Positions 1 to 64,000 of a DNA stretch of 64,000 nt are shown one piece after another (position 1 is the first letter of the stretch; each line of letters begins with the position of its first letter). The translations under genes and the position numbers were made by a program. Source of the DNA: Onthophagus taurus (lineage: Eukaryota; Arthropoda; Insecta; Coleoptera; Scarabaeidae). The stretch lies in NCBI RefSeq assembly GCF_036711975.1, contig NC_091966.1:33549501-33613500 (forward strand), given 5' to 3'. The notes beneath the pieces are model-generated. The model worked only from the letters and a program-made list of their open reading frames with translations, ran no database searches and was not told the origin of the DNA.

Positions 1-751
1 GAAAACCGTTACCGTAAATTGTAGTTAAATAAGTAATCGGTATGGCAGTATAATACGATCTGTTGTAACTTACCTGTGACTTTATGGTTTTTATTTCTTT
101 GTCTAAATAATTAATTTGTTTCCCCATGTCATTAAATTCTACAAGTTCAATTACATTATCTTAGAGTGTCTGATTCCGGGAGCAAATTGATATCAAGTTT
201 TTTGTTTTTACGTATTAATTAGTTATAATTTTGCTCTCAATTCACACATCTCAAATTCGTAGTTCAATTAAATGTTCATCTACATCTCGTGATGATACAC
301 CACTATACATTTCTATTTCAAAATATGTCTTGCTTCGACCTACACACTTATAGCAGAAACTCTTTGATCACTGTTTGGATCAAAATTGCCCCTGAAAGCT
401 ATGAGAAGAGATCCACATAGAGATGAAGAGACGCCCTCTGATTTTTGTAAGTTTACGATAATTTGACATAAACCGAAAATTAATCCCTTCGTTTCTTTTA
501 ATTTACAGTACATATCGCAAATTTCGAAATTCACATCATTCTCACAATGATGTTACAACGTCTGAGTCAGTGGTAGAGGATGAATCCCTGATGGAATAAA
601 ATGCACCCCTTTGATTCTTAGTTAGATATTACAATATTTCGGGTGGTGCTTGAAAACGGAGGGGGAAATCCCGGTGGGACACGAGTCCATTCCGATTAAC
701 GTAAGTTAAAAATAACTTAATCTAAAGTGAGGATACTTCAATACTTGTAAG
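1..751. other. No supported gene; weak exon-like stretches
   Basis: No gene can be supported here. On the minus strand, 77-159 reads as an open coiled-coil-like stretch ending at a good donor (CAG|GTAAG), and 455-540 is an open stretch rich in Cys and Lys. Neither can be joined in frame to the possible exon at 752-898. They may be pieces of a minus-strand gene crossing the left edge, or chance. Confidence 0.2.
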
Positions 752-898
752 TGGTATACCTGTAAGTGATAATATCTGCGCCATGACGTGTTTTATGATT
801 AATTCATCATACTCGTCTTTATCTGGCTTAAACAACTTAAAACCGATATCCCTAATCCTCTCTATTAGAAAAGAAACATTGGAACTATTATAATTCAT
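752..898 (-). CDS. Possible first exon of an unknown minus-strand gene
   Basis: From an ATG at 898 the minus strand is open for about 48 codons (start MNYNSSNVSFLIERIRDIGF, then a Lys/Asp-rich stretch and a hydrophobic end ILSLTG) and runs into a splice-donor-like ACAG|GTATAC near 752. Codon use is coding-like and the peptide looks helical. No downstream exon in the right phase was found, and I do not recognise the family. It could be an orphan exon or a chance ORF. Confidence 0.22.
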
Positions 899-1942
899 TT
901 TACAGTCATAATTTACTGGGTGTACTTTCTAAGGGTACCAGTTATTCAGATGAAACCACAGTATTGAGTAATAACAAAGACCTTGGTCATTGTGTTGCTT
1001 TAAGTGATCCTATGTGTGGGGATGATGAATGGACAGTGACAGTGATGTTTATCCTAAATGATAACTTCACTAGTGCAAATACGATAACAATAACTTTCTT
1101 AGCAGTGTATCTTGTCTCCAAACTGAAGTACAGTAAGAAGCAGTGTCTCTAAGATCGTATTATTTTATGCAGTATAAATGTATTTTTAATTTCACTAATT
1201 AGATATCATCAATTTTATTCTGGTTTCGGTAACACTTTCTTTGTATCATGACAACCTTTGGGAAATGCTTTACTGTTAAGCAGAGTCTTTACTTCTAATA
1301 ATGTTCAAATTTAATTACTGTATTCGTGAAGTATTCTTAGGATTGAGAAAGAAAGGATATTTTTCCAAGGACTTCTTTACGTGTCTTTAATTCTGAGTGT
1401 ACAACTATTTCAGTTTGACAAGCAAAGTATTTAGTGGATATGTGAAGTTCCAATGATAATAACATAAGATTCAGACAAATTAGATACCCAATAGAGCTTG
1501 ACATCATCTGTTTTCCTGTATTTCTCAATACCAGATTTGTTCTTCATTACAATGTCATGAAGTACCCTTCTTCTACGCTGTATGCAACTAATTCAAAGTA
1601 TAATTTTTATGCGTTATGGCAACAATGAAAGTTGTCTCTAAGTGCGGCTACACCTCGCTGCCACACTAATCTAACAACTTGAAACAACCTTTCCAATAAC
1701 AAGTACCGAATTTTACATAGTGTTAAAACTTATTCAACAATTATGTTACATTTTAGTCCTTGATAAATAAATTTTACAGATTATCAAATTTTGTTTTCAG
1801 GTGATTAGTTTTCAAGGTTCGTTTTACAAACAATACGTGTATTATTTGTTATAACGGGATTGTGTTAAATACTGTTGTTTAGAAAACGAAAAATGAAAGT
1901 GAAATTTATTTACGATGTATTATAACTGACATAAAATTAAAA
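899..1942. other. Intergenic, nothing recognised
   Basis: AT-rich DNA with only short unsupported ORFs. I see no repeat, RNA gene or conserved motif. Confidence 0.5.
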
Positions 1943-2260
1943 CTAAACATTAGATGTTTTAAAAGTTTTTAATTTTCCATCCTTGTTATATTCTTTAAAA
2001 TTATTCCAGATGCTTTCAAAAACTTTCTTTGAATCAATTGCACAAAGCACATATTTTACGACATATATATAAAAGTTTCTAACAGATTGAAATAAATACA
2101 TAAGAAAATTGATAGCAACAACACTTTTTACGACAACCTCCAAAACTGCGAATATGGTATTTGGAGGGAAAGTGAAAACCGTTTTATGCACTATAAATAT
2201 ACTCAGGAATACTGCCATATAACTTTGAAAAGTTCGTAATATCGCTGTCGGTGGTGCCAT
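1943..2260 (-). CDS. Small putative membrane protein, unknown family
   Basis: A 105-residue ORF read from the ATG at 2260 (MAPPTAILRTFQSY...); an upstream in-frame GTG is not a likely start. Residues about 12-30 and 36-62 are hydrophobic and could form two membrane helices. The tail is Lys-rich and hydrophilic, ending KTSNV. A polyadenylation signal (AATAAA on the minus strand, 1905-1910) lies 33 bp past the stop, which favours a real intronless gene or a terminal exon. I do not recognise it, and no homologue appears elsewhere in the window. A chance ORF in AT-rich DNA remains possible. Confidence 0.35.
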   Translation of the reverse strand: MAPPTAILRTFQSYMAVFLSIFIVHKTVFTFPPNTIFAVLEVVVKSVVAINFLMYLFQSVRNFYIYVVKYVLCAIDSKKVFESIWNNFKEYNKDGKLKTFKTSNV

Positions 2261-3482
2261 CTCTACTATAATCGCCACACTTTTTCATTCGTAGCATCAC
2301 CAGATATTCTAGCTAACTTACAGTTTGCATTTTAAGTTACTTTTAATTTTTTAAAAACTTTACAATTTGATTTTGAAAGTAATAAATTTAAAAATCTCAT
2401 AGCCGTTGAAAAGATTTACTATGTATACAATATTCTAGTTTGTAGTTGATTATTCAAACATCTGCTTAGTTTTACTATATCTAATAAGAATATGGGTATA
2501 AAAACAATTAATTAGTTTTAAAAACATCTGTCTAAATACTTGTACTAGAACATATGTACCCACATCACCTACATATAACAGTTGCAACAAACTAGTTATA
2601 ATTGCTATTTAATCCTTTCCTGGTTTCCTGTTTTAATTGATCATCAAAATTGGTTTTATTCAAACCATTTTGATACCAAAGGATTTTTTTTGTCGTTTTA
2701 AACTAAGGTATATTTTACAACAAACGATCCCTTTGTTTTGCATTAAAATCGTGTGGTTTCGAAAACGCAACATTCCTATGTAAATATCGTTAAGGCGGGG
2801 GTCTGGTTTCGACAAAAAGTTGCGGGGTAGAAGCAAGGAACAACGCGGTGTCCCCACAGATGGGCGCGTCTCTCAGGAGAAGTGTTTAATATCGGCGCTC
2901 GCCATTCCGATCACGACACCGGGACCCCGGACCATAATAGGAATAAATAACAGAAACCGTCTGCGGAATTAACGAAATTTATGGCGAGCCTCAAAGTCTG
3001 AAGTGACTTTGACGAACGGGAACCGATTCCAATTCGAAAAGAGAGGTGCTGGGCGAAGAGTTGTTGTGAGAAGTTCCTTTTCTCTATATCTCTCTGTCTT
3101 TTGGAATACAAAAATTTAAGAACAAAAAAATGTTTCGTTGTTTTTATCGCGTTACACAGACGAGATTATTGCAAATTAAAATGTGCCCTTGGTGTAATAA
3201 TAATTATCATTAAATCAACACAGAAAAATAAATATTTTAATTTTTTTTTAGATTGTTAATTCTATTTTGAATTGTGACAATGTTTGGAAACTCAAATCCT
3301 TCTTTTGTGTCGAAATTTTTAGCAGCCCACGCAGTATTTTCGTAGTATACTTAAATAAACAAAATTATGTGAAATTAAATCTTATCACATTTCGCTAATT
3401 AAATCTGCAACAAACTTGAACCAGTTAAATACGTTTTCTCACATTGATATATTCATGAAATAATATTAAAGAAAATTGAAAA
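2261..3482. other. Intergenic, upstream of SLC5-1
   Basis: No gene is seen. A locally GC-richer patch lies at about 2790-3080 inside AT-rich surroundings. Its short ORFs look like by-products of the composition. The SLC5-1 promoter should lie at the right end, but no clear TATA box is visible. Confidence 0.4.
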
Positions 3483-6400
3483 ATGAATAGTACAGAAACG
3501 ATTCAAGAAATTTTGGGTGTTAAATTTTCTTGGCACGATTATTCCTTTTTTACATTGATGTTAATTGCCAGTGCTATTATTGGCGTTTATTATGGATTTT
3601 TTAAGAAGCAGCGAACTGCGCAAGATTATTTATTAGGTGGTAAATCAATGGGTATTATACCTGTTGCTTTGTCGTTAACAGCAAAGTAAGTAGACTATTA
3701 ACTATAGTAGGTCTCAGAAATTTCATATTATAAGGTATTTTTTTATGTTTTCTCATTAAACACGTAAAAATTTAAAAATAATTGAAAGAAATTTGTTTTT
3801 TTGCTCTAACATTAAAAAAAGCCAGAAAATCTAAAATTTAGGTAAAAATATGTCAATATGATTATTAGTTAGAAGTGCTCAGAAAATTTGAGAATGATTA
3901 TGGAAAAACGTATTGCCAAAGACCAAAAATGTTAGGAAGAATACCAAATCCTGGCCTAACAAGACCAATCAACAGAAATAGGATTCTTTTGTCCAATAAC
4001 TTTATGATGAAATTTCTAAGTTTATTTCTTATCCTTTGGTAACAGTGGCTGTTCCTGACAATTATTCTAATCTTGCAGATATTTATTATATGTTCTAAGT
4101 GTAAGGATTTGTAGGAGCTGATTGCTTGGTTTTTGCCAATTGGATATCACATTCGTGTATTATTATTCGACATTCGTAATGATCCGACGTTGACAGAGTG
4201 ATAATAAGTTAGTAATTATAATTAATAATTAGTGTAGCATTTCTTTTGAATTCTATCAATTTTACTGTTATAAATTTGATGTTTTAGGTTTACAAATGAT
4301 GCAACCAATATTTTGGGTGAACGTGTGATAAATATGGAGTTAAAAATTCTTCTGTTAATCTAAAAAATAATACAAGCATGCGCTTCAGTCTGGAAACTAT
4401 CTCGCAAATGTGTCTCTCAAACGTAAGTCTTTGGCCGCGACTGTTACCAGACATTCTATACATCAAGCATATAATCGTATTATGAGGAATTCTTAAAAAA
4501 AATAACAATGGATTTATTAAGACTAAGTAAGTCAGCCTTTGAATGTAGCCAATATTTTCTTCTATTAGTTTCTGATTTTTCCTTTTATTCAATGGATGAT
4601 GATTTTCACGTTTGATCCCGTCTTTTCTTCTTTTTTTCTTATCACCTTGTTTATCGGTATTGTAAAAAAAAAAAAAGATCAATCTTTTACTTGGCCGAAC
4701 TATCCTTGTCTATTTCGACATTACTCTTTACTGGCATGTATTTGTATCTCAAAAATGCTTGCCAGAGGTACACTGCAATACCTTATGCGTTTGTTTCTCT
4801 TGATTTCGCGCCACCTTGTATAGGTTGCAGTCGTTCAAAATTTCGACATCCAGATAGTTGATAGTCATCACCTTTTCTATGACTTTGCCCTCCATCTTGC
4901 CTCTTTGAGGCTTTTTAGATGGCACAAATGTTTTATTTTTTCTGTGGAAATCCTCATATTGAATTTTTTTAATGTTTCGCAAGATTTATGGAGCATTATA
5001 GATAATTAGTCTGAAGAGAAATGGGCTCAGTTTGATAGCTTTGTTTGATACTGAAGTAGGTTGACGAAACTCATGTCAGCCGGATAATTGAATTCTATAA
5101 ATTTTTCTATCATCTGTCATGTTAAGAAGATCGCGTCTACTGTACTTCTTCCATCTTAATTCCTGTTGTTCGTCTGAAATTTCTATCATTGCCTGAAACT
5201 TTTGGTATATGATATTAGTTAACAGTTTCAGTGTTCAACAAGGTTATGCTACAGTTTTCTGGCTTCTTCTTATCTCTCTTTTTGAATATAGGGGTCGTTC
5301 TGTGTATCTTCCACTCGTGCGGTATCCTACATGTTGTTATTAATTTGTGAAAGAGTTGCTCTATTTGTTTCTTGCAGTTTTCGCCACTATATTTATGTAA
5401 TTCGGCTTGTATGCCGTAGAGTTCTGGGTTTCTTCTATTTTTTCATTAGCGTGGGCTTCTCTGGTTATAGTATCCTAATATTATATTTATGGTCTTGCGT
5501 TTGTGTGGACGTCTGAGTCTCTGCATATAATCTTGCAATGTGTTCTTACGTATCTCTTTAATGGTTTTGAATCATCTTCCAAACTTTCTTCTGCACCCCA
5601 GAGTGTCTTTATTAGAGAAACTGTCTTTCTTTAATTTTTTTATTTCACCATTCACTTTGTTTCATTTCTTCTTGTTCAGTTCGTTAACATCCAAATTCCA
5701 AATGTATGATTTTTTGATCTTTATTGTTAGTTTATTTCTATACCTTTTTTGAATAAGTTATGTTAACTTCGTCACAGGTATTGTATATTTAAAATTAGAA
5801 CTTAAAACCCTTTGTAAACGCTAACTAAGGTTATATCACAGTTTTAAAAGCTTTAACACGTTGGCTTTGACATCTTAGAACATAACACCTTTTGCAAACT
5901 CTAACGATGGTTATATCACAGTGATGAATTTGATACTTTGATTTTATCCGTATGTTATTTGGAATTGATTATTTTTGTTCTTTACCTACAGTTTGATTTT
6001 TTTTGCGGACAAGCTTATTGATCTTGCCACGAAAACACTATAAGCTGTGTACTCATCGGTTTTACGAAGCCAGATCGATGCAAAAATTTCTGACAAAGAT
6101 TTTACAATGCTCAGATTTCTATTTAACGTATTTTTTTATAATATTAACGTCAGCTAGACGTTATTGAATAACTGAATACATCCAAATAGATAACTGTTCT
6201 ATAAGTCCTAGAAATCACTGAAAGTATTTTATGACAAAATTTTTTTACGTTAACTTTACCTTAAAATCAAAAATTATTACATTTTTTTTCAGTAACGTCT
6301 CTGGAGTAACCCTTCTTGCCGTTCCATCCGATGTCTACATGCATGGTATTTCTTATTGGTTTACCTACGTTTCTCTGGTAATCGTAATTTTCGTCTCGTA

Positions 6401-8251
6401 TAAAGTATTCGTCCCAGTTTTTGCGAATTTAAAAACACCCAGCTCGTTTGAGTATTTAAAAAGAAGATACGATACTAAAACTAGAATGTTGGGTTCGATG
6501 TTATATCTGATAAGTGCCATTTTGTATTTACCAGTTGTAATGTACATGCCATCTTTAGCTTTATCACAAGGTAAAAGTATCCAAAAGTTTAAGTCAAATA
6601 ATTTCAAAGTTATTCTTTTAGCAACTGGAATGAATATCCATTTAATAAACATTTTAGTTTGTACAGTTTGTATATTTTATACAAGCGTTGGAGGTTTAAA
6701 AGCTGTGGTATATTCAGATGCTTTACAAACGGTTATTATGATTGGAGCTTTAGTGATTGCTTTTATACTGGGTGTTGTTAGATGTGGAGGGTTTGAAAAT
6801 GTTTGGAATACGTCTTACGAGCACAATAGATTAAAATTAAAATTTGATATCGATTTTACGTTAAGAAACGCTTTTTGGGCTGTCACGTTCGGTCAATTTA
6901 TGACATGGTTAAGCTTTTTAGGAGTTTCTCAAGTTTACATTCAAAAGTGTCTAGCAATACCTTCAGAAAAAGACGTAATCAAAGTTCTAACAATTTTTGC
7001 ACTTGGAATATTTGTGATTGGGTCATTATGTAATTTCACAGGATTAATTATGTTTACCGAATATTCAAATTGTGATCCGGTCAAATCCGGAATTTTAGAG
7101 AAACAAGATCAATTGCTTCCATATTACATCTTGGATATTTCAAAACAACTTCCAGGATTAGCAGGATTATTTATAGCAGGAATTTTTGGGGCGGCTTTAA
7201 GCACATTAGCTGGAATGTTAAATAGCTTATCGTGTACGATTTTCGAAGATTTTATTTCGAAATATATTCCAAAAAATACGACTCAATTAACGATAAGTCG
7301 AATACTGAAGTTGATCGTTTTAATTATTGGAATTGTAGCAACCGGATTGGTTTTTGTTGTTGAAAAGTTGGGCGGAATGTTAGCTTTATCTTTAAGCTTA
7401 TCTGGAATAACAGCTGGACCTATTTTGGCGCTTTTTGTTGGAGGAATGTTAATTCCAAAAATGAATGAAAAGGTAAAATCTAAAAAAATAAAATATGTTT
7501 ATGGTGTCCCTGAATTATTTTAAATTTTGATTTGAAATTATGCAAAATCTTGGATGTCCCAATTCTACTTCCTATCTGATGTTTATATTAATCAAATCTG
7601 CTTAAACCAAATAGATATGTTCTTAACGTAATTTAATAAACATTATTAAAACTTCTTATTTAGAAAAAATATATTCAAGCAAAAGTAAGTGGAAAATAAA
7701 CAAATTAAACACAATTAGTATTCAATAACATTTTTTAAAACATCCATCAAATAAAATGTAAAAAACACAATTTCTTTTGAGTACTTTTATTGAATAACTC
7801 GGGGACACTACAAACAATGATTTTAATTCTAATTTTATTACAGGGAGCTTATTATGGTTCCGTTACATCATTAATTCTAATGACAATCATTGTATTTGGA
7901 TCACAATATTACCAAAATAGTGGTTATTTAACAACTGTACCATTACCAACTTCAATTGAGGGATGTACGTTTTTGAATTCAACAATAACCCAAAATTATG
8001 ATTTTAAAATAGACGGAAATTCGACGTCGCATACAATAAACGAAGTTCCTTACATTTTTCGGGTACCTTTTTATTGGTATTGCACAATAGGATTTGTTTT
8101 CGCTATTTCACTTGGTTTATTAATCAGCCATTTTAGTAAATCTAAAAAAAATATTGATAAAGAACTATTTAGTCCGGTTATTTATCGTTTTCTTTCTAGA
8201 AATAGTGACGAAACTATTTACGTTTCTGAAAAGTTAATGGAGTCTAAATAA
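3483..8251 (+). CDS. SLC5-1: sodium-coupled solute (monocarboxylate-type) transporter
   Basis: Four coding exons: 3483-3685, 6293-6570, 6622-7472, 7844-8251; the frame closes to 579 residues, normal for SLC5. It is a multi-pass plasma-membrane symporter of the sodium/solute fold. Visible family marks are the TM1 end SGVTLLAVPSDVY, the YSDALQ motif after the third membrane pair, the CDP...KQDQLLPYY segment, and [11 protein letters not shown] followed by GAALSTLAGMLNSL, the Ser/Thr-bearing helix that forms the second sodium site in this fold. Start chosen because the N-terminus aligns with SLC5-2. The third exon is one piece, and the last exon lacks the fourth intron present in SLC5-2 to 4. Intron 2 (6571-6621) is 51 nt and has no stop in frame. 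Intron 1 (2.6 kb) holds LINE debris. The insect paralogues are commonly called sodium-coupled monocarboxylate transporter-like; the true substrate is unknown. Confidence 0.9.
4590..5460 (-). mobile_element. LINE remnant (reverse transcriptase), in SLC5-1 intron 1
   Basis: The minus strand carries broken pieces of a non-LTR retrotransposon reverse transcriptase. At about 5230-5330 it reads IPHEWKIHRTTPIFKKRDKK, the conserved start of the RT core in many insect endonuclease-RT LINEs. At 4750-4900 it reads EKVMTINYLDVEILNDCNLY, matching the segment usually written FKYLGVEIS. Order along the strand is as in an intact element, but frames are disrupted throughout. Clade (Jockey- or RTE-like) cannot be settled by eye. 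Confidence 0.65.
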
Positions 8252-8484
8252 TTAAAAAATATTTATTTCACAACTAATTCGTTTTTTATTTTTTTTTAAA
8301 TCTTTTCCTAAATAAGATTTAATATATTTGCTATTTCATTACATGACGTCTTGGTCGTATTTACATATTTACTCTAACGACGAGCAAAATGACTTAAGAA
8401 ACGGTTTTAAAATTGCTAATCATATAATAAACTAATTCGTAAGATTGTAATCGAGAATAAAATACTGTTTATTTTTGGGTATTG

Positions 8485-8492
8485 TATAAAAC
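8485..8492 (+). promoter_or_regulatory. TATA box of SLC5-2
   Basis: TATAAAAC sits 51 bp before the ATG. The block from the TATA box to the start is nearly identical upstream of SLC5-3, so the core promoter was duplicated with the gene. Confidence 0.5.
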
Positions 8493-8535
8493 CTTAGTTT
8501 TATTAAATTATTTTTAAAATGTTTCCGCGATTACC

Positions 8536-11500
8536 ATGGAGAACTCAACATTAACTTTACAAGATATCTTAGGAATTAAATTTACATGGTACGATTATTC
8601 ATTTTTCTTATTGATGCTACTTGCAAGTGCGATAATAGGTGTTTATTATGGATTTTATAAAAAACAACAAACCGCTGAGGATTATTTATTCGGTGGAAAA
8701 TCTTTGGGTATTATTCCAATGGCTTTATCATTAACAGCAAAGTAAGTTAATCATTTTTATTTTAATTTAAATTATTAAAATGTTTTTTTAGTAATATTTC
8801 GGGAATAGCTTTATTGGCTGTTCCATCAGACGTTTACAAGCATGGAATATCATTTTGGTTTACTTACGTAAGTTTAATCTTCGTAATATTCGCTTCCTAT
8901 AAAATTTTCGTGCCCGTATTTGCTAAATTAAAAACAACGAGCACATTTGAATATTTAAAACTAAGATATGATACAAAAACTCGATTATTGGGTTCAATCC
9001 TTTATCTTGGACACATCATTTTAGTTTTACCCATCGTTATTTATATTCCAGCTTTAGCTTTAGTTCAAGGTAATTTCACCATATTATTTAATCATTAATA
9101 ACGTTTTTTTTTTGTTCAAGCGACCGGCATCAATTTACATTTAATCAACATATTATTATGTGCAGTTTGCATTTTTTACACAAGTATTGGTGGATTAAAA
9201 GCTGTTGTGTATTCAGATGCGCTTCAATCGATTGTTATGATAGGCGCTTTAGCTATTGCTTTTACTTTGGGTGTTATTAGATGTGGTGGAATTGAAAATA
9301 TATGGAATACCTCGTATGAAAACGAACGATTAACGTTGGTGTTTGATTTAGATTTTACTAAAAGAAATGGATTTTGGGCAGTTTTAATCGGCCAATTTAT
9401 CGCTTGGATGAGTTTTATGGGTATTAATCAAACGTATATTCAGAAGTGTTTAGCTTTACCGTCACAAAAAGATATTACAAAAGTTTTGATTATGTTCGCA
9501 ATAGGATTATTTATAATTGGTTCATTATGTAATTTTACTGGATTGATTATGTTTACCGAATATTCAACTTGTGATCCATTAGAAGCGGGAATTTTACAAA
9601 AACAAGATCAATTACTTCCATATTACATCATGGACATTGCAAAACAACTTCCCGGATTAGCTGGATTTTTCATTGCAGGAGTTTTTAGTGCGGCTTTAAG
9701 TACAATGTCCGGAATGCTTAACAGTTTATCTTGTACAATTTTTGAAGATTTTATTTCTCATCGATTACCAAAAAACACTTCGCAACGAAAAATTAGCACA
9801 ATTCTAAAACTAATTGTTGTTATAATTGGAGTTATCAGCACGATTAATGTTTTCATTGTTGAAAAGCTCGGGGGGATGTTAGCTTTGGCGAATAGCCTGT
9901 CTGGAATTACAGCCGGTCCGATTTTAGCACTTTTCGCTGGTGGGATGCTTATACCAAAAATAAATTCGAAAGTAAGATTTATTATGCAAATTTTATTTTA
10001 ATTAATAAATTGATTTTTTGCAGGGTGCTTTTTGTGGTACTTTAATATCTGTATGTTCAATGGCAATTGTTGTTCTTGGTTCTCAATGGTACCAAATTAA
10101 TGGTTATATAACAACACCACCTCTTCCGGTTTCAATTGAGGGATGTCCTTTGAATGGAACATTTACAACAAAAACAAATATAAATATAACGTAAGTTCAT
10201 TAATTAATGATGTCTTAAAAGTAGTGTGCTAAATGAAAATGAATTAACCCTAGGATGCATAAACCGGGCCTCTCAGGCCCGGTGAGCATTTAGTTACTAT
10301 AGTTATTTTATTGGTTAAGTATCCTAGGGTTAAAAAAATGACAATTTATAAAATATTGTATAAAATTGTGATATAAATTTTAAGGATATCTCAAAATCGA
10401 TTATTCTATCAAGGAATCATGCAGAGTGTTTTTCAATGTCTGAATAAGTTGCATATCTCAAAATCTCTAAGCTGTTGTAATTATTAAAGCATGAAATAAC
10501 ATGATGCATGAAATTTAGATCTTGTCCATAAGATTCCAAAAGAGGACTCTTCTAACTTGGTTCTTTTACATCTACGTAAAAGTTAAATATTTTTAAATAA
10601 AAGTTATGCAGATTTCTTAGTCATTAAATCTAGAGCTTTTCTTCTAAAGCGATACAGCGTCTGCCGATAAGCAGGGAGTGTGCCAGAGGGTCTTCTTAAA
10701 CTGTCTATACTAGCCCAAAAGTGCTATCGGCAAATGTGGGAGTCTCGATAGACAGAGAGCTAGTTAGAAGTCGTATTCGAATTTTCTAAGATAGTTTTAG
10801 GATGTTACAGTTTTCTATACTTGAGAAAAATAATAACGATATATATTCAAAAATCGAAGTGTTCCTCTTCGAACTATGTAGAGTAGTCCCAAGTTGTAGC
10901 AATCTCTTCTTTTAGAGACACTAAATTCTAAGTTTACAATTCAATCGTCAAAATTAAATAATTAATACCTCCGGTCTTACGGTAAATCTGGTGATGTCGA
11001 TAGACCAATAGTATACTAGAGAAAGCCTATACCAATTATCTAGAGTATTTCCAAAACGCTGCAGTCTCTATTTCTTGAGACTAGAAATTCTTAGGTTACT
11101 ATTAAAAATGAAGTTTATTCAAAAAGTAAACAAAACTTATTTGCTCATCTGAAAAATATGGTTTTGTGGATAGGGCATATTACTAATATCTAGAGAACTT
11201 TCTGAACATTCAGAAAATAGTTATTCGGTGAAGGACTAATTGGGTCAACTATAATTTTTTGATTCTCAATCAGATGCGGACTCAAATATGAATCTAACCT
11301 CAGTCAATTGCTTAATAATACTCGTATGCAAATCAACATTACATTTATTGCGTTTAACGTAAGCATCCCAGAACAATGGATTTTCTTGTTAAATATGAGT
11401 AAAATCATCACCTGGTAAATTATAATAATTTGTGTACTTCATCTAGTTTTGTTTGGTTTTCTTATTTTATTTTGATGCTACTGTAATTAAAAAGTGATTA

Positions 11501-12002
11501 AGATAAGATATGATTTTTTAAAATACATACTACGCCATTCGCGTTTATCTCTTAACTTTTATGGTCTTCAATTATCTAACATTCAAATCTCCTACTTTCA
11601 CCATGATGACAACATTTTGGTTGTATTTCAGCTTAAACAAGATAATTACAACTTATTTGCTAAATATATTCTTTTGAAGCAACCTGCATAATTGTATTAA
11701 TATTTCAAATTTATTTTAGGTTATCTTCTCCTTCAAACCAAGTACCATATATTTTTAAGGTGCCATTTTATTGGTACAGTAGTATGGGATTGATTATAAG
11801 CTTAGTATTTGGTATCATAATAAGTCAATTTGTAAAAGATCAAAAATCGAAAATACTTTATAAGGATTTATTTAGTCCTGTTATTCATCGATTTTTAACA
11901 ACAAAAGATGAAGAGAGTTCTAAGGACGTTACTGAAACGTTGATGGTAAACAAGTTTAACGAAGAAAGTAATACAGAAATGTTTGATAATGAGAATAAAT
12001 AA
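8536..12002 (+). CDS. SLC5-2: sodium-coupled solute transporter, intact
   Basis: Five exons: 8536-8741, 8792-9069, 9121-9971, 10024-10190, 11720-12002; the frame closes to 594 residues. Family marks: DYLFGGKS near residue 56, SGIALLAVPSDVY from about 71, YSDALQ at 192-197, CDPLEAGILQKQDQLLPYY at about 312-330, LPGLAGFFIAG then SAALST at 351-356 (sodium-site helix), and a final membrane helix in exon 5. Predicted multi-pass cell-surface symporter coupling sodium to uptake of a small organic solute. The start ATG is in the context ACCATGG and follows a TATA box. Intron 4 (1.5 kb) carries a TTAA-flanked MITE. Twin of SLC5-3 by a recent tandem duplication. An AATAAA overlaps the stop region. It appears functional, in contrast to its twin. 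Confidence 0.92.
10248..10329. mobile_element. 82-bp TTAA-flanked MITE (piggyBac type)
   Basis: The element starts CCCTAGGAT and ends with its reverse complement ATCCTAGGG, and is flanked on both sides by TTAA (10244-10247 and 10330-10333), the piggyBac target site. Near the left end is a perfect hairpin, ACCGGGCC-TCTCA-GGCCCGGT (10263-10283). The paralogous intron of SLC5-3 (about 17147) has the same flanks with a single TTAA and no insert, so this is an insertion after the SLC5-2/SLC5-3 duplication. Confidence 0.85.
10334..11719. other. Rest of SLC5-2 intron 4
   Basis: AT-rich intron DNA that aligns in blocks with SLC5-3 intron 4 (for example 10740-10930 with 20030-20290, and 11160-11400 with 20300-20600). 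A short ORF on the minus strand of the SLC5-3 copy is not preserved here. No function is visible. Confidence 0.6.
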
Positions 12003-12009
12003 ATAAAGT

Positions 12010-13094
12010 TAAAAAAAAAATAAAACTATTTTCTTTCATTTTCTAAAAATTCCAAAGTTTGATTTAAAGATTTATACCTATATTGATTATGATGTAGATT
12101 ATACACAATGATTTTTCATTTCTATTTCATGTTTCTTAGGAATAAATGGAAATATAACTGGACTTAGTAATTCTCTTGGAACTTCTTTGTTATAATTTCT
12201 TGTAAAAATTAATGATTAATGCAAACATTATGCATAAAATTAAACCCATAAGTCCATATATACCAATAAAATTGAAGTCTAAATATGTAAGGAATATCTG
12301 CGTGAGACGTTTTAAAAAGATTTTTTTAAAATATATTTTAATTAATAAATTTAACAAAATTACCTTAAAACATGATAAAATTTGGTTATATTGTTTAAAT
12401 TTGAAGGATATCCTTCAATTGAAACAGGTAAAGGTAAATCACTTAAATAATCACTATTTTGATAAAATTGTGATCCAAAAACCACAAAAGCCATGATTGA
12501 CATAGAAGCAATACACAAAAAGCACCCTAAGAAATTAAAGAATGAAATATTGTTTTCAATCTTAAAAAAACATACTTCAGCGTTTATTTTTGGAATTAAC
12601 ATTCCAGCAACAAAAAGTCCTAAAATCAATCCTGAAATAACTCCTTCCATGCTATTCGTTAAAGCTAATAACCCACCAAGTTTTTCAACAACCAATACTA
12701 AAAAAGTACAAATTAACTCAGTTATAACAATGATAGGTTTAAGAATTGCACTAATTTTTCGTTGAGACGTATGTTTTGAGATGTACTTCGATAAAAAGTC
12801 TTCGTAAATTGTGCATGTTAATGAATTCAAAGACGCCGATAAAGCGCTTAAAGCAGCACTAAAAATCCCTGCCACAAATAATCCGGCTAATCCAGGAAGT
12901 TGTTTCGATGAATCCATAGTGTAGTAAGGTAATAATTGATCTGGTTTATTTAAAATTCCTGCTTCAACGGGGTCACAATTTTCATACTCAGTAAACATAA
13001 CTAATCCCATAAAATTTGTTAAAGATCCAATTGAGATCAAACCAAACGAGAATATACATAAAACTTTTATTACATCCGATTTTGTTGGTAAAGC
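12010..13094 (-). pseudogene. 5'-truncated copy of SLC5-4
   Basis: The minus strand matches SLC5-4 from its 3' end (21330) through exons 5 and 4 and most of exon 3, up to the base corresponding to 22391, and stops there abruptly inside the coding exon. Exons 1 and 2 are absent. It retains [19 protein letters not shown] and [14 protein letters not shown], but a small deletion near 12520 shifts the exon 4 frame and exon 5 has an insertion near 12085. It therefore cannot make a transporter. It lies tail-to-tail with SLC5-2 just as SLC5-4 does with SLC5-3, which fits one tandem duplication of the whole block. Confidence 0.88.
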
Positions 13095-13181
13095 ATCAAA
13101 TTTATAATTTAATTAATTAATTAATTTTTTTGATTAATAATTAATTAGTTAAATTTTTTGATTAATAATTAATAATTTAAT
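13095..13181. other. AT-rich duplication junction
   Basis: About 87 bp of nearly pure A/T sequence, with repeated TTAATTAA-like words and two copies of a GATTAATAATTAAT-type motif. To the left is SLC5-4-like exon 3; to the right, from about 13182, is SLC5-1-like intron 3 (matching from about 7589). It is the seam of the tandem duplication, with filler or slippage-expanded sequence. Confidence 0.7.
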
Positions 13182-13283
13182 TAATCAAATCTACTCAAAC
13201 CAAATAGATTTGTTCTTAATGTAATTTAATAAACATCATTACAACTTCTTATTTAGACAAAAATATTCAAGCATAAATAAGTG

Positions 13284-13770
13284 GTCATACTATGCCATGT
13301 AGATGATGCGATGCTTGTGCCGGAGAACGAAATGATGATAAAATCACACAAAAGAAAATGAAATTTAAATTCCTGGCCATCGAAATATTTGGAAACGGAG
13401 ATGTTGACACGGAAGTAAGAAATCAAGCTACGGCAGTGTTAAAGGCAGCAAATAAATATATTAGAACTGAAGCCAAAGTCCAGATCTACAAGACTGCAAT
13501 CTACCAGCTCGAGAAAACAAAAAGAATACTAGACACTAGAGAAATAAAAATAGTGCGTAAAAGAGCTCCAAAAGCACGAGTGGTTAGAAAAAGAAGTGTA
13601 AATATTAGACAAACATACGGAATAGATATCAGCAATGACTGGGTATTAAACAAAAAGGAAAAATAGAATGAAGACATCAATCGCATGACAGAAGAACGAA
13701 TTGCGGGAATAACGAGTGTCAAATTACCATCAGGACGGAAAAAGATGGAGCTTCAACCTTCCAAATGACT
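13284..13770 (+). mobile_element. LINE 3' fragment (reverse transcriptase C-terminus)
   Basis: Plus-strand translation starts near a decayed catalytic motif (CHVDDAMLVPEN, normally YADD). It continues through FKFLAIEIFGNGDVDTEVRN, IYKTAIYQLEKTKRILDT, then NDWVLNKKEK, NRMTEERIAGI and LPSGRKK. This is the order of the C-terminal half of a widespread insect endonuclease-RT LINE. It has stops and a small deletion between IYKTAI and the TKR block. It sits inside the SLC5-1-derived intron copy and is absent from SLC5-1 itself, so it landed after the duplication. Confidence 0.75.
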
Positions 13771-14040
13771 AAATACGGGCAAACAAAAAATGTGAAGAAA
13801 AACAGGCAATTATGCCTATATACAGAAGGAAGAAGAAATTTTGTACACTCTCATCTTCCAATTTGTTCATCTTCTTTCCTACTTCTTTGTACTTTCTTCC
13901 TCCACCTCTAAATTGGTGGTGATCATTTCGGATAATATTGGATTGTTATTTCTAAAACAACTTGTTTTTCCGTATTATCATCCGTCTCTAAAGGCTGATC
14001 CATGAATTTTTCAAGTTTGAAGTCTGAAATTTTAAAAGAT

Positions 14041-14515
14041 TGCAATATATGTTGACCAGTTTGGGATTGATATTGTATTAACTTAATCAACTGATATCAT
14101 CTATTAATTTATTAACTTAGAAGAGGTCGCTTGCGGCCGTTGCTCTGCAATATATGATGTTCAGTTTTAGGTTTATGTTGTATTAATTGCTACGCCTCCG
14201 CCATAAGCGATCATGGTTTAATCAGCCCAAAATCATCTATCATTTTTCGAGGTTGCTTGTAACCGCGGTTTCACAATGTATGATGTTCAGTTTTTATTTG
14301 CAACTCCTCGGCCGTAGGCTCTTGGGGCTTAATAAGCCGAAATTAATTTGTTTGGATTGGGTCTTCACTATATGATGACCAATTTTTGGTTGACGTGGCA
14401 TTAATTTGATCAATCGATTATTGATCCATTAACTTAGCTGAGACCGTTTGCAGCTGAGGTGCTATAATATACCATGCTCAGTTTTACGTTTATGTTGTAT
14501 TACTTGATACTTAAA
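14041..14515. repeat. Degenerate tandem repeat, about 100-bp unit
   Basis: Five loosely related units begin at about 14041, 14147, 14271, 14364 and 14461. Each starts with a word like CAATATATGATGTTCAGTTTT and contains a GGTCGCTTGCGGCC- or CCTCGGCCG-like GC-rich patch. Unit length varies from 93 to 124 bp. Likely an old minisatellite or remnant of a repeat element. Confidence 0.5.
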
Positions 14516-15422
14516 CAACAACAGTTGAAATGAGCTACTCCAATTTAACTATAATTACAATTAAATTTTGAATTTTTAAATTAATTTTATCAAAATTGTA
14601 TTGAAAATTACCAACCCATCAAATAATATGTAAAGAACAAAATTTATTTTGAGTACTTTCATCGAATAACTCGGGGCTACTAGACACAACATACAACGAT
14701 TTTAATTCCAATTTTATTACAGGGAGCTTATTATGGTTCTATTATATCATTAATTCTAATGGCAATCATTGTATTTGGATCACAATGTTATCAAAATAAT
14801 GGTTATTTAACATCTGTACAACGATTTTACCAACTTCAATTGAGGGATGTTCGTTTTTGAATTCAACAATATCCCAAAATTATGATTTTAAAATAGATGG
14901 AAATTCGACATCACATACAATAAACGATGTTCCTTACATTTTTCGAGTACCTTTTTATTGGTATTGCACAATAGGATTTATTTTCGCTACTTCAATTGGT
15001 TTATTAATAAGCCATTTTAGTACATCTAAAAAATATCGATAAAGAACTATTTAGTCCGGTTATTTATCGTTTTCTTTCTAGAAATAGCGACGAAACTATT
15101 TACGTTTCTGAAAGGTTAATGGAATCTAAATAAATAATTAAAAAATATTTATTTCACAACTATCTCTTTTCTTTTAATTTTTTCGTTCTTTTAATTTTTC
15201 CTAAATAAGATTTAATATATTTGCTATTTCATTACATGACGTCTTAGTCGTATCTACATATTTACACTAACGACGAGCAAAATTACTTAAGAAAGTTTTA
15301 AAATTGCTAATCATACATATAATAAACTAATCAAGATTATAAGATTATAATCGACAATAAAATGATGTAGAAATAGTTTTGTTGTTAAAGAGATTAAAAA
15401 TTCTATTTAATTTTGGCTGTTG

Positions 15423-15430
15423 TATAAAAG
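15423..15430 (+). promoter_or_regulatory. TATA box of SLC5-3
   Basis: TATAAAAG lies 51 bp before the ATG, in a block almost identical to that of SLC5-2. It argues that the start is the ATG at 15474 and not the upstream in-frame ATG at 15420, which overlaps this site. Confidence 0.5.
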
Positions 15431-17578
15431 ATTAGTTTTGTTAAATTATTTTTCAAATATTTCCGCGATTACCATGGAGAACTCAACATTAACTTTACAA
15501 GATATCTTAGGAATTAAATTTACATGGTACGATTATTCATTTTTCTTATTGATGCTACTTGCAAGTGCGATAATAGGTGTTTATTATGGATTTTATAAAA
15601 AACAACAAACCGCGGAAGATTATTTATTCGGCGGAAAATCTTTGGGAGTTATTCCAATGGCTTTATCATTAACAGCAAAGTAAGTTAACTAATTTTATTT
15701 TAGATTATATAATTATTAAAATTTTTTTTAGTAATATTTCAGGAATTGCTTTATTAGCTGTTCCATCAGACGTTTACAAGCATGGAATTTCGTATTGGTT
15801 TACTTACGTGAGTTTAATCTTTGTAATATTCGGTTCGTATAAAATTTTCGTTCCCGTATTTGCTAAATTACGAATAACGAGCACATTTGAGTATTTAAAA
15901 CTCAGATATGACACAAAAACTCGATTATTGGGTTCAATACTTTATCTTGGAAACATCATTTTAATTTTACCCATCGTTATTTATATTCCAGCCTTAGCTT
16001 TAGTACAAGGTAATTTCACCACATTATTTAATCATTAATAACGTTTTTTTTTTATTTAAGCGACCGGCATCAATTTACATTTAATAAACATATTATTATG
16101 TGCTGTTTGTATTTTTTACACAAGCATCGGTGGATTAAAAGCTGTTGTGTATTCAGATGCGCTTCAATCGATTGTTATGATAGGTGCTTTAGTTATTGCT
16201 TTTACTTTGGGTGTTATTAGATGTGGTGGAATTGAAAATGTATGGAATACCTCGTACGAAAACGAACGATTAACGTTGATGTTCGATTTAGATTTTACTA
16301 AAAGAAATGGATTTTGGGCAGTTACAATCGGCCAATTTGTCGCTTGGATGGGTTTTATGGGAGTTAACCAACTGTATATTCAGAAGTGTTTAGCTTTACC
16401 GTGTCAAAAAGATGTTATAAAAGTTTTAATTTTGTTCGCAATAGGATTATTTATAATTGGATCATTATGTAATTTTACTGGATTGATTATGTTCACGGAG
16501 TATTCAAAATGTGATCCATTAGAAGCTGGAATTTTACAAAAACAAGATCAATTACTTCCATATTACATCATGGACATTTCAAAACAACTTCCCGGATTAG
16601 CTGGATTTTTCATTGCAGGAGTTTTTAGTGCGGCTTTAAGTACAATGTCCGGAGTACTTAACAGTTTATCTTGTACAATTTTTGAAGATTTTATTTCTCA
16701 TCGATTACCAAAAAACACTTCACAAAGAAAAATTAGCACAATTCTAAAATTAATTGTTCTTATAATTGGGGTTATCAGCACAATTAATGTTTTTATTGTT
16801 GAAAAGCTTGGGGGGATGTTAGCTTTGGCGAATAGCCTGTCTGGAATTACAACCGGTCCGATTTTAGCACTTTTCGCTGGTGGGATGCTTGTACCAAAAA
16901 TAAATTCGAAAGTAAGTTTTATTATGCAAATTTTATTTATGTTAATGAATTGTTTTTTTGTAGGGTGCTTTTTGTGGTACTTTAATATCAATGGTATCAA
17001 AATAATGGTTATATAACAACACCACCTCTTCCGGTTTCAATTGAAGGATGTCCTTTGAATGGAACATTTACAACAAAAACAAATATAAATATAACGTAAG
17101 TCCATAAATTAATAATGTTTTAAAAGTAGTGTGCTAAATGAAAGTGAATTAAAAAAATGACAATATATAAAATATTGTATAAAATTGAGAAATGATTTTT
17201 AAGGATATCTCAAGATTTTAATTTCTGATTTGATTTTTTTAATTAATTTTATTTGATTTGTAAGTAACTGGTTTATTCTATCAAGGAATCATGCAGAGAG
17301 TTTTTCAATGTCTGAATAGGTTGAATATCTCAAAATCTCTAAGCTGTTGTAATTATTACAGCATGAAATAACATGGTTTAGATCTTGCCCATAGGATTCC
17401 AAAAGAGGACTCTTCCAACTTGGTTCGTTTCTTTTACATCTACTTCTAAATATTTCTTTACATTTTTGAAATGATTGTGTATTTTTAAGTAAAGAAAATC
17501 TTAATTTAAAAGCAAAGGTTTGGGAAATTTCTGCAAATAAAAATGGGTGTCGCTCCAGAAACAACGAGTCATGTAATA

Positions 17579-19139
17579 CCGTATTTTCTCGAATGTAATC
17601 CGCACCTTTTTTACAAATTTTATGTGCTCTAATATCAAATGCGGATTACAATCGGGTGCGGATTAGATTCGCAGTCGTATAGTTGCAATTTGGAAAATAG
17701 TAAAATAAAATCAGATTATAACAATAACACTTTATTAAAGCTTTTAGAACGATATTTACATTTTTATGTATCATGTTCTTCCCATATTACGTCATCTTCG
17801 GATCAATATAGATCAATTCGGATTATACAAAACTTCTTAAATGATGTTATAATATTGTTTTCAGGGATCGTTTTCCATGTCGCCTACACTCACTGAACAA
17901 GTTCAGAAGCTCCTTTAATTGCTCCCGGTTTTGTTAATTCTCGAGTTTGTTAATATACATATACATACACAGGTTGTAGTATGGATGTTATACCACCAGG
18001 TATTATTATTATGACAAGAAGTCTAAACCAAGGGCAACCAGTCTATGATTAGTTAATATCCTTATTTAATAATCCTCCTGGTCTAAGACTCCATACTTGT
18101 CTTAATCATTCCATCATCAGCTTTTCCATTATCCATCCTTTTTGTTGTGCCCTAACTAGAACGTCATTCAGGAAGTCTTTCAGATTTCAGAATGGTTTTT
18201 TTCTCAGTATTAATAATGACAGCAATTTTTCCCTATCACTCTGCGCATCAATGTTATGCGCAATTTTTCGCAACCACTCGTTTATAAAGAAATTTCCCGC
18301 ACACCTCTCCTTTCCAGTGTGTAATTGGGTGGCATATCCAGATATACTGCCATTTCGTCGGCATTCACAGTTTGAGACAAATTGAAATTTTCTTGAAAAT
18401 CATTAGGAGCTTTTGGGAAATTGTAGTTCTGCGCCTCAACGATAACACCATTCGGCGCATAAATCCCATAATCCAACCTTTGCTAGTATTAAAATTTTTT
18501 TAGTCCCTCCTTTCGTTTTTCTTGAAAGAACTAGAAAACTGCCTCGTCAATTTCATGAAATCGTCTCTTCGTTGGCCCGGTAAATTTTTTGCACGATGCC
18601 TCACAGTCTGCAATAGCTACCTTGTCTTTCCGCAACAGCCGCAACGTTACTTTCATTAACAGCAAAAATTGTACTAGCTTTTCGATTTCCTTAACGCTAA
18701 CTTAATAACATGTCTGCTGTATAGAAGAACCTCTTAGATTTTTGCTACTTTTTTTTATAATTACGCTATTATATGTATAATTAAGCACACACCACGTTCG
18801 AGCTACTACGAGGGCAGTATATGAACGGAATTCGTGCTAGGCATTACTATTTATTTTTAAAATTATAATTATTTTCCAATTTTTTCTGGCTTGGTAAATT
18901 TAAAGTCTAGTCTAATAAAAACTCGTCGTAAGCAAGGTTTCTTTAGGTCCATCAGCGTCAGTCAACAGAAAAAATATATATTTATGGTTAACAACAAGCA
19001 TCGCATCGTTTTGGTGTTGTCGAATTGCTCAAAGAAAGATGCGGATTACATTCGCAAACTAAATTTTTTTACCACTATGCATTTTTAAAATCGGGGTGCG
19101 GATTAGATTCGAGCGCGGATAAGATTCGAGAAAATACGG
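17579..19139 (-). mobile_element. pogo-type DNA transposon, decayed, in SLC5-3 intron 4
   Basis: 1,561 bp with inverted ends (CCGTATTTTCTCGAAT at the left, its reverse complement at the right) flanked by TA on both sides, the Tc1/mariner-pogo target. The minus strand carries broken DDE_1-type transposase pieces: VNADEMAVYLDMPPN near 18340 (usual form DETPVY.DMP), a block at about 18030-18180 reading VLVRAQQKGWIMEKLMMEW, and PGGITSILQP near 17985. The frame is interrupted several times, so it is not autonomous. Confidence 0.85.
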
Positions 19140-19141
19140 TA

Positions 19142-21040
19142 TATGCTGGTGGAACTGTTTTAAATATATGCAATTCAGAATAAGTGTAATGCGAAGTGTG
19201 TACCAAAATATTAACAAGTTTTCCAATTATTATCGCGGATTGTCCACCAAATACAAGTAGGTTTCGTTTTGTGTATAATAATTTAATCGGAGAGACAAAT
19301 TTTGGGGTAGAGCCACAAATTGTAGTTTTTATGGATGGGTGGAAATATAGTTCAAGTAAAAAATATTTATGGTTGGCATGTAACAGGAGAAGCGGAAATT
19401 GCTCATACGTTATACGAAGTTATAAATGAAAAAATAATAATGAAGCCGAAAGAGATTGGTTTTGAACTGCATATTAATTTCACTCTACATATAATAAGGA
19501 AAAACTTAGCAAAGAAAATACTATAAATGCAGTGCAACTTTATTTACCTAATTTATTTACTACAAATGTTAAAGCCTCTTATACAACATTCTTCTTCAGC
19601 TGGTTATCACATATTATTCAGAAGTTCCTTCAGTCATCTCGTACTGTAGAAGGGGAACGTTTTTCACTTTTACAGAGACTTACTTCGATTACGTATCATA
19701 GTTTTTCTAAGGATGGATCGGTGACCAAATGTTTCGTTCTTATTTGACTAGTGCGCATTCCTAGTTCTTGAAAATCATATGTCGATCTGCCAGGTTTATC
19801 AGTTCTAACTTAAAAATATGTCACTTCATAATCTTGTGTTCTGCACAACACCACACTGAGATTGGTAATCATTGCCATAGTACGAAGATAACTTGGATAA
19901 CATCTTAAACTTTCGTAGGTTCTTTGGTTCTCTTTAATGTCCCCACACAGTGCCTGTCTTTATCTGAAAACATGGGAGTTTCTCACAAACAAATTTTGGA
20001 AGTTTCTTTGTAGGAATATTTAAAAATATGAGAGTCTGGATAGGCTGAGAGCAAGTTAGAGGTCGTATTCGAATTTTCTAAGATAGTTTTAGGGTGCTAC
20101 AGTTTTCTATACTTGAGATAATAAATTGTAAGTTTATTACTAATAACGATGTATATTCAAGAATTCGGCCCTTCTCTGCTACCACAGGTATAGGGATGTC
20201 GATAGGCAGGAGAAGTTGTAGAGTTCCTATTCGAATTATCTAGAGTAATCCCAAGTTGTAGCAATCTCTTCTTTTAGAGACACTAAATTGTATTAGTTGC
20301 TCAATGAAAAATTTGGGTTTGTGGATAGGACATATTACTAATATCTAGAGAGCTTTCTGAACATTCAAAAAATAGTTATTTAGTGAAGGACCTATTGGGT
20401 CAACTATAATTTTTCGATTCTCAATCTGATGCGGGCTCAAATATGAATCTAACCTCAGTACTTTGGTTAATGATGCTCGTATTATTCCTGATAAATGTTT
20501 AATATTATTATATTTGTCTGTCAATGAGTGCAAACCAACATGACATTTATTGCGTTTAACGTAAGCATCCCAGAACAACGGATTTTGTTGTTAAATATGA
20601 GTAAAATCATCACCTGGTAAATTATGTTAATTTGTGCACTCCATGTGGAAAATCTCAGCGTGTCTAAAAGTAAGTCAACATTAATTGTAATATTTCTAGT
20701 GTGAAATGCTGGAATCTTATTAGATCATCCTTCCTTCATTTTCATTTAGTTTTGTTTTAGTTTTCTTATTTGATTTTGATGCTACTGTAATTAATAAGTG
20801 ATTAAGATATGATTTGTTAAAATACTTAAAATACTTACTACGCCATTAGCGTTTATCTTTTAACTTTTATGGTGTTCAATTATGTAACATTCGAAATGGA
20901 AATCTACTTTTACTATGATGCTTAAACAAGATAATTATAACTTATTTACTGAATATATTAGAATAATTTTTCAATACATTTTAGCATACTACTTTTGAAG
21001 CACCTTCCATAAATGTATTAATATTTTAAATTTATTTTAG
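19142..21040. other. Rest of SLC5-3 intron 4
   Basis: 19142-20030 has no counterpart in SLC5-2 intron 4 and holds only short ORFs that I cannot assign. It may be another inserted, unidentified repeat. From about 20030 to 21040 it aligns in blocks with SLC5-2 intron 4. Confidence 0.5.
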
Positions 21041-21345
21041 GTTATCTTCTCCTTCAAGCCAAGTACCATATATTTTTAAAGTACCATTTTATTGGTACAG
21101 TAGTATGGGATTGATTATAAGCTTAGTATTTGGTATCATAATAAGTCAATTTGTAAAAGATAAAAAATCGAAAATACTTTATAAGGATTTATTTAGTCCT
21201 GTTATTCATCGATTTTTAACAACAAAAGATGAAGGGAGTTCTAAGGACGTTACTGAAACGTTGATGGTAAACAAGTTTAACGAAGAAAGTAATACAGAAA
21301 TGCTTGTTAATGAGAATAAATAAATAAAGTTAAAAAAAAATAAAA

Positions 21346-23312
21346 CTAATTTCTTTCATTTTCTAAAAATTCCAAAGTTTGATCTAAAGATTTATATACA
21401 CCATGATTTTTCATTTCTATTTCGCGTTTCTTAGAAATAAATGGAAGTATAACTGGACTTAGCAATTCTCTTGGAACTTCTTTGTTATAATTTCTTGTAA
21501 AAATACTAATGATTAACGCAAACATTATGCATAAAATTAAACCCATAAGTCCATACCAATAAAATTGAATTCGAAATATGTAAGGAATATCTGCGTGAGA
21601 CGTTCTAAAAAAATTTCTTTTTAATAAATTTTAATTAGTAAATTTAACAAAATTACCTTAAAACATCATCAAATTTGGTTACATTTTTTAAATTCGAAGG
21701 ACAGCCTTCAGTTGAAACAGGTAAAGGTAAATCAATCAAATAACCACTATTTTGATAAAATTGTGATCCAAAAACCACAAAAGCCATAATTGACATAGAA
21801 GCAATACATCCATAAAAAGCACCCTATAAAATTAAAGAAAAAAATTTTGTATTGAATCTTAAAAAAACTTACTTTAGCGTTTATTTTTGGAATTAGCATT
21901 CCAGCAACAAAAAGTCCTAAAATCGATCCTGAAGTAACTCCTTCCATACTATTCGTTAAAGCTAATAATCCACCAAGTTTTTCAACAACCAATACTAAAG
22001 TAGTACAAATTACCCCAGTAATAACAACGATAATTTTAAGAATTGTGCTAATTTTTTGTTGGGACGTATGTTTCGGGATATACTTCGATAAAAAATCTTC
22101 GTAAATTGTGCATGATAATGAATTCAAAGACGCCGATAAAGTGCTTAAAGCAGCACTAAAAATCCCTGCTACAAATAATCCGGCTAATCCAGGAAGTTGT
22201 TTCGATAAATCCATAATGTAGTAAGGTAATAATTGATCTGGTTTATTTAAAATTCCTGCTTCAACGGGGTCACAATTTTCATACTCAGTAAACATAACTA
22301 ATCCCATAAAATTAGTTAAAGATCCGATTAAGATCAAACCAAACGAGAAAATACATAAAACTTTTATTACATCCGATTTTGTTGGTAAAGCCAAACATTT
22401 TTGGATATAAATTTGATTTATACCAGTAAAAGCAGTCCATGCAACAAAGGCCCCTATTGTAACAGCCCAAATTGAATCCCGCTTTGTTAAATCTAAATCT
22501 GATGATAAATTTAATCTGTCGTTTTCCAAAGAAACCGTCCAAACGTTTCCTAATCCACCGCAACGAATTACTCCTAATGTAAAAGCTATAATTAAAGTAC
22601 CGATCATAACCGTTGATTGAAGAGCATCTGAGTACACGACAGCTTTTAATCCACCTACGCTTGTATAAAAAATACAAACAACGCAAACTAAGATTGTGAT
22701 TAAATGAATATTTAATCCAGTAGCTACAAAATACATAAATGTGTAAATGCTTAATAAATTATTAAAAAATTACCTTGCGCTAAAGCTAAAGCGGGAATAT
22801 AAATTACAATCGGTAAATAAAGTAATCTTGAAATTAAAAATAAACCAGACCCTAATAATCTTGTTTTTGTGTCGAATCTTAATTTTAAATATTCAAACGT
22901 GCTATTTTTTCCCAAAGAATAAAACACTGGGACGAAAATCCAATATGAAGTAAAAACAACCACTGAGGCGCTTACATAAGTAATCCAATAAGCTATTCCG
23001 TGACTATAAACATCCGGTGGTATTGCTAATAAAGCAATCCCAGAAACATTACTAAAATAATATTTTTGTATTTAAATCATCTATTTGAATAACTTACTTT
23101 GCTGTTAGCGATAAGGCCGTCGGAAACACAGTCATTGATTTTCCACCTAATAAATAATCTTTCGCTGTGGTTTGTTTTTTATAAAATCCATAATAAATTC
23201 CAATAAATGCACTTATTATTAACATTAAAAGAAAAAAAGAATTATCATACCACGTAAATTTAACACCAAGAATGTGTTCGAATGTTTGTGAAATTGACGA
23301 ATTTTCGTTCAT
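21346..23312 (-). CDS. SLC5-4: sodium-coupled solute transporter, minus strand
   Basis: Five exons: 23312-23098, 23051-22774, 22723-21873, 21823-21657, 21604-21346; the frame closes to 589 residues. Marks: [20 protein letters not shown] ending exon 1, [37 protein letters not shown] and [14 protein letters not shown]. Predicted multi-pass plasma-membrane symporter of the same subfamily as SLC5-1 to 3, sharing the fused 851-nt exon 3. It is the only plus-array member in reverse orientation. Its stop codon lies 22 bp from that of SLC5-3, so their 3' UTRs must overlap, and it is head-to-head with SLC5-5 across 1.5 kb. A truncated copy lies at 12010-13094. It appears intact. Confidence 0.92.
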
Positions 23313-24721
23313 TTTATTATTTAATTTTCATCCGAAACGGTTTTGAAAATAATTTGACCAAAAGTGATGAACTTTTATCACAAACATTTATCATATAGCT
23401 TGTTTTAAAATAAAAAGAGAAGAATGAGAATTGTCGTAAAACGTATTGTTGCATTTATTTGCTGGATTAAAATTATACAAAAATACTTTACTATTAATAT
23501 ATTTTTTTGTCTGCAACTTTTATTTAACGTGCGACATAAATCAAAAAGATTACACGTACTTTTACAAAATCAGATAAGAATACAGGACTGGAACAAAACA
23601 TTGGCTGTTAAACAAATTGTTGTAAAAAAAAACTGCAATAAATTGTAAAATGTTATTATTCATAGCCATAGTGTAAATATTATCGTGTTAAGAAGTTGTT
23701 TTTTTATACCATTTTGAAGAAATTTCAATAATGTTTCAATTTTAATATTTAACGTTTTGAGAAATCTTATCCAAGGAAACATTTTTAACTTAACTCCACA
23801 AGCAAAGAACCTGCTGTAGCTGCAATTCTTTTGCTCCTGCATGTACAGATTGTTATTCGAACTATTTTGGAACCAACAAGAAGTATTGTTGTAATATTTT
23901 ACCAAACTTATTGATTCAACCTCTCATTAACATTTAATTTACGCCACGAAAACACTGCTCATAAATAAACTTGATAGCTGACAAAAGATTACTTGGCAAT
24001 GAAACATATTTGTCATTGAACGAAATTAAATTAAATTATTGTTTATAGGTCTCTTTTAAGAACTGAGGAATGTATACAAATAATCGATTTAACTAGTATG
24101 TGGCTAAGAAATCATTATTTTATGCTTTTATTATGGGCATATTTTTTAGCCTCAATTTTTTTTAAATAAAGTGTTCATTATATGAGACCACTCATTACAT
24201 ATGCGTGTCTTGTGTTGTGGAATACATCGTTAGCCAATTAAAATAGCTTGAAATGACCCAAAGACAATTACAAGTTAATTATTCACTAAGTTATAATTTA
24301 TATTCAAAAAGATGGTGTACAGAAAAACTATGTCAACATTTAATAACTATTTAAAAAAATTAATCCAACCCAAAACTAATTTAAATAAAACAGCTTTGCA
24401 ATGAAACGTACCCGCACCGTTTTATAATGAATCCGTCCCTGTAAATATAAAATAAAAATAATTACAAAGAATAGTTAGAATTCCATTACGCGAACCTTAC
24501 ATTAATCTTAATTTTAAAACTAAATATTGTATTGTTTCGAAATTTATCTCATTATTAATAAAAATTATAAAAAGTAAAAGTTGGTGTACAATAGAATTCC
24601 AACATTCATAATTTTATGTCGTCTTTCAATGGAAGATCCCAAGACAAGTAATTTATCGTTATTGTTATCAACAAAAGGATCTTATCACAATTTAAATTTA
24701 GTTCCGAAATTTTGATATACA
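23313..24721. other. Head-to-head spacer between SLC5-4 and SLC5-5
   Basis: AT-rich DNA without a supported ORF. It must contain both promoters. The SLC5-5 TATA box is at its right end; no clear one is visible for SLC5-4. Confidence 0.5.
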
Positions 24722-24729
24722 TATAAATA
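24722..24729 (+). promoter_or_regulatory. TATA box of SLC5-5
   Basis: TATAAATA, 102 bp before the ATG, followed by a C-rich stretch. Position is plausible for a TATA box with a short 5' UTR. Confidence 0.45.
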
Positions 24730-24823
24730 CCCCTACCTAACATTAGCAAGAAGTAATGTCGAAAACGCATTATTTTAATTACGTTGGTTTCCGTTAGTAG
24801 ATTTAGATAGAGATATATCAACA

Positions 24824-27800
24824 ATGAATGAAAAAGACGTTCACCAAACGAGTACCATTGATAATCTACATTTAATTGCCGCCAGCATTTCCGATACTAG
24901 TTCAATTTATAATGAAAAATTTACCTGGTACGATTATTCCTTCTTCACAATTATGTTGGCGGCGAGCGCTTTAATTGGTGTCTACTTTGGATTTTATAAG
25001 AAGCAGGAAACGATGAAGGATTATCTATTCGGTGGAAAAAATATGGGCGTTTTACCCATATCCATGTCCATGACTGCAAAGTAAGTTATAATTTTAATTA
25101 AAATTCACATAATTAAAAAAAAATCATTTTAGTGCTGTTTCTGGAATATCTCTTTTAGCAATTCCAGCTGATATATATCGATACGGAACCGCTTATTGGT
25201 TTGGTTATCCCGCAACAATCTTAATAGTTGTATTGTCTTATTTCGTTTTCTTACCCGTCTTTTTTAAATTACAAATCACAAGTACTTTTCATTATCTCAA
25301 ATTGAGATTTGATACTAAAACAAGACTCTTAGGATCATTATTATATGGGATATATTCGTTTTTATATCTTCCAATTGTCATTTATGTTCCAGCTTTAGCT
25401 TTAGCTCAAGGTAAATTTAAAAAAAAATGTATTTATAAATTTAATACTTTTTTTTACAGCTACAGGTCTTCATTTACATGTAATAACTTGGTTGGTTTGC
25501 ATAGTTTGTATTTTTTATACAAGCGTGGGGGGTTTAAAAGCCGTCGTTTATTCAGATACATTACAATTTATTTTGATAATGAGTAGTTTATTAATTGTAT
25601 TTGTGATGGGTACTTATAAAGCTGGGGGAATTTGGAACGTATTAAACATTGCTTATGAAAACGAACGATTTTCAATTCCGTAATAAGAAAATATTAAATC
25701 AACAATTTTTTTTTTTAATTAATTTAATTTTAGAGCTGATTTTGATTTAACAAAAAGAGATACGTTATGGTCTGGAACTATAGGAATCTTTTTTACTTGG
25801 TTGTATGGTAATGCGATTAATCAAGTTTTGATTCAGAAATGTTTAGCTTTGCCATCAAGAAAACATATAAAAACGTAATTATTTATTAATTCAATTTATA
25901 AATAAAAAGTGATTCATACGTTTTTCTTTATTATTTTAGAAGCTTGATTCTTTATTGTATTGGTATATTTATAATAGGAACGTTATGCGTTACGAACGGT
26001 TTATTAATTTACGCTTATTTTTGGAATTGTGACCCAGTTGAATCTGGAATTTTAGAAAAACACGATCAATTAATCCCATTCTATATCATAAATATTTTAA
26101 AAATACCTGGGTTACCCGGATTATTTATAGCCGGAATTTTTAGTGCAGCTTTAAGGTAATTATTTAGAGCTTAATGTTTATAACTCACATTAATTTAAAA
26201 ATTTAGCACATTATCAGGAAGTATGAACGGCCTCTCAGGAACTATTTACGAAGATTTTATCGGACCAAGACTATCAAAGAAAATAAGCGAATCCACCAAA
26301 AGTAAAATTCTAAAATTAATCGCCGTTTTAATCGGTGCTATTTGTACTGTTTTGGTGTCCGTTGTTGAACATTTAGGTGGAATTTTAGCACTTTCAAATA
26401 GTTTATTAGGTGTTACAACGGGAACTATTGTTGGATTATTCTCGGTTGGGATGTTAATTCCAATGGTTAACTCTAAGGTAAAACTTTAACAAACTTTTTT
26501 GTTAACTATTGATTGATACTATATTTTTTGAAGGGTGCTTATTATGGTGGGTTAACAACATTAACTATTATGACCGTAATAGTTGGTGGGTATCAGTGGA
26601 ATCAAAGTCAAGGAAACTTGGTTTACCCAACTTTACCCATCTCAGTGGAAGGTTGTTCTAATTCGAGTATATTATTGGAAAATCTTAATAAAACGTAAGA
26701 CAATTAAATTATTATTGATATACAAGTGTCAAAAAAGATCGTTCCAACACATACTAATATGGTAACTAAGTTGATGTAAATTTAAATTAATATACCAACC
26801 TTTTGTATTGTAAATAATGGTTATCCCAAGAACGGTAGAACCCATCCTTTGTATCCTTCGTTCTTTTGTAATCTAGAAAAGTGCTTCTAGTTCTAGATCT
26901 AGTGTTAGTTCTAACATTAGCTAATTCCAAGTTTAAAATAGTAGTTCTCTTCCCCATTTTTGATGTCATCAACGGACCGTCGAGCTATGTACCTGTAACC
27001 GGAATGTAACTTAGTTTCTACCGTCCTGGGGATTTTCCATTTTCCATTACAGCTTCTTCGATGTAGAAGGTGCCTTGTACATCTGAGAACGTTATTTTTT
27101 GACAGTTTGTATAATGGACACTTTACAAGTAGTGTGAATTTCATATGAATAATTTCACTTTGAAATAAAATGAGCAAACTTTTTATAATAACTAGTTCGA
27201 AATTTCGAAATAACGAATCAATGCCTGATGATAAACTGCAATGAGCAACTTCTTGGGGTAAATTCTTCTAAATATATTAGCTCCTATCCAGCAACCATAC
27301 GGATAATGAGAGTATTAAATTGGAACCAATAAGCAATTTCGAATATCAACAAGAACGTATTGAATATTTAAGTAATGCAAAGATAAAAACGTAGGAAAAG
27401 TAAAAAACTTTTTTGAGAAATAATAATAAAAATGTTTAATTTTATCAAGTATACATGTTTCGAAACTAATGTTTCATCTTCAGTACCTAAATTTAAAAGA
27501 AAATAAGAAACAATTAACAAATGTTAAACGGAACGTGTTAATACGGTAGGAGAAATCGGACTTTGAAAAAGTGAACTTACTTGGATTAATATACAATAAA
27601 TGGAAAAATTATTAGGTAGTAGGTGGGGTTTTAAAAATATATCAAGATATCCTTCTACTTTTCAACAGATAAAAAATTATCATAAATAATTTTTAAAAAA
27701 TTATAAACAAAAAACCCTTTCAACAATCTAGTCAATCTTGGAATACAAACATACAATAGGGGTGTGGTTTAAAAAACGTTTTATGTCGGTACACGTACGG

Positions 27801-30800
27801 AATACAGAATGATGAAAAATTCTTTGAAGTAATCAGTTAAAATTTATGGTATAGGCGGGTGTATTTGTTATCTAATAATTCATTTAATAGAACATTGGTG
27901 TTATCCTTGGAATGTTTATAGATCTCATATTCTTCCAGTAAGTCCAACTTCAAAGATTTAGGTTGGTGATGAATGAGTTCTGTATTGTTAAGATTTATTT
28001 TATGATTAGTTTCATTAATATGTTTGAAAATCGCGGAATTTTTATCTTTATTATGTTCTTTGAAGCGTGTTAATAAATTTCTCCCTGTTTGACCTATATA
28101 AATTTTGTTACACTCACTACAGGAAATTTTGTAAACTCCATTGAGTAAGTGAAAATGAAATTTGTGTTTATTATTGACGAGGATATTGGAAATTTTAGTG
28201 TTGTTTTTAGTGGCTATGTATATGTTATGTTTTTTAGTTATGTGGTGTAATTGATTGATTATGGGGTTGTACTTAGATAAAGAAATATATTTAGGTGGCA
28301 GTTTGTAGTGAGGATAAATGAATGAGATGATTTTATTGTTATGTACTTTGTAGAAGATGGTTTGCATGTCTTTAATGTTATAACCGTTATTTAAGCCTAT
28401 TTTTATGATATTACAAATTTCCGAATTGAAATTTTCAGTGTTGAGGGGTGTGTTGATGGCTCTGTTGAATAGGAATCTAAACGCAGCCTCTTTATATTTG
28501 AAGCTGGTAAAGGAATTTTTAGGTATAATTGTGTCTGTAGTAGTGGGTTTACGGAAAATGTTGAAAATGAGGGAAGAATTGGATAGGTTTTTGGAAATTT
28601 TTAAATCTAGAAAATTAATGCTATTATTAACTTCTTTCTCAATTGTGTATTCGAGATTGCTGAGATTATTTATCAAATTAAATAGAGCTATAAAATTAGC
28701 ATCAGACCCATCATAAAGAATGAGGATGTCATCAACATATCTACAATAGAATTTTATATATTTGGTGGCAAAATGATTTTTTAAGGAAAATAATTGATAT
28801 TCTAAGTTGGAGACGTAAAAATCTGCAAGAAGGCCAGACAAGGGGGAACCCATAGGTAAACCGTCTGCCATTTCGTAGAAATGGTCATTAAAAATGGGTT
28901 CCCCCTTGTCTGGCCTTCTTGCAGATTTTTACGTCTCCAACTTAGAATATCAATTATTTTCCTTAAAAAATCATTTTGCCACCAAATATATAAAATTCTA
29001 TTGTAGATATGTTGATGACATCCTCATTCTTTATGATGGGTCTGATGCTAATTTTATAGCTCTATTTAATTTGATAAATAATCTCAGCAATCTCGAATAC
29101 ACAATTGAGAAAGAAGTTAATAATAGCATTAATTTTCTAGATTTAAAAATTTCCAAAAACCTATCCAATTCTTCCCTCATTTTCAACATTTTCCGTAAAC
29201 CCACTACTACAGACACAATTATACCTAAAAATTCCTTTACCAGCTTCAAATATAAAGAGGCTGCGTTTAGATTCCTATTCAACAGAGCCATCAACACACC
29301 CCTCAACACTGAAAATTTCAATTCGGAAATTTGTAATATCATAAAAATAGGCTTAAATAACGGTTATAACATTAAAGACATGCAAACCATCTTCTACAAA
29401 GTACATAACAATAAAATCATCTCATTCATTTATCCTCACTACAAACTGCCACCTAAATATATTTCTTTATCTAAGTACAACCCCATAATCAATCAATTAC
29501 ACCACATAACTAAAAAACATAACATATACATAGCCACTAAAAACAACACTAAAATTTCCAATATCCTCGTCAATAATAAACACAAATTTCATTTTCACTT
29601 ACTCAATGGAGTTTACAAAATTTCCTGTAGTGAGTGTAACAAAATTTATATAGGTCAAACAGGGAGAAATTTATTAACACGCTTCAAAGAACATAATAAA
29701 GATAAAAATTCCGCGATTTTCAAACATATTAATGAAACTAATCATAAAATAAATCTTAACAATACAGAACTCATTCATCACCAACCTAAATCTTTGAAGT
29801 TGGACTTACTGGAAGAATATGAGATCTATAAACATTCCAAGGATAACACCAATGTTCTATTAAATGAATTATTAGATAACAAATACACCCGCCTATACCA
29901 TAAATTTTAACTGATTACTTCAAAGAATTTTTCATCATTCTGTATTCCGTACGTGTACCGACATAAAACGTTTTTTAAACCACACCCCTATTGTATGTTT
30001 GTATTCCAAGATTGACTAGATTGTTGAAAGGGTTTTTTGTTTATAATTTTTTAAAAATTATTTATGATAATTTTTTATCTGTTGAAAAGTAGAAGGATAT
30101 CTTGATATATTTTTAAAACCCCACCTACTACCTAATAATTTTTCCATTTATTGTATATTAATCCAAGTAAGTTCACTTTTTCAAAGTCCGATTTCTCCTA
30201 CCGTATTAACACGTTCCGTTTAACATTTGTTAATTGTTTCTTATTTTCTTTTAAATTTAGGTACTGAAGATGAAACATTAGTTTCGAAACATGTATACTT
30301 GATAAAATTAAACATTTTTATTATTATTTCTCAAAAAAGTTTTTTACTTTTCCTACGTTTTTATTTATTACTAGAGAAATATGGAGAATTTCATCCCATT
30401 TATAATGCAAAGATATTCTGCGACTGCAGAATGATTGTGAACATGACCTAGATTAAATTAGTAAAACGAAATACGGCATAAAACTTGCTAATTAAACGTT
30501 GTTGGTGAACTAGTACTTTTTACGGATAAACGGCAATATATTGTGCATTATTCTAAACCAGCTTGTCAAATAAGTCATTAGATCCCTGGATGTGGTGAAG
30601 TTCATAAAGACTTTATATAACTTTATATAGACTTTATATAAGACTTTTTATAAAGACCAAGTATATACATAATGGAACTGTTAGATACCAACAAAGTCAA
30701 ATCACTCTGCTTTACTACACACAACAATATGTAAACATGATAAATGTAGAAAACGTACGAAGCAGAAAGGCCTTCCTTGCAACCCACCTCGAAATATAAA

Positions 30801-33173
30801 GTAAAAGTATGATTCTAATCTTTGCAGTGTGTGCGATCCTTAAAACAATAACAAAAATAAAATTACAAAAGCACAAAATCCATATTCTAGGGAAAATGTT
30901 CAAACATTTTGAAACAAGTAGATATTTTCTTGTAGAGTTTTTTATAGACACTTTATACGAGTTCGAAGTCTTCTTTATTTGTTTCCGAAGCTATATTCAG
31001 AACAGATACGTGACACTAAAATGCGCATCGAATGTTTCAAAGATTCTAACAGAAAGTGAACCTCAAGCATTGATTATTTATCTGACATGAGACATCTATA
31101 AAGAACCTGATAAGAACCAAATAACCATTTGATTTGAAAACATCACTCGCATATACTAAAACATACACTACATATATCTGCAGAAAATAATTTAATCAGA
31201 AACAGGGAGTGAACCAGGTAAAATAAAAAGTAGTAATTTGTACTTGAAAATACATATTGGAGAGAAATTTAATTCCTACGAAGCAAACACTAGTGGTGGT
31301 TACTCAAAGGTATATAACATCCTGCTTTTTGGCTCTATACAAAAGTGATAATAGTCGAAACAAGTACCTACGAGCCTACTGCCTGGGTATAATAAGTAAT
31401 AACAAGTTAAGGGACAACGAAGACTGAATAGTCCATAGAGAGGAGTGGTATTAAGGTTGATCGATGTTTCAACAATGTTAAAGGAATCTCGTGAAAACTC
31501 TCTAAAAATCTAGAATTAATTCAAGGACTTTGCTGGTTACGTTTAAGTTTTTGTAAAACAAAAGAGGGATCAGAAATGAGTTCCACACCAACAAGCAGTT
31601 TGGTTCACTCTACAATTTTGATAAGTTTTATGGCAATGAAATGAACTAATACAGCAGCTAATGAGCAGTTGTTCTTGTTCTGTTAATGTTAAATTAAAAT
31701 TATTAGATGATTTCATAAATGGATTTCTAATCCAATCAAATTATTTAGTGTTTTTCTTCAATATTTGGTAAATGTTCGACAATTATTAGAAGTGTTTCCA
31801 AATTGCCTTCAACAGGTTTTGTTTTCCAAATCTGCAGTACTTTTTGTAACGCTTTCATGTTGGTGATGGATCTGAGAACATTTTCTTTTTTGTCTTGCAT
31901 GCTAGAATACAAAATATTAAGTTGCTGAAATCTTAATGTTACACTAACTACATTTATTTCTATATCAGGAGACATTTCTATAATATTCCTGCAAGCTGTA
32001 TCGTTGGGCAGTGGAATCATGTTTATTTTCATTGCTGTTATATTTCCTAGCATTATCATGACCATTTATTTGTATACAGGTAAAAAAAAGTTACTCACCT
32101 AATGTATTGGGCTTATAGTGGCTTTTATATTTTGTGATCAATTGTGAGACTTTGTAAGATGAAATTTGAGCTTTATCTGAAACAGTCATCGTACTTTTAA
32201 AACAATTCGCCATTGTTGTTTGCTAATAACTTATAGAGCAACGTTGTAAAATAGAGTGGACAGTTTTAAAATGCTAATTAACAAAAAAGGTCATATTTGC
32301 GTGTTGGGCGAGATTTTACTTTCTTCCATATATCTTATTAAAAAAAAAAGATTTCTTAATACTTCCAATCGATGCATGCGAAGATCTGTTGACAAAATCC
32401 AAAACTGGCAGACAATTGTATTAAATAGTAGGGAAATGAATAATGAAAATTTTCTTGCACAAACCCTATCACAATGCTTTCTGCGACTAAAAAAAACAGT
32501 GAAATAGAAATGGTGAAATCATCAAATATTTGAGAGGCTTTTTCGACCATTACCTTATTTGGAAATTCATCATCAATAAGAAAATCATGACGTAGACTTT
32601 CTCAAAGATAATATCGATGCTCCTAATTACCCCATAAATGGAGAAGCACGCACTATGAGTGGTGAAGATTTGAGAGGAGAATGGCAATGAAAGTGTTAAG
32701 GTTAACTTGGAGAATAGAAAAGATAAAAATCACAACTTGTTCTCAAAAAAGGTTGCAAATGAAAATAAATTCATACTTAAAGAGATATCAGAAACATTAT
32801 ATTCGCTAAAATAGAAGATATGAAACCTTAGAACATAAATTTATTAATGTTATTCACACTACTTTTACCCTGATATCTAAAATATTTACTAATTCTTTTG
32901 TATTATTTTTAAAGAATTTCAACAACAGCAGCTCACAACGAAGACGTTTTCTTCTTATTTAGAATCTCTTTTTATTGGTACACTTTAATAGGTTTAATAA
33001 TTTTCACAATCACCAGTGTATTAATTAGTTCGTGCACTAAAACTGGAAAGATCGTCAGCAGGGATTTACTAAGTCCTGTAATTTACAGGTTTTTATCTGA
33101 AAATTATATGACATCACCTCCTACTTATACATCAATAGATAAAGCTTTAATTGTAATTGAAAATAATAAATAA
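24824..33173 (+). CDS. SLC5-5: sodium-coupled solute transporter with split exon 3
   Basis: Eight exons: 24824-25080, 25133-25410, 25460-25679, 25734-25874, 25940-26155, 26207-26477, 26534-26694, 32915-33173; the frame closes to 600 residues. The N-terminus is longer than in its neighbours (about 30 extra residues before FTWYDYSFF). Marks: [47 protein letters not shown] and STLSGSMNGL. The last exon (final helix FYWYTLIGLIIF, then DLLSPVIYRFL) is separated by a 6.2-kb intron that holds a Penelope-like inverted pair and a hAT fragment. It is recognised by phase (AC|A) and homology. If that exon were not joined the protein would lack its last helix. Predicted plasma-membrane symporter, substrate unknown. 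Confidence 0.85.
26695..27372. other. Start of SLC5-5 intron 7
   Basis: No gene or recognised repeat is seen between the donor and the Penelope-like insertion. Confidence 0.5.
27373..27385. repeat. Target-site duplication, left copy
   Basis: TAATGCAAAGATA, repeated exactly at 30403-30415, brackets the whole inverted Penelope-like pair. Confidence 0.6.
27386..28854 (-). mobile_element. Penelope-like retroelement, left arm of inverted pair
   Basis: A minus-strand ORF at 27837-28871 (344 residues) holds the C-terminal part of a Penelope-type reverse transcriptase. It starts at the ADGLPMGSPLSG motif and contains the catalytic YCRYVDDILIL, followed by a GIY-YIG endonuclease (GVYKISCSECNKIYIGQTGR, then LTRFKEHN). 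The N-terminal RT motifs are missing, so the copy is 5'-truncated. The remaining frame is open. The 3' flank to 27386 matches the right arm base for base where compared. It cannot act alone without the missing RT part. Confidence 0.88.
28855..28892. other. Centre of the Penelope palindrome
   Basis: About 38 bp that separate the two arms. The left ORF runs five codons into it (MADGLP...), beyond where the arms are complementary. Confidence 0.7.
28893..30402 (+). mobile_element. Penelope-like retroelement, right arm of inverted pair
   Basis: The plus-strand ORF at 28894-29910 (338 residues) is identical in protein sequence to the left arm from MGSPLSG onward: RT with YVDD, then a GIY-YIG endonuclease ending in TRLYHKF. 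The complementary arm extends to about 30363. A further 39 bp without a partner on the left follow before the second copy of the 13-bp direct repeat. As in the left arm, the 5' part of the RT is absent. Confidence 0.88.
30403..30415. repeat. Target-site duplication, right copy
   Basis: TAATGCAAAGATA, an exact repeat of 27373-27385, closes the inverted Penelope-like insertion. Confidence 0.6.
30416..31740. other. SLC5-5 intron 7, middle part
   Basis: AT-rich intron with short unsupported ORFs on both strands. A small stutter of CTTTATATAA-like words occurs at about 30605-30650. Nothing else is recognised. Confidence 0.45.
31745..32215 (-). mobile_element. hAT-type transposase fragment
   Basis: The minus strand at about 32100-32200 reads SSYKVSQLITKYKSHYKPNT. 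After a break, 31745-32065 reads GNITAMKINMIPLPNDTACR then IIEMSPDIE, resembling the segment (..KPHTIGE.., ..IPLSNDTV.RRI..MA.DIE) found in hAT/SCAND3-like transposases of arthropods. The ORF then continues into a part like the later LN.LN..LQ and F..KL.LW region, so an internal stretch including catalytic residues is missing. Clearly non-functional. Identification is from motif memory only. Confidence 0.45.
32216..32914. other. SLC5-5 intron 7, right end
   Basis: No supported gene. It ends at the acceptor (TTTTTAAAG) of the last SLC5-5 exon. Confidence 0.5.
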
Positions 33174-33923
33174 AAAAATATAAAGAAGTTTATTTTTTCA
33201 TTAAAAATTAAATTCCTTCTTTGGAAACCATTCTTAATCATCTTTAAATTAAAGTAAATGTGAATAGAAGTTATTATATTATTACTATAAAATATCCCTT
33301 TTTTGTTGATTTGTATGATGAAGTGTGCAAACATTTCTAATAGCATTTCTATATCTATTAGAAAAATGTCTATAATGAACCAACACTACCAGCATAATGC
33401 AAATGAGTGTTAATTACAGTTCCAGCTTGCCACGATGGCGTTAGAAACAATTTAAACGTCAAATTTTTTTATCATTGCAAATTAATACCTGAAATATAAG
33501 GGTAATCAATTTTTATATCATAATTAATGCCGCATGAACAAGTTTAAAAAATGGACCGTAAAGTACCTGTGCATAATTAAGAACCACAAGTATAATTATA
33601 CAATAGAAATGATATACATATACATAGTACCAGCATGTTCTTTAGAATTATAAAATTAATTTCAAGGGATCAACTTTTATAGAAAAATTCAAAAATGTTG
33701 ATTGATAAATATAATAACATATTACCCATTAATCAAAACGTTATAGTATTAGTTCCAATAAATACTAAATGTCGTTTCAATAAAATTAATAACCTATGAA
33801 GAATTTGTTTACGGTTTAAAACCAAAATTCACAGCAATTTTAACACCGCGACCTTCCAAAGAGGTTTAAAATATTTTCTAATACACATTTTCCTATCTTT
33901 AAACGGTTATTGAAGGGGAGAGG
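33174..33923. other. Spacer between SLC5-5 and SLC5-6
   Basis: AT-rich, no ORF of note. It should contain the SLC5-5 3' UTR and the SLC5-6 promoter. Confidence 0.5.
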
Positions 33924-33931
33924 TATAAATA
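33924..33931 (+). promoter_or_regulatory. TATA box of SLC5-6
   Basis: TATAAATA, 68 bp before the ATG, in a GGGGAGAGG context. Confidence 0.45.
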
Positions 33932-33991
33932 TTAACAATAACTCAGGATGTTTTCATTATTCATTATCATTTTCTTCAACGGTTTTGAACG

Positions 33992-36900
33992 ATGGAGAAC
34001 GAAAACGATGCATTTTCTATTATAGATTACGTTGTGTTAGGGTTAATGTTATTAATAAGTTTAGCAATTGGATTCTATTATGCGTTATTTAAGAAACAAA
34101 ATTCAGCTACGGAATATTTACATGGAGGAAAAAATATGAATTTTATTGCGGTTTCTTTATCGATAGTTTCAAGGTAAATTCTTCTTTTAATTATTCTTTT
34201 TTATTAAATTTTTTAAAAATTTTTATTTTTTAGCGTCATTTCTGGAGTTAGTTTAATTTCGGTCCCAACTGAAATTTATTATTATGGATCACAACAACAA
34301 CTAACATTTTTTACAATAATTTTGGTTGGAATTACATCGTATTATTTAATTTTACCGGTTTTTTTCAAACTTCAATTAACCAGTATTTTTAAATATTTCG
34401 AATTAAGATTTAATTCTAAAGTAAAATTGTTTTCATCGATTTTAAATACAATTTTAATGATTATTTATTCACCAATCGTCGTTTATGCACCAGGACTTAT
34501 TGTATCACATGGTAACTTTTTTTTTTATTAACTTTTTTATTAATTTTTATTTTTTATATTTTATTTTTAGTCACAAAAATCAACGTCCATTACATAACAC
34601 CAATTATTTGTTTAGTTTGTATACTTTATACAGTTTTTGGTGGAATCAAAGCGGTTATTTGGACGGATGCTTTGCAATCATTGATAATGATTGGTTCATC
34701 AGCTACGGTTATTGCACTCGGAATCATAGAACATGGTGGAATTGGAAACGTTTTTAAAACGAATTATGAAACGGGTCGATTCATTTTAAAGTTTGTATTA
34801 AAAGTCGCAACTTTTAGTTTAAAAAATAAATTGAAATTCAGATTTGATTTAGATCCAACGTTAAGAGATACGATATGGAGTTTGACTTTTGGCACTTATT
34901 TCCATGTTTTGGGAATATACAGTTTTGGACAAAGTACAATTCAAAAGTATCTATCTTTAAAAGACTTTAAAGATGTAAAAAGGTAAGAAAATAATTTTGA
35001 TTTGATTATTCAAAGTTTAACTACCTCAATAGATAATCTTAAATCGATTTAATACGACCTTTGCAACTCAAAAGGTTGTAATTGCAATGTGTTGTTGCAT
35101 TTATATGTTCATAATTAAGTTCCAGATCATTTCTCGTGAGATGTTTCTTAATTTTAAAGTTTTCAATTTGTCGCCAATGTTTTAAAGTAGATAGTTTGCA
35201 GATGTCTATTGGTCTTAAAAGTTTCAATTACTAGACCAGAAATCATCTTGATACAAGTAATATTTGGCAGTTTAGGGAAGTTTTTGTAATTAAGGACATT
35301 TTATCTATCAGTTACCAAGATATGTTCTTTCATTGTCATTCGTGTTCTTGACAAAATCATCATTCCAGACAAAAGTATCGATAATGAGCTGTCATGTAGT
35401 AAGTCACCTATCTTTGGTAGGCTGAATTTCTCAGTGATTGATTATAGAATCTCTAGTTAGAATTTGGAAGTAGTAGAATAAGGAATAAATTGTGCAGAAT
35501 ATGCCATGGTTACAGATGTTCTGACGATTTTTCTTGTCAACAACTTTCTGTTGATCACGCATAAATAGCGGATGGTTGGGAAGTTTTCCTCACACTTATC
35601 ATACATAATATTAGAAACCAAATTTTTGCGTTGGTCATTAGACGGAACTTCAAAACAAGCTTTATAAGCACTTTGCTGAAAAAATGTTCTATTACGTTTT
35701 TTCCCTCTCTCGCTCTCAAAAAGTGTGCAGCTGTTGTATACATGATAGGAGACATTTACGAGAAGACAGCATGATTGAGAATGAGGAGACATATAAAAAA
35801 GTTGCTGAGACTCATATCAGCATATGGATACATATTAAAGAATGAAGATGTTACTAAAATCTAATTTTTAACATCTCTTACATCATTATTCCAAATTTCC
35901 TTTGATGTTCTATGTAAAATAATTGAATGAAATATTATCACCATTTTTGATCCTAAAATTAATGTATAAATTAATTGATATTTTTTAATAAATCTGTTTA
36001 AGAACAAACATAATTGCATCATTTGGATTAATATTGGTATTTTTCTTGTGCCAACTATGTGGATATGTGGCTTTGGCTCGTTACGTTTTTTGCGATCCTA
36101 AAAGTGTGAATAAAATACAAAAACCCGATCAAATTTTACCTTATTACATCATGGATTTAGGCAAATCATTTCCAGGCTTGGCCGGAATATTTGTAGCTGG
36201 TGTTATTAGCGCCGGATTGAGGTAAAAGAAAACCATGACATTTTTATTCAATTTAATTAATTCTTTTTTTGAAGCACTTTATCGGCCATACTTAACAGTT
36301 TAGCTGCAACAATGTACAACGATTTCTTATGTAATTTATTACCCAATAAAATCGTTAAAAACCACGAAGCAACAACTTTAAAATTTCTCGTCGCTATTTT
36401 AGGGGTTTTATGTGTCTCTATGGTTTATATTATTGAACATTTAGGAACAACACTACTTCCTTTGGTAACAACTTTTCTTGGACTTACAAGTGGTCCGATG
36501 GTAGGGTTATTTTTTGCAGGAATGTTATTACCCAATATAAACGCAACGGTAAGTCATAAATTTATGAATAATATTTATAAAAAACATTAAAAACTTGTAG
36601 AGTGTCTTAATCGGTGGAGTAACCTCCTTAGTAATACTTATATGGATCGTTTTTACTTCACAATGGTATAAAACAAATAAAATGCTTGTATATCCGACTT
36701 TAAATGTGTACACAAATAGTTGTAAATTTCAAACCAACGATTCGAGTATTCTTTTGAATCCAATAACAAATGTAACAATCAATGACGTGCCGTGGATTTA
36801 TAGAATATCTCACCATCTTTACCCAATTATTGGAGTTATAGTTGTTGTAGTAATAAGCTTAATAGCGAGTTATTTCTTTAAAAATAAGGAGCCTGTTAAT

Positions 36901-37017
36901 GAAGATTATTTAAGTCCGGTGGTTGCGCGTTATATGAGACGAAAGCGTTATGGAAAATCAGCCAGTTATGTTAGTATAGAGAAAGCTCATTTGCAATTAA
37001 ATGATTTAAAAGACTGA
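33992..37017 (+). CDS. SLC5-6: sodium-coupled solute transporter, divergent member
   Basis: Seven exons: 33992-34173, 34234-34511, 34571-34790, 34842-34982, 36003-36221, 36275-36548, 36601-37017; the frame closes to 576 residues. Marks: EYLHGGKNM, SGVSLISVPTEIYYYG, WTDALQ (YSDALQ in SLC5-1 to 4), CDPKSVNKIQKPDQILPYY, FPGLAGIFVAG then SAGLSTLSAILNSL. It lacks intron 4, as SLC5-1 does. The 51-nt intron 34791-34841 has a weak donor (GTTTGT) and no in-frame stop, so unspliced messages would add 17 residues. The fourth intron (1 kb) has an unassigned open stretch on the minus strand. Relics of SLC5-6-like genes lie upstream of SLC5-8 and SLC5-9. Predicted plasma-membrane symporter. Confidence 0.88.
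34983..36002. other. SLC5-6 long intron
   Basis: The minus strand at 35457-35792 is open for 111 codons with a basic stretch (KKRNRTFFQQSAYKACFEV) that resembles transposon-derived proteins, but I cannot assign it. The rest is AT-rich and featureless. Confidence 0.35.
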
Positions 37018-37223
37018 ACGATTTAATGTTTTTAATTAATTTAATTAATTTTTCATATACTTTTTTAATTTGTGCTGTAATTTAACAGAAATTCATTAAA
37101 GTAAAACTATTTAATCTTGAATAGTACATTTTTTTAAATTTCCAAAATATGCGCGTAGTTTTTGTGTTTAGTGTAACATTAAATAGACAAGAGTAAAGAG
37201 TAACAACATTTTTTGAAAAAAAT

Positions 37224-39385
37224 ATGGATTATACTTTTCAAATAGTCGATTATGTTATGTTGTGTTTAACAATTTTGTTTAGTATAGGAATTGGATTATA
37301 TTATGCAATTTTTAAAAAACAAAACACCCCAGAGGAGTACTTACATGGTGGAAGAGTAATGAATCCTTATGCTGTGGCTTTTTCAATCGTTTCTGGGTAA
37401 TAAACGATTATATCTTAATTAGTTTTATTGAATTATTCTTTTAGTATTATATCTGGAATTATTATGACATCGTTACCAACAGACATTTATTACTTTGGTT
37501 CTCAGTATGGTTTTTTACAAACACCAGCAACATTAATAGCATATTCAATAAGCTATTTTTGTGTTATCCCAGTTTTCCATAAACTTCAACTAACCAGTAT
37601 CTTTCATTATTTTGAGCTAAGATTTAATTCTAAAGTTAGAAAATTATCATCTTTTATGTTTACGTTTCAAGTTATACTTCAAATGCCACTCGTTCTTTTT
37701 GTAACTGTTTTAGTTGTTGCACAAGGTAAGTTTCTCAAAATTACAAAACAATTAAAAAAAATTAATTTATTTTTAGTTTTTAGAGTAAATTTATCCCATG
37801 TAACATTAATAATTTCTTTTATTTGTACCACTTATACGATTTTTGGTGGTATTAAAGCCGTAGTTTGGACTGACGCCCTTCAATTTCTTGTTATGTTGGG
37901 AGCGATGATTACTGTATTGATTATTGGAACAATTTCTGTTGGAGGAATTGAAAATTTATTTCGAATATCATACGAAAATGGACGAATTAAATTTGAGTAT
38001 GTATAATTTATTAATTAAACAGTTCAAATGACAAATTAATATTTCTAATAATAAATCATTTTAATAATTGTAGTTTCGATTATGACATGACTAAAAGGGA
38101 TACTGTATGGGGAGTTATGCTGACTTTGATTTTTCAATCTTTATCATTGAGTGGTATTGCTCAAGGAACGATACAAAAAATGTTATCGCTGAAGAATTTT
38201 AGCGACATTAAACGGTAATCTTAAATCTATTTTCCATAATTTTCTACTAAAATGAAAGTATTTGCTCGAACACATTTTTCTAGAAAACAAAATTATGAAA
38301 CATCATTAAATTTTAAATTAAAACTATCTATTTATTTTTAGAGCCTATTTATTTACAATACTTAGTTGGATTTTGTTATTAACATTAGGGACCTTAATCG
38401 GACTAATGCTTTTAGCTCGATATGTAATGTGTGATCCTTTAATCACTAAACAAATTAGTAAGCCAGATCAATTAATGCCTTATGCTATCTTGAATATATC
38501 CAGGACGCATCCAGGTTTGCTAGGAGTTTACGTTGCGGGAATCATCAGTTGTGGATTAAGGTATGATTAATTAAAACAATTCTAAAAAATAATTTCATAT
38601 ATTGTTATTTTAGTACATTATCGGCGAATTTAAATAGTTTATCTGCCACGATTTTTAACGATTTTCTAAGAAATTGTTTACCAGAACCTATAATAAGAAA
38701 ACATGAAATGTTAATATTAAAACTTATAGTTTTATTGGTAGGAGTTACTTGCACGGTTTTAACATATGCCGTAGAACATTTAGGAAATATACTCCCGTTG
38801 CTTGTTAATCTTTTAGCTCTTACAGGAAGCCCTATTGTTGGATTATTTTTTGCCGGATTATTTTTTCCCAGTGTAAACTCAAAAGTAAATTACAAAATTG
38901 TTAAAATAACCAATTCTTAAGTTATTATTTTTAGGGTGCTTTAATCGGAGGAATATCATCGCTCCTAATATTATCTTGGTTAATAATAAGCACATTTTGG
39001 TATAAAATAAGTAATCGCGTTGAATATCCAACGTTACCTACATTTATCACTTCATGTAATATTTCTGAAATCGCCAATATTTCAACGACCTCAACGTAAT
39101 TTTTTTTTTATTATTATTATTTCAATTATATCTTGTAATACTTGCAGGGATAAAATATTTAATAACGATCCAACTGTGCCAATAATGTACCAAATCTCCC
39201 ATTATTATTATAACCCAATTGGAGCTCTCACAGTGGTTATAATCAGCATTTTAATAAGTTACTTAACCAAGAAAAAGAACCATTATGTTAAAGATGATTA
39301 TTTAAGTCCGTTAGTACTCTATTTTAGAAAGAAAATAAGTTATTCAAAGTATAAAAGTGTAGAGCTTCGTGATATAAATTCATAA
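37224..39385 (+). CDS. SLC5-7: sodium-coupled solute transporter
   Basis: Eight exons: 37224-37396, 37445-37725, 37777-37996, 38074-38214, 38342-38560, 38614-38884, 38935-39095, 39148-39385; the frame closes to 567 residues. The short N-terminus starts MDYTFQIVDYVML. Marks: EEYLHGGRVMNP, SGIIMTSLPTDIYYFGSQYG, WTDALQF, CDPLITKQISKPDQLMPYA, HPGLLGVYVAGIISCGL then STLSANLNSLSA. The sodium-site helix has SCGLST where SLC5-1 to 5 have SAALST or close variants; the Ser/Thr pair is kept. Intron 2 (37726-37776) is 51 nt and stop-free in frame. Forms a tight subgroup with SLC5-8 and SLC5-9. Predicted plasma-membrane symporter. Confidence 0.9.
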
Positions 39386-39479
39386 GAAATTCTTTTTAAT
39401 AAAAATATTTAAAATTACAAGGTTATCTTCTTTTTTTAATTTTTAAATGTAACAATTTGTACTTCCTGATTGTAGAACA

Positions 39480-40405
39480 ATTCAGCAATGAAATTGGTAT
39501 AAGCGCTAAAGCAAAAAGAAAACTAAAATTATGATAATTAATCAAACGAACGATAACAGACCTGAAATAAAGAAGATTCCCCCAATCTTCAACGAAGGAG
39601 GCTCCAGCAGAGAGATTAGCAGGAAAGGAGCGAAAGCTTACTAGAATATGGTTACACTTCTTAAGGGCTTTTTGAATTGTCAGAACTGTTTTTTTCAGGA
39701 AGGACCACAACGTTTAGTGGAACTGGAGTAGTGGAATATGCATGTAAATCATTCAATTGGAAAGAAGTCTGCATATCGACTGGTAAAGGTTAACAAATTT
39801 AAAGTTCGCAGACGATACAGTTTTGTTCTTCCACAATCTTAAGGAGAATGGTGCGTGATCTCCTTCATGTATGTGCTAGTAGAAATGACGAAGAACTAGC
39901 AGAAAACCACATATACCATGGGCAGAAAATAAAGATTTCGAAAGGCTATCAGACATGAATTGTAAAAAAGAATAAATGTCGCATGCCAATCTGAAGGATC
40001 TTCAAAAGTAACTTGCCACTGTCTAAACCGCTAAACATTTGATCAACGGGTATTACCAATGATGACCTACAGTGCTGAAACGTTGACCCTGACGACAACA
40101 ACTTCTAAAAAACTTCAAATAATAAAGAAAATTGAAGAAGTCATTTCGATTTGGCGATTTCTGACCGAATGATAAACAGGGACCAAGAAATAATGACCTG
40201 AGTTACTGATCTCATTATGCGAATTGCAAAATACAAATGGAATTGGGTAGAGCATTTGGCCAGTTTGAGGGATGGAAGTTGGACAAAGAGAAGTAAAGGA
40301 AGACCAGCCTCACGCAGGACTGACGATCTCAAAACAATAACGAAAAATTGGAAACAATGGCCGCGCGATAGAGAGAAGTGGGCAAAAATGATTATAAACA
40401 TTATA
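39480..40405 (+). mobile_element. LINE 3' part, downstream of SLC5-7
   Basis: The plus strand shows a decayed catalytic motif LKFADDTVLFFHNL at about 39800. After broken frames it gives the typical LINE C-terminus: VTDLIMRIAKYKWNWVEHLA, then SKGRPASRRTDDL and WKQWPRDREKWAKMI (about 40195-40400). Several stops are present. The left part (to about 39860) is repeated downstream of SLC5-8 (44290-44705) and its first bases downstream of SLC5-9, so the element was present before those duplications. Confidence 0.75.
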
Positions 40406-41060
40406 ATTTAAATATACAGCATATAACAATTACTAAAATTGTACATACCGTTCAATGTATTAATAGTAATTATATAATTTTGCACTGCCTTTACCTTAGA
40501 AGAAATCACATCTTATAATATTTAATCAAGCAAAATTATTAGATTCATCCCGTTAGTTACTTATCAACTATTTCTCTGTTCGATGAACCCCGATTTTTTA
40601 GCTAAAAAAAGATGCTCAGATAAACATGTGTTTTTTTTATTTAAAATTGTAAAATAAACAATTTGTGAAAAATGATCCTATTATACATATTTAACTTATG
40701 CGAGGTTCAGCAGTACTTTCGTGTTCCATAAATTAGTCTTAAACACCCATTTTGGACTTACTCACCCGTCTTCGATTGTCCTTAGTTATGCAGGCAACAT
40801 AGATCGAGTCACAGTGATTTTCTACTTCATTAGTAAAGCATGATTGCATGATGATGTTAACAGATATGATAGACGACGTTTAACAATATCAAGAATTGAT
40901 GTTTATAGATAATGGGCATCATACTGAGGGAGTCCAAAACAGTATTGAGGGATGTTTTATTGAAATATGTAAAGAACAATTTCGAATTTGTGAAAAACTG
41001 GGATAGATATTCGGGAATGTTGAGAGATCAAAGAGGGCGTTGTTGATTGTTGGGGTAGAC
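40406..41060. other. Intergenic, nothing recognised
   Basis: No ORF or repeat that I can support. Confidence 0.45.
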
Positions 41061-41680
41061 GGACTACTCCGGTATCACATACTTGTCCCAATGCGCCTGG
41101 AAGTACTACTTTCGCCATATGATCTTGATGTCGTCCCTGTTAGTCAATCCTAGCACCAAGATTCTCTGGCAATTGATTAAAGTGATTGTATTGTTTTCAT
41201 TAAGCCGTACTGCTCCACATATAAGTCAGAAGCGAAAATTTTGTTCCTCGAAAATCTCTGTAAATAGTTTCATTATCGAGCTTAGAAGGCTTATTCCACC
41301 ATAGTTCTCAGGATCTTTCTCTATTCATCCTTCTTGAATATTGGTATCCATTGCGTTGGTATACATTTTGTTTGTATTATTTTGTCGGACAACTATCCAT
41401 ATATGCTCCAGCTCGTGAAGTAATGCGCCCCATCGTATTTTAACATCTCATTCTACATCCCATCGTCCCGGTGATTTTTTATTCTTTGTTTGGATATGGA
41501 CTACAATATGCTTTGTGTTTTCCGCTCGCTAGTGTTTCGGCATCGTTCTCGTTCAGTGCAATTTTTATAAGATTCACATGTTCATTGACTGACTTTTTTC
41601 TAATTCTTAGCATATTCAAAATTTTTCTTTGCTTAACATAAAGATCATACCACAACTCTTTCGATGCATTGGATTTTGTT
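41060..41680 (-). mobile_element. LINE remnant, minus strand
   Basis: The minus strand near 41230-41360 reads a broken DPENYGGISLLSSIMKLFTE, matching the conserved NYRGISLLST..KL core of LINE reverse transcriptases. Surrounding frames are destroyed. Orientation is opposite to the LINE at 39480-40405, so this is a separate insertion. Confidence 0.55.
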
Positions 41681-41724
41681 ATTGATCTAATTTCTCATGA
41701 ATTTATAATCCTCGAATATTATCG

Positions 41725-41890
41725 ACTGAGTATAAATAAAATCTTTAAAAACCATGAAACAATAACATTAAAATTTCTAATCGCTATTTTACACGCATAA
41801 TGTGTCTCTATGGTTTATGTAATTGAACATTTAAGGATTATTTTTTAAAGCAACATTGTTATCCAATATAAATGCAACGTCAAAAAAAAT
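41725..41890 (+). pseudogene. Relic of an SLC5-6-like exon
   Basis: Matches SLC5-6 exon 6 (about 36340-36548): AAAAACCATGAAACAATAAC, then TGTGTCTCTATGGTTTATGT and the GTTATCCAATATAAATGCAA end. Large parts are missing and frames are broken. It lies just upstream of SLC5-8, as SLC5-6 lies upstream of SLC5-7. Confidence 0.75.
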
Positions 41891-42100
41891 ATATTATGCA
41901 CTGTTGTTAACATTAATGTTTATTTTTGTGTTGAAATATCCTTCCTTAATTTATGTTGTAATTTAATAATAATTCATTAAAGGAAAAACATTTAACCTTG
42001 AATAGTAGTTTCAGAATATTCGCGTTGTTTTTGTATGTAGTTTAACACTGTTACTACTTAACAGAAAAGAATAAAGAATAACAACATATATTAAGAAAAT

Positions 42101-44229
42101 ATGGATTACACTTTCCAAATAGTAGATTATGTCATGTTGTGTTTAACATTTTTGTTGAGTATCGGAATTGGATTATATTATGCAATTTTTAAAAAACAAA
42201 ATACCCCAGACGAGTACTTACATGGTGGAAAAACTCTGAACCCGTATGCTGTGGCTTTTTCAATCGTATCGGGGTAATAAACGATTATTTACTAATCAAT
42301 TTTATTAAGTTATTCTTTTAGTATTTTATCTGGAATTGTTATGACATCCTTACCAACAGACATTTACTATTTCGGTTCTCAATATGGATTTTTACAAACA
42401 CCAACAACATTAATAATATATTCAATAAGCTATTTTTGGGTTATCCCCGTTTTCCATAAACTTCAAGTAACCAGTATCTATCATTATTTTGAGTTAAGAT
42501 TTAATTCTAAAGTTAGAAAATTATCATCTTTTATGTTTACGTTACAAGTAATACTTCAAATGCCACTTGTTCTTTATGTAACTGTTTTAGTTATTGCACA
42601 AGGTAAGTTACTTAAAATTACAAAACGATTTCAAAACATAATTTTTAGTTTCTAGAGTAAATTTATCCTATGTGACATTAATAATTTGTTTTATTTGTAC
42701 TACTTACACGATCTTTGGTGGTATTAAAGCAGTAGTTTGGACTGATGCCCTTCAATTTCTCGTTATGTTGGGAGCGATGATTACTGTATTGATTATTGGA
42801 ACAATTTCTGTAGGAGGAATTGAAAATTTATTTCGAGTACCATACGAAAATGGGCGAATTAAATTCGAGTATGTTGAATTACAAAGTGATGAATTAATAA
42901 TTAAATAATTTTAATAATTTTAGTTTCGATTATGACATGACTAAAAGAGATACTGTATGGGGAGTTATGTTGGGTTTGACTTTTCAATCTTTATCAATAA
43001 GTGGTATTGCTCAAGGAACGATACAAAAAATGTTATCGCTGAAGAATTTTAGTGATATTAAACGGTAGTCTTAAATCTATTTTCCATAATTTTCTACTAA
43101 AATGAAAGTATTTGTTCGAACACATTTTTCTAGAAAACAAAATTATAAAACATTATTAAATTTTAAATTAAAGCTATTTGTTTTTAGAGCCTATTTATTT
43201 ACAATAATTAGTTGGATTTTGTTATTAACAATAGTGACCTTAAATGGACTAATGCTTGTAGCTCGATATGTAATGTGTGATCCTTTAGTCATTAAACAAA
43301 TTACTAAGCCTGATCAATTAATGCCTTATGCTATCTTGAAGATGTCCAGGACGCTTCCAGGTCTACTAGGGGTTTATGTTGCGGGGATCGTCAGTGGTGG
43401 ATTAAGGTGTATTAATTAAAACAATTATAGAAAAAATAAAAATTAAATGTGTTGTTGTTTCAGTACATTGTCGGCTAATTTAAATAGTTTATCAGCAACG
43501 ATTTTTAATGATTTTCTAAGAAATTGCTTACCACAATCTGTAATAAGAAAACATGAAATGTTAATATTAAAACTTATAGTTTTATTAGCAGGAGTTACTT
43601 GCACGGTTTTAACATATGCCGTAGAACATTTAGGAAATGTACTCCCGTTGCTTGTTAATCTTTTAGCTCTTACAGGAAGCCCTATTGTTGGATTATTTTT
43701 TGCCGGATTATTTTTTCCCAGTGTAAACTCAAAAGTAAATTACAAAATTGTTAAAATAACCAATTTTTAAGTTATTATTTTTAGGGTGCTTTAATCGGAG
43801 GAATATCATCGTTCCTAATATTAACTTGGTTAATAATAAGCACATTTTGGTATAAAATAAATAATCGTGTGGAATATCCAACATTACCCATATTTACCAC
43901 TTCATGTAATGTTTCTGAAATCGCCAATATTTCAAAATCCTCAACGTAAGTTTTTTATTATTATTTCAATTATATCTATTAATACTTGCAGGGATAAAAT
44001 ATTTAATAACGATCCAACTGTGCCAATAATGTACCAAATATCTCATTATTATTACCACCCAATTGGAGCTATCTCAGTGGTTATAATCAGCGTTTTAATA
44101 AGTTACTTAACCAAGAAGAAAAATCATTATGTTAAAGATGATTATTTAAGTCCGTTAGTACTCTATTTTAGAAAGAAAATAAGTTATTCAAAGTATAGGA
44201 GTGTAGAGCTTCGTGATATAAATTCATAA
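42101..44229 (+). CDS. SLC5-8: sodium-coupled solute transporter
   Basis: Eight exons: 42101-42273, 42322-42602, 42649-42868, 42924-43064, 43188-43406, 43464-43734, 43785-43945, 43992-44229; the frame closes to 567 residues. All exon lengths equal those of SLC5-7. Marks: DEYLHGGKTLNP, SGIVMTSLPTDIYYFG, WTDALQF, KQITKPDQLMPYA, LPGLLGVYVAGIVSGGL then STLSANLNSLSA. SGGL replaces SCGL at the sodium-site helix. No break is seen. Predicted plasma-membrane symporter, very close to SLC5-7 and SLC5-9 even in introns, so duplication was recent or conversion is active. Confidence 0.9.
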
Positions 44230-44289
44230 GAAATTCTTTTTAATAAAAATATTTAAAATTACAATATTAACTTCTTTTTTTAATTTTTA

Positions 44290-44715
44290 AATGTAACAAT
44301 TTGTACTTCCTGATAGAGTAATTCAGCAATGAAATCGGTATAAGCGCTAAAACAAAAAAATTTATGATAATTAATCCAGCGAACGATAACAGACCTGAAA
44401 TGAGGAAGATGGGTTCATTAATCTTCAACGAAGGAGACTCCAGCGGAGAGCTTAATAGGAGAAGTGCGAAAACTTACCAGAATATGGTTGACACTTTTTA
44501 AGGGCTGCTTTAATTGTCGGAACTGTTTTAGTTGTTTCAGGAAGGACCACAACGTTTAGTGGTACTGGACTACTGGAATATGCATGTAAATCATTCGATT
44601 GAAAAGAAAGAAACCTACAGATGGACTAGTAAAAGTTAACAAATTTAAAATTTGTAGACGATATAGTTTTGTTCTCCGACAATCTTAAGGAGAATGGTGC
44701 GTAATCTCAAAAAGT
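44290..44715 (+). mobile_element. Truncated duplicate of the SLC5-7 downstream LINE
   Basis: Aligns with 39480-39860, including the catalytic-site region (now VDDIVLFSDNLKENG), and then breaks off. It is part of the duplicated unit and not an independent insertion. Confidence 0.7.
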
Positions 44716-45750
44716 ATTCGATTCATCTCGTCAGTTACTTTCTCAATTCGATGAGTCCCAGATTTTAGCTAGAAGTTTCTAGATATTGTAGCATATCATA
44801 TTTAATTCCAGCTATGCAATTAAAATATAATTTAAAAAAATAATAGGGGCTAATGCAGGACTTTACAACTATGTCGCCGATAGAAAAAAAACAAACACCA
44901 GCCTTTAACGATCAGTTTAAAAACATTACTTCAACAGCAAGTGCAACCTTTAGATTAATTTCATGGATAATTGAAAAATCGATGTAAAGGTTTTTATTAA
45001 AAAATTTAATTGTGACTATTAATCTTAAAATTTTCATTTTTAATACAGATATATTATTATTAATCCAATTTTTCTAAGACAGGATGTATTTTGTAAAAAT
45101 AAAACTTTAATTTTATTTATTTCCATTTATTTCACCTTAATATGTTACGATGCGATAAAACTCCAAGATTTTCTTGATGTCGTTCTTTTAAGTTCTCCTT
45201 CGTATCAACGGTCCATAATGATGGCCATAATGACCATTGTCGGGAAGTAGTATTTGGGATGATGAACATGTATCAAAAGTCTATGAATCATTAAAAATTA
45301 TATTATTTATGATAACCTAAAAAATATAAAAAAAAACAAAATACTTACTGATATTAAAAAATAAATCACAATTACTATAAACTCTCTTAACTTCAGCATA
45401 GTAGTTAGGTTTAATATCATAAAATGAAATGTTTCAACCATGGTAATTAATGAACAAGAAGGAAAAGTCGTAATTTTTTTATTTCTTTCTACTTCATTAG
45501 TAAAGCATGATTGTATGCTCACATATTCACAAAATAACATGAAATAAGTCCACTAAAGTCTACGAAATAACTGCATTTCAAGCGATTGTCGACCTAAATA
45601 CAATGAATAACTTTATCCAATGCATAAATATGTATTCTTATTTAATTCTCCGCTATCAAAGTTGCCAATTCCAGTTTTGGCCTAGATCATTTATGAGACA
45701 CAGCTAGAGTTTGGTAAAGTGTCCGACTTTTTTCAGCACTCATCATCATT
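44716..45750. other. Spacer upstream of SLC5-9
   Basis: No supported gene. A 44-codon ORF at 44853-44987 (plus) has coding-like composition but no recognisable family. Confidence 0.4.
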
Positions 45751-45754
45751 TAAT

Positions 45755-45965
45755 GACATTTATGTAATTTATTACCAAATAAAATCGTTAAAAACCATGA
45801 AGCAACAACATTAAAATTTAAATTTAATCACTATTGGCTAATACGTGTTTAATGTGTCTCTAAGGTTGGTGACATGAGGAAAACTTTTCGTGGATTTACA
45901 ATTGGCCCGGTTGTAGAATTATTTTTTACAGAAATGTTATTATTCAAAATAAACGCAACGTCAAA
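45755..45965 (+). pseudogene. Second relic of an SLC5-6-like exon
   Basis: Matches SLC5-6 exon 6 from ATGTAATTTATTACC through AAAATCGTTAAAAACCATGA to AAAATAAACGCAACGT, with small insertions and frame breaks. It lies upstream of SLC5-9 and is better preserved than the relic upstream of SLC5-8. Confidence 0.8.
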
Positions 45966-46199
45966 TTAAAAAATATATTATGGACAATTAAATAGTTATG
46001 TATACACTTTTTTAATTTGTAATTAAAAATGTTAAACAAATTTGTAATTATTATGTTTTTGTTTGTTTTGTAATTTAATACAAATTCATTAAAGGAAAAA
46101 CGTTTAACCTTGAAAAGAACATTTTCTTTGAAATTCCCAGAATATTCGAGTCGTTTTTGTACGTAGTTTAACATTAAACGTACAAAGTTTGAAGAAAAT

Positions 46200-48270
46200 A
46201 TGGATTTTCAAATAATCGATTATGTTACGTTGTGTTTAACATTTTTGTTGAGTATCGGAATTGGATTATATTATGCAATTTTTAAAAAACAAAATACCCC
46301 AGAAGAGTATTTACATGGTGGAAAAACTCTGAACCCGTATGCTGTGGCTTTTTCAATCGTATCTGGGTAACAAACAATTATTTATTAATTAGTTTTATTA
46401 AGTTATTCTTTTAGTATTTTATCTGGAATAGTTATGACATCATTACCAACTGATATTTACTATTTCGGTTCTCAATATGGATTTTTACAAACACCAACAA
46501 CTTTAATAATATATTCAATAAGCTATTTTTGGGTTATCCCCGTTTTCCATAAACTTCAAGTAACCAGTATCTATCATTATTTCGAATTAAGATTTAATTC
46601 TAAAGTTAGAAAATTATCATCTTTTATGTTTACGTTTCAAGTTGTACTTCAGATGCCACTCGTTCTTTTTGTAACTGTTTTAGTTGTTGCACAAGGTGAG
46701 TTTTTCAAAATTACAAAACAATTAAAAAAATAATTTTTAGTTTCTAGAGTAAATTTATCCCATGTTACATTAATAATTTGTTTTATTTGTACTACATATA
46801 CAATTTTTGGTGGTATTAAAGCAGTAGTTTGGACGGATGCTCTTCAATTTTGCGTTATGTTTGGAGCGATGATTACTGTTTTGATTATTGGAACAATTTC
46901 TGTTGGAGGAATTGAAAATTTATTTCGAATACCATACGAAAATGGGCGAATTAAATTCGAGTATGTTTAATTTGTTATTTAAACTGTTCAAGTGATGAAT
47001 TAATAATTAAATAATTTTAATAATTTCAGTTTCGACTATGACATGACTAAAAGAGATACTGTATGGGGAGTTATGCTGGGTTTGACTTTCCAATCTTTAT
47101 CGTTGAGTGGTATCGCTCAAGGAACGATACAAAAAATGTTATCACTGAAGAATTTTAGTGATATTAAAAGGTAAAAGTCTTAAAAATATTACTTACACTA
47201 TTAAATTTTAAACTAAAACTATTTGTTTTTAGCGCTTATTTATTTACAGCAATTAGTTGGATTTTATTATTAACAATAGCCACCCTAAATGGAATAATGC
47301 TCGTAGCTCGATATGTAATGTGTGATCCTTTAACCACTAAACAAATTAGTAAACCTGACCAATTAATGTCTTATGCCATCTTGAACATGTCCACAACACT
47401 TCCAGGTTTATTAGGAGTTTTTGTTGCCGGAATTGTCAGTGCTGGATTAAGGTGTGATTAATTAAACAATTCTAGAAAACAAAAATTAAATATGTTGTTT
47501 TAGTACATTATCGGCTAATTTAAATAGTTTATCAGCAACTATTTTTAATGATTTTCTAAGAAATTGTTTACCACAATCTATAATAAGAAAACATGAAATG
47601 TTAATATTAAAACTTATAGTTTTATTGGCAGGAGTTACTTGCACGGTTTTAACATATGCCGTAGAACATTTAGGAAATATACTCCCGTTGCTTGTTAATC
47701 TTTTAGCTCTTACAGGAAGCCCTATTGTTGGATTGTTTTTTGCCGGATTATTTTTTCCCAGTGTAAACTCAAAAGTAAATTACAAAATTGTTAAAATAAC
47801 CAATTCTTAAGTTATTATTTTTAGGGTGCTTTAATCGGAGGAATATCATCGTTCCTAATATTAGCTTGGTTAATAATAAGCACATTTTGGTATAAAATAA
47901 ATAATCGTGTTGAATATCCAACGTTACCGATATTTACCACTTCATGTAATGTTTCTGAAATCGCCAATATTTCAATATCCTCAACGTAAGTTTTTTTATT
48001 ATTATTTCAAATATATCTATTAATACTTGCAGGAATAAAATATTTAATAACGATCCAACTGTGCCAATAATGTACCAAATCTCTCATTATTATTATCACC
48101 CAATTGGAGCTATCTCAGTTGTTGTAATCGGTGTTTTAATAAGTTTCATAACCAAGAAGAAAAATCATTATGTAAAAGATGATTATTTAAGTCCGTTAGT
48201 ACTCTATTTTAGAAAGAAAATAAGTTATTCAAAGTATAAGAGTGTAGAGCTTCGTGATATAAATTCATAA
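46200..48270 (+). CDS. SLC5-9: sodium-coupled solute transporter
   Basis: Eight exons: 46200-46366, 46415-46695, 46741-46960, 47030-47170, 47233-47451, 47504-47774, 47825-47985, 48033-48270; the frame closes to 565 residues (two fewer than SLC5-7/8, in the N-terminus MDFQIIDY). Marks: EEYLHGGKTLNP, LPTDIYYFG, WTDALQF, CDPLTTKQISKPDQLMSYA (Ser where the others have Pro), LPGLLGVFVAGIVSAGL then STLSANLNSLSA. No break is seen. Predicted plasma-membrane symporter. The last functional member of the array. Confidence 0.9.
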
Positions 48271-48499
48271 GAACTTCCTTTTAATAAAAATATTTAAAAT
48301 TACAGGGTTAACCTTTTTTTAACATTCTGAAATATAACAATTTGGACTTCCAGATAGTAGAGCAATGCAGCAATGAAATCGGTCTAAGTGACAATGTCTC
48401 AGTAGTTCATAAGCACACGTGAGTCGTTTGCTTGCTTCGAGACTGACTGCTTCGCATACCAATTCATCAGTAATAAAGTATTTATCTTAATTTTCAGCT

Positions 48500-48765
48500 T
48501 GGTACGGTTTTTCCTTTCTTCTTTTTCTTGCAAGGGCTTTCCACTTTATAAAATTTTTCCAAAATACAAGGTGTTTGCATCTTACAAGGTGATGAATTTG
48601 ATGTTTTTTCCGTCTTGTAAGGAATTTCGACTTTATTTGATTATGCATTAGGTGATTCGACCTTACGAGACGGATCCAACGATTTGGTGGTCTCCACCTT
48701 TTAAGATATTTCCTTCTATGTTTTCACTTGATTACATGTACCACTTTCCCGAATACTATAATTGA
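48500..48765 (-). pseudogene. Broken partial copy of the PYKV-repeat gene
   Basis: The minus strand matches 49167-49452 of the neighbouring PYKV gene (the Lys-rich block, the SYKVES and SPCKMQT regions and the HNQVKT end) with several deletions and frame breaks. No signal-peptide exon or C-terminal Gly/Tyr domain is present. It lies between SLC5-9 and the intact gene. Confidence 0.75.
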
Positions 48766-48980
48766 TGGTGAGACGTTGCTTTTAGTTAATCGAATTGAGC
48801 ATATTTTATGCTCTGTAACTCACGGTTGATAGACTCCCGTTATTGAAATTTTGAACAATGTTAATTAATTGTCTTTTGTTAATTTAACAATATTAAATGA
48901 TTTTAAACATAGATTCTATTTTTTTATTAAATTATACAATTTCATAACAAACTATTCCCATTTTATCCCTCTTTTTTTTT

Positions 48981-50371
48981 CTAATAGCATACGCCACACC
49001 CATTGCCTTTTCCCCCGCTTTTGCTACTCGAATAACCGCCATAGCCATAGTCGTAGCCATAGTAGCCAAAAGAGCCAAAAGAGCCAAGTAACCCAAGGAG
49101 GCCAGAGTAGTAAGACCCATAATCATAATCATAATCTTTGCTACCTTTTCTTTTCATACTACAACGTGATTTTTTTCCCTTCTTCTTCTTTTTCTTCTTA
49201 CAAGGACTTTCTACCTTATAAGATTTTTCCAAAATACAAGGTGATTTTCCTTCAGTCGTTTGCATCTTACAAGGTGATGCCGTTGATGTTGTTACCGTCT
49301 TGTAAGGAACTTCGACTTTATAAGGTTGCTGAATATTATTATGATTATGTATTTCTACCTTATAAGGTGATTCGATTTTACGAGACGGATCCAACGTTTT
49401 GGTGGTCTCCACCTTATAAGGTGTTTCCATCTGTGTTTTCACTTGATTATGTATTTCCACCTTATAAGGTTTTTCCACAACACAAGTTGGTTTTCCATCA
49501 ATTATTTGCATATTACATGGTGATACCGTTGATATTGTTTCCGTCTTGTAAGGACCTTCGACTTTATAAGGTACCTGAATATGATTGTTTATTTGTACCT
49601 TATAAGGTGGTTCGGCCTTAGGAGGCGGATCCCACGTATTGGTGGTCCCCACTTTATAAGGTATTTCGACCTTGTAAGGTGTTTCGACCTTATAAGGTAT
49701 TTCGACATTATAAGGTGTTTCCATATGTGTTTTTACTTGATTATGTATTTCCACCTTATAAGGATTTTCTAAAATACAAGGTATATTTCCTTGAGGTGTT
49801 TGCATCTTACAAGGTGATGCTGGTGGTATTGTTTCCGTCTTGTAAGGTACTTCGACCCTATAAGGTCCCTGAATATGATTTTGGATGTGTACCTTATAAG
49901 GTGATTGGGCCTTAGGAGATGGATCCCACGTATTTGTGTTCCTCACCTTATAAGGTATTTCCGTATTCATAGATTTGTCGATCTTATAAGGTATTTCGAC
50001 ATTATAAGGTGGTGTTTGCAACTCTGTTTTCACTTGATTATGTATGTCCACATTATAAGGTCTTTGGACGATGGTAGGAGTTTCCGTTTCTAAACTGAGA
50101 CCTCCATTTTGTTGAATAATAGTTTGAGATCCGAATGGTACATGGTTATGTTTAGGATCATAACCATTGTAATGATAGTGATGATGCTGCTGAGGACTAT
50201 TGCCATTAGAAGGGCGTTGACAATTACAATCATCGAGAGGCACACTAGTACATGTATTAAATACCTAAGAATAACAACAAAATGAGATACTTTAGGTGAA
50301 TCAAATCATAAATTACTTACTAATACTATAAGGTAAATTAATATTTTTATAAAGTTACATAATTTCAACAT
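48981..50371 (-). CDS. Secreted PYKV-repeat protein, unknown family
   Basis: Two exons: 50371-50321 (17 codons) and 50264-48981; 444 residues. Exon 1 plus the start of exon 2 form a signal peptide (MLKLCNFIKILIYLIVL then VFNTCTS), so the product is probably secreted. Then comes a short Cys/His/Gln-rich stretch, followed by about twenty P-Y-[KNR]-[VIT] motifs. These sit in three larger repeats of roughly 95 residues, each with IHNQVKT or HNH, TxTWDPxPK- or TLDPSRK-like, PYKTET and a SPCKMQT...PCILE two-Cys segment. Next is a block CKKKKKKKGKKSRC, then a Gly/Tyr-rich tail (YDYDYGSYY to YGYDYGYGGY) ending GCGVCY. Signal peptide, repeats and Gly/Tyr tail suggest an extracellular structural protein (cuticle, silk-like or adhesive); that is inference. 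No homologue is known to me. Confidence 0.8.
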
Positions 50372-51292
50372 GATTGTTACGTTTTATGAAATGAAATGGT
50401 GGATTTTAATTCAGGTTCTTAATTTATTAGAAAGGAAAATCGTAAAATTTTTATACTTTCCAATTATTGCTAAATTATGATTGATGTATGCATACACATA
50501 AAAATGATTAATTTTTATCCATGCATTCTAGGTTACATGAAATCCGTTCTTATTTTTCACAAATATCTTAATACTGATTTTATATTGTAATGTTTTTTTA
50601 TTAATTTAACGATCATTACTAATAATCACTTTACTTTTGAAAAATTTTACGATGTAATTATCGAAATCGATTTTGATCTACGTGACTGTCATCAGCAAAA
50701 TATAAAAAGAAAAACTTACTATTCTAGTTGCGATTTTCATTAAAGCCTTACCAAGCACTTTCTATTAGAAAGTATCGTCAATAATTAGATCTATGAATTT
50801 AATATTGTAGGGACCATGGCCACTTATGACCAGATCAGCTTTAAGTTTTTCCTCAATCAATGCAATCTTGTTTTTAAACTATCTTATATAAAAAGTGTTG
50901 ACGCAATCTGATTCTTCCTCAGTGCTCTAAATGTGATAGTCACGAAATTCAGGTAAGTTTCCGTAATGGTCGCAATGGCTGTATCATACACTAGTGTAGC
51001 CTATATTCTACAAATACATATTACTCAGATTAACCCCATCTTCTAGTGGAACACACGTTTTAACAAACGAGGCTTTGATGAACTGGGTAAGAGGCGGGTT
51101 ATGCTTGAGATGTGTGGTGAGTGTTTTTCCAAGTCTCACTGGCCCACAGGAATTGTGACGCCATTATACAAATTAATTATCAACAAAGAAACGAAATTTT
51201 GGAGAAATGATGATAGTTTAATAAGAAAATTGTTACAATAAAAAATTTATTTTGCATAAGAAGAAAACCAAGAACAACGATGATCTCACGAT
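50372..51292. other. Spacer between PYKV gene and CAT-a
   Basis: AT-rich, no supported ORF. It should contain the PYKV gene promoter (minus) and the CAT-a 3' UTR. Confidence 0.5.
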
Positions 51293-54200
51293 TTAATTTG
51301 AAATTGCTTTACTATGCCATATTCCATAAGAAAAATAGATGATTGTACCTAAAATTTAATATATACAAAACAATATCATGCAAATCCTCATATTAAGTTA
51401 TTATTTACTTACCAATACCCATCCAAACAAAATATCTTAACCAAGTTGAAATATCTAAAAGTACCATTAAATATATATTCATCATAATGCTTAAACCTGG
51501 CAACCAAGGTATTAAAGGAACCTAAAAAATAATAATATTAAAATAGATAATAAGTTTTGCGGTCAAGAAAAATACCCCAAATACTGGATCAATTCCTTTT
51601 GGTTGTTTTGAAATTATCCACAAAGATATAAATATTATTAAAGATAAAATAATTACAGATATCACAAAAGGAGTTGAGAAATACTCATGATTTAATTTAG
51701 ATAATATGACAGCCAGAATAAAAGTGGTAATCACTAAAAACTTTGTGTTATTATTCAAGTTTAAATTAAAATATTTTTTAAGCTAATACAAAATGTACAC
51801 AACCCAAACGAAACTATACGAAAAGTTAATTTATTCGGCGTTTGAAAGCGTATTCCTAAAACTTGAGTACAAATTTGATAACACGATAATTTTCGTTTTG
51901 AAATAACATCATTATTTTCTAACGTCGGCTCATAACGAAGAATAATAACACAAATAGCAACTACGGAATAAGAAACCAACGTAGCTATAGCCATTAACGT
52001 GAAAAGATCTCCTAATTCAAAAAGAGTAGCAAATAAACCTGCAAATTGAAGGGTGAAAAAATGTTAATTATTTAGAACGAAGAAACCTGTTATAAATCCA
52101 GCAATTAATGTTCCAGTGAAAGGTGTACGAAATTTTGGGTGAACTTCACCTAAAAATGAAAAAAGTAATCCATCGCAAGCCATGGAATAAATTATTCTTG
52201 GTAAAGGAAACATAGATCCAATTAAACTAAAAGTAAAAAATTTGATTGATAATTTAATAAATTATCTTAATTAATTTTACGCTGAGAGTAATCCGCATAT
52301 AGCTCCTATGCTTACAAGATACTTCGAAATTGTCCATCCTATTTTATCGTAAATATATGGTAATGGGGCAAAACGATCCTAAAAATTGCAATTAACAAAA
52401 CAGTTAAATAATAGAAAAGTTAATCTTTTTTTTTTAAATATTAGTGTTGTTAATGTAGTTTTTTAATATAGTATTGTTAATAGAAAAAGAAAACTGCAAG
52501 AGAAAGTCTGAAACTTTCACAAATGTTACGAAATTATTATCAATTAGACAAGTTTTTTATTCCTACTTGTTCGTAATACGGAAGAATCATAGTTAAAATC
52601 GTTGATACACCAAAATAAGCCATAAAAATTATTAATAATGATACTATTATGGCAATTGGAATTGATTTTCGGGGGAATCTTGCTTCTTCGCCTAAAATTT
52701 GATAAAAAAGAATAAATAATTAGTCATAAAGTATTTTTTTAAACCAGCTGTGGCAATTGAGTCAAATCCAATGAATCCATAAAAACATGTTGGTGCTCCT
52801 TTTAAAACTCCCGATATCCCATATGGAAGAAATCCACCTACTCCGTATTTTACATCAGGGACTTTTTCTTGGGGAATTTCCCAATTATCAGAATTAACTA
52901 AAAAAACAAATCACAAGAACAGAAACTTAAATAAAGTATCGTTTAAGTTTTACGCACAGAATTTATAATTTCTGATGTATTTTTAAAATAAATGTCTATA
53001 AAAAAAATATGAAAAGTTGCGCAAAGGAACAAAGCAAAACTTTGTGTCAAGACGTGTCTAGAAATCGCTGCTTTTGACAACCTTCTATATAGCTTTTTTG
53101 ATCTCTGAGATGGTTTCGGAATCATTTTCATAAACTTTGTTATCAACATTGTCTCAGAAAAATAAGAAAATTTCTAAATTTGTGGTTTCACAGTACCTCA
53201 AACCAAACATATGCTCTCCAAAGTGGTTCATTTTTCTTATTACGTCGTTTACCGCACTTCTCACGTTGATTCAACCATTCTCTGTTATAATCGTACCTAC
53301 TCTATCAATTCTAACGATTATAAAAATTGTATAGCAACTAGTAGAGCAAAAATGTAGATCCATTCTTAATACTTGGACACTTCCTTAATAGACAAAACTT
53401 TGAAACCAAAAATCAATTTGCGGTTACAAATTAAATATGATTGAAATTCCCAAAATTATTAAACATTTACTCTTATTATTATTGTTACTCATTGGTTATA
53501 TTATTAATTAAAATATATTAATAAGAAAACAAATAAAATTACCTTTCCATAATCCTGAAATTATAACAAATAAAACGACGATTATATTTAAACCAGTAAA
53601 TATGTTGTTTGCCATAAAAGATTCCTTGGCACCAAGAGCCAAAGATACTGAAAACAAAAATAACATTTTAAAACATTTCTTAATAAAAAAATTTAAGATA
53701 CTTTACATGAAAATAAACATGTTATAGCAAAAGAAAATAAATCCGGATACTTAGAAAGTGATTGTAGATTAATAGGCATGTGATGTTCAAAAAAATTAGA
53801 CATAACGTGATGAAATAAAGCGTCTAAATATGTAAATAAACCTTTTACAACACTTGCTGAACCTACAAAAATAAAACAAAATAAAGAAATCTTAAACCAT
53901 CATTTTTTATATAACCTATGATATATTCTAATATTAAATTCCACCCAAGTAAAAATCCAATTAATTCCCCCATACAAACATAACTATATTCATAAACTGA
54001 TCCAGCTCTGGGCATCCGAACTCCAACTTCAGCAAAACATAAACCTAAAAATATATTTTAAAATTTCAAAATAAATTTAAATAAATAAATATTACCTGCA
54101 AATATAGAAGCAATAGCTGCGATAAGAAATGAAATAACAACAGCTGGACCAGCGTATTTTTTAGCAACTTCCCCAGCTAAAACATAAACTCCAACACCTA

Positions 54201-54330
54201 AAGTACTTCCAACTCCCAACACTGTTAAATCAAAAGTACTAAGCATTTTTGATAGTTTTGTAGATTCTTGATTTGAATGGGATTTTTTACGAAAAATTAC
54301 TCGTAGGAATTTATTAAAATTTTCTTTCAT
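51293..54330 (-). CDS. CAT-a: cationic amino acid transporter (SLC7 family)
   Basis: Twelve exons: 54330-54096, 54044-53916, 53862-53707, 53647-53543, 52897-52745, 52691-52567, 52378-52281, 52226-52087, 52038-51790, 51733-51576, 51521-51413, 51348-51293; the frame closes to 570 residues, the usual CAT range. Marks: [20 protein letters not shown] near residue 30, [83 protein letters not shown], then [15 protein letters not shown] and a short C-tail ending HSKAISN. Predicted plasma-membrane transporter for arginine and lysine, which in insects feeds TOR signalling (family knowledge). It has four more introns than CAT-b. Confidence 0.88.
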
Positions 54331-54590
54331 TTTATTTAATTCTTTTGAGAAATTGTATAAAGAACAAATGATTCTTGTCTAACGTTTCGACTAAAACTAA
54401 ACGTTGAACTCGACCGGAATTTAGAGCAATTTAATCAATCGAATTGGATATTAAATTGACTGGCTTAAATTTGTGGTCGTCGCAGTTTAATTAATGGCTC
54501 AATGCCAAAATATCAAACTAAAAAATAAAATATAAATAAAAGATTTAAAATAATTTATTTTTTATTTTCGTATCACAACAAAGAAATTAA
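54331..54590. other. Spacer between CAT-a and CAT-b
   Basis: 260 bp with the CAT-a promoter region and the CAT-b 3' UTR. No motif stands out. Confidence 0.5.
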
Positions 54591-57386
54591 TTATAATCTG
54601 GTAACATCAACACCATTCTCTATTATAAGTTCTAAATTTGTGTTATTACTTTTTCGTTCTTTACTATGCCATATACCATATCCAAAATAAATTAAAAGCC
54701 CAATTCCTAACCAAGCTGCTATTCGAAGGAATGTTTGAAGTTTAGGCATAGACATTAACAATATGTTAACAAAAATACTTGCAAACGGGATTAATGGAAC
54801 AAACGGAACCTATAAAAAAAATATTCGGTGATTTTTTAATGCAATAATTTAACTTACCTTAAATGAAAGATTAATATCTTGCTCTGGTTGACGAGCAACA
54901 ACCACAACTGTTGATAATAATAAAATTATTAATAGTACGAAAATTGTTAAGAAATATGGTTGTTCCACTGATAAAAAAATTGGAAATTTTAAACCAACAG
55001 CAATTGCAATTGAAAGTAAACCTAAAAAGATATTATTAAATTCGAATTAAATAAAGAGTTTTTCTTTACATACAAAAAATCATAATTGCCCAATTTTTAA
55101 TGGAATTCGTCAATTTATTGGGATATTTATTTCCATTCAAATTAAAAGCAATTTTGAAAGCATAAAATCCAGCATGGAAAACTGATTCATTATGCTCAAT
55201 ACATACATTTTGTGATTTATCGTTGTTGATTGGTGTATATCTAAAGAAATGATTTTAAATTTGTTATTACTTATTTAGTTAATATCAACTTTAACATTAT
55301 TATAAATTTATTTTATTCCAGATAGAATGTAGATAAATGATAACAATTTAAAAAGGGCTTCAATTTTGCAAAAAAAGTCGATAGTAATGGTTGGCTTGAA
55401 GGTTTAAAAAAAAATCTGCTGTGAGGCAGAGTTGTTAACAAAATGGCAAAACTCAAAGAAACTAAGAAAGCAACTTTCAAGCATGGTTACTGGTATTAGA
55501 AAATGAAATGAGTCTTCAAAAAATAAACATTATAGTGTCGATAATAATTGTTTAGCTCATAACGACATTCCTAAGTTAAAGCTTGATACGTTTTTAGTTT
55601 AGCTAATTTTGTATCTTCCTGCAAATATAATAAGTAACTTATAACCACTTGATCATGGCTTTAAAGTAAATGTAAAAATGGTTTCTAATTATTTCAAGAA
55701 GGCGGGATTTTAAAAATGCCACGTTGATGAAGAAATTGATATTGATGAGTTACATGAAGATCTTGAACAATGGAAACTATGGAATTATATGGGATTTTAT
55801 AAATTTTGACCACATGTTGATCTCACTAAAGTGTCTGAGGAGATCAAAGAGAGTGAAGACATGAAAAATACACTGGAACTATCAGAATTTTAGAATCTAT
55901 AAATTGCAATAAATGATTAGATAACAAGAAATGAAACAGTACCTTAACATTAAGACACAAATAGATACAATTGTGTAAGCAATCAATGTCCCTATAGATA
56001 GCATCTCAACTAACTGATTAATATCAAAAATTGTGGCCATAATTCCTGAAAATATTTCAATAATAATTTTTATATTTAACGCATTTTTTACTTACCAGCA
56101 AATAAACCAGTTGCAATAGTGGCAATAACGGGAGTTTTAGTTCTTTTGCTAATATACGATAACTGTTTAAATAACAATCCATCTTTAGCCATTGAATACA
56201 AGATACGAGGTAAAGTAAACAAATTACCAACTAAAGTTGATGTCATAGCTATAATAGCACCCACTGAAGATATCCATTTAATAGCGGGCCATTTAGCGTA
56301 ATCAAATGCAGCAGGAAATGGAGCTTTTTCATCCTAAAAAATAATCATATAAAAATATTCGAAACTTACACCTAATTTTTCTTTATTTACTTGTTCGTAA
56401 TAAGGGCACATTAACGTTAAAACGGTGGATACACCAAAATATGCCAAAAAGCTTATAAATAGGCACAAAAGAATAGCAAGTGGGATCATTTTTTGTGGAT
56501 TTCTAGCTTCATCTGCTGTCGTTGCGATAGCGTCAAATCCAACGAAAGCAAAGAAGCATTGAGCAGCACCAGTTAAAATTCCTTGAAAACCAAAAGGAGC
56601 AAAGCCTCCTTCCCCACCTGTTACATCTAGAGGAATATTTTCTTTTGAAATACTCCAAAAATCAAAATTAATAACAGCAGCTCCAAATCCAATAACAATT
56701 GAAACAACTATTAAAGTTAATACCGTTAAAATACTATTTAACATCGACGATTCTTTTGCCCCGTTAGACATAACAACTTAAAAAAAAATTGATGCTTAAA
56801 TAATAATTAAATCAAGAATTATTATTACCTATTAGAATAATCATCATGGCTAAAGAAAAAAAATCGGGATAACTCGATAAAAATTCAATATTAATAGGCA
56901 TCGCATCACGAAACGCTGTACTAATAGTATTATTTGTTAAAGCATCTATGTAATCGCTTAATCCTCTTGCTAATCCAGCAGTTCCTATTACATACTCAAG
57001 AACTAAATTCCAACCGATTATAAAAGCTAGAAGTTCACCTACTGTAACGTAAGTATAAATGTAAGCCGAACCAGCTTTCGGAACTCTACACGCAAATTCG
57101 GCGTAACATAAACCTAAAAATATGTATTAAAAATTTTATAAAATGAGTAGAACAAATTTATACCTGCTAAAGCCGAAGCCACAGCGGCAATGAGAAAAGA
57201 TATACAAACGGCGGGTCCTGCGTGTAATTTAGCCACCGATCCAGCTAAGACGTAAGTTCCCAATCCTAAAGTAACACCAAGTCCGAGAAATGTTAGATCC
57301 CATAATCCCAAAACACGATTTAATTCGCTTGTTTCTTCTAAATCTATTGGCTTTTTCCGGAATAATACCCTAATTATTTTGCTCAT
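54591..57386 (-). CDS. CAT-b: cationic amino acid transporter (SLC7 family)
   Basis: Eight exons: 57386-57164, 57113-56829, 56776-56370, 56333-56096, 56045-55943, 55240-55074, 55021-54858, 54809-54591; the frame closes to 601 residues. Marks: [107 protein letters not shown] and an end VDVTRL. Near-twin of CAT-c with the same exon lengths. Compared with CAT-a, exon pairs 2+3, 5+6, 7+8 and 11+12 are fused. The fifth intron carries a Tigger-like transposase fragment. Predicted plasma-membrane arginine/lysine transporter. Confidence 0.9.
55555..55895 (+). mobile_element. Tigger/pogo-type transposase C-terminal fragment
   Basis: The plus strand reads [12 protein letters not shown], then LPANIISNL followed by a stop in place of [12 protein letters not shown], and SNYFKKAGF, matching the ..LPANTTS.LQPLDQG.I...K and NCFKKAGF end of DDE_1 transposases. 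An acidic tail ([20 protein letters not shown]) follows. No terminal repeats were seen. A dead fragment inside CAT-b intron 5, unrelated in orientation to the host gene. Confidence 0.6.
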
Positions 57387-57933
57387 AATTTCTTTTTGCT
57401 AAAATGATTAATTTTATTTTGAATACGCTTGTAGTATTAAGATACCGTCTCTATGAATGGTATTCAGCGAAAACTTTATTAGAATGAACGAAGTGTGAAT
57501 AACACCACGATTTTTATAGTAAAAAATTTTTATTTTGCATAATTTAATTCACTTCTAATGTGAAATGACTTTTGTTGAAAAATGACCGTGAAAACATTTC
57601 TTGGAACATAGTCATTTTGTTTTGTATATTTAAAGATATTTAAAATATATCATTTTACCTTCAAAACTTTTCACAATTTCTTCTTATTCAATGTAAGATT
57701 AATAAGTTAAATTGCTTCATCAATTAATTTCACAATAATCAGGTAGTTTATTTTTTCATTGGATGGGGGTTTTTACAAAGTTGTTGTGAGGATTACAAGT
57801 TTCTGATTCGATAACTAGAATGAGTCAACTTGTGTAAAAAACATCGGTTATATCCTTAGTCCGGTATTCGTTAATCTACAATTCGTAGTCTAACAACTTA
57901 ACGTAACTTTTTTTGGAATTATTCAATCTACAT
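57387..57933. other. CAT-b upstream region
   Basis: No ORF. It should hold the CAT-b promoter; no clear TATA box is visible on the minus strand. Confidence 0.45.
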
Positions 57934-59321
57934 ATACAGGATGTCTCAGCGAGACCGGTCATTAGACGTTTCTAGGGTTCTAGCCAAAATAAAAATTTGA
58001 GAATTCAGACTCAAGTATTATCAATTACGATCTCTTCGACTAAAATATTTTCAGATTTCTTGCACTTCCGGTTATACCGGAAGTCGCCACCTACTTTATT
58101 TTTTTAAATGGAACACCCTGTATATTTTTACATATTTGGATTTGTCTGTTTTCAAGGTTTATAAATAACTTTACTTTTTGCAATTTGATTCGGCCGTTCT
58201 CGAGTCATTCGAAGTTTTCTAGAAAAATCTGCTCCAGCAGACATTTGTTCAAAAAATCAGAGAACACTCGATTTTTGGGATATCAATTTAGGATTCAGAA
58301 CATGCTTAAGCAACATGATGGAGTATATTTTGGTGCCGAGAACGGCTCTATAGAACGTTTGGTAACTTTACTATGGCACGTTAACTTTTCAAAATTTGGA
58401 AGTACCATAACTTCATTTTTTTAAATGGCACCCCTCATATTTTATTACTTAGTCGTCTTCGGTGTCTCATTCTACATCTTTTATATCCCATATGTCCCAT
58501 ACCTAACATTAATAGTTTGGGAGATAATTAGGGTTTTTTGAAAAATGCACACATATCATATGGATATTTAGCCTAGTGTGCCATGGAAAACAAGCCTTCT
58601 CAATGAGTTCTTGTCAAAGACTCATTTGTTTACGTCACTTGATGCATGTGAGCTAATAATTATCTGTTAGGTCCCTTAATATTAGTACTGAAAAGAGTTA
58701 AAATCGATAACAATAACGAAAGTAATATTTACACAAATCAAGAAATTCTTATATATGGGACATATGGGATATAAAAGATGTAAAATGAGACGCCGAAGAC
58801 GACTAAGTAATAAAATATGGGGGGTGCCATTTAAAAAAATGAAGTTATGGTGCTTCGAAATTTCGAAAAGTTAACGTCTCATAGTAAAGTGAACAAACGA
58901 TCTAGACAGCCGTTCTCGGCACCAAAACATACTCCATAATATTGTTTAAGCATGTTCTGAATCTTAAATTGATATCTCAAAAAACCAGTGTTCTATGATT
59001 TTTTGAACAAATGTCCGCTGGAGCAGATTTTTCTAGAAAACTTCGAATGACTCGAGAACGGCCGAATCAAATTGCAAAAAGTAAAGTTATTTATAAACCT
59101 TGAAAACAGACAAATCCAAATATGTAAAAATATACAGGGTGTTCCATTTAAAAAAATAAAGTAGGTGGCTACTTCCGGTATAACCGGAAGTGCTAGAAAT
59201 CTGAAAATATTTTAGACGAAGAGAATTTAATTGATAATACTTAAGTCTGAATTCTCAAATTTTTATTTTGGCCAGAACCTCAGAAACGTCTAATGACCGG
59301 TCTCGCTGAGACACCCTGTAT
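57934..59321. repeat. 1.39-kb inverted-repeat (foldback) element
   Basis: Two arms of about 567 bp (57934-58500 and 58755-59321) are reverse complements with scattered mismatches, around a 254-bp unique spacer. Outer ends read ATACAGG(A/G)TGTC and its complement. Inner copies of the CAGGGTGTTCCATTTAAA word occur in each arm. No coding capacity. This is the form of a non-autonomous foldback transposon; the source family is not evident. Target-site duplication is at most ATA/TAT. Confidence 0.85.
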
Positions 59322-59469
59322 TTGAAAGGACAGTGGCGGAGGTTTCGATAACTTATTAAACTTGTAATAAGCAAATATACTATTTATTTCCTTTTTTGTA
59401 CTACAACGTTTAACGTTTATGACTTTTTCATAAACTTTTGAATAAACATTCACTTTATTCCTTTATCTT

Positions 59470-59820
59470 TGCTACAACGTTCCGAATTCCGTGCTCTACC
59501 AACAAGATGTAAACCCACGATTTCATCTAATCTTCACACTTTCAAACTTTTCTCGATATTTATGCATCGGAAAGCAAATATGTAAAAGAGCAATGTTGTG
59601 AAGAACAAAGTTTGCTACAACTTTTATACTAAAACTTTTTTTTTAAACGTTCCGAATCCGGTGCTCTACCAACAAGATGTAAAACCACGATTTCATCTAA
59701 TTTTTATCTTTTCAAACTTATATGGATATTTATGCATCTGAGAGCAGAAGTGTAAAAGAGCAAGATTATTAAGAATAAAGTTTGCTACAACTTTTATACT
59801 AAAACTTTTTGACAAAAATG
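59470..59820. repeat. Two tandem units of about 174 bp
   Basis: The word GTGCTCTACCAACAAGATGT recurs at about 59490 and 59664 with similar flanks (CCACGATTTCATCTAAT, AGTTTGCTACAACTTTTATA). A partial third start (TACAGAATCCCGTGTTTAGT) follows at about 59820. The units differ by small substitutions. Confidence 0.7.
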
Positions 59821-60483
59821 TACAGAATCCCGTGTTTAGTAAAACTAAATTATTTTTTTCTTGATGTGGGTTAGATTTTCGGGTGTCCATACAAGTGTCA
59901 TTCTGTGGATTGTGCAAGGTATTTTATGATTTCCATAGAAGAAACTATGGCGAATCGAATGACGTATAGATCTTGATAATTAAATACATCATTTACGAGT
60001 TATAACCACCTAAAGAAGATAATTTTTGTGTTATTTTCGCAATATTTTGTGTTTTAGTGGAATTGAAGCAGCATTTTGAATTGGGCATTTCCGCCAAGGA
60101 TTAAGCTTTCCAACGATATATATATTCGTCAAAATCGGTTATTATAATCAAAATACTATACATCTAAAATCCTGCCCGATTGGGGTTAGAAGAGTTAGGG
60201 CCAGTCTGAATTCTACTACTACATTACTATCTAGATATTGTAGAACTATTGATGATTGTAGAAATATTGATGATTGTAGAAATATTGATGATTGTGAAAT
60301 CATCGAATCAAATCAGTTAACAGACTACGATATGTTTACTTGAAATTTAGATCAATTTAATCAATCAAATTGGATATTAAATTCACCTAGCCTATAAAAT
60401 AAAATAAAAATATTAAAAATGCAAATTTAAAACTTAAATAAATTAATTTATTTTTCATTTTCGTATCACAACAAAAAAATTAA
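59821..60483. other. Spacer before CAT-c 3' end
   Basis: No gene. A short direct stutter (three copies of GATGATTGTAGAAATATT-like words) lies at about 60247-60300. Confidence 0.5.
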
Positions 60484-63400
60484 TTATAATCTCGTAACAT
60501 CAACACCGTTTGCAGTTGTAACTTGCTGATTCCTTTTAATACTTTCTCGTTCTTTACTGTGCCATATACCATATCCAAAATAAATTAAAAGACCAATTCC
60601 TAACCACGCGGCTATTCGAACGAATGTTTGAAGTTTAGACATAGACATTAATAGTATGTTAATGAAAATACTTGTAAATGGGATTAATGGAACTAAAGGA
60701 ACCTTTAACAAAAAAATACTTCGGTGATTTAAGCTTTAAAGAAACACTTTTTAAGTTACCTTAAATGAAAGTTCAATTTCTTGTTCTGGTTGACGAGCAA
60801 CTACTACAACTGTTGCTAATAACAAAATTAATAATATAACGAAAATAGCTAAAAAGTGTGGATGACTTATTGATGTAAACATTGGAAATTTCATGCAAAC
60901 ACAAATTGCAATTGAAAGTAAACCTAAAAGAAGAATTATTAAATTATAATTAAACAAAGAATTATTTGTTACGTACAAAAAATTATAATGGACCAATTTT
61001 TAAAAGAATTTGTTAATTTATTGGGATATTTATTTCCATTTAAATTAAAAGCAATTTTAAAAGCGTGAAATCCCGCATGGAAAGCTGATTTATGTTCCAT
61101 ACATCCATTTTGTGGTATTTCATTGTTGATTGGTGTATATCTAAAAATTCAAAAGAATTTATTATTACTATTATTTACTATATCTTGTACGATAGTCCCG
61201 ATAGTCGAGAAGATGACGTTAAGAGGAAGTCTTAAATTGCATAGAATAACTTTTTGAAAATGATGGCAGATAGAGTACTTTACTGAAGTATAATTAAGAA
61301 AAAAAGCTTATTGGTAACACAAATAGAAGATGTTGTTGTATTGAAAGAATTCGATATTCCAACTTGATATTGGCTAATTGAGCGTATTGAAAAACTGATA
61401 TTGAATAGTGATTATATTCTTAGAATGCCATAAATAAAAATTAAATCAATCATATTTAAAAGAGCTATCAAACTGTGAAGTTTATTATAAATTGGCGAAT
61501 AAATTGTTGTGAACATTATTTATGTAATATTTTACGTCTTTGAGCATCTATTTCGTAGATTCGGCTTATAGGTGATTATATTGTCATATTTCAGACAATG
61601 GTCTCAAAGAGTATTTAAGGGATATGTTAAGAGAGAGTTTTGCACAACTAATGTCACAACGTTTTACGGCTTAAAAATAAAATTAATTTCGAAGTTGTTA
61701 CTTTAAAAATTAACATACGAGATGTAAGATAACTCCATTTTAAAAAGAAATTTGTGATATTTATATTGAAAGCAACTTAATAAAAATGCGTGGTGAAAGT
61801 GTTGTTTTCTATATAATGAAAAACATTGCAATTATATATGTAAATATAACGCTCGATTACCAACGGCTTCATGCAATAAAACGATTTCATAATATGTGAA
61901 ATTTATGCATTCATGTGCACTTTTACACCTGTTTTTTCACTTATTTTATTTACGATAACAGGTTTATGCTGTCTTAAACTGTAATAAAGCTTGTGGTGAG
62001 CTAGGTCGGCCTCAGGCCTTGTTCTGTACGTTGTTAAACCTGATTCTAGAAAGGGTCATCGAACAACGTAATATCTGGCGTACGCGGGCGATGTGGACTT
62101 GTTACGCAGAGGACAAATGGAACTGGGAATTGATTCAGGAGATGGCACTGAAATCGACGACGAGAATAAGACAAACTGTATGGTCATGTGTAGAGGAAAG
62201 GCTGGGATACTCGTTTGAACACGTGGCATCGTTTAAATATCTGGGATCCCTCTTAACAAATAACAATAAGAATGGGCTGGTTGAATATCGAGGAAAGAAT
62301 CAAAGCTGGAAACAGAGCATAGTTTATCCTCCAGCACAAATATTGCATAGAAATACAATGAAGCATAATTATAGCACACTCTTCCTTACAATGATTATGT
62401 ACGTCTGCGAGACATGGTACGAACTAAGAAGGACGAACGACTACTGGACACGAAGGAGAGAAAATTTTTAAGGCGAATTTATGGCCCCATTCGGTATGGT
62501 GATTTTGGCAGATGCGCAAAAATGAAGTATACCAATAATATGATGAGCCACTCCTTACAACCGAAATAAGCAAGGTCAGACTTAAATGGCTTGACCATAT
62601 GGAGAGGATGTCGGAGGAGAGGGCGATGAGAAGAGCATACACACAGAAACGCGAGGCTCGACGATTTCCCTGATGATCGCGCAGACGATGACTGGACGAC
62701 GTGAAAGCTGACCTGAGACTTACAGGGAGGACTAGAGAGGCGTGGTAAGGAAGGCCGTAACTCTTTGGGGTAAACTGTAACAATATTACTTTGCACCTAG
62801 ATACTACTGCAGTGCAGTAAGAAAGCCTATTTCATCCAGCCAGCGCATTTTGTACTATGCAGGTGTAATATCACCTTGTACTTATGTACATAATAATATG
62901 AAGTAATTAGTTAATATATGTTACAAAGCCAAACACACTAAGTTATTTTTAAAACAAATTCTAAATTTGCACATTTAACCTTTTCACCTAGTAAAACTGA
63001 GAAAACAAAGTCTGCATTATTCTATTTGAGTGAAATGATGAAGAAAAGATCTGCAAGTAGATGATGTTTAACCAAACCCAACCCAGGTTAGATGAAACTG
63101 GCTTACAAACAAAGCTGATGGTTATCCAATCTGCACTCTTAACACGTTCACGGACGTGAATTCGTTGCATTCATTTTCATAATGATGCAGAATGACATGA
63201 AACTTTTACTTTTACTTTTTAAGCGAACGTGTTAAGTTTCGGAGTTGATATTGTAGAATGTGTAAATTTACTATTAAATCGCCAATAAAAAAATGTAACT
63301 GTACCTTAGCATTAAGACACAAAGAGATACAATTGTATAAGCAATCAACGTTCCTATCGAAAGCATCTCAACTAATTGATTTATATCAAAAATAGTAGCC

Positions 63401-64000
63401 ATAATTCCTAAAAGATTTTGATACAATAATTTTCATATTAAGCGTATTTTCTTATAATAATTTACTTACCAGCAAATAAACCAGTTGCAATAGTAGCTAT
63501 GACGGGAGTTTTGGTTCTTTCGCTAATATACGATAATTGTTTGAACAACAATCCATCTTTAGCCATAGAATACAAAATACGAGGTAATGTAAATAAATTA
63601 GCAACTAAAGTTGATGCCATAGCTATAATAGCACCTACCGAAGCTACCCATTTAATACTGGGCCACTTAGCGTAATCAAAGGCAGCAGGAAATGGAGCTT
63701 TATCATCCTAAAAAATAATCACATACAAATATTCAAAACTTACACCTAATTTTTCTTTATTTACTTGTTCGTAATAAGGGCACATTAACGTTAAAACGGT
63801 GGATACACCAAAATATGCCAAAAAACTTATAAATAGGCACAAAATAATAGCAAGTGGGATCATTCTTTGTGGATTTCTAGCTTCATCTGCTGTCGTTGCA
63901 ACAGCGTCGAATCCAACGAAAGCAAAGAAACATTGAGCAGCACCAGTTAAAATTCCTTGTAGACCGAAAGGAGCAAAGCCTCCTTCCCCACCTCTTACAT
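60484..64000 (-). CDS. CAT-c: cationic amino acid transporter, partial
   Basis: Exons in the window: 64000-63744 (continues beyond the right edge), 63707-63470, 63407-63305, 61140-60977, 60923-60760, 60702-60484, about 381 residues of the C-terminal two thirds. Exon lengths equal those of CAT-b except 164 instead of 167 nt in the fourth. Shared marks are [23 protein letters not shown], the [15 protein letters not shown] block, [14 protein letters not shown] and the end VDVTRL. Amino acid differences are few. The intron at 61141-63304 is 2.2 kb and holds a LINE fragment and a MITE. No break is seen in the visible part. Predicted arginine/lysine transporter. Confidence 0.88.
61990..62790 (+). 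mobile_element. LINE 3' part, in a CAT-c intron
   Basis: Plus-strand pieces read [12 protein letters not shown] (normally LFNL.LE.VIR), then [18 protein letters not shown], a broken YVCETW block, RRIYGPIR, and later [20 protein letters not shown]. This is the order of an endonuclease-RT LINE from the middle of the RT to the C-terminus. The YADD region is deleted and frames change repeatedly, so it is dead. Absent from the matching CAT-b intron. Confidence 0.75.
63143..63231. mobile_element. 89-bp TTAA-flanked MITE
   Basis: Starts CACGTTC and ends GAACGTG, flanked by TTAA at 63139-63142 and 63232-63235. Size and target site resemble the MITE at 10248-10329, but the end sequence differs, so it belongs to another TTAA-type family. 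Confidence 0.65.

Follow-up and report, generated by a model that had tools for sequence, protein, structure and literature searches.

The head-to-head pair of Penelope-like arms that we describe here from Onthophagus taurus is, judging from the sequence record, likely a finished insertion of the Penelope/Poseidon type that arose by two-ended target-primed reverse transcription. The pair lies in a 64,000-nucleotide stretch of DNA (the window). Head-to-head Penelope structures are already known; what is counted here is a rule of one untailed (N) and one tailed (T) end per dimer, across three families of one genome. The rule, the anatomy of the pair and its single target-site duplication (TSD) are seen directly, as is a haplotype common to both arms.

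Structure of the window dimer

The window presents two head-to-head arms of 1,471 nt at positions 27383-30364, which are 100% complementary, in line with the original observation of identical arms of about 1.47 kb (Table 1). An exact 13-bp direct repeat, TAATGCAAAGATA, brackets the whole pair; two to five of its bases may be part of the element ends (left ...ATA, right ...TA), and the unambiguous core is about 8-11 bp. The single duplication bears out the claim that the pair was inserted in one event, and the suggested search for other head-to-head copies and their flanking repeats gave 31 further dimers, each with one TSD. Both arms had also been said to begin at the same RT motif. They do begin close to each other and have 3 nt (ATG) in common at the joint, but the left arm starts at unit position 1465 and the right at 1508, 43 nt apart. 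The ends of the element are asymmetric, as the right arm runs on for 38-40 nt into the first codons of the element ORF. This tail (38 nt), present on the right outer end only, and the 43 nt by which the left arm reaches deeper into the RT gene had been overlooked. At the sensitivity used, a search of the assembly for an empty site found no second copy of the sequence adjoining the insertion, with only short partial matches further out.

Table 1 Features of the head-to-head pair, in window positions
Feature	Position	Strand	Remarks
Left TSD copy, 13 bp, TAATGCAAAGATA	27373..27385		Last 1-3 bases possibly element
Right TSD copy, 13 bp, TAATGCAAAGATA	30403..30415		First 2 bases possibly element
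Inverted arms	27383-28853 and 28894-30364		Spacer between arms, 40 nt
Left arm, 5'-truncated Penelope-like element	27383..28896	-	Unit positions 1465-2973; outward-facing 3' end lacks a tail (N end)
Right arm	28894..30364	+	Unit positions 1508-2973
RT coding stretch of left arm only, 43 nt	28854..28896	-	Unit 1465-1507; last 3 nt (ATG) also the right-arm start
Joint of the two cDNAs	28894..28896		3-nt microhomology, ATG
Tail (T end), 38-40 nt	30365..30404	+	First bases of next unit, including ORF start; none on left arm
GT-AG intron-like pLTR stretch, right arm	30167..30260	+	Retained
GT-AG intron-like pLTR stretch, left arm	27487..27580	-	
Left-arm open frame, stop to stop, 363 codons	27837..28928	-	C-terminal part of RT with GIY-YIG; joint crossed by about 10 codons at 5' end
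Right-arm open frame, stop to stop, 343 codons	28879..29910	+	What remains of the RT C-terminal part, with GIY-YIG; joint crossed by first 5 codons

The Penelope-like identity that had been proposed is supported by the GIY-YIG domain (Pfam), which scores 31.1 bits in each window arm and 31.6 in a full-length relative against a cut-off of 22.6. This endonuclease is C-terminal and in one ORF with the RT. The RVT_1 domain (Pfam, cut-off 29.6) reaches 20.6 bits in the left window arm, below the cut-off, and has no match in the right arm; in a close relative of the same genome it scores 54 bits. Head-to-tail units of 2,973 bp form an array on contig C1 that belongs to the same subfamily as the window pair, and two further loci (L034, L035) carry direct pseudo-LTRs (pLTRs). 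The window arms, being truncated, show neither tandem units nor pLTRs of their own. Domain order, tail and pLTR structure would place these elements with the EN-containing Penelope-like elements (Penelope/Poseidon type). No Rfam ribozyme (hammerhead) was found in the pLTR at the gathering threshold, and up to E = 5 only two weak snoRNA-type matches appeared; the string CTGAAGA...GAAAC at 30264 resembles the hammerhead core. The 3' end with its tail folds no better than shuffled sequences (z = -0.59).

Census of dimers and their duplications

The window pair had been thought an uncommon replication intermediate. It is neither, as dimers are finished insertions and, within the youngest subfamily, account for 12 of 13 loci detected in the 290.8-Mb genome. 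Three of the searches scored 40 of 217, 40 of 45 and 40 of 45 candidates, which makes the copy counts lower bounds. Nor is the structure new to the literature: the portion of the 2013 report considered here already puts head-to-head Penelope copies in print at least since that year (PMC3846280).

We verified by sequence 32 dimers from three Penelope families, each with a single TSD round the whole pair. Thirty duplications measure 10-15 bp and two (L040, L045) 8 bp; the rows of the TSD test give 31 of 32 with a duplication (29 of 10-15 bp, and 8 bp for L040 and L045) and none for L031, and the TSD of L052/L053 was added by eye from the test output. When the flanks of the 32 dimers were mispaired across loci under the same search rule, 10 bp or more was obtained in 0 of 992 pairings and 8-9 bp in 14. 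The target sites look two-fold symmetric, with A at -2 in 19 of 30 and T at +2 in 20 of 30. In a look for the empty site of one dimer (L021), its left flank proved repetitive, with at least 224 matches among those listed. The set of 32 excludes L031 (left end damaged, no TSD), L055 (an untailed arm whose tailed partner is only about 8 nt long), an array on C12 whose left end is off the contig, two pairs known from hit tables only (C6:32.93M and C7:37.68M; both look mixed) and some unpaired ends in the hit tables. A pair on C8 that seemed to have two untailed ends was dropped, as it is a single insertion within an inverted segmental duplication with flanks 99% identical.

Each verified dimer has one tailed and one untailed end

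Exactly one T end and one N end are found in all 32 verified dimers. Independent 50:50 choice would give this outcome with a chance of 2.3e-10, a figure to be read with the labels in mind, which we assigned from BLAST tables and printed ends, many dimers having been chosen from hit tables that already displayed the end type. One untailed end (L038) is exceptional: it falls 13 nt before the N site used elsewhere is reached. Single-arm insertions with a TSD number six, and five more have no clear one (L024, L025, L049, L054, L056). Among the six the end is T three times (L019, L022, L050) and N three times (L023, L048, L051); therefore both sites are used about equally.

Model of insertion

In the mechanism that we propose, the element endonuclease would cut both target strands about 12 nt apart to give 3' overhangs, and each target 3' end would prime reverse transcription of the sense element RNA. 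One reaction would begin at the inner site N and yield the untailed left arm; the other would begin at the outer site T, about 40 nt downstream, and yield the tailed right arm. Both cDNAs would stop early in the RT gene, their 3' ends would be joined at the 3-nt match, and fill-in would produce the 13-bp duplication. Within this scheme we infer the double-strand cut with its 3' overhangs, the priming from both ends and the end joining.

A common origin of the two arms is seen in their sequences. Arm-to-arm comparison of ten young dimers shows no difference in eight and one difference in two, and the haplotypes of the ten loci are distinct from one another. In three old dimers (L020, L021, L027) the arms still have, despite later drift, common variants unseen in other aligned copies, and both arms of L027 contain the same 377-bp insert. 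Later gene conversion between arms could account for part of the identity, but the arms of L020, 7 substitutions apart in 982 bp, speak otherwise. One RNA molecule would likely have served both reactions. The GT-AG intron-like stretch of the pLTR is missing from both arms of short dimers (exact boundaries checked for L029, L030 and L046, others by BLAST coordinates), cleanly so in L029 and L030; some dimers therefore passed through spliced sense RNA.

The coupling that had been proposed has statistical support for the two truncation points, which fall within 160 nt of each other in 6 of 10 young pairs against 1.9 expected (permutation p = 0.001), with the threshold picked after seeing the data. 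A threshold-free median log ratio gives p = 0.0001 for the 10 young pairs and p = 0.019 for 17 family-A pairs, counting L031 and leaving out L029 and L030 because both of their arms reach the same 5' end. Many dimers, however, have arms of very unequal length. The joints of the ten young dimers, read by eye, show microhomology of 1-3 nt in five and short insertions in five.

Dimers arise commonly, and the probable reason is that element RNA is copied onto the two cut DNA ends at the same time. It is quite possible, though short of probable, that a single RNA is copied twice simultaneously, by two RTs that are primed by the two ends of the same break, start about 40 nt apart on that RNA and travel as a convoy with the untailed one usually ahead. 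If so, head-to-head dimers would be the normal Penelope product, and single copies and classical inverted pLTRs would result when one of the enzymes dissociated early. The stricter idea that the trailing enzyme always stops at least 20 nt behind the leader (family-A offsets 20, 21, 29 and 43) was weakened by family B, where two offsets are 13 and 3 nt and a third has the opposite sign (L038, L039, L040; by eye), and was dropped.

Alternative explanations

A possible but somewhat doubtful variant has the two ends primed on two RNAs that come from the same source and are bound by a single protein dimer, with the subunits locked to different start sites; it is a sub-case of two-ended priming, and its probability overlaps with that of the general model. 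This arrangement accounts for one N and one T end and for the common source, and the anole protein discussed below is predicted to be a dimer in the portion of the study covered (PMC11167929). Two enzymes running for equal time would also fit the total cDNA lengths, which differ by no more than 20 nt in each of four close pairs (window, L017, L018, L026). Against this, two RNAs of one locus would have to be packaged each time, and ten haplotypes, each common to both arms, are simpler with one RNA.

Self-priming, in which the end of a single strand (cDNA or antisense RNA) folds back and the strand is copied to give the second arm, is improbable. Head-to-head Penelope copies have been interpreted in this way in print, with an antisense template, in the sections used here of the 2013 report (PMC3846280). 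Palindromic joints, identical arms and loops down to 13-43 nt agree with it, as does local fold-back copying at two joints (L010 and L040, by eye). It predicts, however, that the shorter arm was copied from the longer. Of the 31 dimers whose arm lengths are known, 16 have a clearly longer arm without a tail, and their shorter arm bears 36-40 nt of element sequence missing from the longer; therefore, in their present form, neither arm can have been copied from the other. The window is one of the 16, with the tail on its shorter arm and the loop on its longer. A rescue would need the longer arm to lose its tail later, back to the same N site every time, and several dimers have lost a sense-strand GT-AG intron, a sign that sense RNA was part of their history. 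Simple self-priming is contradicted for these 16 dimers; it could survive for the 11 in which the longer arm is tailed.

Perfect palindromes such as that of the window are a known artefact class, yet an assembly or fold-back sequencing artefact is highly improbable: the palindrome ends exactly at the element ends with a tail on one end only, a fold-back read would mirror the flank too, and 31 other loci have the same layout with different joints, lengths and TSDs. The element is repeated in the genome, but two separate insertions, or later recombination of two copies, are just as improbable a source of the paired arms given the single TSD round the whole pair and the private haplotype common to both arms.

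Comparison with known systems

Twin priming of human L1 is alike in that two 3' ends of one target site prime and produce an inverted joint. It differs in that the second L1 primer initiates at an internal position and the inverted segment does not overlap the remainder; here both arms extend to the 3' end region, with overlap over nearly their full length.

A close genomic precedent is Penelope of Adineta vaga, where head-to-head or inverted pLTRs with palindromes at the inverted junctions are described (PMC3846280). The parts of that report drawn on here show the same single TSD round the whole insert (8-10 bp in the examples examined), an optional tail, of 31 bp, at one inverted pLTR, an intron in one copy and partial tandems. 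The inverted arm there is a pLTR of about 180-210 bp in the examples examined, whereas arms here reach several kb; and self-priming was proposed there, while here tails have been counted, one per dimer, and 16 of 31 dimers contradict self-priming in its simple form.

For the purified Poseidon/Penelope protein of Anolis carolinensis, the covered part of the 2024 study describes a protein that cleaves and extends each of the two strands and begins synthesis at two neighbouring internal sites of the RNA, the interval between which is the tail (PMC11167929). The two systems would have cleavage and extension of both strands in common, and they share two start sites, tandem units and AT-rich targets. 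The anole data are products in vitro and ours genomic dimers, and no difference in start site between strands was seen there, while each verified dimer here uses each site once; the strict pairing of one N with one T is therefore not predicted by the anole study, which in the part covered makes no link to head-to-head genomic dimers. The genome record argues against self-priming in roughly half of the dimers studied and links the inverted structures to the two-strand, two-site activity of the purified protein. The pairing of one N with one T end is a simple rule; any animal genome that has such elements allows it to be counted, and through it the order of events can be tested.

Anatomy of the dimer and its surroundings

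The palindrome of the original prediction is borne out: two 5'-truncated Penelope-like arms of 1,471 nt each lie head to head, 100% complementary and separated by a gap of 40 nt, with TAATGCAAAGATA flanking the dimer, one copy per side. Arm positions were read against an actual tandem unit from this subfamily (2,973 bp, with an open frame of 837 codons). The arms meet at a common ATG. The left outer end is the end of the unit, ...ACGTTTTTAT (an untailed or N end), and the right one runs 38-40 nt further into the next unit, ...CATCCCATTTA (a tailed or T end). A GIY-YIG endonuclease domain is detected in both arms and the reverse-transcriptase domain RVT_1 is above cut-off in a full-length relative. 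The window's element is typical of its kind. One stretch, CTGAAGATGAAACATTAGTTTCGAAAC, resembles a hammerhead core with stem II; an Rfam search gave no ribozyme match for it. The frames matching the sodium:solute symporter family (PF00474) are a clustered gene family surrounding the insertion. Elsewhere in the window, a tandem repeat lies within a 427-codon frame that has no match in Pfam.

Coordinates of the features, by locus
Feature	Locus	Position	Strand	Unit positions
Window (assembly of 290.8 Mb)	C1	33549501-33613500
Left arm	window	27383-28853 (palindromic part; 27383-28896 in all)		1465-2973
Right arm	window	28894-30364		1508-2973
Hammerhead-like stretch	window	30264-30290
Symporter matches, six open frames	window	6222-22769; 37419-38006	both
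Tandem repeat, units of ~246-294 bp	window	49190-50060
Open frame, 427 codons	window	48981-50264	minus
Reference tandem unit	L011	3769-6741	minus
Insert of 377 bp, in both arms	L027	3009-3385; 4842-5218
Palindrome of Penelope units	L036	C12:1-9800
Duplicated insertion	L057/L058	C8:20.378M; C8:20.413M

One duplication and two unlike ends per dimer

A search for the young subfamily (400-bp 3'-end query, 97% or more identity, 40 of 217 candidates scored) gave at least 13 loci, 12 of these 13 being head-to-head dimers; the sole exception, L019, has one arm only, tailed and flanked by a 12-bp duplication. Further dimers come from older subfamilies of the same family (A), at L020, L021, L027, L028, L032 and L033, and from two distant families with ~46-47% protein identity to A, at L035 and L037-L047 (B) and at L034 and L052/L053 (C). 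Of the single-arm copies, six carry a duplication and five lack a clear one.

One duplication surrounds the entire dimer in 31 of the 32 rows tested, 29 of these measuring 10-15 bp and those of L040 and L045 only 8 bp; the same test found none at L031. The single duplication around L052/L053 was read by eye. Its length is 12 bp at 18 of the 30 sites laid out. When flanks were paired across different loci as a control, repeats of at least 10 bp occurred in 0/992 and of 8-9 bp in 14/992.

In all 32 dimers with a duplication (those 31 and L052/L053), the window's included, one end is N and the other T, in a set selected not blind, as many members were picked from match tables with the end type already visible. 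Single-arm insertions with a duplication divide into 3 T and 3 N, so independent choice of ends should make half of the dimers NN or TT; none was found among the 32 (chance 2.3e-10). The untailed end of L038 stops 13 nt before the usual N site. An apparent NN pair on contig C8 was rejected as an inverted segmental duplication; L057 and L058, 35 kb apart, hold the same Penelope insertion with flanks 99% identical. A near-perfect 8.1-kb palindrome, L036, stands at the very start of its contig with arms meeting at the pseudo-LTR 5' end; it may represent a subtelomeric array or mark where assembly stopped.

Arm identity and truncation points

The arms of ten young dimers differ by no change in eight cases and by one in two (over 602-1,082 bp); haplotypes differ among all ten loci, the nearest other locus being 1-4 changes away. 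In older dimers the arms have since drifted, yet those of L020, L021 and L027 have common variants absent from the other copies aligned. The L027 insert, with 11-bp duplicated ends and not found among the other copies examined, came either from the source RNA or by arm-to-arm gene conversion. Such conversion could contribute to arm identity; the L020 arms have drifted (7 substitutions in 982 bp), which makes it unlikely as the whole explanation.

Truncation points are correlated. With lengths entered by hand and a 160-nt threshold chosen after the fact, 6/10 young pairs fall within 160 nt (expected 1.9, p = 0.001), as do 6/17 of the family-A pairs used (expected 1.65, p = 0.002); a threshold-free statistic gives 0.0001 and 0.019, respectively. 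The untailed arm leads in the six close pairs, by 20, 21, 29, 43, 78 and 153 nt. A fixed spacing between two enzymes is unsupported once family B is counted. In three short family-B dimers (L042, L044 and L045) the shorter arm ends at reference positions 171, 171 and 177, which suggests a strong stop for reverse transcription.

Mechanism of insertion

The simplest account is two-ended target-primed reverse transcription followed by cDNA joining. A staggered double-strand cut would be made and both 3' ends would prime reverse transcription of the element, one cDNA starting at N and the other at T; the two cDNA ends would then be joined. By eye, the joints of the ten young dimers show microhomology of 1-3 nt in five and short insertions in five, that of L010 holding a local fold-back copy. 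The target consensus is roughly symmetric in raw counts (A at -2 in 19/30, T at +2 in 20/30), as expected from a symmetric enzyme; the G/C preference adjoining the duplication reflects in part the way in which the edge of that duplication was defined. One RNA with two enzymes in convoy would account jointly for the pairing rule, the common haplotype and the correlated stops, a tentative reading. An alternative with some probability is that an asymmetric protein dimer binds two RNAs of one locus.

Under fold-back, in which a single strand is copied back on itself, the shorter arm would derive from the longer. The window's left arm, the longer one, is tailless and its right arm, the shorter one, is tailed, so that neither, as they stand, could have been the template for the other. 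The longer arm is untailed by a margin of at least 13 nt in 16 of the 31 dimers with known arm lengths (the window, L009, L010, L017, L018, L020, L026, L027, L032, L033, L034, L037, L038, L041, L042 and L043); in L039 the margin is 3 nt. Eleven dimers have a longer tailed arm, and in three (L029, L030 and L046) both arms end at about the same 5' point. Fold-back could be rescued only if the longer arm had later lost its tail, with the loss ending at the same N site every time.

A GT-AG intron is missing from both arms of several short dimers; its exact sense-strand boundaries were checked at L029, L030 and L046, and BLAST coordinates agree at L042, L043, L045 and the remainder of L044. The lineage of these dimers must therefore have included a spliced sense RNA, at insertion or in the source. 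This speaks, at least for the intron-less dimers, against antisense-template self-priming, which PMC3846280, on Adineta vaga, proposes for head-to-head Penelope copies.

Comparison with known systems

PMC3846280 already describes head-to-head Penelope copies, along with tails, introns and a single duplication. In the literature searched, PMC12910113 included, with early Drosophila virilis work and a 2021 survey outside the scope, we found neither the tally of tailed and untailed ends (one of each per dimer) nor the end-type argument against self-priming; novelty in print is claimed for neither. Two-strand extension from two sites is already known in vitro: in the passages of PMC11167929 covered, the purified Penelope protein of Anolis carolinensis cuts the two target strands and extends them from two adjacent internal RNA start sites, which bound the tail. 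Those passages draw no connection to head-to-head copies. The anole protein is reported to show no strand difference in its start site, whereas the 32 O. taurus dimers pair one N with one T end.
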